The notes below the pieces were generated by a model. The model was not told the DNA's origin. It saw only the letters and a list, made by a program, of their open reading frames with translations, and did no database searches. A stretch of DNA of 64,000 bases from a virus: the IMG/VR virus record IMGVR_UViG_3300032117_000015, positions 18,149 to 82,148 of that record, one strand, 5' to 3'. Position numbers and translations under genes: made by a program. Shown piece by piece: positions 1 to 64,000 of this stretch. The first letter of the stretch is position 1; every line of letters begins with the position of its first letter.

Positions 1-294
1 AAACTTATCGGACTTAGCAAGTACACAAGAATCGCACAGTGGTGTGCAAGACGTGGTACTCTCCAGGAGGAACTTTGTAATGACATTGCTAGGGAAATCC
101 AAAAAGCCACAGGAGCATCAGACTTAGGTGTGTATATTCAAGCTACACACGGATGCTGTGAGAATCGCGGTATTATGGCCAAGAGTAGTTTAACACAGAC
201 TACAGTATTGCGTGGTGCGTTTAATACAGATATGGGTACAAAGAAAGAGTTCTTTGACAATATTAAACTACAACAAGACTGGGCATCAAAATAA
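1..294 (+). CDS. folE: GTP cyclohydrolase I, C-terminal part (cut by window start)
   Basis: This is the last 97 codons of a type I GTP cyclohydrolase, which converts GTP to dihydroneopterin triphosphate, the first step towards folate and 7-deazaguanine compounds. The frame is open from base 1 and stops at 292-294. Seen directly: a GLSK motif near the start, then the family's C-terminal block with a His followed by Gly-Cys-Cys and RG (zinc-site region), and the closing SLTQTT and RGAF stretch. The start and N-terminal half lie outside the window. The next gene starts inside the stop codon (TAATG), and queE follows two genes on, so the preQ0 route is the likely purpose. Identification is firm; completeness of the enzyme cannot be judged. 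Confidence 0.9.
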   Translation, partial: KLIGLSKYTRIAQWCARRGTLQEELCNDIAREIQKATGASDLGVYIQATHGCCENRGIMAKSSLTQTTVLRGAFNTDMGTKKEFFDNIKLQQDWASK

Positions 295-641
295 TGGAAG
301 CGCAAGTACCTGCCGAAGGCATTTTAATGAAAAAAGACTGGGGCGATGCCAAAGTCTATAAAATTGTATGCGAGTGTGACGACTGCGATCATTCTCATAA
401 CGTGTGGATAGAAGCAGATGAAACAGGTGTTAGCGTTACTGTCTATACTCAACAAAAAACAAAGTGGTGGGCACTTAATCGTTGGCAAAAGATTTGGACG
501 TTGTTAACTAAAGGTTACATCGAAGTTGAATCTAATCTCATTATGGGTGAGCAACAAGCACTTAATTACGCAGAAACTTTAAAAAGTGCTGTTAAAGATG
601 TTAAGGAATTTAGAGATGCAAAACGCCAAAGACATAACTGA
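294..641 (+). CDS. Hypothetical protein with Cys/His cluster
   Basis: A 115-residue protein I do not recognise. It starts in the stop codon of folE (TAATG) with no clear ribosome site, so it is probably translationally coupled; an alternative ATG at 327 would remove 11 residues. Residues about 26-36 hold a C-x-C-x-x-C-x-H-x-H type cluster that could bind a metal. A Trp-rich stretch (KWWALNRWQKIW) follows, then a charged helical C-terminus. It lies between folE and queE, so a link to the deazaguanine pathway is possible but unproven. Confidence 0.65.
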   Translation: MEAQVPAEGILMKKDWGDAKVYKIVCECDDCDHSHNVWIEADETGVSVTVYTQQKTKWWALNRWQKIWTLLTKGYIEVESNLIMGEQQALNYAETLKSAVKDVKEFRDAKRQRHN

Positions 642-846
642 CAATTTAATACATCGTTTACGCAACTCAACATTGCAGTTGTTTGAAATTAAACGAGAAG
701 TAGGACCAGGATGGTTGCCGCAAGGCACCATCCCTTTTGACATTAGAGCTAGTAACGGTGTTGCTACATTTAAAGTATATGCAGAATTTTTACAAGATGC
801 TGAAGATCAAGTAACACAATTTTTAGAACAGGACGAAGATGAGTAA
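616..846 (+). CDS. Small hypothetical protein
   Basis: A 76-residue protein of unknown function. I place the start at 616 because AAGGA lies 8 bases upstream (604-608); an upstream in-frame ATG at 586 would overlap the previous gene by 56 bases. The first third is a probable amphipathic helix, the middle a short beta-rich part with PGWLPQGTIPFDI, and the C-terminus is acidic (EQDEDE). Its last codons overlap the queE start by 8 bases, so it belongs to the same transcription unit as folE and queE. Confidence 0.65.
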   Translation: MQNAKDITDNLIHRLRNSTLQLFEIKREVGPGWLPQGTIPFDIRASNGVATFKVYAEFLQDAEDQVTQFLEQDEDE

Positions 847-1687
847 GATTAAAATCGCAGAATTATTTTATAGTATCCAAGGAGAAGGACGTTACATGGG
901 TGTGCCGTCTGTTTTCTTGCGTACATTTGGTTGCAACTTTAAATGTGCTGGATTTGGTATGCCAAAGGGTCAACTAAGTACAGAAGCAGACGAAATTTCA
1001 GAAGTAGTTCATTTATATAACAAATATGAAGAACTGCCACTGGTTAGCACAGGATGTGATAGTTATGCTAGCTGGCATCCTAGTTTTAAAGATCTTAGTC
1101 CAATGCTTACTAGTGATGCAATCGCAGATAGAATTACAGAAATTTTACCGCACAATGAATGGCTAGATGAACACTTGGTTATTACCGGTGGCGAGCCATT
1201 ATTGGGTTGGCAACGTGCTTACCCAGACTTGCTTAATCATCCTAAAATGTCAGGATTGAAAGAAATTACATTTGAAACAAATGGTACACAGGGACTAAGC
1301 GAAGAGTTCTTTAACTATCTAAATGCATGGAAACGTGCATACGATGATAGAGAAATTACATTTAGTGTAAGTGCTAAACTTCTATGTAGTGGCGAAAAGT
1401 GGGAGGAAGCAATTCGCCCAGAAGTAGTTTGCGAGTACGAACAAGTTGGCACAGCATATTTGAAGTTTGTTATTGCTACCGAAGAAGATAGAGACTATGC
1501 ATTAAAAGCCGCTAGTGAATATCGTGCGGCAGGTTTTAAAGGTCATGTTTACTTTATGCCAGTTGGAGGCGTTGAAAGTGTGTATAACCTAAATGCTAAA
1601 TCTGTAGCACTAATGGCAATGAAGCATGGTTTGCGATACAGTGATCGATTGCAAGTGCCGTTATTTAAAAATGAGTGGGGAACCTAA
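839..1687 (+). CDS. queE: 7-carboxy-7-deazaguanine synthase (radical SAM), QueE
   Basis: Radical SAM enzyme that converts 6-carboxytetrahydropterin to 7-carboxy-7-deazaguanine on the way to preQ0, used for queuosine or for phage DNA modification. Seen: the YSIQGEG signature at residues 11-17, a Cys pair at 32 and 36, and GGEPLL (about 117-122), the SAM-contact motif. The third expected cluster Cys is not adjacent; the next Cys is residue 73 in TGCDSY, so the cluster loop carries an insertion of about 36 residues (CxxxC...C). Length 282 exceeds the roughly 220 of bacterial QueE. Together with folE it supplies two of the four preQ0 steps; queD and queC are not in the window and may lie upstream. 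Confidence 0.9.
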   Translation: MSKIKIAELFYSIQGEGRYMGVPSVFLRTFGCNFKCAGFGMPKGQLSTEADEISEVVHLYNKYEELPLVSTGCDSYASWHPSFKDLSPMLTSDAIADRITEILPHNEWLDEHLVITGGEPLLGWQRAYPDLLNHPKMSGLKEITFETNGTQGLSEEFFNYLNAWKRAYDDREITFSVSAKLLCSGEKWEEAIRPEVVCEYEQVGTAYLKFVIATEEDRDYALKAASEYRAAGFKGHVYFMPVGGVESVYNLNAKSVALMAMKHGLRYSDRLQVPLFKNEWGT

Positions 1688-1688
1688 A

Positions 1689-2045
1689 ATGAGAAAAATA
1701 GTTTATAGTATCGAGTTTGATAAAGAAAACTTTTCTTCTTTCCTTAATATTAAAATGAAAGACAAAGATGGAAAAGTTAGTGTGTTATTCAGAGAAGAGA
1801 TGTCAAGAAAACCTGATAGCAAATATACTCCTGAACAACAGGCTAAGATTAACCAAGTTAATCAAATATTAAGCATGAATGGCGATTCGCCGATGACCGA
1901 AGAAGAATGCGACTATATGTTAGATCCAAATGGCTACAAAGCCTATATGGAATCTAAGCTAGCGGAAGAAGAATTACAAAGACTAGCTGGGTTTAAGGTA
2001 GAAAAGAAGATTACATACTTTAACGATTTCCACGAGGAAAGCTAA
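1689..2045 (+). CDS. Hypothetical protein
   Basis: A 118-residue protein of unknown function. An in-frame ATG at 1626 lies inside queE; I choose 1689 because it begins just after the queE stop and the N-terminus MRKIVYSIEF reads as a natural start, with a weak purine-rich site at about 1677-1682. The protein is charged and probably mostly helical (KYTPEQQAKINQVN, EEECDYM, AEEELQRL). No catalytic motif is visible. It ends just before a small Cys-rich membrane ORF and appears to be in the same operon. Confidence 0.65.
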   Translation: MRKIVYSIEFDKENFSSFLNIKMKDKDGKVSVLFREEMSRKPDSKYTPEQQAKINQVNQILSMNGDSPMTEEECDYMLDPNGYKAYMESKLAEEELQRLAGFKVEKKITYFNDFHEES

Positions 2046-2046
2046 T

Positions 2047-2190
2047 ATGTTCGAAATGATTATAGCACTATTACTAGTTTTAGTACTTGTAGGTGTTGTG
2101 GCTCGTTTTAGTAAAAATGACGGGTGTACAGGTAATTGTAGACAAGGAAGAAATTGTAACTGTAAGGATAATGATGAAAAACTTAATTAA
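2047..2190 (+). CDS. 47-residue single-pass membrane protein with Cys-rich tail
   Basis: A short gene with a good ribosome site (GAGGA at 2034-2038, 8 bases before ATG). Residues 4-19 are an uninterrupted hydrophobic segment (MIIALLLVLVLVGVVA), followed by Arg-20 and a small polar domain with four Cys at 27, 31, 37 and 39 in the spacing CxxxCxxxxxCxC. The tail could bind a metal or form disulfides if exported. It overlaps the start of the next gene by 17 bases. I infer a membrane-anchored accessory protein; the function is unknown. Hydrophobic segment, Cys spacing and ribosome site together make chance unlikely. Confidence 0.7.
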   Translation: MFEMIIALLLVLVLVGVVARFSKNDGCTGNCRQGRNCNCKDNDEKLN

Positions 2191-2623
2191 ACGACTATTT
2201 GGCATCGATAAAATCGAAGCTCAAAAGGATCAAGCATTGGCTGAAGCCGCGGTTGCTGAAAAATTAGCTAAACAAAAATTAGAAGAAGTTGTTGAAGCTG
2301 AAAAGGCCGCGGAACTTGCTAAAATGAGTCCAAAAGAACGTGCTACTGCACGTGGCGAACCGTGGGTAGCAGTATTAGATACTCATGTGAACAAAGAAAA
2401 TGTTCGTAATGGTTTCTTTGAGCTTGACTGGAATGAAATATTTGTGTTACAATTGAAACAAGCTGGATACGGTTTTGACGGTGATCCAGACGAAGAAATC
2501 GTAGATCGCTGGTTTAGAGATCTTGCCAGAAATATGCTAGCAGATGAAGGGCAAGACATGAATCGCGGTATGGGTTATATTAACGTAAGTAAACTCGGTA
2601 ACGGGAAAGCATCTGTAGAATGA
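2174..2623 (+). CDS. Conserved T4-like hypothetical protein with N-terminal coiled coil
   Basis: A 149-residue protein when started at 2174, where AAGGA lies 5 bases upstream (2164-2168); the frame is open further upstream to 2093, but that region is occupied by the Cys-rich peptide gene. Residues about 1-12 are basic (MKNLIKRLFGIDK), about 13-52 are an Ala/Glu/Lys-rich coiled coil, and the C-terminal domain (MSPKERATARGEPWVAVLDT... to the end) is a compact globular part that I believe is conserved in aquatic T4-like phages. Function unknown. Its stop overlaps the RNase H start (ATGA). Confidence 0.7.
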   Translation: MKNLIKRLFGIDKIEAQKDQALAEAAVAEKLAKQKLEEVVEAEKAAELAKMSPKERATARGEPWVAVLDTHVNKENVRNGFFELDWNEIFVLQLKQAGYGFDGDPDEEIVDRWFRDLARNMLADEGQDMNRGMGYINVSKLGNGKASVE

Positions 2624-3639
2624 CATATATTATAGTTGATACTGCTAACACATTCTTTCGTGCTAGACACGTAGTTCAAGGCTCTGCTGATATCAAACTC
2701 GGCATGGCATTTCACATTACTTTTAACAGTATCAAAAAGGCTTGGCAAGACTTCGGTGGCACTCATGTAGTGTTCTGCCTTGAAGGTCGTAGCTGGCGCA
2801 AAGACTACTACAAGCCATACAAGGCTAACCGTGCTGAAAATCGTGCGGCTATGACACAACGAGAACAAGATGAAGATAAATTGTTCTGGGAAGCATTTGA
2901 CGAGTTTAAAAATTTCATTACAGAAAAAACTAACTGTACTGTAATGCAACATCCCAATCTAGAAGCAGATGATTTAATTGCTGGCTGGGTACAAGCACAT
3001 CCAGATTCCAAACATGTTATTATTTCGACAGATGGAGATTTTGCACAATTAGTAAGTCCTACAGTTAGTCAATATAACGGTGTTGCAGATCATCACATTA
3101 CACACGAAGGAACATTTGATGCAAAAGGTAAACCTGTTAAAGACAAGAAAACAGGCGAGCCTAAGCCTGCACAAGATCCAGAGTGGATGCTATTCGAAAA
3201 ATGTATGCGAGGCGACACATCGGATAATGTCTTTTCGGCTTATCCAGGTGTTCGAACAAAAGGGTCAAAGAATAAAGTTGGTCTCCAAGAGGCATTTGCC
3301 GATCGTAAGACTAAAGGATTTAATTGGAACAATCTCATGTTGCAACGTTGGGTCGACCACAATGGACAAGAACACAGAGTCTTAGAAGATTACCAACGCA
3401 ATGTGCAGTTATGTGACTTAACAGCACAGCCCGACGACATTAAAGCTAAGATTAGAGAAACTATCAACACTCACGCTGTGCCTAAGACTGTTGATCAGGT
3501 AGGAATTCGTATGCTCAAGTTTTGCAATGCTTGGGATATGAAAAAGATTGCTGATAATATTCAGCAATATGCAGAACCATTCCAAGCAAAATATCTTGAG
3601 AAAGATGTTACTTGGCGTAAACTAACCGAGGAAAATTAA
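2620..3639 (+). CDS. rnh: T4-type RNase H / 5'-3' exonuclease (FEN family)
   Basis: Flap/5' nuclease that removes RNA primers and 5' flaps during phage DNA replication. Acidic metal-ligand positions of the family are visible: D7 in IIVDTAN, E115-A-D117-D118 in LEADDLIAGW, D138 and D140 in STDGDF, and D199 and D202 in RGDTSDN. A basic arch region (WRKDYYKPYKANR, about residues 59-71) fits the 5'-end binding helix. At 339 residues it is close to T4 RNase H (305). It overlaps the preceding stop by 4 bases and is followed after 1 base by a small gene, so it is co-expressed with its neighbours. Confidence 0.88.
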   Translation: MTYIIVDTANTFFRARHVVQGSADIKLGMAFHITFNSIKKAWQDFGGTHVVFCLEGRSWRKDYYKPYKANRAENRAAMTQREQDEDKLFWEAFDEFKNFITEKTNCTVMQHPNLEADDLIAGWVQAHPDSKHVIISTDGDFAQLVSPTVSQYNGVADHHITHEGTFDAKGKPVKDKKTGEPKPAQDPEWMLFEKCMRGDTSDNVFSAYPGVRTKGSKNKVGLQEAFADRKTKGFNWNNLMLQRWVDHNGQEHRVLEDYQRNVQLCDLTAQPDDIKAKIRETINTHAVPKTVDQVGIRMLKFCNAWDMKKIADNIQQYAEPFQAKYLEKDVTWRKLTEEN

Positions 3640-3640
3640 A

Positions 3641-3835
3641 ATGAGTGCAATTTCAGAAAAATTAACAAAAGTAAACGAAAGTTTCACAATCAATCGCTAC
3701 GACAACGGTTTTATGATCGAAGTCGGTGGTCGTAACGAAGACGACGATTGGAAAACAGCTAAAGTTATTGTAGGTACAGAAGAAGAATTAATTGAACTAA
3801 TTCAAGAAACTCTATCACTACCAGTAGCAGAATAA
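3641..3835 (+). CDS. Small hypothetical protein
   Basis: A 64-residue protein of unknown function, beginning 1 base after the RNase H stop with a good ribosome site (GAGGAAAA at 3628-3635). It reads as a small alpha/beta domain: an N-terminal polar helix, a beta-strand pair around GFMIEVGG, then a helix (TEEELIELIQETL). Its stop overlaps the next ATG (TAATG), which suggests coupled translation. No motif points to an activity. Confidence 0.65.
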   Translation: MSAISEKLTKVNESFTINRYDNGFMIEVGGRNEDDDWKTAKVIVGTEEELIELIQETLSLPVAE

Positions 3836-4569
3836 TGTTTTTCTTTTTCAGACCTTCCACAATTACGGTAGACGTTTTTTGTGCAGATGAAATTATATTC
3901 CATAATTTCAAACCAGAACGTGCAAATAAATTCCTTCCTAAATTTTGGAAGGAACTGCCGCCATATTTAGATCAAAAGGCAATACAAAATCCTCATAGTA
4001 AATTAATGACTAAAGTTGGCACATTGAAAAAGTGTGTCGGTTTTACAGATTTATTTTCTAATGGATTTATTTTGCCTAATTGGGCAGACTGGCAAAACGA
4101 AGTGTTACCAAGCGGAGTAAGTGTTACTGCAAACTTTAATAGTGAAGATGTTAACAGCACATTCTCAGGCCATGGTCGTACACAATTCGGCGAACCACTT
4201 TACAAAAATTGTGGGCATATTAAAATAGACAGTCCATGGTTGTTTAAAGAAAAAACTGGTGTTAAGTTTACATGGAATGGATGTCCTTGGCATAACACAG
4301 ATGCATTAGAAAATTTTTATGTGTTGTCTGCTATTGTAAATTATAAAAATCAAATCGGTACTAATGTTAACGCATTCCAGCGTAAAGGTTCGATTGTGCA
4401 GTTTACAGCAGGTGATCCGTTAATACATCTAGTTCCTATGAGTGAGAAGAAAGTTAAAATTGCACATCATCAAATTTCTCAACAAGAATGGCATAATATG
4501 AATTCTCGAGAAATGATTGCACTACGTTATAAAGATTCAAGAGCAGTTAAAGCAAAATGCCCATTTTAG
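3835..4569 (+). CDS. Conserved hypothetical protein
   Basis: A 244-residue protein of unknown function that starts within the preceding stop codon. The composition is that of a globular enzyme-like or binding protein, rich in Trp, His and Phe (LPNWADWQNEV, FTWNGCPWHNTD). Scattered His and Cys (for example CPWHNT and IAHHQISQQEWHNM) could bind a metal, but no family motif is clear. I believe similar proteins occur in aquatic T4-like phages; that is recollection, not shown here. The N-terminal MFFFFRP is too short to be a signal peptide. Confidence 0.65.
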   Translation: MFFFFRPSTITVDVFCADEIIFHNFKPERANKFLPKFWKELPPYLDQKAIQNPHSKLMTKVGTLKKCVGFTDLFSNGFILPNWADWQNEVLPSGVSVTANFNSEDVNSTFSGHGRTQFGEPLYKNCGHIKIDSPWLFKEKTGVKFTWNGCPWHNTDALENFYVLSAIVNYKNQIGTNVNAFQRKGSIVQFTAGDPLIHLVPMSEKKVKIAHHQISQQEWHNMNSREMIALRYKDSRAVKAKCPF

Positions 4570-4578
4570 GAGAGTATT

Positions 4579-5079
4579 ATGGCACTATGGACCGTTAAAA
4601 CACATTACAAAAAATCTTGTCAAGAAATTGAACATTGGATTCGAAGCGAAAGCGAGGGTAAAATCACAGTTACTAACGGGTTCCGTTGGGGCGAATGGAC
4701 AGTAGAAACTTCAGATGACAATCCTCCAGAGTTTGAGTTTACTTTTGTTCCCGGTGGCGATGGCAAGAAAGACAGCATCAATATGCTAGATTGCGAAGTT
4801 AACAATATCGAAAGCGTTGAGCTTGTTAGCATGGATGATGGCGGTTGCTGGTATGATGTTGATTTTGAAGATCTTACCGAGGAAGAGGAAGAAGAGATTC
4901 AAGAGTTTATTGATGAAAATAGCATCTATGAATTAGAAGAACGCGAAGACTCTTGGTATCAAGATGATAGCGAATGGTGGGTCTGGGGCCCTATTGAAAT
5001 TCAAAATGAAGCCGGTGAAACTGTACGAATTATTTGTGCAGATGCAGACGGTAATGTAGTAGACTTTAAGGAAGAATAA
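4579..5079 (+). CDS. Acidic hypothetical protein
   Basis: A 166-residue acidic protein with a proper ribosome site (AGGAGAG at 4568-4574 before ATG 4579). The N-terminus (MALWTVKTHYKKSC) is basic, but residues about 95-140 are strongly acidic and Trp-rich (EDLTEEEEEEIQEF, SWYQDDSEWWVWGP). Such a charge pattern occurs in nucleic-acid mimics and in small phage regulators, but no specific similarity is recognised. The stop overlaps the next start (TAATG). Confidence 0.65.
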   Translation: MALWTVKTHYKKSCQEIEHWIRSESEGKITVTNGFRWGEWTVETSDDNPPEFEFTFVPGGDGKKDSINMLDCEVNNIESVELVSMDDGGCWYDVDFEDLTEEEEEEIQEFIDENSIYELEEREDSWYQDDSEWWVWGPIEIQNEAGETVRIICADADGNVVDFKEE

Positions 5080-5558
5080 TGACAGAGATACACGCTAAAC
5101 CAATTGTAGATGGAAAATTTTGGATTGTCGAGCAAGACGGTGCCAAAATAGCTACCTTACATAAAAAAGAAAATAATAAATTTGTTCTTAGCAGTACACA
5201 AGGAGAAGTCTTTTTTAACAAAAAAGACGATTTGACTAAACAATTTGGATTAGATTTTTTCTTGTCGAGTACTAAGGTTAAAGTTACTAAACAAGACATA
5301 CATGAATGCCACGGGTTTCCTACTAGTGTAAAACCTTATAATGCTATGTATGATGTAAGACACAAACTACCATTGTTTACCAAAAGTAATGCTAGTAAAA
5401 GTTTGTATTGTGCAGGCTATTATACCATTCAATTTAATAAAGGTTGGGTTAAGAGTTTTTGCCCTAAATTAATTACATTGGAACGTAACCCATACAAAGG
5501 TCCGTTTAAAACTGAAATCGAAATGAAACAGGTACTGTCTAATGCAAAATCAGATTAA
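5079..5558 (+). CDS. Conserved T4-like hypothetical protein
   Basis: A 159-residue protein, started in the previous stop codon. The C-terminal half carries a pattern I associate with a conserved family in aquatic T4-like phages: HGFPTSVKPYNAMYDV, LPLFTK, KSLYCAGYY, GWVKSFCPKL and NPYKGPFKT. The first half is a beta-rich domain. No catalytic motif is evident and the role is unknown. It overlaps the next gene by 17 bases. Confidence 0.68.
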   Translation: MTEIHAKPIVDGKFWIVEQDGAKIATLHKKENNKFVLSSTQGEVFFNKKDDLTKQFGLDFFLSSTKVKVTKQDIHECHGFPTSVKPYNAMYDVRHKLPLFTKSNASKSLYCAGYYTIQFNKGWVKSFCPKLITLERNPYKGPFKTEIEMKQVLSNAKSD

Positions 5559-5784
5559 TCTAACACCAATCACAAACCTTATTCAAGTAATCAGAAGTGC
5601 TGAACTTGCTCAACAAAAAGAAGTAAGAATACCTATTCAAGCCGCTAGATTACTAAGTTTAGCACTTGCTGAAATACAAGATAAACTACTACAAGACTAT
5701 GAAAGCATGTTTAATCAGCTTAAAAACAGTTCTGCAACAGAAGTAGTACAAATACAGTTAGACGGCGGAAGTTTTAAAGACTAA
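5542..5784 (+). CDS. Small hypothetical protein, helical
   Basis: An 80-residue protein of unknown function overlapping the previous gene by 17 bases. It is mostly helical: an N-terminal segment rich in Gln and Ile, then a long helix (RIPIQAARLLSLALAEIQDKLL) and a C-terminal acidic tail. It could be a small dimeric or coiled-coil protein. It is the last gene before an intergenic inverted repeat and late-promoter-like element at 5788-5820. Confidence 0.6.
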   Translation: MQNQINLTPITNLIQVIRSAELAQQKEVRIPIQAARLLSLALAEIQDKLLQDYESMFNQLKNSSATEVVQIQLDGGSFKD

Positions 5785-5787
5785 TAG

Positions 5788-5820
5788 GATAAATATATGC
5801 GTATATAATTGGATACGCAT
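5788..5820 (+). promoter_or_regulatory. GATAAATA late-promoter-like box plus 8-bp inverted repeat before ATG 5822
   Basis: GATAAATA at 5788-5795 matches the late element seen before virion genes. Immediately after it, ATGCGTAT (5797-5804) and ATACGCAT (5813-5820) form a perfect 8-bp inverted repeat with loop ATAATTGG, ending one base before the ATG at 5822. It could be an operator or a hairpin controlling initiation. No ribosome site is otherwise visible in this gap. Confidence 0.5.
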
Positions 5821-5821
5821 T

Positions 5822-6106
5822 ATGAGTCGACCTAAACCTAAAGTACTATTAGAGCACGTCAATAAAAAGACCTATAAGGCCGAGCAGATTTTAGAAGCCG
5901 ACGCAATATGGGCTGTGTTCTATAAAAACGAACCGTTTAATTTAAAATCGTTTAATAGCCTTGTTAATTATCCTGGACCTAAATATAAAAAGGTCTCCTT
6001 TAGTAATCCAGGACATGCTCGCAATCTAGCTAAAAAGCTCAACATGACATTTGGATGTGATGATTTCCAAGTTGTTATGCTGACCACTGGCACAGTAGTA
6101 AAATGA
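5822..6106 (+). CDS. Conserved T4-like hypothetical protein
   Basis: A 94-residue basic protein. The motif order (RPKPKVLLEHV, EADAIWAVFY, PFNLKSFNSL, GPKYKKVSFSNPGHARNLAKKLN, F-x-V-V-x-L-T-G) matches a family I recall from aquatic T4-like phages with no assigned role. The predicted fold is alpha/beta. It has no clear ribosome site, being preceded directly by a perfect inverted repeat, and its stop overlaps the following gene by 4 bases (ATGA). Confidence 0.72.
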   Translation: MSRPKPKVLLEHVNKKTYKAEQILEADAIWAVFYKNEPFNLKSFNSLVNYPGPKYKKVSFSNPGHARNLAKKLNMTFGCDDFQVVMLTTGTVVK

Positions 6107-6510
6107 TAACCAGAGATGCATTAACCAAAATATTTTTACAACAGTGGGGCAAAAGCATAGATGATGCCAATGTTAAAATATTTGGTCGTAAATGGTGGCA
6201 AAGTACAAGAGCAGGTAAGCAAAATAACTTTCGGTTAAGTGACGAAGGTTACGAATTTTTAACTCAAGAATTGGATTTGAAAGCGTACGAAGTTCCGTTT
6301 ACTGAACCAATCGAACTAAGTCCACAAACAATTATATTTTTAGAAAGATACGTGGACTGCCCTTACTATCTTACCCCCATGTCAATCACTGTCTTCTCAG
6401 AACGCAAAGGTTTTGAGCTAATGTTGTTTTCAGACGACATCAGAAAATTCGGCTTAATTAAAGCTATGAATGAGCGAGAAAAAGAACTCGCAAGTCAAAA
6501 TAATAGTTGA
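6103..6510 (+). CDS. Conserved T4-like hypothetical protein
   Basis: A 135-residue protein overlapping its upstream neighbour by 4 bases. The C-terminal half holds what I recall as a conserved block in T4-like phages: ELSPQTIIFLERYVDCPYYL, ITVFSERKGFELMLFSDD and KFGLIKAM. The N-terminal half (RDALTKIFLQQWGKSID) is helical. It may work with the preceding gene since the two are translationally coupled. Function unknown. Confidence 0.7.
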   Translation: MITRDALTKIFLQQWGKSIDDANVKIFGRKWWQSTRAGKQNNFRLSDEGYEFLTQELDLKAYEVPFTEPIELSPQTIIFLERYVDCPYYLTPMSITVFSERKGFELMLFSDDIRKFGLIKAMNEREKELASQNNS

Positions 6511-6535
6511 CTTAACTCCTACTCTGCCTTATAAT
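6507..6535 (+). promoter_or_regulatory. Sigma70-like promoter for the MoxR ATPase gene
   Basis: TTGACT at 6507-6512 and TATAAT at 6530-6535 are separated by exactly 17 bases, an almost perfect host-type promoter. Transcription would start near 6542 and give a leader of about 50 bases before ATG 6591, which has AGGAAC as ribosome site. The -35 box lies across the stop codon of the preceding gene. Confidence 0.85.
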
Positions 6536-6590
6536 ACATACTTACACAGCATTATTCGCACAATTTTTTAACTAAGTTAGGAACTTAAAA

Positions 6591-7679
6591 ATGGCAGAAA
6601 TCAATAGTCGCACAGTGGGCCCAAGCGGTGCCAAAAAATCTTTGCGTAAAGCATTTAAAAATCAGCGTCCGCTTTTCCTATGGGGCCCTCCAGGCATTGG
6701 AAAATCTGACATTATTAAACAACTTGGCGATGAGCTAGAAGCTCATGTTATTGACGTTCGTCTTTCACTTTGGGAACCTACTGATATTAAAGGTATTCCA
6801 TATTTTGATAGCAATGATGGTACTATGCGTTGGGCACCTCCTGCAGAACTTCCAAGCAAGGACTTTGCTTCAAATCACAAACAAATCATTTTGTTCTTGG
6901 ACGAAATGAACTCTGCGGCACCTGCTGTACAAGCCGCCGCTTATCAACTTATCCTTAACCGTAAAGTCGGTGCATATCAATTACCAGACAATGTTGTAAT
7001 TGTTGCGGCTGGTAACCGTGAAACTGACAAGGGTGTTACATTCCGTATGCCTGCTCCATTGGCAAACCGTTTTGTTCACTTGGAAATGCAAGTTAACTGG
7101 GATGACTGGTTTGAATGGGCTGTTGAAAACAAAATCCACAAGGACGTTGTTGGCTATTTGACTTTCTCTAAAAAGAGCTTGTATGACTTCGATCCAAAGT
7201 CTAGCTCACGTGCATTTGCTACACCCCGCTCTTGGAGTTTTGTAAGCGAATTGCTTACAGACGACGACACAGATGTTGATACATTGACTGATCTTACATG
7301 CGGTTCTGTTGGTGAAGGTTTGGCAATCAGCTTTATGGCTCACCGTAAAGTTGCATCAAAGATGCCTAACCCAAGCGACATTTTGAGTGGTAAAGTTAAG
7401 AAAATGGACTCAAAAGAAATTTCAGCTATGTACTCGTTGACTGTGTCATTGTGCTACGAATTGAAAGATTCTTGCGAGAAGAAAGCTAAAGATTGGAATG
7501 ATCAAGTTAACTACTTCTTCGAATTTATGATGAATAACTTCGAAACAGAATTGGTTATTATGGGTACTAAATTGGCTTTGAGCACTTACAAGTTGCCATT
7601 GGATCCAGATGAAATCAAATGCTTTGATGATTTCCATGCTAAGTTTGGCAAATACATTAGTCAAGCTACTGAAAAATAA
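6591..7679 (+). CDS. MoxR-type AAA+ ATPase
   Basis: A 362-residue AAA+ ATPase of the MoxR group. Seen: Walker A GPPGIGKS at residues 32-39, Walker B LFLDEMNS with D104 and E105, a sensor-1 region AAGNRETD (about 139-146), and an Arg-finger region PLANRFVH near 157-163. MoxR ATPases work as chaperone-like remodellers with a VWA-domain partner, and a metallopeptidase-like/VWA gene follows directly. The pair is expected in the cytoplasm, remodelling a protein complex or activating a metal-dependent target. It has its own strong promoter. The target in the phage cycle is unknown. Family call firm, role open. Confidence 0.88.
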   Translation: MAEINSRTVGPSGAKKSLRKAFKNQRPLFLWGPPGIGKSDIIKQLGDELEAHVIDVRLSLWEPTDIKGIPYFDSNDGTMRWAPPAELPSKDFASNHKQIILFLDEMNSAAPAVQAAAYQLILNRKVGAYQLPDNVVIVAAGNRETDKGVTFRMPAPLANRFVHLEMQVNWDDWFEWAVENKIHKDVVGYLTFSKKSLYDFDPKSSSRAFATPRSWSFVSELLTDDDTDVDTLTDLTCGSVGEGLAISFMAHRKVASKMPNPSDILSGKVKKMDSKEISAMYSLTVSLCYELKDSCEKKAKDWNDQVNYFFEFMMNNFETELVIMGTKLALSTYKLPLDPDEIKCFDDFHAKFGKYISQATEK

Positions 7680-7695
7680 TCGGTTTTAGCACTAT

Positions 7696-7724
7696 TTGAC
7701 ACCTCCTGCGGGAGGTGTTATAAT
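7696..7724 (+). promoter_or_regulatory. Consensus sigma70 promoter with an 8-bp inverted repeat in its spacer
   Basis: TTGACA (7696-7701), a 17-base spacer, and TATAAT (7719-7724) give a full-consensus promoter for the VWA gene. The spacer region also contains a perfect inverted repeat, ACACCTCC (7699-7706) / GGAGGTGT (7711-7718) with loop TGCG. Transcribed from upstream it forms a GC-rich hairpin that could terminate or attenuate the MoxR transcript; as DNA it could be an operator. ATG 7754 follows with AAGGAA as ribosome site. Confidence 0.85.
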
Positions 7725-7753
7725 ATATACTATAGTAACAATTAAGGAAAAAC

Positions 7754-8938
7754 ATGTCACATACCGATCCAGTAATTGACAAAATTATCGTAGCCCGTGT
7801 GGGTCTACTGTTGCGTCATCCGTTTTTTGGAAACTTAGCAACACGTCTTAAAATTGAAGAAGGATCTGAATGGTTACCGACAGCCGCTACAGACGGACGT
7901 CACATCTATTTCAACAGAGAGTTTTTTGAAAAACTTACTATTAAGCAAGTCGAATTCGTTATTGCACACGAAATCTTGCATAATGTATTTGATCACATGG
8001 GCCGTCGTGAAGGACGAGATCCACAAATTTTTAACATTGCCGCAGACTATTGCGTAAACGGACAAACTGTCCGTGATCACATCGGCGATCACAATGTTCC
8101 AGACATCAAAATCTTCCATGATCCTAAATACTACGGCATGAGTGCTGAAGAAATTTATGACAAGATTTACGATGAATATGATGAACAACAATTACAAGCT
8201 CTTGGTCAATTGTTAGATGAACACATTGACTGGGGTAAAGATGGTAAAGATGGCCAGCCAAAATATACTAAAGAACAGTTAAAAGAAATTCGTGACGAAA
8301 TGCGCGAAGCAACTATCGCGGCCGCTCAAGCCGCGGGTGCGGGTAATACTCCTGCTAGCGTACAGCGCATGATTAAGGAATTCACAGAGCCTAAGATGAA
8401 TTGGCGTGAAATACTACGTCAACAAATTCAAAGCACTATTAAAAATGACTTTAGTTTTATGCGTCCTAACCGCAAAGGTTGGCACATGAGTGCTATTCTT
8501 CCAGGTCAACAGTTTCAAGAAACTATTGACATCTGTGTAGCAATTGACATGTCTGGTTCTATTGGAGACGAGCAAGCAAAAGACTTCTTAACAGAGATTA
8601 AGGGTATTATGCAAGAGTACAAGGACTTTAAAATTAAAGTATGGTGCTTCGATACTCGTGTTTACAACGAACAAGATTATGATGGTTATTCAATGGATGA
8701 CTTTGATAACTACGAGCCAATGGGCGGTGGCGGAACTGAGTTCGATGCTAACTGGGAATACATGAAGGAAAATGATATTCAGCCTAAGAAGTTTATCATG
8801 TTTACTGACGGTTATCCTTGGGGTAGCTGGGGTGATGAAAACTACTGTGATACAGTATTCATTATCCATGGTAATGATAAGATTGTTCCACCATTTGGTG
8901 AACATGCTTATTACGAATTTAAAACTGAACACGCATAA
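7754..8938 (+). CDS. Metallopeptidase-like plus VWA-domain protein (MoxR partner, DUF2201-type)
   Basis: A 394-residue two-domain protein. The N-terminal domain carries a zincin-like HEILH motif (H72, E73, H76) within a helix, as in the putative metallopeptidase domain of DUF2201-type proteins. The C-terminal part is a von Willebrand A domain with a MIDAS-type DMSGS at about 265-269, a GGGGTEFDA stretch supplying the conserved Thr, and FTDG near 352. The middle (about 150-200) is a charged linker. Such proteins are encoded beside MoxR ATPases, exactly as here. Whether the HExxH site is active cannot be told from sequence. It is driven by its own consensus promoter. Confidence 0.85.
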   Translation: MSHTDPVIDKIIVARVGLLLRHPFFGNLATRLKIEEGSEWLPTAATDGRHIYFNREFFEKLTIKQVEFVIAHEILHNVFDHMGRREGRDPQIFNIAADYCVNGQTVRDHIGDHNVPDIKIFHDPKYYGMSAEEIYDKIYDEYDEQQLQALGQLLDEHIDWGKDGKDGQPKYTKEQLKEIRDEMREATIAAAQAAGAGNTPASVQRMIKEFTEPKMNWREILRQQIQSTIKNDFSFMRPNRKGWHMSAILPGQQFQETIDICVAIDMSGSIGDEQAKDFLTEIKGIMQEYKDFKIKVWCFDTRVYNEQDYDGYSMDDFDNYEPMGGGGTEFDANWEYMKENDIQPKKFIMFTDGYPWGSWGDENYCDTVFIIHGNDKIVPPFGEHAYYEFKTEHA

Positions 8939-9225
8939 TGGCATTAAAATCAGGCAAACCCAATCCTTTAAACTACTTTGACTTACGTAGGGTCGAGTTT
9001 GCCTGCCCGCATTTTAAATACACTACTTTAGATAGATACACTCCACAGCTGGTTAGAGCTGTAGATAGCTGGATTCGCCAAAATCTAAACAATAGATATT
9101 ACATCGGGCAGGACATAGAACTGGATAATACTAACACAATCGTGTATAATACTACCATAGGCTTTGAATCAGAAAAAGAACTAAGTTTTTTCACAATTGC
9201 CTGTCCACATCTTCAAACGAGATAA
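8938..9225 (+). CDS. Small hypothetical protein
   Basis: A 95-residue protein whose ATG overlaps the VWA gene stop (TAATG). It contains a paired C-P-H motif, FACPHF near residue 23 and IACPHL near the C-terminus, giving two Cys and two His that might bind one metal ion. It has the look of a small accessory of the MoxR-VWA pair because of the coupled start, but nothing else supports that. No family recognised. Confidence 0.6.
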   Translation: MALKSGKPNPLNYFDLRRVEFACPHFKYTTLDRYTPQLVRAVDSWIRQNLNNRYYIGQDIELDNTNTIVYNTTIGFESEKELSFFTIACPHLQTR

Positions 9226-9227
9226 TT

Positions 9228-9258
9228 ATATACGTACTTTCAAAGGAGATACGTATAT
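9228..9258 (+). promoter_or_regulatory. 9-bp inverted repeat enclosing the ribosome site of the next gene
   Basis: ATATACGTA (9228-9236) and TACGTATAT (9250-9258) are a perfect 9-bp inverted repeat. The 13-base loop contains AAGGAG (9243-9248), and the right arm covers the first two bases of ATG 9257. In RNA the hairpin would present the Shine-Dalgarno in the loop but bury the start codon, so a translational control is possible; a DNA operator is the alternative. Confidence 0.55.
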
Positions 9259-9520
9259 GACAGATACAGTACAACAACCACAACAAGATAGCACAGATTT
9301 GACTATTAACGATTTGAACTCGTTAAAAGTAATTATCGATATTGCTAGTTCACGTGGTGCATTCAAACCAAACGAAATGGTAGCAGTTGGACAAACTTAT
9401 ACCAAACTAGAAACATTCTTGAATACAGTTGCTAAACAGCAACAAGCTCAAGCACCGGCTCAAGCGCCAGCTCAAACACCAGCCGATCAAGCAGTTGCAA
9501 ATACTGTAGCAGGAGTATAA
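9257..9520 (+). CDS. Conserved T4-like hypothetical protein
   Basis: An 87-residue protein; the start at 9257 is chosen because AAGGAG lies 8 bases upstream, whereas the in-frame ATG at 9197 is inside the previous gene. The core LTINDLNSLKVIIDIASSRG and FKPNEMVAVGQTYTKLETFL is a pattern I recall as conserved among aquatic T4-like phages. The C-terminus is a low-complexity Ala/Pro/Gln tail (repeats of QAPAQ). Probably a small helical protein; role unknown. Confidence 0.72.
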   Translation: MTDTVQQPQQDSTDLTINDLNSLKVIIDIASSRGAFKPNEMVAVGQTYTKLETFLNTVAKQQQAQAPAQAPAQTPADQAVANTVAGV

Positions 9521-9524
9521 TACT

Positions 9525-10166
9525 ATGGCTGAACTTAAACACATCGGCCGCGTTATTGCCACTAACAAAAAATGTGTAGTGGCATATCGCACGTTGCCAG
9601 GGGATGCTTACTATTGTTTGATTGTCCCAACAGAAAACTTGCCTGACATTTACCATGACTCTTTGATTAATCTAGTCGAGAGTAGTGCTGGACAAGATGC
9701 TTATGAATTTGCAGAAGCGTTGGATCGTAGTCGATTCCCAGATGGTTCAAATATGTTACGTTGGCTACATGGTAATAACAGACTAATTAAAATTGGTACT
9801 AGTGCTGTTGAAATGACTCCAACTACTGGATTTTCGATTGTGCTTTCAGAACTAAATCAAATCATTGCTGAACAGCGTGGTTTATCAGTTGACGATTTAG
9901 CATTGAAATCAAGTCTTGATCCTAAAGATAATGCTAATGCCAAGGTTGCCGAAAATCAGCTTGTTAAAACTACAGAAACTGCTAAGAAGCCTGAAGCTAA
10001 ACCAACAGCCGAAGTTGTTAATGCCGAACCAGCAGTCGATGCAACACCAGAAGATCAAGCAAAATTTTTCCGTAGTCAAGCAGATAAGCTAGCTAAACAA
10101 GCCGCAGAAATGCGCCGTAAAGCAGAAGAATTGTCACCTACTAAGAAAAAAACAATAGTTAAATGA
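9525..10166 (+). CDS. Conserved T4-like hypothetical protein
   Basis: A 213-residue protein with AGGAG at 9510-9514 before its ATG. The N-terminal domain (about 1-125) is globular, with YRTLPGDAYYCLIVPTENLP, EFAEALDRSRFPDG and MLRWLHGN blocks. The C-terminal 80 residues are a low-complexity Ala/Lys/Glu linker ending in a helix (FFRSQADKLAKQAAEMRRK). The arrangement, with the 87-residue gene before and the 106-residue gene after, seems conserved in related phages. No enzymatic motif seen. Confidence 0.7.
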   Translation: MAELKHIGRVIATNKKCVVAYRTLPGDAYYCLIVPTENLPDIYHDSLINLVESSAGQDAYEFAEALDRSRFPDGSNMLRWLHGNNRLIKIGTSAVEMTPTTGFSIVLSELNQIIAEQRGLSVDDLALKSSLDPKDNANAKVAENQLVKTTETAKKPEAKPTAEVVNAEPAVDATPEDQAKFFRSQADKLAKQAAEMRRKAEELSPTKKKTIVK

Positions 10167-10483
10167 CCAAATCGGGAAGACCACTTCCCAAGGACGTCAT
10201 AGAACATTGGCCTGAAGTATTCGGTGAAGTACACTTAAACGTGTTACCTCTAGGGTATCTCCATACCGTTTTGGTCAATTTTAAAGATGGTAAAACTTGG
10301 GAAATAAAAATAACAGCAAAAACCAAGCGTGAGGGTTGGAAGTCTTTTGAAAAGAATCTTGGAAAACTTTGTAGAACATACGAAGAAAGAATCGACAACA
10401 TAGACTTCAAACTCGACACAGAACGAGTCAAAAAAGATATTGAAAAAGAGACTCAAAAATTTTTAAAGAGAAAGAAGTTATAG
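10163..10483 (+). CDS. Hypothetical basic protein
   Basis: A 106-residue, strongly basic protein whose ATG overlaps the previous stop by 4 bases. The first half reads as a small beta domain (VHLNVLPLGYLHTVLVNFKDGKTWEIKI), the second as a long Lys/Glu-rich helix (RVKKDIEKETQKFLKRKKL). It could bind nucleic acid or a partner encoded next door, but no family is assigned. It ends exactly before thyX. Confidence 0.68.
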   Translation: MTKSGRPLPKDVIEHWPEVFGEVHLNVLPLGYLHTVLVNFKDGKTWEIKITAKTKREGWKSFEKNLGKLCRTYEERIDNIDFKLDTERVKKDIEKETQKFLKRKKL

Positions 10484-11167
10484 ATGAATGTCCGATTACT
10501 CAGTTTCAGCCAGCCAACACAAGAATTTGCTTCTATGGGCATTGATGATGCGCAGGAACTTATCGCATATTGCGCCCGTGTGTCCAATCCTTCCAACCAA
10601 CTTAACACTGAAACATCAGAAAAGCTCATCAAATATCTCATCAAACACAAGCACTGGAGCCCACTTGAAATGGTCAGCGCCTGCATTGAAATCACAACAA
10701 CAAGAGATATTGCAAGACAAATACTCAGACACAGAAGTTTCAGTTTCCAAGAATTTAGCCAACGCTACGCGGATCCAACGAAAGATTTATCATTCGTATA
10801 TCGCGATGCACGAAGACAGGATCTTAAAAATAGACAGAACAGCATAGATTTGGATCTAACAAACGATGCTGATCGTTTCCTTGCCGCTGGTTGGGAAAAC
10901 ATTCAAAAAGGCGTTATTGAAAAATGCCGCGAAGCATATGAATGGGCTATTGTAAATGGCATTGCTAAAGAGCAAGCCCGTGCTGTATTGCCTGAAGGAT
11001 TAATCGAAAGTAGAATTTATATGAATGGTACACTACGCAGTTGGGTACATTTTATCGAACTACGTAGTGCTAATGGTACACAAAAAGAGCATCAAGAAGT
11101 TGCTATTGCTTGTGCAAAAGTTATAGCTGAGATTTTTCCTCTTGCCAACGATTTAGTAGCCAATTAA
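10484..11167 (+). CDS. thyX: Flavin-dependent thymidylate synthase ThyX
   Basis: Makes dTMP from dUMP using methylenetetrahydrofolate, FAD and NADPH. The diagnostic ThyX motif RHRxxSxxxxSxR is complete at residues 82-94. The 227-residue length is normal for the family. Phages carry it to raise dTMP supply for an AT-rich genome. It is the last gene of the rightward block; its 3' end overlaps the convergent glycosyltransferase gene by 47 bases and a terminator hairpin follows. Confidence 0.95.
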   Translation: MNVRLLSFSQPTQEFASMGIDDAQELIAYCARVSNPSNQLNTETSEKLIKYLIKHKHWSPLEMVSACIEITTTRDIARQILRHRSFSFQEFSQRYADPTKDLSFVYRDARRQDLKNRQNSIDLDLTNDADRFLAAGWENIQKGVIEKCREAYEWAIVNGIAKEQARAVLPEGLIESRIYMNGTLRSWVHFIELRSANGTQKEHQEVAIACAKVIAEIFPLANDLVAN

Positions 11168-11795
11168 AATCATTAATCTTAGCAAGTGCCTCCTTATCGG
11201 AGGCATTTTTTTCACCGTATTGTTTGCCTTGAATAGCACCCATATATGCATAACTACCGTGTTCTGCATTGGTATTTAATTGGCACCAGACGTGTAATCT
11301 AGCTAACGATTCCTCATTATTAATCACTGCCAGTTTACAGCATTCTCTAAATGCACTACGCCAAGTACTAAATGGATCTGTATTAAAGGCTGTAATGTTG
11401 CTTATCTTATCTATTGCTTTAAATTTACTACTGATATTTGTAGTCATATCTACAGTATCTGTATTCATATTCATTGTAAGAAATTTTGGTAATAGTTTAA
11501 CTCCGCCATAACCATATGTTAAGCTATTAATAGGATTAATACTACGCCAAACATGGACTACGTCTAAGTCCCATTCGCTTACTTCATAATCAAAATTAAA
11601 ATCATTTAGTATAACTGCATCGGCATCTACGACCCAAAACATTTTAGTCATGGCTTTCTTTGCGGCCGCAATATGAGCTTGATGAATTCCTTTAACACCG
11701 TGTACACGCTTTGCTAAAGGAAATCGTTCTTTTAAACTAGCAAAGTTTTCATCTGCATTTTCTTCATCATATGAAATAAAGATAATATCGTACAT
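11121..11795 (-). CDS. Glycosyltransferase-like protein (GT-A type, DxD)
   Basis: A 224-residue protein with a GT-A-like layout: N-terminal Rossmann-type start (YDIIFISYDEENADENF), the block RFPLAKRVHGVKGIHQAH (about 25-41) and WVVDADA with a DxD metal site at D57/D59. It would transfer a sugar from a nucleotide donor; the acceptor (virion protein, phage DNA or host surface) is unknown. It is a paralogue of the next gene upstream, sharing SYDE, AKRVHGVKG, VDAD and F-x-W-R-x-x-F-R-E blocks. It is last in the leftward cluster and contains the thyX terminator in its 3' end. Confidence 0.75.
   Translation of the reverse strand: MYDIIFISYDEENADENFASLKERFPLAKRVHGVKGIHQAHIAAAKKAMTKMFWVVDADAVILNDFNFDYEVSEWDLDVVHVWRSINPINSLTYGYGGVKLLPKFLTMNMNTDTVDMTTNISSKFKAIDKISNITAFNTDPFSTWRSAFRECCKLAVINNEESLARLHVWCQLNTNAEHGSYAYMGAIQGKQYGEKNASDKEALAKINDFNWLLNRWQEEKSQL
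11187..11212 (+). terminator. Rho-independent terminator of the thyX transcript
   Basis: TGCCTCC (11187-11193), loop TTATC, GGAGGCA (11199-11205), then seven T. It is a classic terminator for rightward transcription, about 20 bases after the thyX stop, and lies inside the coding end of the convergent leftward gene. Confidence 0.9.
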
Positions 11796-12694
11796 TATTT
11801 GCGTCTTCCAATAATACGTGGAGTATTAAGATATACAGTTTTAAAGAATTTACTACCTGCACCATCTAAATTAGCAATTTCTAAACTACCTTGTTTAGCA
11901 AGTTCTTTTCCTAAGAAGTTAATATACTTTGACATTTCTTCTGGCTCTGCTTGCTCGTGTGTAGTGTTCCAGTATTCTGTTAACCATTCAAAATCACGAA
12001 CTTGGCTGTAGTCCCAATCTGTAAACATAGTTTTATAACAGCCTTCTCTTGCACCCATTATACTCCAAATTCCGTTTTCTACGTCGGCACCTACTGAACA
12101 CCATACAAGTAATCTATGATAGTTTTGCCACCAAATCTTTTTAAGGTCATTTACCTTATTGCCTTGATCCAATGACATTTTTACGCCTTCACGGAATCCT
12201 GCTCTCCATGCTTGGAACGGAGTAGCGTTAGTAAAGCTCTCGCTATAACTAGTATTAAATTGATAGTAGCGATTATCAAAACAAAATTCTACACGACCTT
12301 TTGCATCATTAGGATCTGCATTTTCATGTGTCTTCATTTCGTTAACAAACTTACGTGTCCATAATTTAAGTCCACCATTACCGTACATAAGTCCGTTAAC
12401 GTGTACTTTGCCACACCAGCTAAAAACATTTTCTGGAGTACATCGTATTTCTTCTAAATCTATCTCTACATTTAAAAAATCTGGATCAACAATATTGTCA
12501 GCATCGACTGTAACAAAGTATTCAGTTTCACTTAATGCGGCACAGGCTTTATGCGCGGCATCACTGCCTTTAACTCCATGTACACGTTTAGCCCAAGGCA
12601 CCTTAGTACACAAATCAGCATAATTCTTTTCAGCGTTGGGCTCATCATAACTAAGAAAGATGATGTCTTGTTCGATAATTTTAATTTTATCCAT
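11795..12694 (-). CDS. Glycosyltransferase-like protein (GT-A type, DxD), paralogue of the downstream gene
   Basis: A 299-residue relative of the 224-residue protein encoded just downstream: IIFLSYDEPNAEKNY, WAKRVHGVKGSDAAH, and VTVDADN with the DxD pair D64/D66, plus TPFQAWRAGFREG and RLLVWCSVG in matching order. The C-terminal 60 residues (from EEMSKYINFLGKEL) are an extra segment ending in a basic tail. The stop shares a base with the next start, so the two are coupled. Sugar and acceptor unknown. The pair probably arose by duplication. Confidence 0.75.
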   Translation of the reverse strand: MDKIKIIEQDIIFLSYDEPNAEKNYADLCTKVPWAKRVHGVKGSDAAHKACAALSETEYFVTVDADNIVDPDFLNVEIDLEEIRCTPENVFSWCGKVHVNGLMYGNGGLKLWTRKFVNEMKTHENADPNDAKGRVEFCFDNRYYQFNTSYSESFTNATPFQAWRAGFREGVKMSLDQGNKVNDLKKIWWQNYHRLLVWCSVGADVENGIWSIMGAREGCYKTMFTDWDYSQVRDFEWLTEYWNTTHEQAEPEEMSKYINFLGKELAKQGSLEIANLDGAGSKFFKTVYLNTPRIIGRRK

Positions 12695-13274
12695 TTTTAA
12701 TTAATCCGTAACTTTGAAAGTATATCCTTGATGATATGGATATCTTGTCTATTTGATTTTCTATTTTGCTTGCAAAAGGAACTATTATCTTTTCCTGTTC
12801 CATCAAATCTTTAACATCAATTAGTATGCTTCTGATTAGAAAATCAAAATCATTTTTAAGCATTACAAAAAATATAGTATTATTAGTTATACTATCAGCA
12901 AGCCTTGTTTTGGCTTTTTCAGTTAATCTAAAACACCAATTTTTTTCATTTGCATTCCACTCGACAATTAATTCTGTATTTTTATTAGGAGGATTTTTAA
13001 TCCACTGAAAAACACTATTTCTAAATCCGTACAATTGGTTTGTTATTTGCATTAATGTTAACTCTGTTTTTCCATTAATGCCTTTAGAATATCCTATTAT
13101 ATAATCCCTAGTGTACTTTTCTTTTTTCATAAATGCGTCATATTCTTCCGCAGATATTTCAAATGCACATTTTTCTGTAGGGGATTTTTGATTAGAAATA
13201 TGTGTTATAACTCCCGACTTTTTATCGTAAATCAAATAGTATTTTTGTGGAGGAGTAAATTTAAATCTTGCCAT
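12687..13274 (-). CDS. Hypothetical protein in glycosyltransferase cluster
   Basis: A 195-residue protein of unknown function, well translated from GGAGGAAAT just before its ATG. It appears alpha/beta with an N-terminal strand-rich part (KYYLIYDKKSGVITHIS) and a helical C-terminal half (DFLIRSILIDVKDLMEQEK). It sits between two pairs of glycosyltransferase-like genes and overlaps both neighbours by 8 and 14 bases, so it is in their operon. I recall similar proteins in aquatic T4-like phages but no role. Confidence 0.65.
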   Translation of the reverse strand: MARFKFTPPQKYYLIYDKKSGVITHISNQKSPTEKCAFEISAEEYDAFMKKEKYTRDYIIGYSKGINGKTELTLMQITNQLYGFRNSVFQWIKNPPNKNTELIVEWNANEKNWCFRLTEKAKTRLADSITNNTIFFVMLKNDFDFLIRSILIDVKDLMEQEKIIVPFASKIENQIDKISISSRIYFQSYGLIKNG

Positions 13275-14106
13275 TTATTTCCTCCAACTGTTCAATTAGT
13301 TCTGTTGTCATGAAATCTTTTTCAACATAGTGAAATACACCCTGTTGTTTTATATTACCGACAATTAAATCTCCACGTTCATTTAAAACAAACGGTACAA
13401 TATCTTGCCAGCTATCGACACCAACTGGCCAATCTTGCAAAGGAACTTTCATATGCACAAATCTCATAGGATTTAATACATCTAATGCTTCTTGATGTAT
13501 GCCCATAATTTCGATAGCAATTGCCGAAGCAAGATCCATACTTAACCATTTTTGATAATAATTAGGGGCAAAAATGTCATAGCATCCTTCCCAGTTATTA
13601 CAAATAAATTCTAGTACTTTATAAAAATTATATGCTGTATCCGATTTTTTAAAGTAGTGTAATGCAAAGTATAGGTTTGATAACTTGTTAGCAATAAATG
13701 TTTTTCTATGAAATTTATCAACAGGAATATGTTCTTGTTTGTAATTAGTAATATATGAACAGAATTTGATGTCAAAATTGCCGCAATATTTCCACCAGTC
13801 ACTTATATCTTCTAACATTAGCATGTCTGCATCTAGTACTATTGTTTCATGGTATGGAGATACGTGATATAATTTCCAGCGGTGCTCGGCCGCAAATTGA
13901 TTGCTTGCTGTATTTTCAAACCAAGGAATAGGAATGATTTGATCAAATGCTTTTCGATATTTTTTAGAAACAGCACTATTGGTAACCAGAGAAACATCCT
14001 TTACTTCAGTTTGACTATTTTTAATACTTAATGCCAATGCATAGGCTTGTTGAATATAATCAACTGTATCTGTATTTTGTGCAAAAATTAAAAATCCTTT
14101 AGACAC
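13261..14106 (-). CDS. Glycosyltransferase-like protein (GT8-like, DxD)
   Basis: About 281 residues from a GTG start at 14106, chosen because GGAGG lies 5 bases upstream (14112-14116); an ATG at 14118 would add four residues. The N-terminus FLIFAQNTDTVDYIQQAYALALSI and the metal site IVLDADML (DxD at about 92/94) resemble GT8-type transferases. KFCSYITNYK and MDLASAIAIEI match the order of substrate-binding parts. It is a paralogue of the gene upstream, which opens with the same AQN...DYI pattern. Donor sugar and acceptor are not predictable. Confidence 0.75.
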   Translation of the reverse strand: MSKGFLIFAQNTDTVDYIQQAYALALSIKNSQTEVKDVSLVTNSAVSKKYRKAFDQIIPIPWFENTASNQFAAEHRWKLYHVSPYHETIVLDADMLMLEDISDWWKYCGNFDIKFCSYITNYKQEHIPVDKFHRKTFIANKLSNLYFALHYFKKSDTAYNFYKVLEFICNNWEGCYDIFAPNYYQKWLSMDLASAIAIEIMGIHQEALDVLNPMRFVHMKVPLQDWPVGVDSWQDIVPFVLNERGDLIVGNIKQQGVFHYVEKDFMTTELIEQLEEINGKI

Positions 14107-14947
14107 CATAGCCTCCATCGATATAACGATTTAAACTAAATTTGTTCATAACATGCACATCTAACCCTGTGGTTTTTATTGCAGTATATTCTCCTAAATG
14201 ATTTTTCTTTTCTACTAAAAATTTCATTTTGTTGCCATCAGTACTAATCAATATATCTTTGTCCGATGTATAAATCATTTTACCAGGCAATTCTACAGTA
14301 AATTCACCTTCTGTTTTTCCATTAAAGATATGTATTGCAATACTAAATGCTGTATCATTTCTAAATGCAGGAGCATCAATAGTATAAAGGGTTCTAAAAT
14401 AAATCCAATTTACCTTAATATATTCTATGAGGTCAAAGAAAGATTGCATCAAAGGCGTTTTATCAAATATAAAAACTGTTGCCCAGTAAAATGGGATACT
14501 AAAAGGATTTATACGTTTAAATGCATTGAGTTCTCGTTCTGAAACTAAATCAAAACTGTTTCTGTAAATTTGAAATTCGTATTGATTATATAATGCAGGT
14601 TTAAGTACACTAGAATTTAAAATGTAATCAGTATCCATAACAAGTGTTCTATCGTATGGTGTTAAATCATAAACACTACTACGAGAAAAGTTTTTCCATT
14701 CTGCAGTTATTCCTGTGAGAGATCCGTCATGGAATCTTCTGTGTTGTGCAGGACCCGATTCTTCTAATTGTATAACTTTATCAAATCCGTGATCGGGGAA
14801 ATTAGCCTGCAACCATTTATGGTCATCCGTTATTAGACTAACTGGAATATCTAGATATTGTTTAATTCTACTTGCGGCAAAAATTGCCATCTTAATATAA
14901 TCAATACTAGAATTATTTTGTGCAATAAGCACCGCACCTATTGTCAT
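14099..14947 (-). CDS. Glycosyltransferase-like protein (DxD), paralogue of the downstream gene
   Basis: A 282-residue protein opening with AVLIAQNNSSIDYIKMAIFAASRIK and carrying LVMDTDYIL with the DxD pair D105/D107, followed by a Tyr/Trp/Phe-rich region that could form the acceptor site. It closely parallels the downstream 281-residue gene and overlaps its start by 8 bases. I infer a nucleotide-sugar transferase or nucleotide-diphosphosugar-binding protein, cytoplasmic. A degenerate, non-catalytic copy cannot be excluded. Confidence 0.72.
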   Translation of the reverse strand: MTIGAVLIAQNNSSIDYIKMAIFAASRIKQYLDIPVSLITDDHKWLQANFPDHGFDKVIQLEESGPAQHRRFHDGSLTGITAEWKNFSRSSVYDLTPYDRTLVMDTDYILNSSVLKPALYNQYEFQIYRNSFDLVSERELNAFKRINPFSIPFYWATVFIFDKTPLMQSFFDLIEYIKVNWIYFRTLYTIDAPAFRNDTAFSIAIHIFNGKTEGEFTVELPGKMIYTSDKDILISTDGNKMKFLVEKKNHLGEYTAIKTTGLDVHVMNKFSLNRYIDGGYGV

Positions 14948-15294
14948 AGCTCGACTATATCCGCAATCTTTCTTTTGCGTTTTAAATCATTATACTTTAC
15001 AGCATAGTCGTTCGTAGATTCAAAATATATAAAAGAAATATCATCTAAAAACTTTTGAACATCTCCAATAAGAACTGGAAAGTTATTAACATCTATAAAT
15101 GCCACATCGTTAGTATAACCTAAATCTATGACTGTTTTAGTAAAGCTGATTAAATCTGGTGTGATTTTGAATGTTGCACCGTTGGTATAATACACCAATT
15201 TCTGGTTGTATTCTTCTAAAATAATTCTTCTTTGATTTGAAAGTGTAGCAGTATAATTTGCAACTGCAAACGCTTTTTCAATTCTTTCATCCAT
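14944..15294 (-). CDS. Conserved T4-like hypothetical protein, first gene of the glycosyltransferase cluster
   Basis: A 116-residue protein whose pattern (MDERIEKAF..ANYTATLSNQRRI, VYYTNGATFKITPDLISF, IDVNNFPVLIGDVQKFLDDI, YAVKYNDLKRKRKIADIVE) I recall from aquatic T4-like phages near tail genes. GGAG lies 6 bases before the ATG. It is the first gene after the promoter at 15315-15343 and overlaps the following glycosyltransferase gene by 4 bases. Function unknown. Confidence 0.72.
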   Translation of the reverse strand: MDERIEKAFAVANYTATLSNQRRIILEEYNQKLVYYTNGATFKITPDLISFTKTVIDLGYTNDVAFIDVNNFPVLIGDVQKFLDDISFIYFESTNDYAVKYNDLKRKRKIADIVEL

Positions 15295-15304
15295 AAGAAA
15301 CTCC

Positions 15305-15343
15305 GTAGTGTACTATGATACACTACAGTAGTTAGCTTGTCAA
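15305..15343 (-). promoter_or_regulatory. Sigma70-like promoter with operator-like inverted repeat over the -10 box
   Basis: Read on the minus strand: TTGACA at 15343-15338, a 17-base spacer, and TATCAT at 15320-15315. A perfect 8-bp inverted repeat, GTAGTGTA (15305-15312) and TACACTAC (15319-15326) with loop CTATGA, covers the -10 box. This is the usual geometry of a repressor operator. It drives the leftward glycosyltransferase cluster independently of the late tail block upstream. Confidence 0.8.
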
Positions 15344-15347
15344 GTAA

Positions 15348-17396
15348 TTAGAGAGAAGTTATTTGGCCAATTGCTGGCAAATAATTGTATAAATTGGACA
15401 CTGGTGCCATTGTTACATAGTTACCGGATGCATACGAAATATTAACTTCGCTTGCTACTGTACCTGTAACATCTTCGTCAATGTCGTAAGGATTGACTGT
15501 TGTCTTGTAGAAATCTTCTGTACCTGCCGCTTGGAATGTTGTTCCGCTTAATGACCCGGTACTCAGGGCCACATCTGATGTAATTGGTGTAGCCGCTGTC
15601 GCATTATTATAGCTAGTAGCTAGTGTTACACTATTATTTCCAGAATTTACACTTGCAACATAATATGTCGATCCAGGAGATCCAGCTGATAATCCATTTC
15701 CGCCTGTACCTTTAAACAAAATCACAGTACCTTGAATTATGTTTGAAACACTACTTAAGAAGACAGTGTTTGAAGCACCTGTGGAGTTTGCAGTACCAGT
15801 TACTACAGGGAATCCACTTGATAAATCTTCAAACATAATTTGGAATGTAAGTTGATTTCCGGCACTATTTAGTTGTGCCCAAATTGTATATTGATTCGGT
15901 GCATATACACTAGAACCAGGAGCACCTACACTATTTGTAAAAATAGGAACTAACGGACCGCCTGCATTGTTTAAGAAATATTGCCAGCCATTGCCAGTGC
16001 CTGTTCCTGAACCTGATGGGCTAGTTCCATAATAGCTAAAAGTGACTGTTCCCATACCATTTAAAATAGTATACCAAGAATAGTTCTTAGTACCAGTTGT
16101 TGGCACTGCTCCTGCTGATGTTGGAATAGTTGGAGATATAGTGCCTGGAGAACTCATACTAGCACTAAATTGTATCGATCCGCCTGAATTGAAGAAATAT
16201 TTTGCGGCTTGCGATCCAGAATATCCTGTTCCACTTGGGAATGTAACTGTAACTGTATTAGAAATAATAGGAGTATTACTTTCAGAAACATTAAAAGTAC
16301 ATGTTAGTGTTTCTGGTAAAGCTAAACTAGCAACTGTTTGAGTATTATTAACAGTATAAGAATAAGCCGAGAATGGTTGTAAACTTCCGGCACTACCAAC
16401 TGTTTGGGCCGGTCCAGCAATAGTCCAAGTTGATCCGCCGCCGCCTGTAACTATTGTACCAGCCGCTAAATTGCCGCCGCCGCCGAACAACAACATACCC
16501 CCGCTAAGTGGCCCAGTTACACCAGAAACTGTTAAAATATTTCCAACAATATAACCAGAGAAAGTAGCAACGTTTACTGCTGTAATAACCGTTCCTGCAC
16601 TTACACCAGAACCAGTGACTGTCATTCCAGCGGCAAAACTTCCGCTTGGAGTAGTAATAGTAGTCATTGTAGTTCCGCTAATATAACCACTAGCGGCTAC
16701 AGATCCTGATGAAGGGTTAGTAATACTTGTGCCGCCCCATGGTCTGCTCGATCCTTGTCTTGCAGTAATAAATGGAAAGCCGCCCGATGTTGGAGTACCA
16801 ATTGTTGGAGTTGCAAGTTGTCCGTTTGGAGGAATTGCATAGCACCCTGGGTATGTAATACCGTTAACTATACTACCAGATCCACTATTTGCCAATGCCG
16901 ATGACATTGTTAAGTATGCAATTCTGTCTGTTTCTTTAATTTTTACACTTGAAGACGCAGTAGTTAGTGCAGGACTTGGAGTATTGTTTAACTGATGTTG
17001 ATAAACGTTTGTAATATCTTGTTGTAATGCGTTCCATTGGGCTGTTGAAATAGTATTTCCAGAACTAACTGTACTACTATTCAGTATTTGACCGTAACCT
17101 GTTGAAGCTCTTCCAAGGATTGGAGATATTGTGTTATAAATTGTATTATAATCGTTAGCTAAAATTAAAGGTGTTGTACCTGTAATTGTAATTTGAGATC
17201 CACTGCTACCTGATGTTTGGCTAACACTTACTGTATATGTTCCTGTTGAACCTGCACCTGAAATTCCAGAAGTAATATATGTGTTTGCAGAAATACCGCT
17301 ACCGGTAATACTCATTGGAACAAGAATAGTTCCACTTGCAACAGAACTAACTGTTAATGTTGTTCCACTAATATAACCGGTAAAAATAGCTGTCAT
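15348..17396 (-). CDS. Tail fibre / virion protein, Gly-Ser-Thr rich
   Basis: A 682-residue low-complexity beta-rich protein with almost no charged residues, typical of phage fibres. It opens with a copy of a recurrent module (FTGYISGTTLTVSSVASGTI, then ITGSGISANTYITSG and GTYTVSVSQTSGSS) and contains further related pieces at about residues 237-300. The middle has a short helical segment (IKETDRIAYLTMSSAL) and the C-terminus a compact domain (DFYKTTVNPYDIDEDV...). It is last in the leftward late tail operon and has its own late element at 17416-17423. Probably a host-contacting fibre or adhesin. Confidence 0.7.
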   Translation of the reverse strand: MTAIFTGYISGTTLTVSSVASGTILVPMSITGSGISANTYITSGISGAGSTGTYTVSVSQTSGSSGSQITITGTTPLILANDYNTIYNTISPILGRASTGYGQILNSSTVSSGNTISTAQWNALQQDITNVYQHQLNNTPSPALTTASSSVKIKETDRIAYLTMSSALANSGSGSIVNGITYPGCYAIPPNGQLATPTIGTPTSGGFPFITARQGSSRPWGGTSITNPSSGSVAASGYISGTTMTTITTPSGSFAAGMTVTGSGVSAGTVITAVNVATFSGYIVGNILTVSGVTGPLSGGMLLFGGGGNLAAGTIVTGGGGSTWTIAGPAQTVGSAGSLQPFSAYSYTVNNTQTVASLALPETLTCTFNVSESNTPIISNTVTVTFPSGTGYSGSQAAKYFFNSGGSIQFSASMSSPGTISPTIPTSAGAVPTTGTKNYSWYTILNGMGTVTFSYYGTSPSGSGTGTGNGWQYFLNNAGGPLVPIFTNSVGAPGSSVYAPNQYTIWAQLNSAGNQLTFQIMFEDLSSGFPVVTGTANSTGASNTVFLSSVSNIIQGTVILFKGTGGNGLSAGSPGSTYYVASVNSGNNSVTLATSYNNATAATPITSDVALSTGSLSGTTFQAAGTEDFYKTTVNPYDIDEDVTGTVASEVNISYASGNYVTMAPVSNLYNYLPAIGQITSL

Positions 17397-17415
17397 TTGT
17401 TTTCCTCGTCTGCGA

Positions 17416-17423
17416 TATTTATT
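17416..17423 (-). promoter_or_regulatory. T4-type late promoter (AATAAATA)
   Basis: Minus-strand AATAAATA, 20 bases before the ATG at 17396, in the same position as the GATAAATA boxes before other virion genes. CGAGGAAA provides the ribosome site. Confidence 0.65.
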
Positions 17424-17424
17424 T

Positions 17425-18933
17425 TTATAGAATTACACATTCAATAATATTGATATCATTGTATTGTGCATCTAATTTGTCTTCTAAGGCAATAGCAAAT
17501 GGGTTATTTCCAGGTGAAGTAGTAGTCATATTTGGTGTAGCATTAATTGAAAAACCTGATCCATTTGATCCTGGATAAATTAAATCACCCTTATTAACAG
17601 GACCTTCAATTTTTACTGGAACACGACCTCTTAGAGCAACATAAACGCCGCCTTTTAACTCACTGTTCATCATATATGCTGGGTTAGTACTAATAACTCC
17701 TAGTGCATATCCATCAGTTGTACATGCAGTAATTTCTTTTTCACCGCCAACCATAACAACTGTACCAGGTGCATATTCTACATCTGGAAGATATTTTTCC
17801 GCTAAGTCAGCATAGTTAGCAGATGTTGCTGTTCCTTGGAATAAATTAGCAGATAAATTGCCATTTCCGTCACGTCCAGCGATTGTGTTTGCAGAAGCTG
17901 TCATATTAGCTTGTGCATAACCGTATCCCGGTAAATTAACTAAATTTGCCTGTGTTGCTGTTCCTACAAAAGAACTAGCATATACATTTAACCATTGATA
18001 AGACGAACTACCTAGGCTCGAAACTCCACTTTGTCCTGGAATTAAATCAGTTCCAATCAATTCCAATGGAGTAACTGTGCTTCCGTTTAGTGCAGTAGTT
18101 TGAAATAAGAATCCACCAGTACTTGTAAGAGATACAGTTGGCTGACTTACGTTAATTACATTGCCCGAGGCAATTGATAAACTCAAATTATTGTTTGCAC
18201 CGACAGTAAATCCTGAAGAAAAACTTGCTTGTGTAAATGCAGAACTACTTAATGTAACATACGAGCTTGCAGGCAATCCATTTAGCATTAATGCGTTACT
18301 TGCAGTTCCTTCAAATCTGTATCCACCAGATGTAACACCATTAGTAGATGCCTGAGTATCTACTAAAGTAATACCTTGAACAATTTGATCAAATCCTGGA
18401 ACTACGTTATTTGCCATTGTGAAGGAAGAATTGCTAATAATTGCAACTACAGTTCCGTTAGCAATAGCTTGAATAACTGGGTATGAATGTAAACCTGATG
18501 AATCAGTTAAACTAACTGATTGCATTTGTGTTGTACCTGCTCCTGTGACTTCTTGTGGTCCAACAAGTGTAAGTCCGCTACCGTTATAAACATAAAGCTG
18601 GTTACTTGCTGTATTAAAAAAGAAATCGCCTTGTGTTAGACCAGCTGGCTGGGCAGTACCAACTTCTGCTCCGTTGGCTTGACGGAAATAACTACCGTCC
18701 CAAAATTTTAATTTTTTATTACCACTATCATACCAAATTTGCCCAGCAAGTGGATTAGGTGGTTGGGTAGTATTTGCAAAATTTTCAAGCAACCAAACGA
18801 AATTGTCGTTTTGTGATTGGCCGTATCCTGCATAATTCTTACCAATTAGGGTAAGATCTGTGGAAGTATCAACCGTGCCGTCCGCAACTGTTGCAAGTAA
18901 TGTTCCGTTATAATGGTTAATTGTATATGACAT
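17425..18933 (-). CDS. Tail fibre protein with C-terminal DLAEKY domain
   Basis: A 502-residue fibre paralogue. The N-terminal domain (about 1-90: YTINHYNGTLLATVADG, TDLTLIGKNYAGYG, NFVWLLENFA, PLAGQIWYD) is shared with the two following genes and probably docks the fibre. A beta-rich shaft follows. The C-terminal part from about residue 372 (YADLAEKYLPD, EYAPGTVVMVGG, GVISTNPAYMM, VALRGRVPVKI) resembles the C-terminal domain of phage fibres of the G2-peptidase/chaperone type, which can self-cleave after trimer folding; I did not identify the catalytic residues. Late expressed from the element at 18960-18967. Confidence 0.78.
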   Translation of the reverse strand: MSYTINHYNGTLLATVADGTVDTSTDLTLIGKNYAGYGQSQNDNFVWLLENFANTTQPPNPLAGQIWYDSGNKKLKFWDGSYFRQANGAEVGTAQPAGLTQGDFFFNTASNQLYVYNGSGLTLVGPQEVTGAGTTQMQSVSLTDSSGLHSYPVIQAIANGTVVAIISNSSFTMANNVVPGFDQIVQGITLVDTQASTNGVTSGGYRFEGTASNALMLNGLPASSYVTLSSSAFTQASFSSGFTVGANNNLSLSIASGNVINVSQPTVSLTSTGGFLFQTTALNGSTVTPLELIGTDLIPGQSGVSSLGSSSYQWLNVYASSFVGTATQANLVNLPGYGYAQANMTASANTIAGRDGNGNLSANLFQGTATSANYADLAEKYLPDVEYAPGTVVMVGGEKEITACTTDGYALGVISTNPAYMMNSELKGGVYVALRGRVPVKIEGPVNKGDLIYPGSNGSGFSINATPNMTTTSPGNNPFAIALEDKLDAQYNDINIIECVIL

Positions 18934-18959
18934 GGTGTCGCTTGTTCCTTATTTCAGTG

Positions 18960-18967
18960 TATTTATC
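18960..18967 (-). promoter_or_regulatory. T4-type late promoter (GATAAATA)
   Basis: Minus-strand GATAAATA followed by C, 26 bases before the ATG at 18933. The spacing to the start and the box are the same as before other virion genes. Confidence 0.75.
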
Positions 18968-18979
18968 ATAGTTTTGCTG

Positions 18980-20314
18980 TTAGAAGGTTCCTAACGCTAC
19001 TCGTTTCCAAGTAGCACTACCGCCAACGCCACCCGCAGTACACACATACATGTAACTAGAATCCCACGCTATTTGTCCTGTTACGCCTGCCGCTGTGCTA
19101 GATGCTGGTGTTGCTGTACTAATTCTAAATGTACCATTTACATCTAGGGTTGCTTGAGGTCTATTTCCCGAATTAAATCCGTTAATTCCAACGTTTCCAG
19201 TGTTTGAACTTACAAAAATTGAAGAACTGTTAGTACTAACAGGCAATGATATTTCAAAATCTTGACTAGAAATATTTGATGCTATTTCTAGCAATGTGGA
19301 ACTTACTGTAACTTGTGATTGAGCAGAAGTTCCTAATATTAAAGGTGTTGCATTATTAATCGACAATGTCCCGCTAGTTGAGTTTTGGTAAGTGTCTGTA
19401 GATAAAAATTGTTCTGCAGATTTTAATGATCCATCTGCCGCTAGTAATTTACTAGACTGTGATGTTGGAACATTAAAATTAATACCTGCAAAAGTACTGA
19501 CATTAAATCCAATATTAATTGTTCCTTGAATCGATGTAATAGTAATCGGGCTAGCCGAACTACCAACAGTTTGGCTTGTACTTAGTGTATAGGTTCCAAG
19601 TTTTCCTTGTGCAACTCCTATTCCACCTGGGCCTGTACCAAATCCAGTAATAATTGCTTTTGAAGATATACCTGCTCCAGATACTGATTGCCCTATACTA
19701 ATAGTTCCAGATGTTACTGAAGTAACAGTCAATGTTGTTCCATTAGTGTATCCTGTAAAAACTGCTGTTGATGTAAATCCACTAATACTACTAGCAGGAA
19801 CAAATGATTCTTTTGCAAAAATTCCCATTAATGTATTTGCAATGTATAGCAAGACAATAGTATGAGAAACTCCGCTAACATCTAGTATGTCTTGTACAAC
19901 AAACCCAGACGGTGCTTGAGATTTAGTATAGATGGGACCAGCTAATGTTGTTTGTGTGCCATCGTTAAAAAATAACTGACTAGTAGCATTATTAATCCAG
20001 AACCCGCCAGTTGTTAATCCGCTCGGTGCAGTAGAAGCTACCAGTGTGTTTCCAGTAGGTGTAAATGTTGTGCCATTGTACACTTGCAAAAGATTTTGAC
20101 TAGTATCATACCATAATTGGCCTTTAATTGGATTATTTGGCTGTGTTGTATTTGCAAAATTTTCTAACAAATGCACAAAATTATCGTTGACATACAATCC
20201 GTAACCAGATGCATTTTGTCCAATTAAGGTCAAATCTGTTGCAGTTTGGTCTATTGTACCATTAGGAACTGCAACTAGTTTAGTTCCGTTTGTTAATAAG
20301 ATTGAATAGCTCAT
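18980..20314 (-). CDS. Tail fibre protein
   Basis: A 444-residue fibre paralogue with the shared N-terminal docking domain ([52 protein letters not shown]). Residues about 187-265 are an inserted module ([50 protein letters not shown]) related to the module at the start of the 682-residue gene. The C-terminus ([27 protein letters not shown]) is a compact tip-like domain. Its start overlaps the stop of the collar-fibre gene by 4 bases. Confidence 0.75.
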
Positions 20315-22560
20315 GATAAATTAGCACCAGTAAAGATAATGTAGTTTAGAGTCAAGTAAGGATTCATAATGTTAATTGCTGATCCTAATGTTGAAGTATT
20401 GACTCCGCCAACTGATATACCTGTAACTTCTGTACTGGTATAATAGCGTGATTGGTCGCTATCTGTTGCACTAGAACCAGCGGAGCCATATGTATTTGGA
20501 ACAACATCAAACGGTACTCCACCTTCTGCATACGGATCAATGTGATGGTGGCCTGGGTCGGTAAGTTTGTGTGTATGATCTGGCAGATTAGATGTTTGCA
20601 ATGTTGCTGTTTGGTATCCTGCACCTCCGCCGACTGTATCGGCAGTAGTATCGCTAACACGCTGAGCCGCACCAATTTGTCCGCCAGTGTTGATAGAATG
20701 TCCAGACCCGTCTGTTGCTTGAGTAAACCCAGTCACATCTGTAAGGTTATTCATATTATCTCGACCTAACGGGAATCTTCCGCGCATGTCTGGTAATACA
20801 AAAGTTCCTACACCTTGTGGTATACCATATGTATTACCAATAACTTTAAATAAACTTTGATAAGTCGACTGACTAACTTCTGATCCGTCACATAATAACC
20901 AACCATTAGGTATAGCTCGAATATTTGGAATTCCTGCAAAAGGTAAAATTACGCCAATTGGAACTCCGTATCCACTAGTTTTTAATGTTGAATCTATTTG
21001 TAGCAATACTGCTTTAGACATACTAACTAAAGAACCGCTAGAACCACTTCCGCTCGATTGATATACAAGGAATTGATCGGATGTATTAGATACTAAAGAA
21101 GTTGTTTGTGAGTTAATAACTGTTGGGCTTAATTGTGTATTCAACACAGCATAGCCTGTTGCACTTTGTCCGTTGAATCCAGTTCCGCCGTCTGAAGACA
21201 CAACATCGCCTGCTAGCTTAAATGTAATTAATTGATTAAGACTGTTTGCTGTTCCAGATACACTACCAGTAACTGTTCCTGTAAAGTTACCAGTAAAACT
21301 TCCTACAAAAGACTGTGCAAAAATATTTCTGAAAGGATGTGTTTGAGATCCGATATCGTATTGTGGAGTTGCGTTAGTTAATGCTGGAGGTAAAATAATA
21401 GAACCAGTTGGAGCAGATGAACTAATTTGAAGGACTCCGCCTAAGTTTAAATTATTATTAATTGTTGTTGCTAGTGAAGTAGTTACTCCGCTAGAGTTAT
21501 TAACAGAAAATACAGTAGTTTGTGGAGAACCACCATCTGTTACTGCTAATCCGCCAGCTGTTCCAACTACTCCTGACGTAATTGAACCCGATACTGTTGT
21601 AGGTGCACCTACTGAAACTTTTCCAGATACATCTAAATGAAGTAAATTAGAACCGTTTAATAAGAAATCTATATTATTTGTGCTACTTTTGCTATTGAAT
21701 AAAAATGTATTTGTACCTTGACCGATTGTCAAACTTAAATCACTACCGATACTAATACCACTTGTATTTCTAACATTAAATCCGTTATTGGTTGTACTGA
21801 CTACGTCTGAACGTAGAAAGTTACTACCTGAAACTACTGTTTGAGTCGATCCAGATCCAACGACTAAAGAATTAGATTGCTGTGCAGTACCCCAAATATA
21901 TGTAGTACCTTGATCGATTGAATTTGAATATAAATTTATACCAGCATTGATTGTTGAAAATCCGTTAATTGCAGATTTTGGTGTAAATGAATCAATGCTT
22001 ATAATTGCTACTCTGTATGCGGCGCTGTTTGAACTGCTAGATGCATACATTGAAATTACGCTATGTGTTACGTTAGCAGTATCAACAATAGATTCCACTA
22101 AAGGACCAGTTGAAAGACCCGAACTAAACTGAGGTCCAATCAATAACCATGTTGTTCCTGAGAACAAATACAACTGACTATTATCAGTATCTACCCATAA
22201 ATCGCCCGGATTACTATTAGATACATCAGGAACACCACCTGTTGTAGTTAAGGTCGATTTTCCTTCACGCTTAATTGATCCTGCTTCAGGCCAATTACCC
22301 GATCCATCATAAACTCTTAGGATATTATTTCCAGATGATGTATCATACCATAGTTGACCTTGCACTGGATTATTTGGAGCTGAAGAATTTGCAAAATTTT
22401 CTAACAAATGCAACATGTTTCCTGCAATCAGTGAAGCATATCCTGCATAAGTTTGCCCAGGAAATGATAAACTAGTTTGTTGATTAACTGTACCATCAGC
22501 AACCGTAATGGCCGGTTTTGCAGGATTAGTCGAATCTGTGTATGCAACAGAATAAGTCAT
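20311..22560 (-). CDS. Tail fibre with phage tail-collar domain (gp12-like tip)
   Basis: A 749-residue fibre. The N-terminal docking domain is shared with the two genes downstream ([41 protein letters not shown]), and a long beta-rich shaft follows. A tail-collar domain lies at about residues 530-610 ([47 protein letters not shown]). Beyond it a His-rich part ([15 protein letters not shown], about 660-672) recalls the metal-binding HxH repeats of T4 short tail fibre gp12 and related adhesins. It probably binds the host receptor. Co-transcribed from the late element at 23196-23203. Confidence 0.82.
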
Positions 22561-22563
22561 TTA

Positions 22564-23175
22564 TTAAACTCCTACCAAGCCAGTTAAACTTTGAATACGA
22601 ACTGTATAATCAATTTGTATAAGTCTGTTTAAACTTTTTAATACTGGGTGAAAAATTACATGTGTTAGTAGTAAACTTTCACCACTTTTACTGTAACTTT
22701 GTAATCCTAATTCATCAAATACATAAGTTTGTTCGCTGTTAACTGATGTATCGTAAGCAGTTTGTCCGCTAGGCTCGCCGTAGTCTAACAAGCAGGTGCA
22801 GAAAATATCGGTATAATTTGTACCAGTTACGTGCCTAATTTCAGTAAAATTACGTGTTGGGTCAATATTAGTTGATGCATTCGGGTCAATAACTTTAGCG
22901 TATGTTTGATTATACAAACTTGCATTTGTACCGCTAGTATTTGGCGTAAGATATGTAATAATCCCTGTAGGATCTACACTTGTTCCACCGTTACCAAAAG
23001 CCATATTGTAAATAAATCCGCCATCTGTGCTGTTTGACAATGATTTAGCTAAGGCTACACTGATATTTTCGTAATGAATTGCATTACGTTTGTTAATAAA
23101 AGTTTCCTTAGAAACAGGGTCATATATATGAATATGACCTTCGATATGAATTCCAGTTACGTCTTTAGTTTGCAT
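22564..23175 (-). CDS. Conserved virion-associated hypothetical protein
   Basis: A 203-residue beta-rich protein between the giant tail protein and the fibre genes. Motifs include HIEGHIHIYD near the N-terminus, a RNAIHYENISVALAKSL helix and a C-terminal LLLTHVIFHPVLKSLNRLIQIDYTVRI stretch. I recall similar proteins in the same place in aquatic T4-like phages, which suggests a fibre-attachment or baseplate-periphery part. It starts 21 bases downstream of a late element and ends 3 bases before the next gene. Confidence 0.7.
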   Translation of the reverse strand: MQTKDVTGIHIEGHIHIYDPVSKETFINKRNAIHYENISVALAKSLSNSTDGGFIYNMAFGNGGTSVDPTGIITYLTPNTSGTNASLYNQTYAKVIDPNASTNIDPTRNFTEIRHVTGTNYTDIFCTCLLDYGEPSGQTAYDTSVNSEQTYVFDELGLQSYSKSGESLLLTHVIFHPVLKSLNRLIQIDYTVRIQSLTGLVGV

Positions 23176-23195
23176 ACTAATCTCTCTTTATCTTA

Positions 23196-23203
23196 TATTT
23201 ATC
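23196..23203 (-). promoter_or_regulatory. T4-type late promoter (GATAAATA)
   Basis: Minus-strand GATAAATA followed by TAAGATAAAG, 20 bases before the ATG at 23175. It opens the fibre sub-operon. Confidence 0.75.
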
Positions 23204-23223
23204 AACAGCTTTAAACTGCTAGT

Positions 23224-26200
23224 TTAACTTTTAAATCCTGTGTACCATACACCCGGAGCGGCTTTAATGAAGTTAGCAACTGTGCTTGAATCGTAAATTA
23301 CACTAACATCTCCGGTATACTGCTTACCGTCCCATGGGATTCCAGTCTTTTTAACTACTGTTACTTCGGTTCCAAATAATGGAGCATTGGCTAAAGTAAT
23401 TGTACTTGTATTGTTTACAGTGAAATCTGCTGGGTAACTTACATCACCTGCTGGGCTGTATGGAGCTTTGTTAATATCAAATACGCTATAAGCTGATTTT
23501 TTCAAACGAACCATATCGTTTTGACCGCCAACAAACACTTCAACTTGGTCCGCAGAGCTAATTGTGTATCCGACATTTACAGAAGTTGTACCTAGTGAAG
23601 TAATTTTCTTAGTTAAGATTGTATCATTGTATGGAATAGTTTCACTTGGTCCAATTCCTTGTACAATCGTACCAGCTTTGTTTAAATTGTATACGCCGGT
23701 ACCTAGCGTTCCTCTACGTAATTGTCCAAGAATATTCCCTGAAATAGTAAAATATTCAATTCTTTCTCCGCGAATTTCAACAATACCCGGTTTATTTCCT
23801 GCAGGGTTTGGCGCATCTAACTGTGAAGCGTCGGTGACAACGATTGTAGTGTCATTCCAATTCAAATCTTGTGCAAGTTTTACTTGTTTATTAAGATTCA
23901 ATCGTTTGTAACTTACACGATTTAGCATATCTTTAAATTGCATATAAGATATACTAGATGTTGAAAGTAAATTACTTCCAAATGTGATTAATGTGATTGT
24001 ATCACCAGCCACTAACTTAATTCCTAATGTGATACTTTGTAAATCACTATTTAGAACATAATCGATGCTAGACGTTAATAATGTTGTATTTTTAATTACC
24101 CATACATAGTTGCTGTCAATAACTGCACGATCTAAATTAATAATACCACCAGCAATATTTTTATAAGTGTAGAACTGTGTTGTTCCTGGTGTAATTGAAT
24201 AATTAGAACTGTATTGAACTGTAGTACGTTGAATGTCTAATACATCTTGCACATATGAACTAATTACTTCAACTGTACCTGTTGGAACTGTTGTAAATGT
24301 AATTTGTCCAGAACTTGCATTGTATGAATATCCATTATTGGTAACAATACTTACAATTAATTGCTGTCCTGAATATTGTGAATAAATGTTTCTGTTAATT
24401 TTAACATTGATGCCGCTTGGATCAACAGTATAATCCGATGCTGGATTTAAAAGATTATTGCCAGCATAAACTACAACATTTCCAACAGGAACTGAATTAG
24501 GAGTAGCTTTAGACGGATCTATTGAATAATTTAATCTATTACCTTTAATAGTAAAATAACTATTATTAGGAGCTTGTAAAATACTTTGTCCAACACGTAC
24601 AATCATATTACTTTCATTTGGTAAATTATTTCCAATTGGATATGATAGTGTGTAAGTCGAAGTGTTTGCAATTGGTGCAATCGTTTGTGTCGTAGTAACT
24701 GCAAATGTTTGTTGCAATCCAGAAACAATAATATAATTAATCAATGCTCCAACTGCAGGTGCTGTTGCAAACTGAATACCAGTTTGACCTTCAATACTAT
24801 ATGTTGAGTCTGTTTTAAATAAAACTACTTGTGTTGCAACACCATTTACATAAACTAAACTTGTTGCGCTGTTTGTCCAACTTGCTCTTGTTACAAAATC
24901 AACAGTTGTACCGTCGCCTATAAAATAGTCAATGTCTAAAACATTAGATCCACTAAAACCAATACTATAGATGCTTAATAATTGGTTGGCAGTTGGCGCT
25001 GTTGCAACTAGCTGATTATTAACTGTTGATACTAATTCAATTGTTGCAGTTTGGTAATTAACAACATAATCTGAATTATATGTTAAAATGTTTGAACCAA
25101 GTTTGACTATTATTGCACGTGGATTATTTGGAGTTTGGCCAATTGCATAAGTGTAAGTAGTATCATCAGTTAGATAACTAATATCTTTAATATTTGCAGA
25201 TCCACTGTTAGTTTGGTCGTATACCTTAATAGCTAGTGTATCGACGACTTGTCCTGGTACTACTTCTTCAGGAGCAGGACTGTTTGTAGGAGTAATTAAT
25301 CCATCTCCATCTAATACAATATCATCAGCCGCAATACCTGTTGCAGTTGTATATGCTAGGTTACCACCATCGAGTTTAGTATCATAATTTGCATCCGGTG
25401 TTGGTACTGAACCATCACTTGTGCTTTCTCTTAAAATAAATTGATCGCCTGCACCAACTACAAAAGATGCTGGAATTTCAATAGTGTTGCTAACTAATTG
25501 GTCAATAATCATGCCATCTAAGGTACTTACTGGTGTACTAGAAGCCGATCCACCGTCATCAACTGCACCAAATGAAACTGTTATCAATGCTCCGCCGCCA
25601 CCTACTGATGTAGTAGTTAAGGTATTTCCAATTACAGGAGTTGGAATAATTGCGTTAGCATTAGTTTGACTCATTGTTCCAAAGTTAGGATCATCTAAAC
25701 GAATTGGATTATATGTTCCTGTAACATTAATTAATGATCCAGATGCATAAGGTGTGCTTAGAGAAATAGATCCTGGCACTATAACTACATCTTTCAATTC
25801 GGTTAGATTTTCTGTAAATGTAATTTGTGTTGAATTTACAATGTTTAATAGCAGTACTTGATCCAATGTAACTGTGTTATGTGTTGTATCGATTGCTGTA
25901 ATCTTAGTATCGTAACTAAAAGCCGATGCTGTCGCCGCAGTACCTGTACCTGTTCCTGGACCAGTAGCAATAAATGTTATCCCGGCTTCGTTTGATAATG
26001 CACCAATCAGCGTGAAATCAGTTGTGCCAATACTACTAATAGTATAAGTAACTCCTGTTGTAAATGCGCCAGCTGGTACTAAAGAATTAGAAACAACTGT
26101 TCCGACTTTTAAATTTGAAACACTATTCAATGTTAAAATATATCCGCCTGCAATATTTGAAAATGTAATTGTTTTGCCGTTTGCAGGTATTGAAGTGAAT

Positions 26201-29200
26201 GTAATTGTTTCGCCGTTTGCAGGAGTAGCATCGGGTATTGCACTAATAATTAAAGTAGTTTTGTCGACTACCTTAACAACGGTTTGCCCAGAAGTAAATC
26301 CTGTTCCGCTAATTAACATTCCAGGTATAATCTTAGCAGTACTAGAAATTACAAGTGTTGTTGTTGCACTACCTGAAGAATTATAAGAACGATAATACGA
26401 TAAATTATCTGGAATTGAATCAATAATTATCGATGTTGAATTAACGATTCGAACAACTTGCTGACGGTTTAAGAAGCCTTGTCCGTATAATTTCATTCCA
26501 GGAACAATACCTAATGTGCTACCTACATTAACTGTAAATCCGGAACTATTTAAAGATGTATATGTAGTTGTTACTCCTGCTGTAAGTGCAGTTGTTGTAA
26601 CTGTAACTGTTGGCGAAATTAAGTTTTGATCAAAACTGTATGTAACTGTTGAGCCGTCACTAGTGAAAGAGAACGTTTTTTGTTTTACATAATAAATGTT
26701 AATATTTGTACCGGCCGCAGGAGTATAAGGCAATGTAAACACATGGGTGTTTGCCGCAACTTGGACAGCATAATCGTTAAACGTTGGATCTCTACTATCC
26801 CAAGTATCTGTCATATATGGAGTTGATCCCCAGCCGCCAGCAATATTAAAATCTAGTCCGCTAACAATAGTTCCACCGTAGTCAACACCTGTCATTAACT
26901 GTGACAAATCCTTACCAAGTTGACCTGTTGTTGGATTATAATAATATTGAATACGATCTGTTGCACCCATAATCGATACATCTTTACTGTATGTAACAAC
27001 TATAGTAGAACCAGTTGATGGCGCATCTGTGAATGTTATTGTTCCAGAATACTGGGTGTATCCATTTGATGTTGATTTTACAATCGCCATCTTATATAAT
27101 TCTCGAAGTACTGGAATTCCGTCAATAGTAACCGTTGATTCACCTACTCTTACATCAGGCGCCCAAGTTAGGGCAAACTGCACTTTAGAAGAAGAACCAG
27201 TAAATGTATCTGTTTGTTTAATATTACTAATGTAGTATCCAGAATTAATACGGTCGAATTTTAATGCTGTTAAGTTTGAACGAATTATTCCGTCACCAAT
27301 AATCGCAACGGCTGTTGCCGGAACTCCGTTATCACCAAGCCCGCCATTAAATGCAATCGTCGGAGCACTTAAATATCCGCTTCCATTTTTATTTGTTAAA
27401 ATCACAACACGATTTACTTTTCCATTAGCAATATATGCCACAGCTTCGGCTGTAATTCCGTTAATACCGGTCGGAGTCGAAATAATAACTTCTGGAATAT
27501 TTGCATATCCGCTTCCGCCATTAGTGATAATAATATCTGTTACACTAAATCCTAGATTATCTGTCCAGAATTTCCATGGATAAGTTTGTAATAATCCGCT
27601 AGTCGATTCTAGTTGATTGTTAGCAACTATTACATCGATTGCAGTTGAGGTTCCATTAACAAACGTTGGTTGTAAATCAAAGTCGGTAACCGCACTTTCA
27701 TTAGTATCTAGTCCGGTATAGTTACTGATATATTCTCTAACTTTTGTTCTATAAGGTTTAACTTCTGCAACATAATCTTGGAAATTGTTTAAATTATCAA
27801 CTGGGTAATTAACTGGTTGATTTAAAGTTCCTACAGTATGAGTAGCTCTTACAAAACTTGTTTTGAATATCCAATCAATAAATGGTTGCTCGCTGTGTGC
27901 AAAACGTACACTAGTAAAGAACAAATCTAAATAATTTTGTTTTAAATCATCTATCAATAAATTATTTTTAATTGTATTAAGAATAATTCGTAATTCTGCA
28001 CTAGCTTGTACATCAAAGTCTCCGCCGTCAAATGTGTTAGAATCATACCCTACATTTGTTCCACTAAATTCATAAAGTGAAGAATTAAACTGTATTGTTC
28101 CGTTTTGAATTCCAATTACATTATAACTTTGTGTCCAATCGATACTTGTACTATTAGCATATTTTTCTAATAGTAACCAGCCTCCTGCATTAACTGTTGC
28201 AATCTTAACAACTTGTCCAATAGTAGGGTATATTGTATTCAAATCTGCAAAAGTCGATACTAGATAATCTGCGGCGGTATATTGATTATATCCTGTTGCA
28301 AACCAATCAGCATAACTCCAATAGTTATTAACATTATATGATTGAGTTAGTGTCTTAGACCATGTAGCAGTAGTATTATCGTAAGCATAGATACTCCAAG
28401 CACCAAGCGATGTGCTATCGGACTTAATCAATGCAGAGTAACCTCTCACAGTTGCAGTTGTACTGCTATTATATCCGACACCACTGTTAATAATATTTGC
28501 TCCAGTGATTTCTCCTAGAGCATTAATAGTTGCTCGAACTATGGCGGCTTCGCCCGAACCCGATATTTCAATATAAGGTGCAACAGCATACCCTCTTCCT
28601 GCGCTAATAACATTTATTCCAGTAATTCTACCGTTTGTTATAATCGGTGTTAATGAAGGTGTGCTGAAAGATCCTACGTTAGCAAATCTTAATTCAGTAT
28701 CTGTATCAAAAGATTTATCCCATAATCCAGAAATTTCTGTTGGAGCAGGATCAAATGTTTCTAATGGAGAAATGTCTCTCGAATTAGTAGTTTGATACGT
28801 ACTTAAAACAATGTTAACTCTTTCGATAAACTCTTTTAATGCTTCGATACGATTTACAAACATCGACTGGCGAGGACGATTTTCAATTCCATATCTTAAT
28901 TTTACAGGCAATGTTGGATCTGGTACTGGGCGACCTCCTGTATCAATTCCGCATAGACTATCGAACCATTTTTGTTCTATACCAGAAGGTAAATCAACTG
29001 CCGGATCATTACTAATTAGCTTCCACTGACTGTGAATATTTTGGTCGTTTTTATCTATTAACCAGTATTCAATTGCTAACACAATATCTGTTGCATTTAG
29101 ATATTGTGATGCATTTATTAAACTAAAACTGTTGGTGCCAGTTAATGCAAGGCAAGTATAATCTTGACCTCGAGGATTTGCAATTAAACTTGCAACATCA

Positions 29201-32200
29201 TTTGCGGCCATATTTCTTCCATCGACATTAGGAATAATTTTTTTATTCTTAACCCAGAAATAATATGTATTTTTAAATGTTTTACTTACGTTGTCATATA
29301 CTTGTGTTAAACTGTATGCAGAATTTCCGTATAAACTAGTTCCGCTAATACCCAATGCTAGTCCTGTTGATGTATCTGCAAGACTATCCCATACTGCTGG
29401 TAATTGGCTGTAAGATACCCATTCATACACATCGATACTTGCACCAGACGCTAACGTATTCCAAGTGTTTGTTCCGTAAAGAGGATCGTCAAAATAATTA
29501 TTAAGGAATTTAGCAGTTCTTAGATCCCACCACAATCTTCCTAAAGGTTGATCAGACCACCATCCTTCTATTCCATTTGACGGCGCAACGTTGACAGTTA
29601 CAGTTCCATCGCTATAAGAATAAGTTGCCGGATCGTAGAATGTTTGATACTTAATTTCTTCCTGAGCGGGTCCTGCTATTTTTCCTTGCAATGGATCGAT
29701 AACGTCTAGATAAGTTACCAATGTTCCTAAAGATTTATTATATAAAAATGCTTTACGAATCTTCGAAACATCAGGAATATCGACTTGCTGACGAGTAATA
29801 GTCCATGTAAGGTTATTGTTTAATTTAGTATAAGCATAAACTTGTCCAGATTGTGTTCCTTGATTAAATGCAGTTGGTGCTCCAACTACAACCTGATTAC
29901 TACCAACTGCAAAACCGATGCCATAACCGTCACCGACTGAATTTGAAGTTTTTAAACTTTCGCTAAAGACCCAATTAATATTGTATCTATCATAAACATC
30001 TACTCGTCCGCTACTGACTATTTTAGTAATAAAATCTGTAGATTTTTTATCAAATGTTGTTAAATTTTCATCAAATGTTGTAGTTACAGTTGTGTCTCCA
30101 TTAGGACTATAAACAACAATAGTTTGATAATCATTCATAAACTCTATCTTGTTTCCAAATAGAGCATCAACTTCTGGATTAGCATTAACTAAAGTCTGTG
30201 TCAATGTATAACCGTTAGAACTATAACCGTAAACATTAACAATTCCTTGTTTTGGTTTAGTTGGTGTTCCTTGTGTATCATCAGATATTGCAATATAATC
30301 ACCATATGAAGATACTGCAATACTATTGCCAAATCTTGAATCAGAACCTGTTAACACTTGAGAGGTTACAAATCCAGCTCCAGCATCTTTGTAGACATTA
30401 ACTTTTCCAGAAGATGAAATTAATAAAGTACTAGAATCTAAACTTAGTTTAGTATATTGACCAAAGTTTGTAGTGTTAGATGAATCAATTGTTGAATCAT
30501 ATGCCCAAGTGTTGATAATAAATTGTAATTGTCCGCTTGGTAAACTATTTTTATCAACGGGAGAATCTAACAAGATTGTATTTAATTTAATAACTGACGA
30601 TACACCAAAAGTTAAATTAACATTATTATCGATTACAACTTGCGTTATAGATGCATCAATGTCTTGCGGAGATCCGATAATAAAATAGCTCAATACTGTT
30701 TGCATTCCATTTACTAGAACAATTTCAGTTCCTTGACTTACTATTTTTGTATTTGGAAGAATATTTGTTCCAGTAACTGTCATACTATCTAACACATTAA
30801 CTGTGCTGAATACCACATTCACTAAACTATTTGCATTGACTAAAATTAATTTAGTTAGCACATAATCGACCGTTTGATTGCTAGTGTATCCGCTACCAGT
30901 TACAATCATTCCAGCACGTATTCCGCTAGTTGAATTTACTACTAGTGTGTTCAAAGAACTTCCAACAGGATTGTATTGAGTAGTAGCCATTACTATAGTT
31001 TTGTAACTTAGTTTATAAACACGGCCTGTACCGTTATTATAACCTGTTGCACCTACATATAATGTATTGTTACCAAAGGTAATACTTGATCCAAAATTTT
31101 CACCTGTAGTGGGATTTGGACTAATAATTGTATCTACAAGATTATAATTATTATCTAAATCTTTCTGATAGATACTAATTGCACCTTGCCCTACTATTGT
31201 TGAATTTATTCCAGAAATTTCGTTTGCTGGAATATAAGGAATTATTTGCCATGCTAGTGTAGTAGATGATGGTGTTGTTCCCGATGTAGTTTGCAATGCT
31301 TCGTAGTATACATTGTTGTATGAAACAATATTTCCAGAAACATAAGTATTTCCGCTGTTATAAGCACCTACATAATTTGTTGCTACTCTACTCACAGCTG
31401 GGTGCCCAGTAGCTAACCATTCTCCGTTTGTACTTATTCCAATTACAGTAGCAATTTGTGTAGGTTTTACATATAACGATGGTTGTCCTGGGATATGCTG
31501 TGTAATAAATGGTTGATCTAAGGTAGAACGTTGTACCCAAGGAACTAAAATTCCAGCCTTATCAAATGTAGTTACAACTCCTGTAGACCCGCTAGTAATT
31601 GCTAAGATAGATCCTTGGCTATTCATTCCAATAGTCGAACCAAATTGGAAAGATGTTGTTGGAGTTTGATTTGGTATACTTGATAAGTTGTATACAGGAG
31701 AATATTCCCATGTTGCCCAGTTACCAGTACCGTCATCATCTGTCCATACTAATTCTCCTGGAGCAATATGGCTAACCGGAATTTGATCTAAATTATCTAT
31801 AGAGCTTGTTCGACGTGTGACTAGCGCATATATCACTAGTTGGTTAGCTTCTGTAAAAGATACTGGGAAATTTTGAATACTTGCATTAACTGTAAAAGTA
31901 TTCAAAGAAACACTAGTAACTTCATAGAATCCTTGAAGCATAGCAACTTCAGCCAATCCAATGTATTGTCCTACAACAAGTGGGTCAATATTTTGTGTTG
32001 TGATTGTTAATACCCCGTTAGTGTACGTTACACTAGATGCACGTATTTGCAAATCAGAAAAACGATAGATATTCCAACTTGCTCCTTCAAACGCTGTCCA
32101 TACATATTGACCGTTATTTAAACTACCAATGTCTTGTGTAACAATATCAGAAAGTTGTCCAATACTAATTGCTACATCTGCAGAATTTACATATCCTGCA

Positions 32201-35200
32201 CTACGCAATAGTGGTTGATAATTGTCGATAGCAGGGAATGGATTTGAATTATATCCCAAAGGCTTAACGTAGATATCATTAGGTGTGTATTGATTGATAA
32301 ATGAATTTATATTGTTGTTAATATTATTTGTTAACAAGAATCCTTGAGGATTGTTTCTAAATTTACTTTGATCTAACACAACTTCAATATCTTCAAATGC
32401 GTTGCTCGCACCGTATCGACCAGTACGTAATGCCCACTCTTCATAGAATATTAAACTTTCAGCTTTGTCTTCGCTCAACACACCAAACAAATGATTCAAT
32501 ACATTTTGAGTTCCTTTTTCACGAATCATCCCTTGATAGAATTTAAATTCGCTTACTGGATCTTGAATAATATTATCTAAGTATTGACGTGTTTGATATC
32601 CAATTAAATGCTGTGCAAATTTTTGTTGTTGACTACTAAAATTATCAACATTTAAACTATAAAAATCTACAAACTGTGTTGCAAGGTTAGTCCAGTTTGG
32701 CAATAATTTTGCAGATGGCTGAGATGATAAACGTGCCCAACTAGATGGAACAAATGTCGATGTACCTGCGGTAAATGCGTTTGCGCTATAATAAGATCCT
32801 TGATAGGCAACAATATCTGCCATATTATAATCTTGCCAAGGTTGCCAGTTCTCAACAGTTGCTCCGTCAAAAACAAACCCTGGAATATCCAAGCCGCCGT
32901 ACCATCCAGTTGTAACATATCCAGACAATTTAATTCGATCTCTACGATATCCACTTGGAGGATTATAAATTACATCATTAAAGATATCAACATTGTCAAT
33001 AATAACTACATGTTCGTTTTGAATCAAGTAGAAACTTGCACAATAAATGCCGTCAGCAGTTCTTGGTGTATATGTAACAACATTGCCGTCTCTGTAGCTG
33101 TCTAGCTCTGTTGTTTTAAATGGTGTGCCGTCAACTTTAAAAATTTCGTAACTATTAAATGGGTTTGATATACTGTCGACAACAGTTAACTCTGTTGTAA
33201 ATGTAACCCCGCTAGCACCTGGACTTAGGCTTATCGCACTACTTCCAATGTTTGATAATCCTGGAAGTAATAACCATACATTAGTATCAAAAATAGGCGA
33301 TGCCGGAATATTGTATTGAGCACTATAATAATCGCCTTCGTACTTAACAACCGTGCCATAGCTATAAACTTGGTTTGGTAACCAATCTGCCCATTTTTCT
33401 TCTCCATTAGACCAATTTTGTGTGGTCCAAAACATAAATTCTTTAACACTAGTTGACCAATTTGTTACTGCATTTAAGTTATTATTAAAATTATTAAACT
33501 GGAATCCGTTGTCAATTAGATACTGTTCGTATCCTAACATAAAATCCACAACTTCTTGGATTGTAGATAACTGTGTGCCGTATGGTAATGTCAACAGAGC
33601 CGATTTGTCCCATGCTTCTCTGAAGGTTGCATTGACACCTCCAACTATCGGTAATGTATCTAAAGGAGAAAAATAGTCAGAATTAAAACTAATTCCAGCA
33701 GTTGAATTTACTTTGGCTCGATAATATGTTATTCCATATTTTACAATTTGCCCTGCCACATAAGACTGTCCTTGTGTCCATTGTGAAAAACTTTCTGAAA
33801 TTCCTCCAACATTTATACTAATACCAGATTGCAAATAATTATAATAATTAAAATATGGTTGAGTTTTACTATACCCTTTAATTTCATAACCTGTAGATAA
33901 TTTTGTAATAATTATTCCACTATAAGTTAATTTTTTAACAGGACTAGATGTGTTTAAAAATACTTTATAACTTTCATTTGGGATGAAAACACTACCTGTT
34001 GAAAGAGGTGTTTTGCTTTCAAGTAATAATTTAAATTGATCTTGATTAGTAAATGCACCAACTCTATAACTTAATTTAGGAACTAGATTAGACAAGTTAG
34101 ATTTATAAGAATTATAAGAATCTTGGTTATTACTAAAAATAATATTTAAAATTAAATCAACTACATAGTTAACAATACCTGCTGTTTGTGTTCTAGATGT
34201 ACTAGAATAGATACTAGGAATCTGTATATCAGCTGGTCTGATACGTAATCCGGTGTCTTTATAAACAAATTGGCCAGCAACGTTTCTTTCAACTCTCGAT
34301 CTGTCTAGTAATAATCCAAATGTTTTTGCAGGTGTTAATAACATCGATGTTACTATTACACTAAACGGATAATAACTGCTACGTCTCCAAGCAGATTCAA
34401 CTGGGCTAATATCGCCAAATACAAATGCATTATTCGTACTGTAATTAATTGGACCTGTTGCTAATCCAGAAACGATTGGGCTTACTAAATTACCAAATTC
34501 ATCTACTGGAATGTGCTGTGTTAAGAAAGGACGAACATAGTTAGACAATTTAACTGCGGGTAATCCTGGTTGTTTAACTAGTCCAGCGGCAAGGTCTTGC
34601 CACATAACTAAATTATTGCTTGTATAAGGTGCAGGTCCGTACACACTAGTCCACCAGCTCGGTTGTTGACTAAATCCTAACATTTCCCAAGGACAAAGGT
34701 GTGGTCTGTCTGTATCAAGCATCCAGCGATATATTCCTCTCCAGAATGCAGGAACTGAATTGTTGTCGGGCGAGACACTTTCTTTATAGTTAAAAGTAAA
34801 TGAATTACTCTTATCGTAACTTAACGGTTGAGTAAAGTCGATACCAACTAAACCACTCCATTGGTAAAATGACGGTGCAAGTACTTCATTAAATTCTGAT
34901 AAACTGTAGTCATTGGTTCGATTGTAACCAGGAATAATGTCTGCTATATCAAAAATTGTAGTATCATATTTTACTTTAATATTATTAAAAATTCTTGTTT
35001 CTAATTCTAATATTAACGCATCTCTGTAATCGCCGTATGCTAACAAAATACTTCCGTCGTGTCCTTGAATCACATTCTGTGGTGTGATTAAAGTTGTATC
35101 TAGATACAGTTGTGGAATAAATGCTGGCCACATACCTAATTTAGAAGGTGTTGCTGGAATAAAGCACCCGTCTGTTGAATCATATTCAACAGTTGTAATT

Positions 35201-38061
35201 GTATCACCGTTAATTAATGTTACATTATTAGCGATAACAATAAAACTTTGACTGTTAAATGTATAATCTCTTCCGTAAACTAATTGAGTTTTAATATTAT
35301 TAGAAGTACGATAAACTCCTACCGCTTTATTAGATAATGTATCTAATGTAAACACATTTGATAGAGGATATGTTTTTACTCTATAATCGACTACAGTAAG
35401 ATTAGTAATTGTAGATGCACCATACGGAACCATATCACTAAAATAATATGGTGCGGTATTAGGTTTATTTGCATTAAGTTTTTGTAAGATTAAATCAACT
35501 ATAGTGACTGGGTCTCCATCGATTCCTAATGTTTCAGCTGTTTTTATAAAATTTCTTTTGAAACTATTATAGTCATCTTTTGCAGTTTCAATAGCATTAA
35601 TAATATTATTCGATTGATTTGTAATATGATATAAACTTAAACTTATTGGACCACTGTGTTGTACAAATTTTGTGCCGTATTGAGTTATATTTCCAAGATC
35701 TCGTAAATTGCTATCTCCTGGAAAAATTCCAACAAATCCTGATGGCAAATTATCAATAATACTATTAACGTGATCTGCTACTTCGCCTAACGTAAATGTT
35801 CCAATGACATCATTCATTGGATTGTTTTGAAGATTCAATGGAATTTCATAATAACCGTTACTATTAATAGCCTGTGAAGCAAAAGCACGAATAGTTAATA
35901 CATCGCCAGTGCCTATGCTAGTATTCAATACTATTTGTTTGTATTGCGGTGTTGATATGATAGTCCACAAAGTTGAATCTAATCTAGAACTATTAACATA
36001 AACTTTTACAACTAAATCTGCTAAATTATTAATGTCATCAAAAATATCAATATTAAAATTATTTGTTTGTGTTGATCCATCATAGATTCTAATAGCGGCT
36101 TGTACTATTGATGTATTACAAATTTGCCATCCATTTACATAACTAGACACTCCAACAAAATTATTTTTTAACAAATAACCGGTGTTAATACCTTGATTAA
36201 TAACCGCCGTTGTTTCTTTATAATTAAAAGTGTCCGATGCTAAATCAAAACTAAACACAATGTCGCCAATATTTGCAACATTTAGATAACTTAGAGGAAA
36301 TCCTAAACTGGAGTCATCGTTACCTGTGCCAACTTTATAGGAAAATATTTTTGTTCCTATAAAACTTGAACCGTTATACTTACTTGTATCTCCAAAGCTG
36401 ATTCCTTCACTATCAAATATATCAAATAAAGGAGGCTGGTTTGTAGCTGTTTTTTGTTGCCCGGCAATCCAAGTTGTACCGTCATACCAGTATAACTGAC
36501 TTTGATTTTTTATACCTTGAAGAACTAACACTATCTGATTTTCAATCGGTGTATGTACTTGGGTCAAGTGTATTTGATTGCGTCCTTGAATGTTTATAAA
36601 ACTGACTTCGTAGATATTGTTTTTAACTAAAGGATCATAGTCATTAGTGAAAAGAATACGCTGTCCTGCTGATACAGGAATTCCATCGATATTATACCCA
36701 AGCGTTCCTTCAATTGAAGAAAATACATCAGTAGTAAATGTATCTACCAAATCAATGTCTTGTATTGCAGTTGTACCTAAATTAAATAATTTAAGTCCTG
36801 CTTCAAATTCAATAATAGGTCTTATAGCTCTTGTTGTTTGATCCAAACTTGGAGTGTCACCATTATATGTTATACTAGTTTCGATAACATCCTTATGGAA
36901 CCAACGATTATAACGACTCCAAGGGTTATGGTCAGTGCTTGCTCTATTAATTACAATATAATCTTTATTACTTGCAAATCCAGTTGAGTCGTCGAATGGT
37001 GTGGAATCGAATGGATCAGCTCCAAATTCGACTGCCTCGTTAGAAGAATAAGGGCTTACGATTTCTAAAATAGATTCTGAAATTAATTTAATTGCTGTGC
37101 CGACACCTTCAACATAATAGTGTCCTGTAGCATAACTAGAAGGTATTACATTACCTCCAAAATTAATTTTCATGCCGTTGCTTAGTGCTGTACCGTCGGG
37201 CAAAATATAAACTTGTTTTCCAATAATATCATTTTCGACATCAAGTGTTGTTTCGTCTACAATGTCATAAATTTCAATTGCGCCGCCTACATTAATATCT
37301 GTTTCGCTTTGGTAAAATAATAAACTAGGTGCATCGATTGGAACTTCAAATGTTATTGTCCCGCTTTCTACACTATGAGCACTTACATTTTTTGTATATA
37401 GATACGCAGTTCCTAAACTACGTTCAGTCATAAAGCTGAACGGATTTCCTAAACTAGTAATATTAAAATTATAAGTTTGTCCTCTATATAATTTTAAGGT
37501 AGGATTCAAAGTTAATCCGTCTGGGGTAAACAAATATTCATTAGTGTCCCCTTCTGACTGTAGCTGAACATTATATGTACTATTTGCACCTGTAGGTTGT
37601 CCGTAGATTGTAATAACTGTTGGACCGTTTGGTAACCAATAGTAATCTTGGAAATTAATAAACTTATCCCAGTCAATATGTGGATCCCAACTATAAAATT
37701 CTTGTTTGTTTAGTCTTGCATGATTACTTGTATTTGCACCGAATACATTTAATTGATTAATATAATCTTGATAGTCTTTAAAAAATGTTGTGTTTCCTAA
37801 AGTATCTGTAACTGTCAACCCCGGCTCTAACTGATAATTTTGGCGAATATTATTAGCGGCTTGAACATATACATCTGTTCCGGTAGCGGCTTTTGCATTT
37901 TTACGACCAATAAATCCACTAGTTTTAGTAATTGTTCCTGGCTGATATAATTGATCAATTGTTGCTTGCAAAAACTTTTTGTTTGCACTTGACTGATAAA
38001 AATCAGGAAGAAAATTAACACCTAATCCAGTGTTGCCGGTTGGAATGTTGTCATTAGTCAT
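23224..38061 (-). CDS. Giant virion protein (4,945 residues), baseplate/tail-fibre type
   Basis: A single uninterrupted frame of nearly 15 kb. It starts in the stop codon of gp6, the place of the large wedge proteins in T4-like baseplates, so a baseplate-periphery or fibre-root role is likely. Visible parts: an N-terminal anchoring region (about 1-300, LPDFYQSSANKKFLQATIDQ); three carbohydrate-binding-like W...Y..G..V.Y...YY.A motifs near residues 1424, 1555 and 1737, and a fourth near 2227; a repeat region about 2150-2750 with FG-GAP-like blades (FGSSITFGNNTLYVGATGY, FGNSIAVSSYGDYIAISDD, GFAVGSNQVVVGAPTAF); GxGY repeats at about 3150-3570; several GM-x-x-x-G-x-G-F modules; and a C-terminal RGTLGTG region. 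No protease or lysozyme motif seen. Confidence 0.75.
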   Translation of the reverse strand: MTNDNIPTGNTGLGVNFLPDFYQSSANKKFLQATIDQLYQPGTITKTSGFIGRKNAKAATGTDVYVQAANNIRQNYQLEPGLTVTDTLGNTTFFKDYQDYINQLNVFGANTSNHARLNKQEFYSWDPHIDWDKFINFQDYYWLPNGPTVITIYGQPTGANSTYNVQLQSEGDTNEYLFTPDGLTLNPTLKLYRGQTYNFNITSLGNPFSFMTERSLGTAYLYTKNVSAHSVESGTITFEVPIDAPSLLFYQSETDINVGGAIEIYDIVDETTLDVENDIIGKQVYILPDGTALSNGMKINFGGNVIPSSYATGHYYVEGVGTAIKLISESILEIVSPYSSNEAVEFGADPFDSTPFDDSTGFASNKDYIVINRASTDHNPWSRYNRWFHKDVIETSITYNGDTPSLDQTTRAIRPIIEFEAGLKLFNLGTTAIQDIDLVDTFTTDVFSSIEGTLGYNIDGIPVSAGQRILFTNDYDPLVKNNIYEVSFINIQGRNQIHLTQVHTPIENQIVLVLQGIKNQSQLYWYDGTTWIAGQQKTATNQPPLFDIFDSEGISFGDTSKYNGSSFIGTKIFSYKVGTGNDDSSLGFPLSYLNVANIGDIVFSFDLASDTFNYKETTAVINQGINTGYLLKNNFVGVSSYVNGWQICNTSIVQAAIRIYDGSTQTNNFNIDIFDDINNLADLVVKVYVNSSRLDSTLWTIISTPQYKQIVLNTSIGTGDVLTIRAFASQAINSNGYYEIPLNLQNNPMNDVIGTFTLGEVADHVNSIIDNLPSGFVGIFPGDSNLRDLGNITQYGTKFVQHSGPISLSLYHITNQSNNIINAIETAKDDYNSFKRNFIKTAETLGIDGDPVTIVDLILQKLNANKPNTAPYYFSDMVPYGASTITNLTVVDYRVKTYPLSNVFTLDTLSNKAVGVYRTSNNIKTQLVYGRDYTFNSQSFIVIANNVTLINGDTITTVEYDSTDGCFIPATPSKLGMWPAFIPQLYLDTTLITPQNVIQGHDGSILLAYGDYRDALILELETRIFNNIKVKYDTTIFDIADIIPGYNRTNDYSLSEFNEVLAPSFYQWSGLVGIDFTQPLSYDKSNSFTFNYKESVSPDNNSVPAFWRGIYRWMLDTDRPHLCPWEMLGFSQQPSWWTSVYGPAPYTSNNLVMWQDLAAGLVKQPGLPAVKLSNYVRPFLTQHIPVDEFGNLVSPIVSGLATGPINYSTNNAFVFGDISPVESAWRRSSYYPFSVIVTSMLLTPAKTFGLLLDRSRVERNVAGQFVYKDTGLRIRPADIQIPSIYSSTSRTQTAGIVNYVVDLILNIIFSNNQDSYNSYKSNLSNLVPKLSYRVGAFTNQDQFKLLLESKTPLSTGSVFIPNESYKVFLNTSSPVKKLTYSGIIITKLSTGYEIKGYSKTQPYFNYYNYLQSGISINVGGISESFSQWTQGQSYVAGQIVKYGITYYRAKVNSTAGISFNSDYFSPLDTLPIVGGVNATFREAWDKSALLTLPYGTQLSTIQEVVDFMLGYEQYLIDNGFQFNNFNNNLNAVTNWSTSVKEFMFWTTQNWSNGEEKWADWLPNQVYSYGTVVKYEGDYYSAQYNIPASPIFDTNVWLLLPGLSNIGSSAISLSPGASGVTFTTELTVVDSISNPFNSYEIFKVDGTPFKTTELDSYRDGNVVTYTPRTADGIYCASFYLIQNEHVVIIDNVDIFNDVIYNPPSGYRRDRIKLSGYVTTGWYGGLDIPGFVFDGATVENWQPWQDYNMADIVAYQGSYYSANAFTAGTSTFVPSSWARLSSQPSAKLLPNWTNLATQFVDFYSLNVDNFSSQQQKFAQHLIGYQTRQYLDNIIQDPVSEFKFYQGMIREKGTQNVLNHLFGVLSEDKAESLIFYEEWALRTGRYGASNAFEDIEVVLDQSKFRNNPQGFLLTNNINNNINSFINQYTPNDIYVKPLGYNSNPFPAIDNYQPLLRSAGYVNSADVAISIGQLSDIVTQDIGSLNNGQYVWTAFEGASWNIYRFSDLQIRASSVTYTNGVLTITTQNIDPLVVGQYIGLAEVAMLQGFYEVTSVSLNTFTVNASIQNFPVSFTEANQLVIYALVTRRTSSIDNLDQIPVSHIAPGELVWTDDDGTGNWATWEYSPVYNLSSIPNQTPTTSFQFGSTIGMNSQGSILAITSGSTGVVTTFDKAGILVPWVQRSTLDQPFITQHIPGQPSLYVKPTQIATVIGISTNGEWLATGHPAVSRVATNYVGAYNSGNTYVSGNIVSYNNVYYEALQTTSGTTPSSTTLAWQIIPYIPANEISGINSTIVGQGAISIYQKDLDNNYNLVDTIISPNPTTGENFGSSITFGNNTLYVGATGYNNGTGRVYKLSYKTIVMATTQYNPVGSSLNTLVVNSTSGIRAGMIVTGSGYTSNQTVDYVLTKLILVNANSLVNVVFSTVNVLDSMTVTGTNILPNTKIVSQGTEIVLVNGMQTVLSYFIIGSPQDIDASITQVVIDNNVNLTFGVSSVIKLNTILLDSPVDKNSLPSGQLQFIINTWAYDSTIDSSNTTNFGQYTKLSLDSSTLLISSSGKVNVYKDAGAGFVTSQVLTGSDSRFGNSIAVSSYGDYIAISDDTQGTPTKPKQGIVNVYGYSSNGYTLTQTLVNANPEVDALFGNKIEFMNDYQTIVVYSPNGDTTVTTTFDENLTTFDKKSTDFITKIVSSGRVDVYDRYNINWVFSESLKTSNSVGDGYGIGFAVGSNQVVVGAPTAFNQGTQSGQVYAYTKLNNNLTWTITRQQVDIPDVSKIRKAFLYNKSLGTLVTYLDVIDPLQGKIAGPAQEEIKYQTFYDPATYSYSDGTVTVNVAPSNGIEGWWSDQPLGRLWWDLRTAKFLNNYFDDPLYGTNTWNTLASGASIDVYEWVSYSQLPAVWDSLADTSTGLALGISGTSLYGNSAYSLTQVYDNVSKTFKNTYYFWVKNKKIIPNVDGRNMAANDVASLIANPRGQDYTCLALTGTNSFSLINASQYLNATDIVLAIEYWLIDKNDQNIHSQWKLISNDPAVDLPSGIEQKWFDSLCGIDTGGRPVPDPTLPVKLRYGIENRPRQSMFVNRIEALKEFIERVNIVLSTYQTTNSRDISPLETFDPAPTEISGLWDKSFDTDTELRFANVGSFSTPSLTPIITNGRITGINVISAGRGYAVAPYIEISGSGEAAIVRATINALGEITGANIINSGVGYNSSTTATVRGYSALIKSDSTSLGAWSIYAYDNTTATWSKTLTQSYNVNNYWSYADWFATGYNQYTAADYLVSTFADLNTIYPTIGQVVKIATVNAGGWLLLEKYANSTSIDWTQSYNVIGIQNGTIQFNSSLYEFSGTNVGYDSNTFDGGDFDVQASAELRIILNTIKNNLLIDDLKQNYLDLFFTSVRFAHSEQPFIDWIFKTSFVRATHTVGTLNQPVNYPVDNLNNFQDYVAEVKPYRTKVREYISNYTGLDTNESAVTDFDLQPTFVNGTSTAIDVIVANNQLESTSGLLQTYPWKFWTDNLGFSVTDIIITNGGSGYANIPEVIISTPTGINGITAEAVAYIANGKVNRVVILTNKNGSGYLSAPTIAFNGGLGDNGVPATAVAIIGDGIIRSNLTALKFDRINSGYYISNIKQTDTFTGSSSKVQFALTWAPDVRVGESTVTIDGIPVLRELYKMAIVKSTSNGYTQYSGTITFTDAPSTGSTIVVTYSKDVSIMGATDRIQYYYNPTTGQLGKDLSQLMTGVDYGGTIVSGLDFNIAGGWGSTPYMTDTWDSRDPTFNDYAVQVAANTHVFTLPYTPAAGTNINIYYVKQKTFSFTSDGSTVTYSFDQNLISPTVTVTTTALTAGVTTTYTSLNSSGFTVNVGSTLGIVPGMKLYGQGFLNRQQVVRIVNSTSIIIDSIPDNLSYYRSYNSSGSATTTLVISSTAKIIPGMLISGTGFTSGQTVVKVVDKTTLIISAIPDATPANGETITFTSIPANGKTITFSNIAGGYILTLNSVSNLKVGTVVSNSLVPAGAFTTGVTYTISSIGTTDFTLIGALSNEAGITFIATGPGTGTGTAATASAFSYDTKITAIDTTHNTVTLDQVLLLNIVNSTQITFTENLTELKDVVIVPGSISLSTPYASGSLINVTGTYNPIRLDDPNFGTMSQTNANAIIPTPVIGNTLTTTSVGGGGALITVSFGAVDDGGSASSTPVSTLDGMIIDQLVSNTIEIPASFVVGAGDQFILRESTSDGSVPTPDANYDTKLDGGNLAYTTATGIAADDIVLDGDGLITPTNSPAPEEVVPGQVVDTLAIKVYDQTNSGSANIKDISYLTDDTTYTYAIGQTPNNPRAIIVKLGSNILTYNSDYVVNYQTATIELVSTVNNQLVATAPTANQLLSIYSIGFSGSNVLDIDYFIGDGTTVDFVTRASWTNSATSLVYVNGVATQVVLFKTDSTYSIEGQTGIQFATAPAVGALINYIIVSGLQQTFAVTTTQTIAPIANTSTYTLSYPIGNNLPNESNMIVRVGQSILQAPNNSYFTIKGNRLNYSIDPSKATPNSVPVGNVVVYAGNNLLNPASDYTVDPSGINVKINRNIYSQYSGQQLIVSIVTNNGYSYNASSGQITFTTVPTGTVEVISSYVQDVLDIQRTTVQYSSNYSITPGTTQFYTYKNIAGGIINLDRAVIDSNYVWVIKNTTLLTSSIDYVLNSDLQSITLGIKLVAGDTITLITFGSNLLSTSSISYMQFKDMLNRVSYKRLNLNKQVKLAQDLNWNDTTIVVTDASQLDAPNPAGNKPGIVEIRGERIEYFTISGNILGQLRRGTLGTGVYNLNKAGTIVQGIGPSETIPYNDTILTKKITSLGTTSVNVGYTISSADQVEVFVGGQNDMVRLKKSAYSVFDINKAPYSPAGDVSYPADFTVNNTSTITLANAPLFGTEVTVVKKTGIPWDGKQYTGDVSVIYDSSTVANFIKAAPGVWYTGFKS

Positions 38062-41000
38062 TAACTATTTGCCCCATAATTTGCACTTGTTACTTGTTGT
38101 AAGTTTGCTGTTGATGTCAAAGCTGTACCTGTTACTGTTTTAAGATTGCTAGATGTTAGCCCAGAAACAACTTGAATATTATCAGTTGTTGCACAACTTA
38201 AAAATATACTGTCGCTCGGGCATTGTATTTCAAATAAACTTCCAAAATATTGTCCTGTTTGTGATGGCACAATAACAAAACTAATAATATCTGGACTTAA
38301 CTGAGTCATTACATAAGTTGATAATTCTGTAAAATAAAATGTATCGCCAAAATCCCAGTTTGCTAGAGCAAAGAATTGATTAATTGCAGTTAGTACTCTT
38401 GCCGTTACGTTGGCACTAGATACTGCTGATGATGGATTAATCATAACATCAAATGTTGCTTGTAGACTTGCATCAGCCGCTGGGCCAAACAATAATGTAT
38501 ATTTCACTGGGTGATAAACAATCTCATCTGAAATAGATTTAATTAGATTTAGATTTGGTGCTAACAAACTATTAAGACTATCCTGGCTTGGCGGTAATGG
38601 TTCTGTTCCTACTGTGCCGCCAGCTACCCATTGTCTAAATGCAGTATCGTAACTATTAGTCAATACATACAAATCAATAATATTGCTTGCGCCTGGATCG
38701 ATTCTGGAATTGTAATCGGCGCTATGTGTGTATTGGAATCGAAGACCACTTCGCCCTACATACACTTTATAATCTAAAGTTGGCTGTAATTTTTCAACAG
38801 CGTTATTTGAAGAATACTGAACAACAGTTTGTGTATCTGCAAAATAAAAATATTGTCCGTCGGTCCATTGAGATAATGGATATGCTAAAGACTTTGTTGC
38901 TAAGATAATTACTGGGCCGCTTTGTGGATCGTTGTAAACATACTTGTAATCTTCTTGACCAGTCGTAATTGTATATTTTTGTTCAACAATATATTGTGTT
39001 AAAGATCCAGGTTGCGGATTAACAATATCTAAAAATTCTTGAGGATTATCTACGACACCATTGTTTAAAGGATCTGCAAAAGTAATAACAATTTTCTTAG
39101 GATCAATATATCCATCTTGTCCAATGTACTCACTAACTATTTGCCATTGATAATCTGTTGTAAACGGTGTTGAACTACCAGGTTGCGTATTAATGTTTAA
39201 TACTTTAATTACGTCTGTTACTGTTGTACTTGATACAACATCGTAAATTTTAACAGTATCGTCAAAATAGAATGATACTTCTGAATCGCTTTCAAATACA
39301 TATCGAAGAGAGCGTTGTGTAATAGTATAGTTTTCTCTGTTAGTTGTAAACAATAAGAACCAGCTTGCATCTAATTGTGTATTAGAAGTATCGCCTTGGT
39401 TTGCTAAACTGAAATCACTAGATGAATTTAAATTGTTTTCGTAAACAATTTGCCAAGTTTGTGTCACTCCGTCATAACGCAAACCAAAAGAAGCATTACC
39501 GAAGATTAAATCAATCATTTGTGTTTGCACACTTGAACTTAATGTTGTAGAAAATGCAGGAATAATCTGTGCTAAAACTGCTTTATTTGGAATTGACTTA
39601 CTTAATGTAATTGGGCCAAACCCTGTAGATAATAATTTACTAGTACCATCTCCTGTTAAAGAAATAACACTAGCCCATACATAACTTACTCCGCCTTCAG
39701 GCAAAGTTGTTCCTGCTGTAAGAGCATTATTTTTATAAGTGTTAAAATAATAACCGGTTGGAGCAATGAATTTAACTAATGCACCAGGACCAACATATTG
39801 TAAATCTGTAGAAGTATTTCCAGATCCTACTATAAGTGCAGAAGTATCCGATGCTCCTATGTAGCCAGATGAACTATTACTATCATTTGTTTGTGCATAC
39901 CAAATTGCATTGATATTTGTATTAACATAATCAATAAAATTAGAATAGAAAAAGTTTCTAAGGTTTGGATCTTCAAGTATTGGTAAAACTACATTATCTA
40001 TTACTCCTTGAATATCTGTTTGAGTAACATAGGTAAATGTAGTACCTGCGGTATATGTTTGTTGATATACAATACCGTCATCGGCAAATAAATTAGTTGA
40101 ACTATACTTGCCTGTTGGGTCTGTTAAATCAAAGTAGCGACTAATACCGCTACTTGTTCTATTAATTGATTTTACTTTTGCAACTTGTAAACTTGCCGAT
40201 AGTGGACTAATATTGTAATCTTCTCCAGTAATCATACGATTTTGCGTGTAGTATGTTTGAGGAGCATTTTGTTTAATACTTGCATTAGTTTCGGTTTGTG
40301 TTGCATTAACAACAGATGATGCCAGTCCTAATGTTATTGTTAGTGTTTCTGGTGCATTAGCAGAAGAAATGTATGGAATAGAAATTGAAATATTATTAAT
40401 GTCTGTTGGGTTAACAGTATATGATAAGTTATTACTAACACGATAGTATACTTTAAAATTTCCAAGTGGTAACTGACCGAATACACCGTCTGCAAAATTC
40501 AAAGTAATAGCATCATTAGTCTGTGTAGTAACGCTATAAATTGTTGTAATTTTTTGATTTAAACTATTATAGATAACATTATTTCCAGTAGTAGCCGGTA
40601 CTTGAGTCCACAACACACTTTCGTTTCCTGCAGAATCTAGTTGCCATAACCATACATCTGTATTGTTAATATTTTGTGTGTTAATGTTTATTTGTTCGTT
40701 ACTACTAGGATTTGTAATTGTAAATGTAGCAGTATTCAATGTACCTTGTGTAAAGTAAAAGAAAAACCCTGTGCCTGGGCTACCTGCACCATACCCATCA
40801 TCAGTGTACACACATGCGATTTGATTTCCAGTTTTTGGAGTTTCTTCGTAAATGAATGTATTGTTTGCAAATGTTGTGCTACCAACTTCAAAATTCATCG
40901 AACGACCAGCTACAACAGAACTAAAATCATAGACAGATAGTCCTTCATTAATAGTATTAAATCTGTATTGTGCTGTTGGAATATTATAAATTGTTGCTTT

Positions 41001-41525
41001 GTCGGCAGGATTTCCAAATTTTTGTGTCTGTGGAAAAGACGCATTTAGAATTTTGATAAATTGATCATACCAATTGCTGTTGCTTGCATCGTTCCAAGTA
41101 ACAATTTGACCCGATAAGTTTCTGTTATTACTATCAATAACATCTTCTGTTGTTGTGATATTTGCAATTTTTAATAAACCACTTGCACTTATACTTCTAC
41201 TTGGAACATAACTTACCAACTGAGCAAGGTTTAATAAACTTTGTCTACGCTCTGCTGTTTCAATAAAATTTTCACGGGCGTTTAAATCAACACGGAACGC
41301 AATGCTTTGTCCGACAAATGCAATAAGGTCGATTAATGCTAGATACTCGCTTGATTCAATATAATCGTTAAAATCTTCTGGAAAATTTGTACGAATATAA
41401 TCAATCATTGTACGACGCAGATTGTTAAAATCATAACTTTGAAAGTCTGCGTTGGTGAATGTTTGATAAATTTTCTTCCAATCTTCAGAAAGTAAAAGAT
41501 TATTTTGTCTAGTAGTTGAACCCAT
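38061..41525 (-). CDS. 6: Baseplate wedge protein gp6
   Basis: A 1,154-residue gp6-type wedge subunit, the core of the six-fold baseplate wedge. The first 120 residues carry the conserved gp6 start (LLSEDWKKIYQTFTNADFQ, YDFNNLRRTMIDYIR, YLALIDLIAFVGQSIAFRVDLNARENF, AERRQSLLNLAQLVSYVPSRS). It is much longer than T4 gp6 (660), the extra length being beta-rich insertions. The C-terminal part (ALANWDFGDTFYFTELSTYV) fits the J-like fold. The gp25-gp6 order is the T4 one. Late promoter at 41544-41551. Confidence 0.9.
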   Translation of the reverse strand: MGSTTRQNNLLLSEDWKKIYQTFTNADFQSYDFNNLRRTMIDYIRTNFPEDFNDYIESSEYLALIDLIAFVGQSIAFRVDLNARENFIETAERRQSLLNLAQLVSYVPSRSISASGLLKIANITTTEDVIDSNNRNLSGQIVTWNDASNSNWYDQFIKILNASFPQTQKFGNPADKATIYNIPTAQYRFNTINEGLSVYDFSSVVAGRSMNFEVGSTTFANNTFIYEETPKTGNQIACVYTDDGYGAGSPGTGFFFYFTQGTLNTATFTITNPSSNEQININTQNINNTDVWLWQLDSAGNESVLWTQVPATTGNNVIYNSLNQKITTIYSVTTQTNDAITLNFADGVFGQLPLGNFKVYYRVSNNLSYTVNPTDINNISISIPYISSANAPETLTITLGLASSVVNATQTETNASIKQNAPQTYYTQNRMITGEDYNISPLSASLQVAKVKSINRTSSGISRYFDLTDPTGKYSSTNLFADDGIVYQQTYTAGTTFTYVTQTDIQGVIDNVVLPILEDPNLRNFFYSNFIDYVNTNINAIWYAQTNDSNSSSGYIGASDTSALIVGSGNTSTDLQYVGPGALVKFIAPTGYYFNTYKNNALTAGTTLPEGGVSYVWASVISLTGDGTSKLLSTGFGPITLSKSIPNKAVLAQIIPAFSTTLSSSVQTQMIDLIFGNASFGLRYDGVTQTWQIVYENNLNSSSDFSLANQGDTSNTQLDASWFLLFTTNRENYTITQRSLRYVFESDSEVSFYFDDTVKIYDVVSSTTVTDVIKVLNINTQPGSSTPFTTDYQWQIVSEYIGQDGYIDPKKIVITFADPLNNGVVDNPQEFLDIVNPQPGSLTQYIVEQKYTITTGQEDYKYVYNDPQSGPVIILATKSLAYPLSQWTDGQYFYFADTQTVVQYSSNNAVEKLQPTLDYKVYVGRSGLRFQYTHSADYNSRIDPGASNIIDLYVLTNSYDTAFRQWVAGGTVGTEPLPPSQDSLNSLLAPNLNLIKSISDEIVYHPVKYTLLFGPAADASLQATFDVMINPSSAVSSANVTARVLTAINQFFALANWDFGDTFYFTELSTYVMTQLSPDIISFVIVPSQTGQYFGSLFEIQCPSDSIFLSCATTDNIQVVSGLTSSNLKTVTGTALTSTANLQQVTSANYGANS

Positions 41526-41543
41526 GATTTATCCTAATAATGG

Positions 41544-41551
41544 TATTTATC
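41544..41551 (-). promoter_or_regulatory. T4-type late promoter (GATAAATA)
   Basis: Minus-strand GATAAATA, 18 bases before the gp6 ATG at 41525, within the 50-base gap after gp25. Confidence 0.75.
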
Positions 41552-41575
41552 GAATAAAATTAAGTACGTAGTTAA

Positions 41576-42025
41576 TTAAACAGTTACTTGCGACGATGTT
41601 AAACCGTTGTTTTGATCAAATTGCAACTGTATTTTTTCGCTTAGATTGTAGATAGTATAACTCAAAGTAAACTGTACTTGAAGACCAGTATCATACTGTG
41701 AAACTATTACATTACTAGCTTGTACTCTTGGGTCTGCGTTAAGAATAGCATTGATATTTTGCAATAACAACCCTTTAACATCTTCTGTTAATGGTTCAAA
41801 TAACAAGTCCCAAATAACACAACCATACGTAGGATTCATTAATCGCTCGCCTTGACGCACGTAGAAACTGTTTAGCAAATCCTGTTTAATTAATTCAAAG
41901 TCGTATAGAGCAAAATTTTTACTATTTTTATTAAGAGTACTAAACCCCCTGTACATCTGAGGGCCAGTAATGTCTGGGTTTTGACTAGCAGGAATTGTTA
42001 TTTTTGTATGTAAACTTGTAGACAT
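41576..42025 (-). CDS. 25: Baseplate wedge protein gp25
   Basis: A 149-residue gp25-type protein, the small lysozyme-fold wedge component shared with type VI secretion (TssE). The diagnostic block is VRQGERLMNPTYGC at residues 56-69, followed by WDLLFEPLTEDVKGLL and a C-terminal beta region (LQVQFTLSYTIYNLSEKIQLQF). T4 gp25 is 132 residues. It joins the wedge to the sheath. It is followed by gp6, as in T4. Confidence 0.92.
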   Translation of the reverse strand: MSTSLHTKITIPASQNPDITGPQMYRGFSTLNKNSKNFALYDFELIKQDLLNSFYVRQGERLMNPTYGCVIWDLLFEPLTEDVKGLLLQNINAILNADPRVQASNVIVSQYDTGLQVQFTLSYTIYNLSEKIQLQFDQNNGLTSSQVTV

Positions 42026-42036
42026 TATTGTCCCCT

Positions 42037-43662
42037 TTATTGGTTAGTATCCGATTGTACAGGTATGTAATCAAATACATCTGTTGCAGTTGTATATTTG
42101 TTATAAAACTCAGGAGCTAAAGCACTTCCATTACTAAACTTAATTGGAGTTGAATTTTCTCTATCAGTTTTGTCTGGTGTCATTGTTAATGGGTCTAAAT
42201 TTTCATGTTGTGGCCAAGGCTCGTGTGCTGGAATCCGTTTCATTATACTGGTTAGTGTACTACCATTTGCATCGTAAATATTACTAAAAGTTGTCAATGC
42301 TACTGGTTTTGTAGTAAGTGCTTTTGGTGCAACAGGGCCGTTTTCTCCAATAGTATTTGCGGTTAATAAAATGTTATTAGTGCTGTTTATGTTTGTATCA
42401 ACTGCACTAGTTAAATTAATAGATCCTGTTGTCGTTACATTGAAATCGTTCAATACGTTAATATAATCCCCAACGACAGATACTTTGTAATTTTTTCCTA
42501 CAATAACATTACGATCCCCAGCACTTTCAACTTGGATTCTTCCCGTAACACTTCCAGTTGTATTTGTTCCAGATGCTTTTACATTAATATTACGACCAGC
42601 TTCCATATTAATATCACGGTCAGCATAAAAATTCATATCTTGTTTAGTATGAATACTAATACTGTCTTGTGCAAATATATCAATTTTACCGTTGCTTGAT
42701 AATTCAATCCAAGAAGTTCCGCTAGCATTTCCAATATAAATTAAATCTTCGCTATTGTGCAATAAAATTTGATGCCCGGTACGAGTTCTAATACGAACAA
42801 GTTCATTATGCGGAATTGTTGGATCACCGTCGGTTTCTCCTCCAGACACAGATGCATACTTAGGAGGACCTGCATTGGCTTTTTTAACTCTTCTGAATTG
42901 AGAGCTTCCGTCATCCATTACAAAAGTGCTTCCACCTAATCTACTCGACGGTACATTGATAGATGCTCCGGATGTGCCAGACGTAGGACCGTATGGGCCT
43001 TTAGGTGCATCAGGACGTCTGTCTACTGGCCCAGGAGTACTAATACCATATACATTACTAGGAAGTTCTCGTGCAGAACTACTTGAAGTAATTCCTCGAA
43101 TATCGTCAATGTTTAAACCTTGATCGGTTAATGTTTTTGCTAATAGACTTGTAGGTTTGTTTACTTTAACAAAACTCTTATTGCCATCGTTGTCAGTACC
43201 AGCAACTACTTTGTTCACTTCTGCAACAGGAACACGCAAAAGTTGTCCTGCTGTATTCGTTCCACCGTCAACATTAAATTGTGTAGCGGCCATACCTGGA
43301 ACTGCAAATCCAATATCATCGTCAGACACACATCCTAGCCAGTACGCACGACCTGTTTCACCTCCAACAAATATTACTAATACTTGTGTGTCAATATCGG
43401 GTGGAACAAACCACATACCATAACTTTTTTGTGTACCATCGTAGTCATTATTTGAACTTCTATATCTAGCCGCTGTTTGTCCAGCAAATGGCGATAGCAT
43501 ATACGCATTAAAAATATTACCCTCAGTCTGAGGGCTTCCAGCTTTTTTCAAGAGCTGTACTGCTAATGTACCGTTTTTATCTATATGTCGAACTACTTTT
43601 GCCAAACGTGGCACTTCCGGTGTTAGCGGAGTCGACATTGATGTTGCTTTTATATTTGCCAT
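42037..43662 (-). CDS. 5: Baseplate hub spike protein gp5 (no lysozyme domain)
   Basis: A 541-residue spike protein. The N-terminal OB-fold (about 20-115) is recognisable by RLAKVVRHID, NAYMLSPFAG, YGMWFVPPDIDTQVLVIFVGG and AYWLGCV. A Gly/Pro/Ser-rich linker follows, then a VgrG-like region (RIRTRTGHQILLHNSEDLIYI, WIELSSNGKIDIFA) and a beta-helical needle (QDMNFYADRDINMEAGRNINV). T4 gp5 has a lysozyme domain between these parts; nothing like its Glu-Asp-Thr site is present. The needle would pierce the outer membrane on tail contraction. Confidence 0.88.
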   Translation of the reverse strand: MANIKATSMSTPLTPEVPRLAKVVRHIDKNGTLAVQLLKKAGSPQTEGNIFNAYMLSPFAGQTAARYRSSNNDYDGTQKSYGMWFVPPDIDTQVLVIFVGGETGRAYWLGCVSDDDIGFAVPGMAATQFNVDGGTNTAGQLLRVPVAEVNKVVAGTDNDGNKSFVKVNKPTSLLAKTLTDQGLNIDDIRGITSSSSARELPSNVYGISTPGPVDRRPDAPKGPYGPTSGTSGASINVPSSRLGGSTFVMDDGSSQFRRVKKANAGPPKYASVSGGETDGDPTIPHNELVRIRTRTGHQILLHNSEDLIYIGNASGTSWIELSSNGKIDIFAQDSISIHTKQDMNFYADRDINMEAGRNINVKASGTNTTGSVTGRIQVESAGDRNVIVGKNYKVSVVGDYINVLNDFNVTTTGSINLTSAVDTNINSTNNILLTANTIGENGPVAPKALTTKPVALTTFSNIYDANGSTLTSIMKRIPAHEPWPQHENLDPLTMTPDKTDRENSTPIKFSNGSALAPEFYNKYTTATDVFDYIPVQSDTNQ

Positions 43663-43677
43663 TATCTATTAAACCTG

Positions 43678-45834
43678 TTAACTCTTAGGTGCTAAGTTAG
43701 AAGAAAGTCCTTTCTTCGGCTGGACTCCTGACGAATTTGAGTTTGGATTATCTTGGTTCGGTCTTCTGTATGCTTGTAATTCTTGTGTGAATTGTCCGTC
43801 TTTAAAAATACTCTTAACTGTTGTTAACTTATATAATCCAGAAAATTCATAAGAAGTTTTAGCATGTAAAGTATACAAGCCAGTTGCTTGATTAATATCT
43901 ACTGGTGTTTGAAAGTGAATTAAAAAATCAACTTCGCTTTGTTGATAATCCATGTCACCGTCTGCTGTTATGTTGTGTTGGTCAGTTAAGACTGCTTGAT
44001 AATTTCCCATACCGCTATTGGCAATATAATAAGGGTCTCCAGCAATTTTTATATGTCCGTTAATCATATCGTAGTTTTCGTGAAACGCTCTATGCATCAT
44101 TTCTACTGCTCGAGTCTGTGCAACTATTCCAGGTGTTGGAGTAATTCCGTCAAATGAATTTTGCCAGTGCATATATTTCATTGTTTGAGATGTAGCTGGA
44201 GATAAATTTGATGCTTTATCACCATCAGTTGGTGCGCTAATTGTAGGCTTGCCGGCATCTTTAGTGCTTGCAATTTTAGACTGTTGATTTCTTAATAACT
44301 CGTCTTGGGTAAATGCCGCCATATCAGGCGCCATAAGACTAAGGAATGTATTTTTTATTTCAATATTAAAATCAATAACTTCGCTATTAAGACCGGTATA
44401 GATATAATTGTACACCTTAGCTACTTGTTTACTCAAGGCTTTATATCCAGGCGCGGCGGCATTAACTGCTGTCATTTTATCATCGTGCGCTTTATAAGGC
44501 AAAATTCGATAAACTACAATTCTAGGTTTAGTACCAGTTTTTGTATCGTTAGCAGTAGTTGGTATATGATATACTTGCATATCAACACGCCACCAAGGTC
44601 TAAAACCTTCATCGTTAACTGCTTGATCATCTAATGCTTTAACACCATAATTACTCATTACAATAACTTTGTTAATGATGTCCATAACTTTGGTAGTTTG
44701 GCTAAATTGCATTTTAACAAAAGCAGGGTTAAGATTCTCTTGTTGAATTGGATTCCAATCGTCATTTTTTTCACTCCAGACTTTTGCAATATTTTGTGGA
44801 ACTTTATGGCCCTGACGACCTGGACCAAAGCCTAGTTTTGCTGTGCCGATATCATTCAATGTACTAGGATCTTGCTGTGCAATGACCACATCTGCTGTTG
44901 CACCTGTTGCTTTTTGTAACCCTAATGTTTTAAGAAATGCCGCATCATCTGCCGATGGTGTGACTTTAGATGCCTTGGCAAATAATCCAGGAGTAGAATT
45001 TGATAAATCTTTTATTTTAGGAAATGTTATAAAAACTTGTTCTGATACTGAAACTTTTCCTGTTTTCTTTTGTTCTGCATAATATCTATTTAAAACTGCC
45101 TGCAAACCATTTTCTCCAGTTTGTAAAATTTCCTGGATAGTCGATCCTTCTATAGTAGTATCTTCTTTAGTTTGCATATAAACATCTGTTGCGGCTTCAT
45201 AGTTAGCAACATAGCCTTTGCATTTATATGTGGCTCCTCCTGCATTTACTTTTGCATTTATACTTGTAAATCTAAAAGGAATAAATCTTGCAGTATTTGG
45301 AATATTTTGTATTGCCCCAGTTTCAGTGTTTCCCCTAAACTGTATTACTAACAAATATACTGCATCATTGTAGTTTGCATAATTTGCTTGTCCGGCCGCG
45401 GCAGTTAACACACTTACAAAAGCCATCATACTGTATGGTTCAACTACTGTAAATTCTAATGTTAAATTAGATGTGTTACCTATTTTTGGATTGAATGCGT
45501 AAGCACCGTTTAATACAAGATCGTTTATATAAAACTCGTACGAAGTTCCAGTGTCTGTAGATTTAAATCTATAATCAGGATTACTACCAGCACTTTTACA
45601 AATAATAGGAGGTAAGTCGCCTGTCATATAAGTTGCAGAAGGAGAATTATAGCTTGCTGTGTCTAAACAATGTAAACTAAAAGAATAATTATAACTGGCA
45701 AACCCACTTAACACATTTGGTTGCGGAAGTGTTTGAGATCCAGGAACGCCCGAAGATGCATCGCTTGTGATAGTTTTAGCCGATGCTCCAGAATTAATAT
45801 CTTGCGTTGCGCCTGCTTGATTTTGATCTGCCAT
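43678..45834 (-). CDS. Baseplate hub structural protein (gp27 position)
   Basis: A 718-residue virion protein between gp53 and gp5. Its place in the operon, and beta-rich domains such as NYSFSLHCLDTASYN, SYEFYINDLVLNGAY and NLTLEFTVVEPYSM, suggest the hub ring that carries the gp5 spike (the job of gp27 in T4). The middle has a helical stretch (EDTTIEGSTIQEILQTGENGLQAVLNRYYAEQ), and the C-terminus (DFLIHFQTPVDINQ, GLYKLTTVKSIFKDGQFTQELQAYRR) resembles tail-tube-like hub domains. Direct similarity to T4 gp27 (391 residues) is not evident, so the assignment is from context. Confidence 0.65.
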   Translation of the reverse strand: MADQNQAGATQDINSGASAKTITSDASSGVPGSQTLPQPNVLSGFASYNYSFSLHCLDTASYNSPSATYMTGDLPPIICKSAGSNPDYRFKSTDTGTSYEFYINDLVLNGAYAFNPKIGNTSNLTLEFTVVEPYSMMAFVSVLTAAAGQANYANYNDAVYLLVIQFRGNTETGAIQNIPNTARFIPFRFTSINAKVNAGGATYKCKGYVANYEAATDVYMQTKEDTTIEGSTIQEILQTGENGLQAVLNRYYAEQKKTGKVSVSEQVFITFPKIKDLSNSTPGLFAKASKVTPSADDAAFLKTLGLQKATGATADVVIAQQDPSTLNDIGTAKLGFGPGRQGHKVPQNIAKVWSEKNDDWNPIQQENLNPAFVKMQFSQTTKVMDIINKVIVMSNYGVKALDDQAVNDEGFRPWWRVDMQVYHIPTTANDTKTGTKPRIVVYRILPYKAHDDKMTAVNAAAPGYKALSKQVAKVYNYIYTGLNSEVIDFNIEIKNTFLSLMAPDMAAFTQDELLRNQQSKIASTKDAGKPTISAPTDGDKASNLSPATSQTMKYMHWQNSFDGITPTPGIVAQTRAVEMMHRAFHENYDMINGHIKIAGDPYYIANSGMGNYQAVLTDQHNITADGDMDYQQSEVDFLIHFQTPVDINQATGLYTLHAKTSYEFSGLYKLTTVKSIFKDGQFTQELQAYRRPNQDNPNSNSSGVQPKKGLSSNLAPKS

Positions 45835-45835
45835 A

Positions 45836-46138
45836 TTAAATTCCTAACACTCGGACTAGTTCGCTCAATTTACAAATGTAAATTTGTGTTCCTGGAATGA
45901 AATCTAATATTGGATCTTGTAATACATCTAGGTTTCGTTGTATGAATACCCACCATAACTTTGGATCTCCGTACAAGTCGTATGCTAACAAATCTGGTCT
46001 GTAAGTATACTGAGGTTGTATGGTATATAAAAAATCACTCGAACTGGCACTTACTGGTCTGATGTTTAATACATCGAGATAGTTTCCAGTAACAGGCGTA
46101 GTATACCAAGGGCTTACGTTTGAATAGATAGCTGTCAT
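45836..46138 (-). CDS. 53: Baseplate wedge protein gp53
   Basis: A 100-residue gp53-type wedge component. Recognised by RPDLLAYDLYGDPKLWWVFIQRN and DPILDFIPGTQIYI, the LysM-like core of gp53 that ties neighbouring wedges together. T4 gp53 is 196 residues, so this is a short form, as in other aquatic T4-like phages. Its ATG shares bases with the gp48 stop. Confidence 0.85.
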   Translation of the reverse strand: MTAIYSNVSPWYTTPVTGNYLDVLNIRPVSASSSDFLYTIQPQYTYRPDLLAYDLYGDPKLWWVFIQRNLDVLQDPILDFIPGTQIYICKLSELVRVLGI

Positions 46139-47127
46139 TAAATAAATCCTGGTGAAGTTCCTAGATATCCGCCTTCAACAAATCTATCTAGGCTAAATTT
46201 CTGTGCTGTATTTCTTGCATACATTGTTTGTAACGTAACTGTAAATGTGCTCTTTGTAGGAACACGGGTAACTCCACCTGGTGTTGATCCTCCTAAGCCA
46301 AACAATCCTGCTGTTGCGGCTATTTGTCCAACTCCGCCGGCAATTGTATCAACTCCGGCTGTGATTCCTGCTACACCTGGCAAGGCTGATCCAAGTGTGT
46401 CTGCTAACCCACCAACTGCATCTGCTAAACCTTCGGCTTGTCCTGCGGCACTTCCTACAACCGGTATACTAATATAATCACAATCTTTTCCTAATTGTGC
46501 TTGGAATTGTGTTACTACTACTGGCACATTTGAAAATACATATTGACCGTAAGCGTTCAATTGAACAATTGGTGGAGGGTTTCCAGCTTTTGGATCAAGA
46601 CCTGTGAACATTTTGGTAAGACTTCTTAAATAGTGCATGACCGCAATCCAGTATAGTCCTTGTGTTTGATCTTCAACATACATAGGAGCAGTAATTTGAA
46701 TTGTACCTGGATCACTATTTTGATACGCATGGTAGTTATAGTTTGTATGAACTAGATTTAAAGGCGTATACTTTGCTGTTGCTGTTGATGTAATTTCTGG
46801 AGTATAAGGAAATATCATGCCACCTGCATTAATTAACGGATTCAAAACTGGACTATTTCTAAAACTAGGCCATGTAGGAATACTTAATCGAACACGCCAC
46901 TCATTTGCTCCTTCTAAATCAGTAAATGCGGCGGCCGCGGCGGCAATATCTCCTACCGTTTCTCCGGCGGCCGGTAAATCAAGTGAACGCCACGCTGATG
47001 CTAAATTGCCAACATTGCCAACTGCACTGATTAGAGAGCCTACTTGTCCTGCTGTTTTGATAGTAGAACCAATCGAGTTAGGACTTGCTCCTTGCTGTAT
47101 TCTTGCTGTTGCTCCGGTCACTGCCAT
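46138..47127 (-). CDS. 48: Baseplate tail-tube cap protein gp48
   Basis: A 329-residue gp48-type protein that caps the baseplate hub and starts tail-tube polymerisation. Features: an Ala/Gly-rich N-terminus with six successive Ala (about 63-68), the tube-like core EWRVRLSIPTW, VLNPLINAGGMIFPYTPEI, LVHTNYNYHAYQNS, IQITAPMYVEDQTQ, YWIAVMHYLRS, then a Gly/Ala-rich helical insert (about 230-290) and the closing FTVTLQTMYARNTAQKFSLDRFVEGGY. It is the first gene of the leftward tail block. Confidence 0.87.
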   Translation of the reverse strand: MAVTGATARIQQGASPNSIGSTIKTAGQVGSLISAVGNVGNLASAWRSLDLPAAGETVGDIAAAAAAFTDLEGANEWRVRLSIPTWPSFRNSPVLNPLINAGGMIFPYTPEITSTATAKYTPLNLVHTNYNYHAYQNSDPGTIQITAPMYVEDQTQGLYWIAVMHYLRSLTKMFTGLDPKAGNPPPIVQLNAYGQYVFSNVPVVVTQFQAQLGKDCDYISIPVVGSAAGQAEGLADAVGGLADTLGSALPGVAGITAGVDTIAGGVGQIAATAGLFGLGGSTPGGVTRVPTKSTFTVTLQTMYARNTAQKFSLDRFVEGGYLGTSPGFI

Positions 47128-47148
47128 AATATTATCCTTTTGGTATAA

Positions 47149-47184
47149 TATTTAGTTGACTTTATAAAGTGCGTAGTTTATAAT
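47149..47184. promoter_or_regulatory. Divergent control region: late-type box (-) and sigma70 promoter for gene 55 (+)
   Basis: Plus strand: TTGACT (47156-47161), 17-base spacer, TATAAT (47179-47184), a near-perfect host-type promoter for gene 55. Minus strand: ACTAAATA (47156-47149), a variant late element 21 bases before the gp48 ATG. The two elements share base 47156, so polymerase on one should hinder the other. Confidence 0.8.
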
Positions 47185-47207
47185 TAGACATTAGAGGACT
47201 CTTAAGG

Positions 47208-48053
47208 ATGACATTACCCGTAAACCCACCAAAAGTAAATTACTTAAACAACAAAGACATGCTCGCAGAAATACACAAATCAAAGAGCTCATATTGTGTC
47301 TTTACCAAACCAGAATATCATCAATACGACATTATTTTACCAAGTGTTGATAAAGTTAATATTAGAACTATTGCAGAAGCCAAACGTAATCGTGCCAAAC
47401 GTATAGGAGATTTAGATTACCAAACTCGTAAGAAAGCTGGCGAAAAAGTCAAACAAGCAGACTGCGAAGTCGATTATAAAAAAATAGCAAAGACGGATTT
47501 AGTATTCCGTATCATGACTTTTGATCATATTCCGCTCAATAATACCCGTAAGAAAAATCCAAAGAGTCTTGCCGACCATAGAGATAAAGTTAACTTCCCT
47601 CCTTTCCAACATTTTAAATTTAATGACAAAGATGAACTAGTGTGTGTTGGAAAAAGTCATTGGAAAGGCGGATTAAAGACTGGCCACTTTGACAAAGATG
47701 CTGGCCAAATTACTAACAATTTAGCACGAATGATGTTAAAGTTATGTGAACGTTATGCTACTCGTGGTAACGTTCGTGGTTACACTTACAACGATGAAAT
47801 GAAGGGACAAGCTATTTTACAGCTTACACAAATAGGACTACAATTTGATGAATCTAAAAGCGATAATCCTTTTGCCTATTTTACTGCGGCAGTTACTAAT
47901 AGTTTTGTTCGTGTTATTAATATTGAAAAGCGTAACCAAAATATCAGAGATGATATCTTAGAAATGAATGGTATGAATCCAAGCTACAGTCGTACTGGTG
48001 CTGGAGAACATGCGGCCGCAATGAAACGTGCAAATGAGGACACTAGTGAATGA
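47208..48053 (+). CDS. 55: Late-transcription sigma factor gp55
   Basis: A 281-residue gp55-type sigma factor, which directs host RNA polymerase to TAAATA late promoters. Its core is in the C-terminal half: GQITNNLARMMLKLCERYATRGNV, YNDEMKGQAILQLTQIGLQFD, NPFAYFTAAVTNSFVRVINIEKR, equivalent to sigma region 2. T4 gp55 is 185 residues; the extra N-terminal part includes a basic segment (AEAKRNRAKR). A strong sigma70-like promoter lies upstream and AAGG before the ATG. The window's many TAAATA boxes are its expected targets. Confidence 0.88.
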   Translation: MTLPVNPPKVNYLNNKDMLAEIHKSKSSYCVFTKPEYHQYDIILPSVDKVNIRTIAEAKRNRAKRIGDLDYQTRKKAGEKVKQADCEVDYKKIAKTDLVFRIMTFDHIPLNNTRKKNPKSLADHRDKVNFPPFQHFKFNDKDELVCVGKSHWKGGLKTGHFDKDAGQITNNLARMMLKLCERYATRGNVRGYTYNDEMKGQAILQLTQIGLQFDESKSDNPFAYFTAAVTNSFVRVINIEKRNQNIRDDILEMNGMNPSYSRTGAGEHAAAMKRANEDTSE

Positions 48054-48112
48054 GTAACGGAAACAATCTTCATGTTTGTGATTTGATTAAGAAACATTTT
48101 GGAGTTGAATAA
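48050..48112 (+). CDS. 20-residue ORF, probable remnant of a duplicated small gene
   Basis: A 20-codon frame overlapping the gene 55 stop (ATGA) and ending in TAATG, which starts the next gene. Its C-terminus DLIKKHFGVE mirrors DLFKQHFGVKE at the end of the following 58-residue protein. It is best read as a deletion remnant of a tandem copy, or a tiny coupled leader peptide. Expression unproven. Confidence 0.4.
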   Translation: MSNGNNLHVCDLIKKHFGVE

Positions 48113-48288
48113 TGGCTTCAGTTAAAAACACAAGAGAAATGAACGAGCCAGAGTTAAACTATCGTGCTACCATCATCTGGGATAATATGACCACCGTAGT
48201 AGAGAACGGTGTCGAAGTATCTCGTGTGTATAAAGATAACAGTATCCGGCTCGACCTGTTTAAACAACATTTCGGAGTTAAAGAATGA
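48112..48288 (+). CDS. Small conserved protein between genes 55 and 47
   Basis: A 58-residue protein with sequence YRATIIWDNMTTVVENG and a C-terminal SIRLDLFKQHFGVKE. The start overlaps the preceding TAA and the stop overlaps the gene 47 ATG (ATGA), so it is firmly embedded in the operon. I recall small proteins of this kind at the same spot in aquatic T4-like phages. Function unknown; a small binder of a recombination or transcription protein is possible. Confidence 0.65.
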   Translation: MASVKNTREMNEPELNYRATIIWDNMTTVVENGVEVSRVYKDNSIRLDLFKQHFGVKE

Positions 48289-49298
48289 GCAACTTGTTCA
48301 AGAAGGTTGCGTGTATGACCGATATTCATTTCGGTCTCAAGAGCAACTCATCAGTACACAACCAAGATTGTGAAGAGTTTGTAGATTGGTATATTGCAAA
48401 AGCAAAGGAGAAAGGATGTGATACAGGTATCTTTATGGGTGATTGGCATCATAACCGTAATAGCCTTAACATTACTACAATGGATTATAGTCTTAGGGCC
48501 TTGGAGAAGTTGGGTGCGGCGTTCGATAACTTCTATTTCTTTCCTGGTAATCATGATCTGTATTACAAAGACAAACGGGATATACACTCTGTGGAGTTTG
48601 GAAAGTATATACCTGGTGTCACTGTGGTACATGAGCCTACTACTATTGGAGATGTTACACTCTATCCCTGGCTTGTCGGCGACGAATGGAAAACTATAAG
48701 CAAGCGAACAGGCAAATATTGCTTTGGGCATTTTGAACTTCCTAAGTTTTTTATGAACGCAATGGTTCAGATGCCGGATCATGGCGAGCTACAAGTCGAT
48801 GCGTTCAAAGGGTTTGAATTAGGATTTAGCGGACATTTTCATAAACGTCAAGAAAATGAAAATATGATTTATATCGGTAATGCGTTTCCGCACAATTATT
48901 CAGATGCATGGGACGATGACCGCGGCATGATGATTTTAGAATGGGGCGGTAAGCCTGAGTATTTTAGTTGGCCTAAACAACCTACTTACAGAACTATTAA
49001 ACTAAGTGAACTGATTGATCGTGCAGACGAAATTATTCTGCCTAGACAGCATTTACGTGTTACACTAGACATTGATATCAGTTACGAAGAAGCAAGTTTT
49101 ATTAAAGAAAAGTTCATGTCAGATTATGATATACGTGAACTAACATTAATTGCCGAGAAAAAAGACATCGAAATTAATACAAATATCGATGTGCAGGCAT
49201 TTGAAAGTGTCGATCAAATTGTTAGCAATCAAATTGTTAATATTGATTCAGACACTTACGACAAAAATACACTACTGGCAATTTATAGCGGCTTATGA
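48285..49298 (+). CDS. 47: Recombination endonuclease subunit gp47 (Mre11/SbcD type)
   Basis: A 337-residue nuclease subunit of the gp46-gp47 complex that resects DNA ends for recombination-dependent replication. Phosphoesterase motifs in order: TDIHFGLK (about 12-19), GDWHHN (about 46-51), PGNHD (about 87-91) and GHFHKR (about 184-189). The length matches T4 gp47 (339). Its stop overlaps the gene 46 start by 4 bases. Confidence 0.93.
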   Translation: MSNLFKKVACMTDIHFGLKSNSSVHNQDCEEFVDWYIAKAKEKGCDTGIFMGDWHHNRNSLNITTMDYSLRALEKLGAAFDNFYFFPGNHDLYYKDKRDIHSVEFGKYIPGVTVVHEPTTIGDVTLYPWLVGDEWKTISKRTGKYCFGHFELPKFFMNAMVQMPDHGELQVDAFKGFELGFSGHFHKRQENENMIYIGNAFPHNYSDAWDDDRGMMILEWGGKPEYFSWPKQPTYRTIKLSELIDRADEIILPRQHLRVTLDIDISYEEASFIKEKFMSDYDIRELTLIAEKKDIEINTNIDVQAFESVDQIVSNQIVNIDSDTYDKNTLLAIYSGL

Positions 49299-51073
49299 TT
49301 ATAATTAAAGATTTAACAGTTAAAAACTTCATGAGTGTGGGTAACCAGACTCAAGCTGTAGACTTTGGTAAAGAGAACTTAACACTTGTACTAGGTGAAA
49401 ACTTAGACCAAGGCGGAGATGATAACGGAAGTCGTAACGGTACTGGTAAAACTACTATTGTTAATGCACTAAGTTATGCATTGTTTGGAGTTGCATTAAC
49501 TAACATTAAAAAAGATAATCTTATTAATAAGATTAATACTAAAGGAATGTTAGTTACACTTACGTTTGAAAAAGACGGTACTATGTATCGCATTGAACGT
49601 GGACGCAAACCCAATGTACTCAAGTTCTTCATCGATGATATGGAACAGGAAACTGCTGAAACCGATGACGCACAAGGCGATATGCGTGAGACCCAGAAGG
49701 ACTTAGATGACTTGCTGGGCATGAGTCACGACATGTTCAAGCACATTGTTGCTCTAAACACTTATACTGAACCGTTTTTAAGTATGCGAGCTAACGATCA
49801 ACGTGTTATTATTGAACAGTTGTTGGGAATTACACTATTAAGTGAAAAAGCAGAAATACTTAAAGAACAAATTAAAGAAACAAAAGATGCTATCTTACAA
49901 GAGACAGCAAATATAGAAGCAATTAAAAAATCTAACGATAAAATCCAACTAAGCATTGATAGTTTACTAACAAGGCAAATGGCTTGGGAAAATCAACATA
50001 GACAAGAATTAGAAAAGATTGGCAAAGCAATCGTAGAACTTGAAAGTGTAGATATTGAAGCAGAGCTTGCCAAGCATGCCGAGCTCAAAGAGTATGATGA
50101 GAAATCAGCGAAGCTGAAAAGCCTAAATAAAGAGCGGGCAACGCTCGAAGCGGCGCTAGCACAAGCGGAGCGAAACGTAAAAAAATACGCTAGCGAGCTT
50201 GCTAAGTTGCAGGACAAAAAATGTCACGCTTGTGACCAAGAGTTGCATGATCACAAACATGAAGAAATGTCTGCTCAAGCTACCAAGCACGTTGAAGAAG
50301 CCGCCACTTATTACGATACTGTTAACGCAGACTTGATTAAAATCAATGGCGAACTAGAAAAGATAGGTGAAATCAATGGGCGTCCAAAAACTTACTATGA
50401 CACGTTAGAGCAAGCACTAAAACACCAGAATAATTTAAAAACTCTAGAAGCACAGTTAAGCACTAAGGCTGTAGATGTTGATCCTTATCAAGAGCAAATT
50501 GAAGAATTGCGTATGACAGCTATGCAGGAAGTGTCATGGGATCATGTTAACGCATACACTAGCTTAAAGGATCATCAGGAGTTTTTATTAAAGTTGTTGA
50601 CTAGCAAGGATTCGTTTATTCGTAAAAAGATCATTGATCAAAACCTAGCTTACTTGAATAATCGGTTAACTTACTATCTTGATAAGATAGGTTTACCGCA
50701 TAGCGTAGTATTTCAAAATGATTTAACTGTGCTTATCACCCAGCTAGGGCAAGATTTAGATTTTGATAATCTAAGTCGAGGTGAGCGTAATAGACTTATC
50801 CTTGGTTTGTCATGGGCTTTCCGTGACGTATGGGAATCACTATATCAAGGTATTAACTTGTTGTTTGTTGACGAGTTAATTGATAATGGTTTAGATCCGT
50901 CTGGTGTTGAAGGCGCATTGGCTGTGCTTAAGAAGATGGGTCGTGAACGCAAGAAAAACATTTTCTTAATCAGTCACAAGGAAGAGTTGATAGGTCGTGT
51001 TAACAATGTGTTAAAAGTTGTTAAGGAAAACGGATTTACCAGCTATGCAAACGATTTAGAAATTAATGAGTAA
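49295..51073 (+). CDS. 46: Recombination endonuclease subunit gp46 (Rad50/SbcC type)
   Basis: A 592-residue SMC-like ATPase partner of gp47. Walker A GSRNGTGKT at 45-53, long coiled-coil arms (about 180-300 and 330-440) around a zinc hook CHAC at 310-313, ABC signature LSRGERNRL near 493, and Walker B LLFVDELIDNGLD near 523. The length is close to T4 gp46 (560). It works at DNA ends in the infected cell. Its stop overlaps the next gene by 8 bases. Confidence 0.94.
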   Translation: MIIIKDLTVKNFMSVGNQTQAVDFGKENLTLVLGENLDQGGDDNGSRNGTGKTTIVNALSYALFGVALTNIKKDNLINKINTKGMLVTLTFEKDGTMYRIERGRKPNVLKFFIDDMEQETAETDDAQGDMRETQKDLDDLLGMSHDMFKHIVALNTYTEPFLSMRANDQRVIIEQLLGITLLSEKAEILKEQIKETKDAILQETANIEAIKKSNDKIQLSIDSLLTRQMAWENQHRQELEKIGKAIVELESVDIEAELAKHAELKEYDEKSAKLKSLNKERATLEAALAQAERNVKKYASELAKLQDKKCHACDQELHDHKHEEMSAQATKHVEEAATYYDTVNADLIKINGELEKIGEINGRPKTYYDTLEQALKHQNNLKTLEAQLSTKAVDVDPYQEQIEELRMTAMQEVSWDHVNAYTSLKDHQEFLLKLLTSKDSFIRKKIIDQNLAYLNNRLTYYLDKIGLPHSVVFQNDLTVLITQLGQDLDFDNLSRGERNRLILGLSWAFRDVWESLYQGINLLFVDELIDNGLDPSGVEGALAVLKKMGRERKKNIFLISHKEELIGRVNNVLKVVKENGFTSYANDLEINE

Positions 51074-51335
51074 ACATGTTGAACCCAGTCCTGAGCAAAA
51101 TGAGGAATCACACGAACGCCTCATGCATGCTTTTAAAGAGTACTTCAAGGAAAACCAAAAATGGCAAGCTCGAGGTACTCGCAGGGCTGGGGAAAATATG
51201 CGCTATTGGCTGGCACAAATACGTATAATTGCAAAAGAACGTAGAACTCATGTGCAACAGTATCGCGTATGGTTAGATCAAACTAAGGCAGAAAAAAAGG
51301 CAAACCAAAATCAAGGGGATGGTGAGGACGAATAA
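51066..51335 (+). CDS. Small hypothetical protein after gp46
   Basis: An 89-residue charged, helical protein overlapping gene 46 by 8 bases. The core is LMHAFKEYFKENQKWQARGTRRAGENMRYWLAQIR, strongly basic, followed by a helix and an acidic tail (QGDGEDE). A nucleic-acid or gp46/47 binding role is possible from charge and place only. No family assigned. Confidence 0.65.
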   Translation: MSKHVEPSPEQNEESHERLMHAFKEYFKENQKWQARGTRRAGENMRYWLAQIRIIAKERRTHVQQYRVWLDQTKAEKKANQNQGDGEDE

Positions 51336-51347
51336 ACTACATAGTTA

Positions 51348-51782
51348 ATGTCTTGGACTTATCAAAATCAAATTATAGAAACCCTCCCTGAAGAATGCAT
51401 AGGATTCGTATATCTTATTACAAACACTACTAACGGGCGCATGTACATAGGCAAAAAATTAGCAAAATTTAGCAAAACTACCTACAAGACAGTAAAACTT
51501 AAAAACGGCAAGAAGAAAAAACAAAAAATCCGCAGTAAAATTGACAGCGATTGGCGTGAATATTATGGTTCATCGCCCGAGTTGACTAAAGATATTGCGC
51601 TGTTAGGCAAAGAAAATTTCACTAGAGAAATACTTTATTACTGCGAATCTAAAGCGATGTGCAGTTATATTGAAGCTAGAGAACAGTTTTCACGCAGAGT
51701 TTTAGAATCAAAAGACTACTATAATGGTCATATTCAAGTGCGTGTACATGGATCACATATACTCAAGGCTCAACAAAAGTAG
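51348..51782 (+). CDS. GIY-YIG nuclease-like protein
   Basis: A 144-residue protein with the N-terminal GIY-YIG pattern in variant form: GFVYLITNTTNGRMYIGKK (about 19-37), then a Lys-rich segment (LKNGKKKKQKIR), DWREYYGSS, FTREILYYC and YIEAREQF with the Glu expected in the active site. Such proteins are phage homing-type or repair nucleases. It stands alone, without a split host gene, and is followed by the long structured non-coding region. No good ribosome site is seen. Confidence 0.75.
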   Translation: MSWTYQNQIIETLPEECIGFVYLITNTTNGRMYIGKKLAKFSKTTYKTVKLKNGKKKKQKIRSKIDSDWREYYGSSPELTKDIALLGKENFTREILYYCESKAMCSYIEAREQFSRRVLESKDYYNGHIQVRVHGSHILKAQQK

Positions 51783-52257
51783 GCAAAATACCGCCAAATA
51801 AGCCTGCACAGGCGTTGTTAAAGTGCCCTTAAAGCTGGATCTCGGATCGCAGTCAATGGAATTCCTGCTTGGTGGCAGGGTTATAAATCACTATCCTTAA
51901 CAGGACGACGATGGAACGTGCCTTAAATCCGTTTGATTTATAAGAGAAAATTTTAAAAAGGCTAAAAGAGGGGTTGTAGCCCCACGTTTGTATGCATGTT
52001 AGCGTATGTATGCAAGCCGCCGTCATATAAAGACAGCATGAGCAGGTACCGGATGACCGCCTGTGTTTTAGTGCTAACGCTAAGTGATATTGTTCGACTC
52101 GGATAATGTTGTTTAACTTTGCCCGCTAGGGCAAAGTGTGACTGAACGATCTGGATAATATTTAAAACGCTTTGCGTTAATTATTCAGTTTAAAATAAAC
52201 AGATTAGTTCGAGCGAAAGCGAAGAACAGAAGAACGTAAGTTCTTCTTTAGTGTGTA
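51783..52257 (+). ncRNA. Probable structured non-coding RNA, about 470 nt
   Basis: The only long stretch without a gene. Seen hairpins on the plus strand: CCTGC/GCAGG around 51870-51886; TAAATC/GATTTA around 51925-51942; GGGG (51970-51973)/CCCC (51980-51983); a 10-bp stem with two wobbles, TTGTATGCAT (51988-51997)/ATGTATGCAA (52006-52015), whose loop TTAGCG (51999-52004) is complementary to CGCTAA at 52078-52083; CTTTGCCC (52117-52124)/GGGCAAAG (52129-52136); AACGC/GCGTT (52166-52178); and AGAAGAAC (52228-52235)/GTTCTTCT (52240-52247) on a GTAA loop. Two similar elements, 52095-52117 and 52147-52168, each precede a hairpin. No known family was recognised. Density of stems in AT-rich DNA suggests a real RNA. 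Confidence 0.55.
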
Positions 52258-52265
52258 GATAAATA
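52258..52265 (+). promoter_or_regulatory. T4-type late promoter (GATAAATA)
   Basis: GATAAATA followed by C, 21 bases before ATG 52287, with AGGAAA between as ribosome site. It makes the following gene a late gene. Confidence 0.8.
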
Positions 52266-52286
52266 CCTTATAGGAAATCACGAATA

Positions 52287-53426
52287 ATGAAAGTTACTGA
52301 AATCATAGAGAATCCGCTTCAAGAATGGCTAACATTCGAAGCTACTGTCGGTGCTAATGCCGGAACAATAAGTCCTGGTGGAATTGCTATTCCTACTGGT
52401 TCTACTACACATTTACCTCCATCATCAACTCCTAAAGCAAGTGGTACAGGTAATTGGAAAAGTCCTCTTGGACCAATGCCTAAAACTAACATTGGTAAAA
52501 TGCTTTCTAAAGATCAAATTTGGTCTAAAGTAAAAACTACACTAGCATCAAGTCCTATTAATAAAGCACCTTTATCTAGCAAAGGTTTAAAAGTAGTTGG
52601 TAACTATATTCGTGTTGCACAATGGTTTAACTATTATGACTTCTTAGTTGAATACTGGAAAACTAAAGAAGTTATCGAACAAATGGTCAAGGATGGTCCA
52701 GATAAAGGTGGACTTTCAGAAGACGACGGTGAAGTAGCTATTAGATTACAACGTGAAAAACTATATGTTGACTTAATCAGTGGCGGCATTATTAATAGCA
52801 TCGTTATTAAAATGATCAAAGTCATTCCTCTTGCACGTTGGTTCAGCAGAGGAGCAGGCGCTTTACTTGAAATCTTCACAGGTGGGTTAGCTACTGCTGG
52901 TGTTGTTGGTGAAATATTGTTAGTTGAAGCAGTAACAGTATTATTACAAAAATGGTTAAACTCAGAAGATGGTAAACGTGTAATCACATGGTGTGTTTGC
53001 TATCTTATCGATCCAGGTGTTGAGTTGTTTTGGCAAATGGGATGTGAACGTTTCTTTGGAGAGTTAAAACACATGTCGACACAAGGTGATGAGAATCTTG
53101 AAAAAGGCAATAAAGTAAATGGAACTCCTGCATCGGATTTAATTACTAAGGCAGGTAACGCTGTTTCTGGCGCACTCGGCGGAGTGGCGGCTGGTGCAGG
53201 TGATTGGGTTTCAAAGAATGTTAGTAAAGATGCTGGAAAAGCTATTACGGATCTAGGAAAAGATAGTTCAAGTAGTAGTTCGTCTTCTAGTCCATCAACT
53301 CCGTCAGGATCTAAATCAAAAATAAATCAAACATCTGATGATGACAATGACGGACTTGATAAAACTAATATAAGAGTGAGAAGACCAGGCGACATTGATC
53401 AGAGTTTAATAAAACCTGGTAATTAA
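52287..53426 (+). CDS. Late hypothetical protein with hydrophobic central region
   Basis: A 379-residue protein of unknown function, expressed from a late promoter, so probably a virion or morphogenesis protein. The N-terminal 85 residues are Gly/Pro/Thr-rich. Residues about 165-255 hold several hydrophobic segments (SGGIINSIVIKMIKVIPLA, LLEIFTGGLATAGVVGEILL, VITWCVCYLI) that could cross or insert in a membrane. The tail has a run of nine Ser (about 329-337) and a charged end. An ejected or membrane-acting virion protein is one possibility. Its stop overlaps the convergent frameshift ORF by 4 bases. Confidence 0.65.
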   Translation: MKVTEIIENPLQEWLTFEATVGANAGTISPGGIAIPTGSTTHLPPSSTPKASGTGNWKSPLGPMPKTNIGKMLSKDQIWSKVKTTLASSPINKAPLSSKGLKVVGNYIRVAQWFNYYDFLVEYWKTKEVIEQMVKDGPDKGGLSEDDGEVAIRLQREKLYVDLISGGIINSIVIKMIKVIPLARWFSRGAGALLEIFTGGLATAGVVGEILLVEAVTVLLQKWLNSEDGKRVITWCVCYLIDPGVELFWQMGCERFFGELKHMSTQGDENLEKGNKVNGTPASDLITKAGNAVSGALGGVAAGAGDWVSKNVSKDAGKAITDLGKDSSSSSSSSSPSTPSGSKSKINQTSDDDNDGLDKTNIRVRRPGDIDQSLIKPGN

Positions 53427-53655
53427 ATTAATGGCATTCCGGAAGATTTAGTAGCTTCCATATTTTCTTTAATAATTTCATTTATTAAATTAATATCTTC
53501 AAGTGAGTACGTGTGGAATAAGTCGTTAATATTAACTCCACCACGCATATACCAACTTAATCTAAATAAATTTTCTTTAAATAAGACGATTTCTTTTTCT
53601 AGCCTAACAAGATACTCTTCAATTTCTCTGTCAGTTAGTCTTGTTAGGCGCCAAC
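53423..53655 (-). CDS. -1 frame extension of the gp26-like gene (77 codons, no start codon)
   Basis: An open frame of 77 codons directly following the slippery site, reading RWRLTRLTDREIEEYL... to ...ATKSSGMPLI. It has no ATG, GTG or TTG until a Met 37 codons in, in the middle of the conserved-looking core FKENLFRLSWYMRGG, so it cannot be started normally. It is entered by a -1 shift from codon 272 of the upstream gene, giving a 349-residue fusion. I recall similar small proteins after the gp26-like gene in aquatic T4-like phages. It parallels the gpG-gpGT tail-chaperone pair of other phages. Confidence 0.75.
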
Positions 53656-53662
53656 GAAAAAA
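53602..53662 (-). promoter_or_regulatory. Programmed -1 frameshift signal: slippery heptamer plus stem-loop
   Basis: On the minus strand, T TTT TTC (53662-53656) is in the correct phase (codons TTT 271, TTC 272). A 6-base spacer (53655-53650) leads into a perfect 11-bp stem: minus-strand GCCTAACAAGA (53649-53639) pairs with TCTTGTTAGGC (53612-53602), with a 26-base loop. The stop of the zero frame is only 3 codons beyond the slip. Confidence 0.8.
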
Positions 53663-54471
53663 GTTGTTTGATTAATCTCAATAGATATGTCGTCATCATG
53701 CTCACATGTAGAACACTTGACCTTAACTTTAGGCGTTTGCCATGCATTGTTATTAGCATCAAACTGTTTCTTGATTGAATCATACACATCTATGTCACAG
53801 TTATCTAAATATTCGTTAATAAAACTTTTTTCTGTTACTACTACATTCGGTAACTCTATTTGATCAATAGACTCTAACATGATTTTTCTTTGCAACTGTT
53901 TCATTTCTTCAAATAATGATTGGAATAATGCAATACGTTCTTCGTCTGATTCGACTCTATCAATCTGTGCAGATTTCTTTTGAATAGCAAAATTTTCTAA
54001 ACTAAATTTGTTAGATTCTTTAAATGTCAATGGTCTAATTTTAATAACTAGATCTCGTAATACGATTTTAGGATCAAATTGACATTTTTGAAAATGCTCT
54101 ATAAATGTTGATAAATCTAGATCGTATTGATTTTCTGCACCGCAATTTTCGCAAACATGTGGAACTTCGATTAAGTTATTATATGTGGCAATTCTTATTG
54201 CAGTTAACACATAGTCTATATCGTTGTTACATAGTTCCCAAGGATTAGAAACATCGGGACAGCAACTACCGATGACCTTTGCAACACTTTCTCCTGAAAG
54301 TAATGCATCTGGAGTTTTAAGTATAATTTCATCCATGCCTGTTAAACCAAATACAGCCATTTTTTCACTTGACTGAATTGTTCCTGGTTTACTATACAAT
54401 TTACTGATAGGTAAATCGATATAAATCTTAGGTTGTCTGAAATACTGCTGTAAAGGGTTGGATTTCGCCAT
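53644..54471 (-). CDS. 26: gp26-like baseplate hub / tail assembly protein (T4_baseplate family)
   Basis: A 275-residue protein from the ATG at 54471, chosen because AGGAG lies just upstream; the longer frame to 54543 runs through the promoter. The pattern NPLQQYFRQPKIYIDLP, LTGMDEIILKTPDALLSGESV, and YVLTAIRIATYNN is that of gp26-type proteins of T4-like phages, needed to assemble the baseplate hub. Two CxxC pairs (107/110 and 253/256) may form a zinc ribbon. Its last codons contain the slippery site leading to a 77-residue extension. It is divergent from the tape-measure gene, consistent with a tail-assembly-chaperone role. Confidence 0.8.
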   Translation of the reverse strand: MAKSNPLQQYFRQPKIYIDLPISKLYSKPGTIQSSEKMAVFGLTGMDEIILKTPDALLSGESVAKVIGSCCPDVSNPWELCNNDIDYVLTAIRIATYNNLIEVPHVCENCGAENQYDLDLSTFIEHFQKCQFDPKIVLRDLVIKIRPLTFKESNKFSLENFAIQKKSAQIDRVESDEERIALFQSLFEEMKQLQRKIMLESIDQIELPNVVVTEKSFINEYLDNCDIDVYDSIKKQFDANNNAWQTPKVKVKCSTCEHDDDISIEINQTTFFVGA

Positions 54472-54482
54472 ATTTGGCTCCT

Positions 54483-54508
54483 GATAAATATAATATATTG
54501 TATTTATA
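54483..54508. promoter_or_regulatory. Two overlapping divergent late promoters
   Basis: Plus-strand GATAAATA (54483-54490) points to the tape-measure gene at 54536. Minus-strand TATAAATA (54508-54501), a perfect T4 late consensus, points to the gp26-like gene at 54471. The boxes are 10 bases apart and face each other, so the predicted start points lie within a few bases and the 5' ends of the two RNAs overlap. Confidence 0.75.
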
Positions 54509-54535
54509 TACGCAGTTTTTACCGGAAAAATAATA

Positions 54536-56458
54536 ATGAACACTTCTGATCCAGATTACAGACGTTGGGCCGACGCACAAGAAGAAACAAATAAACTACT
54601 TAGAAGACGAGCAGACAAGGGAGACGATGCTCCTTTAAGGTCATTCTTTGGCGGTATAATTAAAGGCGAAGGTACTATGGATGAGTTTTTTCGCAAATTT
54701 AGAGAATACAAAGCTGATTTAGAAGATTTAAACGATCAATATCGTGTCGCAACTTCGGTTGGTTTACTTAGCAACCGAAGTATGTATCAATTAGATGCCG
54801 ACTTAAAATCCGCTCATCTTAGTGTTAGTGAATTTAAACATGTTTTAGATTTTGCAGGAACTGTTAACTTTAGTAAATTTGGCGGAGGAATGAATCAGGC
54901 TACTGATAATTTCTTACAAATTTCCAGAGTTATGCAATCTTCTGGACTAACAACTTCCCTTCAACAGTTAGGTTTAAACTATCAAGAGCAAAACGAACTA
55001 TTAGCAATATCATTTGATAGACAAAAAGATAAGTTTGCTATAGAAAGAGGACCAGACGGCTTACCAAGAATTACTCAATCGTTAACCGACAGAATGGTTG
55101 AGCTAGGAAAAAACATTGCCCTTAACACGGATATTTTAGGAATATCAAGAGAAGATCAATTAAGAGCAATAGCACAACGTAACAGAGACGCAGAAACACA
55201 GTATGCTTATGAACATGCTAGCTCAGATGGATTGAAAAAATTTATATCTAGCCAGGGTCCTTTAATGGATGCGTTAAACAGTAACGAATTCAAGCGCCTT
55301 TCATTAGGGTACACTTTAAATTCTGAAGAGATGGCAAAATTAAGAGTACAATTTAAAGAAAATACTCCTGAAATGATGAGAGTTGCTAGTGAGATTGCTA
55401 GAGTTTCGCCTGATAAACAAGCACAAGAAACAACGGCTGTTAAATTACAAACAGCAATTGGTCATTTGCAAGATTCTATCAATAATCCAAGATCTGCAAA
55501 TGAAATGAAAAATATTTCCAGAATTCAGGAAAGTAGTCCAGAATACGGAGCAGGATTAGTAGCTGGAAGACAAATGGCTATGAATCTTCAAATACTAAAC
55601 GATCTACGTAAAAATGACAAAGGCGAAATAGTTAAAAGTCTCCAAGAAGTTATAAAAGAACAAGCAGACAAAGGTAAAAATGGACTAGTTGCTCCTGGAT
55701 CGGAAACACCTACTGCTGGACTAACTCCAGGGCAAAGAGCTACAGTACTAACCCAGGAGGCATTAAGTAGAGCGGCAGATGCACATGCATTAATGTCAAG
55801 AGGAATTGAAATGCTAGCAAATGATGTGTTAGGATCTGCAAAGTTAGGAGACAAACTTGTATTAGGGTTACGTCCTGAAGGTGCATTTGGACAGCAAGTT
55901 CAACTTAGAGCGGCACAAGATGTAGAAGCATCTATTTCTACATTTTTCCAGTGGATACTCGGCGAAAAAACTGCTGGGCAGATGGCAGATTCTCTTAAAA
56001 AATTATGGAACGATACTATAGGAACAGCTTTTGAAGAAGCTAAAAAAGTTTGGAACTCTGGAAATCAAAGAACTGATTCTAGATCGATTCCAAACACAGA
56101 ACCACCGAGAGCACATGCAAGCGGAACCATGGGTGTGTGGGGCGAATTATTTCACGATTTTAACCCTGCAGGCGAGTTACACTTTTTAGATGGAAAAGAA
56201 GCAGTATTAACTCCTCCTCAATTATCAGGCTTGATGAACAAAGTTACAAGCGATGCAATCGGCACACTACAACAATCTTTAGCAACACCAATACAAAATA
56301 CACCTACTGCTCAAATTGATGAACAGCATTTTGTAGACATAAAACAACTGCTAGGACAGTTAAATACACTAATGTCACATTTGCCAGGCATCGCTGACAC
56401 TATGGATAAACAATATAGTGCTCTGAAGAGCCTAAATAACGATGCACTTCAATCTTAA
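54536..56458 (+). CDS. Tail tape-measure protein (gp29-like role)
   Basis: A 640-residue, largely helical protein. The C-terminal part RAHASGTMGVWGELFHDFNPAGELHFLDGKEAVLTPPQ (about 523-560) has the layout found at the end of many phage tape-measure proteins (A-x-GT-G..., H-G/D-x-EAV). The rest is long helices without a membrane segment. T4's tail-length protein gp29 has 590 residues; the size fits. Its neighbour on the other strand is the gp26-like gene with frameshift, as expected for a tail-chaperone/tape-measure pair. Expressed late. Confidence 0.72.
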   Translation: MNTSDPDYRRWADAQEETNKLLRRRADKGDDAPLRSFFGGIIKGEGTMDEFFRKFREYKADLEDLNDQYRVATSVGLLSNRSMYQLDADLKSAHLSVSEFKHVLDFAGTVNFSKFGGGMNQATDNFLQISRVMQSSGLTTSLQQLGLNYQEQNELLAISFDRQKDKFAIERGPDGLPRITQSLTDRMVELGKNIALNTDILGISREDQLRAIAQRNRDAETQYAYEHASSDGLKKFISSQGPLMDALNSNEFKRLSLGYTLNSEEMAKLRVQFKENTPEMMRVASEIARVSPDKQAQETTAVKLQTAIGHLQDSINNPRSANEMKNISRIQESSPEYGAGLVAGRQMAMNLQILNDLRKNDKGEIVKSLQEVIKEQADKGKNGLVAPGSETPTAGLTPGQRATVLTQEALSRAADAHALMSRGIEMLANDVLGSAKLGDKLVLGLRPEGAFGQQVQLRAAQDVEASISTFFQWILGEKTAGQMADSLKKLWNDTIGTAFEEAKKVWNSGNQRTDSRSIPNTEPPRAHASGTMGVWGELFHDFNPAGELHFLDGKEAVLTPPQLSGLMNKVTSDAIGTLQQSLATPIQNTPTAQIDEQHFVDIKQLLGQLNTLMSHLPGIADTMDKQYSALKSLNNDALQS

Positions 56459-56467
56459 GGATAATAG

Positions 56468-58216
56468 ATGAGCTGGAAAAAATATTTCACACCTGTAGCA
56501 GTTAACGGTGATGTACTAAGTCCTATCAGCGGGCAAAACGGAAGCCGTCCCGGTCCAGCACGTACTAATTACTCAAGCTATTTGCCAGATGTTTATACTG
56601 GTAGTCCAAACCGTGTTGAACGATATGCTCAGTATGAAGTTATGGATTCAGATCCAGAAGTTAATGCGGCTTTAGATATTCTTGCAGAATTTTGCACACA
56701 AAAATTAAAAGATTCAAAAAGTCCATTTGCAGTTAAGTGGCGTAGCAAAGCTACTAATGCTGAAATTAAAATTCTAGGTGAATACCTACAACAATGGAAT
56801 AAATTGCAACAGTTTGATACACGTATGTTCCGTATTGTACGCAATGTATTCAAATATGGAGATGCTTTCTTTATTCGCGATCCAGAAAATCAAAAATGGA
56901 CATGGGTCGACTCTGCACAAATTATTAAAGTCATTGTAAATGAAAGCGAAGGCAAGAAACCTGAGCAGTTTGTTATTAAAGATCTAGCACCTAACTTTGA
57001 AAAGTTAGTTGCAACAATGATTACTCCAACAGTTAATCCACGCCAAGGCGGACAGGGTTCACAAGGCGGCGGAGGTGCGTTTGGAGGTACTGGAAAGAAT
57101 GCAGGCGGTTCTACTCCTACACCGGGAAGCGCAGGACGCTTTGGATTAAATCAAAAAGAGTCTGCTGTCGATGCAGAACATGTTGTACACCTAAGTCTAA
57201 GTGAAGGTTTAGATAACAATTATCCATTTGGTAACAGTTTATTAGAAAATGTTTTTAAAGTTTACAAACAAAAAGAACTTTTAGAAGACGCAATTCTTAT
57301 CTATCGTATACAACGTGCTCCAGAACGCCGTGTTTTCCATATTGACGTAGGTAATATGCCTCCGCACTTGGCTATGGCATTCGTAGAACGTGTTAAGAAT
57401 GAAATACATCAACGCCGTATCCCAAGTCAGACAGGTGGCGGATCTAATGTTATTGACAGCGCATACAACCCTTTAAGTATTAATGAAGATTATTTCTTCC
57501 CTAAAACACCAGACGGTAAAGGTTCTGATGTAACAATGCTCGAAGGCGGTAAGAATATTGGTGAAATTGATGACTTGAAATACTTTACTAACAAGTTATT
57601 CCGCGGTTTACGTATTCCAAGTAGCTACTTGCCTACAGGACAAGACGATAGTCAAAGCAATTTTAACGATGGTCGTGTAGGAACTGCTTATATTCAAGAA
57701 CTACGCTTTAACAAATACTGTGAACGTTTACAAAGTCTATTGATTAGTGTATTCGACGAGGAGTTCAAACGTTTCATGTACGGTAAAGGCATGAACATTG
57801 ATCCTAATTTGTTTGAATTAAACTTCAATCCACCGATGAACTTTGCAAGTTCACGTCAAGCTACTATTGATGCTGAACGTATTAATACATTTAATACTAT
57901 TGTTGCAGTGCCTTTTATGTCAAAACGCTTTGCACTAAAACGTTTCCTAGCATTGTCAGACGAAGAAGTAGCAGAAAACGAACGTCTATGGGCTGAAGAA
58001 AACGGTAAAGGTGAGCCTACAAGTACAGATGCCGCAAGCGAATTGCGTGGCGCAGGTATTTCAGCTGGAGATATGGCTGGAGATATGGCTAGTGCTGAAG
58101 ATATGGAAGCTCCAGAAGATATGCAAACACCAGAAGCTGAACAAGGCGGTCCTAATCTAACCCCTCCATCAACTCAAATGGGTGCATCAGGATCTAATCC
58201 TGGACCGGTAGCATAA
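56468..58216 (+). CDS. 20: Portal vertex protein gp20
   Basis: A 582-residue portal protein that forms the dodecameric DNA channel of the head and starts head assembly. Conserved blocks: VERYAQYEVMDSDPEVNAALDILAEF (about 51-75), FRIVRNVFKYGDAFF, YRIQRAPERRVFHIDVGNMP (about 281-300), and FRGLRIPSSYLPTG. A Gly-rich insert lies at about 193-220 and an acidic Met/Ala/Glu repeat (MAGDMA, EDMEAPEDM) at the C-terminus. AAGGAT precedes the ATG. Confidence 0.94.
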   Translation: MSWKKYFTPVAVNGDVLSPISGQNGSRPGPARTNYSSYLPDVYTGSPNRVERYAQYEVMDSDPEVNAALDILAEFCTQKLKDSKSPFAVKWRSKATNAEIKILGEYLQQWNKLQQFDTRMFRIVRNVFKYGDAFFIRDPENQKWTWVDSAQIIKVIVNESEGKKPEQFVIKDLAPNFEKLVATMITPTVNPRQGGQGSQGGGGAFGGTGKNAGGSTPTPGSAGRFGLNQKESAVDAEHVVHLSLSEGLDNNYPFGNSLLENVFKVYKQKELLEDAILIYRIQRAPERRVFHIDVGNMPPHLAMAFVERVKNEIHQRRIPSQTGGGSNVIDSAYNPLSINEDYFFPKTPDGKGSDVTMLEGGKNIGEIDDLKYFTNKLFRGLRIPSSYLPTGQDDSQSNFNDGRVGTAYIQELRFNKYCERLQSLLISVFDEEFKRFMYGKGMNIDPNLFELNFNPPMNFASSRQATIDAERINTFNTIVAVPFMSKRFALKRFLALSDEEVAENERLWAEENGKGEPTSTDAASELRGAGISAGDMAGDMASAEDMEAPEDMQTPEAEQGGPNLTPPSTQMGASGSNPGPVA

Positions 58217-58219
58217 ATA
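58212..58219 (+). promoter_or_regulatory. Late-promoter-like CATAAATA overlapping the gp20 stop
   Basis: CATAAATA includes the gp20 TAA (58214-58216) and lies 4 bases before ATG 58224, so a transcript from it would begin at or inside that start codon. It may instead serve the genes further on. Confidence 0.45.
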
Positions 58220-58223
58220 TAAT

Positions 58224-58472
58224 ATGATCTTAAGAGAATTGTTTTATATTGATCCTAATACTAGACATGTAGCAAATGATTTACGCTACGAGCCTAATCG
58301 CGATGATACAGTAATGCATCGTGACGATACACGTAAGACACGTTTAACATTAAGACAAATTAACGAACTACGTAAAAGCACAGAAGCACATATTCTAGAA
58401 CAAGAAAAAGAACTAGAATTCATAAACGATATGTATGCAACTCCAGCACCTGAAGCTGGAGCACCAGCATAA
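58224..58472 (+). CDS. Small conserved protein between portal and scaffold genes
   Basis: An 82-residue charged protein: MILRELFYIDPNTRHVANDLRYEPNRDD, then HRDDTRKTRLTLRQINELRK and an acidic helix. I recall a protein of this pattern in the same place in aquatic T4-like phages. A head or portal-associated role is inferred from position between gp20 and the core proteins. The C-terminus is Pro/Ala-rich. Confidence 0.7.
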   Translation: MILRELFYIDPNTRHVANDLRYEPNRDDTVMHRDDTRKTRLTLRQINELRKSTEAHILEQEKELEFINDMYATPAPEAGAPA

Positions 58473-58485
58473 AATTAAAAAATCG

Positions 58486-58549
58486 GTCAAAACGACTCGT
58501 TTTTGACCTATATTCCCCCACTTTTTTAACATAAGTGTAAATATTACAC
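58486..58549 (+). promoter_or_regulatory. Hairpin and palindromic late-type box before the acidic core gene
   Basis: An imperfect hairpin, GGTCAAAACGA pairing with TCGTTTTTGACC, lies at about 58486-58509. Further on, GTGTAA (58535-58540) and TTACAC (58544-58549) flank ATA and include TGTAAATA (58536-58543), a late-like element within a palindrome, 41 bases before ATG 58585. Confidence 0.45.
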
Positions 58550-58584
58550 AGCCTTGTATCTACATAAACACAGGAGAACTTAAC

Positions 58585-59652
58585 ATGACTGACCGCGCTC
58601 AATTTGAAGCGATGCTTGAAGCGTTAATCAATGACGATCAACAAGCCGCAAAAGAAATTTTCCACAATATCGTAGTAGGAAAATCACGTGAAATCTACGA
58701 AGAATTATTAGCAGAAGACTTTAGTCAAGACACTGGTAATCCATACAAAGAAGCATCTGAAGACGACGATGAGCCTTTAGAAGAAGATGATATGGAAGAA
58801 GAAGGTGCTGAAGAAGGTGAAGACGACGGCGAAGAAGAAGATAAAGAAGAAAACCCATTCGGCGGCGATGACAGCGAAAAAGATGGTGAAGACGACGGCG
58901 AAGAAGATGGTGAAGACGACGGCGAAGAAGCACCAGACTTTGGCGGTGAAGAAGAAGGCGGTGAAGGTGACGGCGATATCGAAGATCGCGTAATGGACCT
59001 AGAAGACGCTTTAGAAGACCTAAAAGCAGAGTTTGAACAACTATTGCAAGGTGAAGAACACGAAGAAGAAAACGAACCAGGCATCCACGGTGACGGCGCT
59101 CCAATGCACGACATCGGTGCAGAAATGGGCGGCGATATGAGTGACATGGGCGGTGACGACCATGAAATGGACGAATTAGCTGACCTAATGGAATACGTAA
59201 ATCGTATTGGTGCTCCATATGAAGGCGGTAAAAACATCGCTGGTTCAACAGAAGGCGCACACGTTGGTGCTCAAGCTGGTTCAGTTACAAGTAACATGAA
59301 CAAAAGAAGTACTTTAGATGGTAGCATCGTAAACAATATGGGTGGTACAACTGCTAATATTGCACGTAACGATGTAGAAGTACATGGTGACGCAGGTGTT
59401 AAAGCTGGCGGAACAAAAGGCGGACTAGCTAGCCCAGATACTAAGCCACTAATTGGTAAAGTACAAAACACACCAGGCGGTGACGCAGGTAAAACAGGAT
59501 TCAAAAAGCAAGAACCAGGACATGGCGCTGAAAAGAAAGGCGAAAAACCAGGTCGTGAAGTTGGCGCTAAAGACTCAAACGGTCGCGGCGAAAGCAACAC
59601 ACAAAGCGTTTTACGTCAAGTAAAGCAAGCTGGTAAGAGCTCAAGATCATAA
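58585..59652 (+). CDS. Acidic prohead core-type protein
   Basis: A 355-residue protein in three parts. Residues 1-45 (AQFEAMLEALINDDQQAAKEIFHNIVVGKSREIYEELL) are a helical head that resembles T4-like prohead core proteins (gp67/68 position). Residues about 50-150 are extremely acidic, with an exact 24-base tandem repeat (58882-58905 and 58906-58929, DGEDDGEE twice). The C-terminal third is Gly/Lys-rich and basic. The place before gp21 and gp22 supports a scaffold or internal head protein that gp21 would cut. AGGAGA precedes the ATG. Exact T4 equivalent uncertain. Confidence 0.68.
   Translation: MTDRAQFEAMLEALINDDQQAAKEIFHNIVVGKSREIYEELLAEDFSQDTGNPYKEASEDDDEPLEEDDMEEEGAEEGEDDGEEEDKEENPFGGDDSEKDGEDDGEEDGEDDGEEAPDFGGEEEGGEGDGDIEDRVMDLEDALEDLKAEFEQLLQGEEHEEENEPGIHGDGAPMHDIGAEMGGDMSDMGGDDHEMDELADLMEYVNRIGAPYEGGKNIAGSTEGAHVGAQAGSVTSNMNKRSTLDGSIVNNMGGTTANIARNDVEVHGDAGVKAGGTKGGLASPDTKPLIGKVQNTPGGDAGKTGFKKQEPGHGAEKKGEKPGREVGAKDSNGRGESNTQSVLRQVKQAGKSSRS
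58882..58929 (+). repeat. 24-base tandem repeat, two exact copies
   Basis: Unit begins GATGGTGAAGACGAC; copies at 58882-58905 and 58906-58929. It encodes DGEDDGEE twice inside the acidic core protein. Confidence 0.9.
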
Positions 59653-59669
59653 AAAGAGACTAGTAAAAT

Positions 59670-60299
59670 ATGTCTTTATACCTCCGAGAGAATCTCAGTT
59701 TCAACGAAGCAAAAATGATCGTTGAATCTGATGACAAAGATGGGAAAAACTTATACATGTCCGGGATTTGCATCCAGGGCGGTATTAAAAACGCCAACCA
59801 GCGTGTTTATCCTGTGAGTGAGATTGGCAAGGCTGTCAAAACCCTTAATGATCAGATTCAAAACGGTTATTCAGTTCTCGGAGAAGTGGATCATCCAGAT
59901 GATCTAAAAATTAATTTGGACCGCGTAAGTCACATGATAGTTAATATGTGGATGGACGGTCCAAATGGTTACGGGAAGTTGAAAATACTTCCTACCCCAA
60001 TGGGACAACTAATTCGCACCATGCTTGAAAGTGGTGTTAAGTTAGGTGTCAGTTCACGCGGATCCGGAAACGTCAAAGATGACGGATCCGGTGAAGTATC
60101 AGATTTTGAGATTATCACAGTAGATATGGTAGCTCAACCTAGTGCTCCAGGAGCATATCCCACACCAATTTATGAACACTTGATGAATAATCGCGGTGGT
60201 CTAAATGCCTTACGCATAGCGCAAGAGGTTAAAGGAGATCCTAAAGCACAAAAATATCTCAAAGAGAGTTTATTAGCAATAATAAACAAACTCCAATAA
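59670..60299 (+). CDS. 21: Prohead maturation protease gp21
   Basis: A 209-residue serine protease of the S21 type that cuts scaffold and capsid proteins during head maturation. The catalytic His is H75 in LGEVDHPDD and the nucleophile lies in GVSSRGSG (S128/S129). GICIQGGIKNANQRVYP (32-48) is also typical of the family. T4 gp21 is 212 residues. It stands between the acidic core gene and the scaffold gene, as in T4. Confidence 0.93.
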   Translation: MSLYLRENLSFNEAKMIVESDDKDGKNLYMSGICIQGGIKNANQRVYPVSEIGKAVKTLNDQIQNGYSVLGEVDHPDDLKINLDRVSHMIVNMWMDGPNGYGKLKILPTPMGQLIRTMLESGVKLGVSSRGSGNVKDDGSGEVSDFEIITVDMVAQPSAPGAYPTPIYEHLMNNRGGLNALRIAQEVKGDPKAQKYLKESLLAIINKLQ

Positions 60300-60313
60300 C
60301 AAGGAGAATCATA

Positions 60314-61417
60314 ATGTTGGATGCACTAAAAAGTTTATTCGAGAACAATGTGATTTCTGAAGAGATCAAAGAGTCAATTGAAGCCGCTTTCGAGAGTCGT
60401 ATTAACGAAGCTCGTACACAAGTAGCTCAACAATTACGTGAAGAGTTTGCACAAAAATATGAACACGATAAAGCAACTATGATTGAAGCAGTTGATCGTA
60501 TGATCACTGACCAATTAAGTGCAGAAATCGTTGAATTTGCTGACGATCGTAACCAATTAGCTGAAATGAAAGTTAAGCTAGCACAAGAAAAGAAAGCAGT
60601 TGCTGAAACAATGAAGAGATTCGTTACACGTCAGTTAGCCGCCGAAGTTCGTGAGTTACATGAAGATCAAGTTGTAATGGCAAGCAAGTTCAGTAAACTA
60701 GAACAATTCGTAGTTGAGGCTCTAGCTCAAGAAATTACAGAGTTTGGACAAGACAAACGTGACCTAGCGGAAACTAAAGTACGCTTAGTTCGCGAGGGTC
60801 GCGAAGAAATCAAGAAGGTAAAACAACAATTTGTTAAACGTGCCGCAGATATGGTCAATAGTGTTGTAAGTGAAGGACTACGTTCTGAACTACATTCATT
60901 AAAAGAAGATATCGAATCAGCTCGTCGTGCAGATTTTGGCCGTAAGTTATTTGAAGCTTTTGCTTCTGAATACCAAGCGAGTTACCTAAATGAAAAATCG
61001 GAAACTGCAAAATTACTCAAAGTCATAGACTTGAAGGATTTAGCTATGCAAGAAGCCGCTCAGGCCGTTGTAAAAGCTGAACAAATCTTAGAAAGTAAAG
61101 AACAGGAAATCCGTGCTTTGAAAGAAGCTAAAGAAAGAAAAGAGATCATGAGCGAACTTTTAGCTCCGCTTAACGCAGAGCAAAAAGCAATCATGGGCGA
61201 ATTAATGGAGACTGTGAAAACAGAACGTCTAAACGAAAGTTTTGACAAGTATCTCCCAGCAGTACTTAACGGTTCAGCTGGCAAAGCTCCGCAGAAGAAA
61301 CAGGCACTAGTAGAGGCTAAAGAAATAACCGGAAATAAGATTTCCAACAACCAAAATAGCAGTGAGAACGATAGCAACATTGTTGACATTCGTCGTCTTG
61401 CTGGACTAAAATTTTAA
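60314..61417 (+). CDS. 22: Prohead scaffold protein gp22
   Basis: A 367-residue, almost fully helical coiled-coil protein rich in Glu, Lys, Ala and Gln, the internal scaffold of the prohead. The C-terminal part (KYLPAVLNGSAG..., near 312-325) and the end IVDIRRLAGLKF are typical of gp22-type proteins. T4 gp22 is 269 residues. AAGGAG precedes the ATG. Flanked by gp21 and gp23 as in T4. Confidence 0.88.
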   Translation: MLDALKSLFENNVISEEIKESIEAAFESRINEARTQVAQQLREEFAQKYEHDKATMIEAVDRMITDQLSAEIVEFADDRNQLAEMKVKLAQEKKAVAETMKRFVTRQLAAEVRELHEDQVVMASKFSKLEQFVVEALAQEITEFGQDKRDLAETKVRLVREGREEIKKVKQQFVKRAADMVNSVVSEGLRSELHSLKEDIESARRADFGRKLFEAFASEYQASYLNEKSETAKLLKVIDLKDLAMQEAAQAVVKAEQILESKEQEIRALKEAKERKEIMSELLAPLNAEQKAIMGELMETVKTERLNESFDKYLPAVLNGSAGKAPQKKQALVEAKEITGNKISNNQNSSENDSNIVDIRRLAGLKF

Positions 61418-61429
61418 GGAGAAATTTAA

Positions 61430-62605
61430 ATGTCAGAACTATTAACAGGACGTTGGGCAGAAACTAAGGAAGCCCTATTAGAAGGCTTACAAGGCACAAA
61501 AAAATCAGTAATGGGCGTAACCCTAGAAAATACTCGCAAGTATTTGATGGAATCTCCAACTGCTGGTGCCACTTCTGCTGGTAACGTTGCAACATTAAAC
61601 CGCGTGATTCTTCCAGTAATCCGTCGTGTTATGCCTACCGTTATTGCTAACGAATTAGTAGGTGTACAACCAATGACTGGTCCAGTAGGACAAATTCACA
61701 CATTGCGTGTTCGCTACAGCGATACAAGCTCTGGTGCTAACGTACTAGCTGGTGAAGAAGCACTAAGCCCATTCAAGATTGCGGCTTCTTATTCAGGTAA
61801 TGCTAACGACTCTTCTGCTAAAGCCGCTTCAACAGCTACTTTAGAAGGTGTTGCTGGTAACCGTTTAAGTATCCAAATCTTGAAACAAACAGTTGAAGCT
61901 AAAACTCGTAAATTGTCTGCTCGTTGGACATTTGAATCAGCTCAAGACGCACAAGCCCAGCAAGGTATTGACGTTGAAGCTGAAGTTATGGCGGCTCTTG
62001 CTCAAGAAATTACAGCTGAAATCGACCAAGAGATCATTGCATCTCTAATCACATTAGCTGGTACAGCTACTCAAACTTATGACCAATCACAAGTTTCAGG
62101 TACTGCAACATTCGTTGGTGACGAACACGCCGCATTGGCAGTTCAAATCAACCGCGTAAGCAACTTGATTGCTCAACGTACACGTCGTGGTGCTGGTAAC
62201 TATGCTGTTGTTTCTCCATTTGCATTGACAATTCTTCAATCTGCTACAACTAGTGCGTTTGCTCGTACTACAGAAGGCACATTCGAAGCTCCAACAAACA
62301 CTAAGTTCGTTGGTACATTGAACAACGCAATGAAAGTTTATGTTAACTCATATGCTCAAGATTCAACAAGTATCCTTATTGGTTACAAAGGTGCTAGCGA
62401 AAGCGATGCTCCAGCATTCTATTGCCCATACATTCCATTGATGAGCAGTGGTGTTGTTCTTGACCCATCAACATTTGAACCAGTCGTATCATTCATGACA
62501 CGTTATGGTTATGTTGAGTTGTCAAACACAGCAAGTTCTCTAGGTAATGCGGCTGACTATTTAGGTCTAGTTGGTATTACTTCAGCTAACGTTAAGTTCA
62601 GCTAA
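61430..62605 (+). CDS. 23: Major capsid protein gp23
   Basis: A 391-residue HK97-fold capsid protein, shorter than T4 gp23 (521) as in other aquatic T4-like phages. Conserved blocks: LNRVILPVIRRVMPTVIANELVGVQPM (about 55-81), GPVGQIHTLRVRYSD, and KTRKLSARWTFESAQDAQAQQGID with the following LAQEITAEIDQEII. A strong AAGGAG ribosome site lies upstream. A terminator with TTCG loop follows the gene, suggesting gp23 ends a high-level transcript. Confidence 0.95.
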   Translation: MSELLTGRWAETKEALLEGLQGTKKSVMGVTLENTRKYLMESPTAGATSAGNVATLNRVILPVIRRVMPTVIANELVGVQPMTGPVGQIHTLRVRYSDTSSGANVLAGEEALSPFKIAASYSGNANDSSAKAASTATLEGVAGNRLSIQILKQTVEAKTRKLSARWTFESAQDAQAQQGIDVEAEVMAALAQEITAEIDQEIIASLITLAGTATQTYDQSQVSGTATFVGDEHAALAVQINRVSNLIAQRTRRGAGNYAVVSPFALTILQSATTSAFARTTEGTFEAPTNTKFVGTLNNAMKVYVNSYAQDSTSILIGYKGASESDAPAFYCPYIPLMSSGVVLDPSTFEPVVSFMTRYGYVELSNTASSLGNAADYLGLVGITSANVKFS

Positions 62606-62634
62606 ATCGAACTATTGCTTTATAGTAATAAAAT

Positions 62635-62659
62635 AAAAGGACTCTTCGGAGTCCTTTTT
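62635..62659 (+). terminator. Rho-independent terminator after gene 23
   Basis: AAAAGGACTC (62635-62644), loop TTCG, GAGTCCTTTT (62649-62658) plus one more T. A 10-bp stem with the stable TTCG loop, 30 bases after the gp23 stop. Confidence 0.92.
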
Positions 62660-62664
62660 GTTTG

Positions 62665-62672
62665 GGTAAATA
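62665..62672 (+). promoter_or_regulatory. Late-promoter-like GGTAAATA just before ATG 62677
   Basis: GGTAAATA directly follows the gp23 terminator and lies 4 bases before the ATG. A transcript would begin at about the start codon, giving a leaderless message, so this may be a weak or fortuitous match. Confidence 0.4.
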
Positions 62673-62676
62673 TAAG

Positions 62677-63261
62677 ATGCCTACCACAACAAAATTCTAT
62701 AATCCACAAACTCTTACAAACGTTAATGTAATGAATGAAATTATTAATACACCTAGTATTGATTGGAAATTTAACGGAGTAATTGCAGAAAATAATTATG
62801 CAACATCTAGTAAACCTCTTTACACTATTAGCGGATTATGGATGGAAAAGTTTTTAAGTAATACAAGTCAATTGTGGATGACAAATTTAAAAATTCCTGA
62901 TAACGGACAACAAGTTCAAGGAATAGAATTTCAATTGAATATCTTACGTGCCGCACGTATTGAAGATTTGTTAATACAACTAACACTAGGCGGACAATTA
63001 ATTGGTGATAATTATGCTAGCCTAGTTAATCCAGTACAAAGTGATATGTATACTGGAGATTTTACAGCACCTTTAGTACCAGTCGGCGATTATCATATCT
63101 ATGGTGGATCGTCAGATCTTTGGGGAACAACTGGGCTTACAAGCACAAATATAGCAGATCCAACATTTGGTGTAGTTGTTAGTTTTAAAAGTAATGCCAT
63201 TTATCCTCATAGAGATCTTGCTTATATCGACCAAGTTGGTGTAAGAATCACATACGCATAA
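62677..63261 (+). CDS. Virion-associated beta-rich protein
   Basis: A 194-residue protein started at 62677 because the upstream in-frame ATG at 62662 would lie across the late-type box. It reads as a beta-sandwich: WKFNGVIAEN, LYTISGLWMEKFLSNTSQLWMTNLKI, GIEFQLNILRAARIEDLLIQLTLGG, FGVVVSFKSNAIYPHRDLAYIDQVGVRITY. Its position after gp23 in the late block suggests a virion component such as a fibre or head decoration. No family assigned. Confidence 0.7.
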   Translation: MPTTTKFYNPQTLTNVNVMNEIINTPSIDWKFNGVIAENNYATSSKPLYTISGLWMEKFLSNTSQLWMTNLKIPDNGQQVQGIEFQLNILRAARIEDLLIQLTLGGQLIGDNYASLVNPVQSDMYTGDFTAPLVPVGDYHIYGGSSDLWGTTGLTSTNIADPTFGVVVSFKSNAIYPHRDLAYIDQVGVRITYA

Positions 63262-63264
63262 ATA
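63257..63264 (+). promoter_or_regulatory. Late-promoter-like CATAAATA overlapping a stop codon
   Basis: CATAAATA followed by C includes the stop codon 63259-63261. It lies 91 bases before ATG 63355, with a terminator-like hairpin between. Confidence 0.5.
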
Positions 63265-63273
63265 CATAGTAAC

Positions 63274-63294
63274 AACTCACATAGGGTGAGTTTT
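63274..63294 (+). terminator. Terminator-like hairpin
   Basis: AACTCAC (63274-63280), loop ATAGG, GTGAGTT (63286-63292), then TT. Weak T tail. A second small hairpin, ACGGC (63315-63319) and GCCGT (63327-63331) followed by GTTTTT, lies just downstream. Confidence 0.55.
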
Positions 63295-63354
63295 ATGCAG
63301 AAATCCAACTGCGTACGGCCTAGAACGCCGTGTTTTTCATAAGGAGAAAACAAA

Positions 63355-64000
63355 ATGGGACGTCCTCTTAATAAAAAGTACTTTAGCTCACGTAATGCGT
63401 CAGCATCAGGTACATATAGCCGCTCTGCCGCAGTTGATGCCGGCATTGGTGGTTCAAATATTGCAAGTCTTGCAACAGGCGGTACACTAACAGGTTATAC
63501 ATCTGGTGCTCCAAGTTTATCAATCTTTGGTCCACAACTTGCTAACGGTGTACAAGCTACAGCAGTTGCAGTTTTAACAGCGGCCGCGGCCAGTGTTACA
63601 AGTGGTGGTACAGGTTATCCAGCATCAAGTACATTTACAGTTTCAGTAACTGGTACAAATGTTCAAGGCGGTGGTACAGCAGTATTGAACGTTACAACAA
63701 ACGGTTCTGGCGTTATTACAACAGTTAACTCAGTAACTTCTGGCGGTACATGGACTGGCGCAACATCGGGTGCAACAGCTTTAACGGCAGTTGGTAGTAC
63801 ATTTACATCGGCCGCTACATTCACACTAACATCATTCACAATTACAAGTTATTCATTAACTAACAACGGTGGTGATGGTTATTTAGATTCTGCAGATACT
63901 AAGACCATGAGCATCACAGCAACTGACGGTAGTGGTAACATTACAGTTAGTTCGATTGATGAAATGGTTGTTGGTATGAAATTTACACCAAGCCAATCAA
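63355..64000 (+). CDS. Gly/Thr-rich virion protein (cut by window end)
   Basis: The frame is open from ATG 63355 to the window end, 215 codons so far. AAGGAG at 63341-63346 is a good ribosome site. After a basic N-terminus (MGRPLNKKYFSSRN) the sequence is beta-rich and low in charge, with a GGTGYPASSTFTVSV stretch like the GxGY modules of the giant protein and, at the cut end, SSIDEMVVGMKFTPS like its GM modules. A structural virion protein, fibre or head decoration, is likely. Confidence 0.75.
   Translation, partial: MGRPLNKKYFSSRNASASGTYSRSAAVDAGIGGSNIASLATGGTLTGYTSGAPSLSIFGPQLANGVQATAVAVLTAAAASVTSGGTGYPASSTFTVSVTGTNVQGGGTAVLNVTTNGSGVITTVNSVTSGGTWTGATSGATALTAVGSTFTSAATFTLTSFTITSYSLTNNGGDGYLDSADTKTMSITATDGSGNITVSSIDEMVVGMKFTPSQS

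Follow-up and report, generated by a model that had tools for sequence, protein, structure and literature searches.

A gp26-like phage gene with a predicted −1 ribosomal frameshift site, and its relation to T4 gp26 and gp51

In the viral DNA analysed here (the window, a stretch of 64 000 nucleotides), a gene resembling T4 gp26 ends at a stop codon, and a second open reading frame (ORF2) continues past that stop in the −1 frame with no start codon ahead of its conserved core. How is ORF2 translated, and what would the two reading frames make together? The preliminary description of the window had proposed a programmed −1 frameshift and a tail-chaperone role. Our sequence comparisons make it very probable that the locus encodes a tail assembly chaperone and is decoded by −1 programmed ribosomal frameshifting, with a short form (TAC-N) and a long form (TAC-NC) as its products. 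The features of the locus are:

53644 to 54471, minus strand: gp26-like gene, the predicted short form (TAC-N), 275 aa (PF12322, phrog_150)
53656 to 53662, minus strand: slippery heptamer T_TTT_TTC, read from the sequence and invariant in 58 of 58 contexts
53644 to 53646, minus strand: 0-frame stop codon TAA, read from the sequence, inside the 5' arm of the stem
53639 to 53649, minus strand: 5' arm of the candidate stimulatory stem, GCCTAACAAGA, from folding and covariation
53602 to 53612, minus strand: 3' arm of the same stem, TCTTGTTAGGC, from folding and covariation
53423 to 53656, minus strand: −1 ORF (ORF2), predicted to extend the C-terminus in the long form (TAC-NC), 77 codons and a stop
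54536 to 56458, plus strand: divergent neighbour, 640 aa, a putative tape measure with weak similarity to a RaK2 profile

The gp26-like gene, its heptamer and the RNA stem

The gp26-like ORF runs from an ATG at 54471 to the TAA at 53646-53644 and is the one PF12322 gene found in the 82-kb source record. The match to this Pfam family (T4_baseplate, the gp26/gp51 family) scores 51.1 bits against a curated cut-off of 24.5 (E 1.9e-13), and the PHROG match is phrog_150 (E 7e-17). Fold matches of the AF2 model (pLDDT 87) were confined to predicted T4-like proteins of the gp26 type (baseplate hub assembly). Neither a sequence hit nor a fold match was obtained for the protein in the PDB, and the Pfam scan gave no sequence relation to the lambda-type chaperone families; chaperones of this kind are very diverse. 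An IMG/VR scan with the protein as query retrieved 80 loci at 43-67% identity, and the window family comprises 58 distinct contexts, namely 57 of the IMG/VR loci and the window itself. Mean column identity of the protein is 62% in a 50-sequence alignment.

The 3' end of the gene reads ACT TTT TTC GTT GGC GCC TAA, with T_TTT_TTC (53662-53656) in phase and three codons (GTT GGC GCC) between it and the stop, exactly as the preliminary description had it. Sites of −1 frameshifting are identified by a conserved 0-frame heptamer of the form X_XXY_YYZ a short way ahead of a stop. TTTTTTC in phase, together with an open −1 frame, is found in all 80 IMG/VR loci of the family, and the heptamer is in phase in each of the 58 distinct contexts. 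The third positions of its codons have zero entropy across the window family; those of the upstream codons vary. Of the 59 FF dipeptides at other places in these loci, only 2 use T_TTT_TTC, so the conservation is above chance. Cyanophage-type loci give a similar result, with the heptamer in phase in 64 of 64 distinct contexts, against 7 of 175 for their other FF dipeptides.

Downstream, the perfect 11-bp stem with its 26-nt loop was recovered as earlier described. It begins 6 nt past the heptamer, within the 5-9 nt expected of a stimulatory RNA structure. Its folding energy (MFE −20.1 kcal/mol, z −3.4) was equalled by none of 200 shuffles. Among 57 aligned sequences (53 distinct), pairing is kept in 94.7% of cells; both partners have changed in 35 cells, and 18 additional pair types occur. 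The observed covariation score was reached by 0 of 500 shuffles, a count that is not a probability because the sequences are related; sliding the pairing partner, a control that retains this relatedness, lowers pairing to 15-56%. Spacing of the stem is fixed in nearly all sequences of the family, and one locus (L046) has no stem. An SD-like stimulator was also looked for in the window lineage and is absent.

The −1 frame and how it may be read

Past the heptamer the −1 frame is open for 77 codons (53656-53426) up to a stop at 53425-53423; with the 272 residues before the shift this yields a fusion of 349 residues, the length first claimed. The claim that the frame is coding-like also holds, variation being concentrated at the third positions of the −1 frame (entropies 0.85/0.49/1.32). 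Its length is constant in all complete sequences compared; the contig of one locus (L031) ends within it, and in another (L059) its end departs from the family. The core W.MRGG is invariant in a 52-sequence alignment, and mean column identity is 69%, compared with 62% for the gp26-like protein. The AF2 model of ORF2 is all-helical (pLDDT 83.6). Comparison by sequence with the PDB matched no solved structure, and the search against viral predicted structures gave no match below E 0.3.

ORF2 might instead be a separate gene for a stand-alone small protein, made by reinitiation after termination or from a start codon of its own, and it is indeed annotated separately ('gp51, baseplate hub assembly catalyst') in P-SSM2, S-PM2, KVP40, HTVC008M and RHph_I1_9. 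An ATG lies at the stop or within a few nucleotides of it in cyanophages (5 nt past the first base of the stop codon in cyanophage-type loci), KVP40, 121Q and pEa_SNUABM_19, and separate translation of ORF2 is therefore possible in these phages. Ackermannviridae-type phages (L210 and L215; phiA8-29, classed in Ackermannviridae, and Vibrio K476, grouped with it by sequence only) keep the −1 ORF but have no heptamer. In Vibrio K476 the gp26 stop reads TAATG, and a switch from frameshifting to coupled translation is possible in this group. The window, however, has no ATG, GTG or TTG ahead of the conserved core, as previously noted, and the same absence was found in 34 other contexts (35 of 58 in all); in Desulfovibrio phage 7757 there is no start codon anywhere in the −1 ORF. 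A separate gene would also leave the conservation of the heptamer third positions and of the stem without a reason, and T4 gp51, considered below, is a fused protein. As the preliminary description expected, homologues retain the slippery site, a stem in which compensatory changes occur, and the −1 ORF; an own start with no slippery site, which it had named as counter-evidence, was seen only in two distant Ackermannviridae-type phages. We consider a separate ORF2 highly improbable.

The fusion could also arise from mixed mRNAs, through slippage of the RNA polymerase on the T6 run in the gene. Slippage on homopolymer runs is known in other bacterial genes, but the runs needed are usually longer than T6. 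This mechanism fits poorly with the conserved codon phase of T_TTT_TTC, with a covarying RNA stem whose distance is the one common in −1 ribosomal frameshifting, and with the SD-like GAGG upstream of the site in cyanophages, as in some ribosomal frameshift signals; we regard it as very improbable. That the −1 ORF is a relic or a sequencing artefact with no product has a negligible chance, its length, coding signature and core residues being conserved over many independent contigs and isolates.

Related loci, and T4 gp26 and gp51

The arrangement read here as a frameshift locus recurs in phage isolates. In P-SSM2, S-PM2, HTVC008M and KVP40 a phrog_634 gene ('baseplate hub assembly catalyst') follows gp26 directly in the −1 frame, and the heptamer before the gp26 stop is TTTTTTC in P-SSM2, S-PM2 and KVP40 and TTTTTTT in HTVC008M. 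The 64 distinct cyanophage-type loci, taken from IMG/VR, all show this arrangement as well. A −1 ORF with TTTTTTC, TTTTTTT or TTTTTTG is present in Aeromonas 65, ACP17, Desulfovibrio 7757, pf16, VmeM-32, OC and RHph_I1_9, and the jumbo phages XaC1, RaK2, 121Q, pEa_SNUABM_19 and Atu_ph07 have both heptamer and −1 ORF too. Stimulators are lineage-specific. The window lineage has the hairpin and no SD-like element; in cyanophage-type loci (L112-L191) the slippery site is preceded by an SD-like GAGG in 58 of 61 cases, and a hairpin also lies downstream of the heptamer. This hairpin provides no evidence from covariation because it is nearly invariant.

T4 itself has two PF12322 proteins, gp26 and gp51, both in the same family as the window gene and both listed as hub assembly chaperones, with genetic evidence for gp26 inside the hub (PMC3004832). 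The C-terminal end of T4 gp26 is ...RGLKEFFELL, where FF is encoded by TTC TTT and there is no slippery site. T4 gp51 is a separate, divergent gene. End to end, it aligns with the KVP40/cyanophage-type fusion (hhalign probability 99.5, E 7e-23). When the −1 ORF of that type is taken alone, the match covers residues 205-249, the last 45 of gp51 (E 5e-9). Since the homology of gp51 with the fusion extends over its whole length, T4 appears to encode the two forms in separate genes, gp26 being the short one and gp51 the long one. The window fusion in turn matches the KVP40/cyanophage-type fusion family (hhalign E 8e-16). Window ORF2 alone gave no significant profile match to the cyanophage/KVP40 ORF2 or to gp51; its connection to them goes by way of RaK2-type ORF2 and the fusions.

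From the distribution among phages, duplication may have replaced frameshifting in T4. A broader scenario seems to us tentative and rather doubtful as a whole: that T_TTT_TTC-type frameshifting is ancestral across the T4 superfamily (cyanophages, pelagiphages, the KVP40/Aeromonas 65 groups, Rhizobium phages, RaK2-like and Atu_ph07 jumbo phages, and the window lineage) with lineage-specific stimulators, that T4 gp26 and gp51 came from duplication and in-frame fusion, and that the breadth or the stimulator difference is unreported.

Tail-chaperone role and comparison with known systems

The gene order tail tube, gp26, ORF2, large ORF is found in several isolates. A tail tube gene upstream of gp26 is annotated in KVP40, HTVC008M, Aeromonas 65, pf16 and RHph_I1_9; among the isolates examined, a downstream tape measure is annotated only in HTVC008M. 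This gene order, and the homology of gp51 to the fusion, argue for the proposed tail-chaperone reading of the gp26-like protein. At the level of arrangement, the window has the layout of two overlapping ORFs for the short and long chaperone forms. The preliminary description also placed the tape measure gene directly beside the locus. The 640-aa neighbour is adjacent and divergent, and its identity as a tape measure is putative, suggested by a weak match between its profile and that of a RaK2 neighbour called tape-measure-like; it had no significant family hit in Pfam or PHROG. It was also compared with T4 gp29 and with the downstream genes of KVP40-type phages, and no homology was found.

Several other genes of the window deserve mention in their own right. 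On the minus strand, one ORF of 4945 aa (23224-38061) is very large for a phage structural protein, and three long neighbouring ORFs (17425-22560; 502, 444 and 749 aa), with N-terminal stretches alike by eye, look like duplicated fibre-type proteins. The plus strand carries adjacent genes for a MoxR/AAA-type ATPase and a VWA-metallopeptidase (DUF2201) at 6591-7679 and 7754-8938, a ThyX thymidylate synthase (10484-11167), a SegE-type GIY-YIG endonuclease gene (51348-51782) and a QueE-like radical SAM protein (839-1687; match under Pfam's own cut-off).

From the signal, the covarying stem, the conserved −1 coding, the missing start and the homology of the fusion family to gp51, we infer that frameshifting takes place, presumably at a low rate, and that its products are chaperones. 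Most ribosomes would stop at the TAA at 53646 and release the 275-aa TAC-N. A minority, stalled by the 11-bp hairpin that begins 6 nt further on, would slip one base back on T_TTT_TTC, read CGT as the next codon and add 77 residues, giving the 349-aa TAC-NC. If the lambda gpG/gpGT pair is a guide, the tape measure protein would be coated by many copies of the short form and few of the long, and tail tube subunits would be recruited by the helical C-terminal region of the latter.

T4-like tail assembly chaperones were identified by Vladimirov, Gautam and Davidson (2022, Virology 566:9-15), a study represented here by the papers that cite it. In its citing passage, the PRFect paper (PMC10885494) describes T4-like phages that do without frameshifting and have two genes, a short one and a longer, fused one. 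The phage Adele paper (PMC12846349) cites the study for −1 signals of the poly-T type in the TAC-N genes of T4-like phages. From the description of a short gene plus a fused gene, gp26 and gp51 are probably the genes meant. Judged by these citations, the chaperone reading, which the preliminary description did not know to be established, is not new: the genes were identified in 2022 and poly-T signals are cited as known. A literature search on gp26/gp51 and frameshifting gave no match besides this study, as it appears in the papers citing it. Within that same compass, the covarying stem and the extension to the window lineage and to jumbo phages may be the new parts. The comparison ties gp51 to a predicted trans-frame product and lists T4-superfamily phages that appear to keep the frameshift. 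Genes annotated 'gp26' and 'gp51' (the latter sometimes unannotated) could be re-annotated as one decoded locus.

Signals of the E. coli dnaX type combine an SD-like element upstream with a hairpin downstream; cyanophages are alike in having the SD-like GAGG and a hairpin, whereas the window lineage has its hairpin without an SD-like element. The lambda gpG/gpGT frameshift was reportedly described by Xu et al. in 2004. Like that pair, the window locus has a short ORF, an in-phase slippery heptamer near its end and a start-less −1 extension, in a tail-gene neighbourhood and with a predicted tail chaperone as product; unlike it, the window locus has the heptamer T_TTT_TTC, a strong covarying stem and a putative tape measure gene that is divergent. 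The lambda proteins form a TAC-N/TAC-NC pair (PMC5009743). The TAC frameshift of Vandenendeviridae and Andersonviridae, as given in the phage Adele paper (PMC12846349), uses a GTTTTT motif in a phage group different from that of the window. The T4-like chaperones of Vladimirov et al. (2022), as cited, have short and long forms, as would the window lineage; T4 has two genes for them, whereas in the window lineage a single gene carries the slippery site and a hairpin that covaries.
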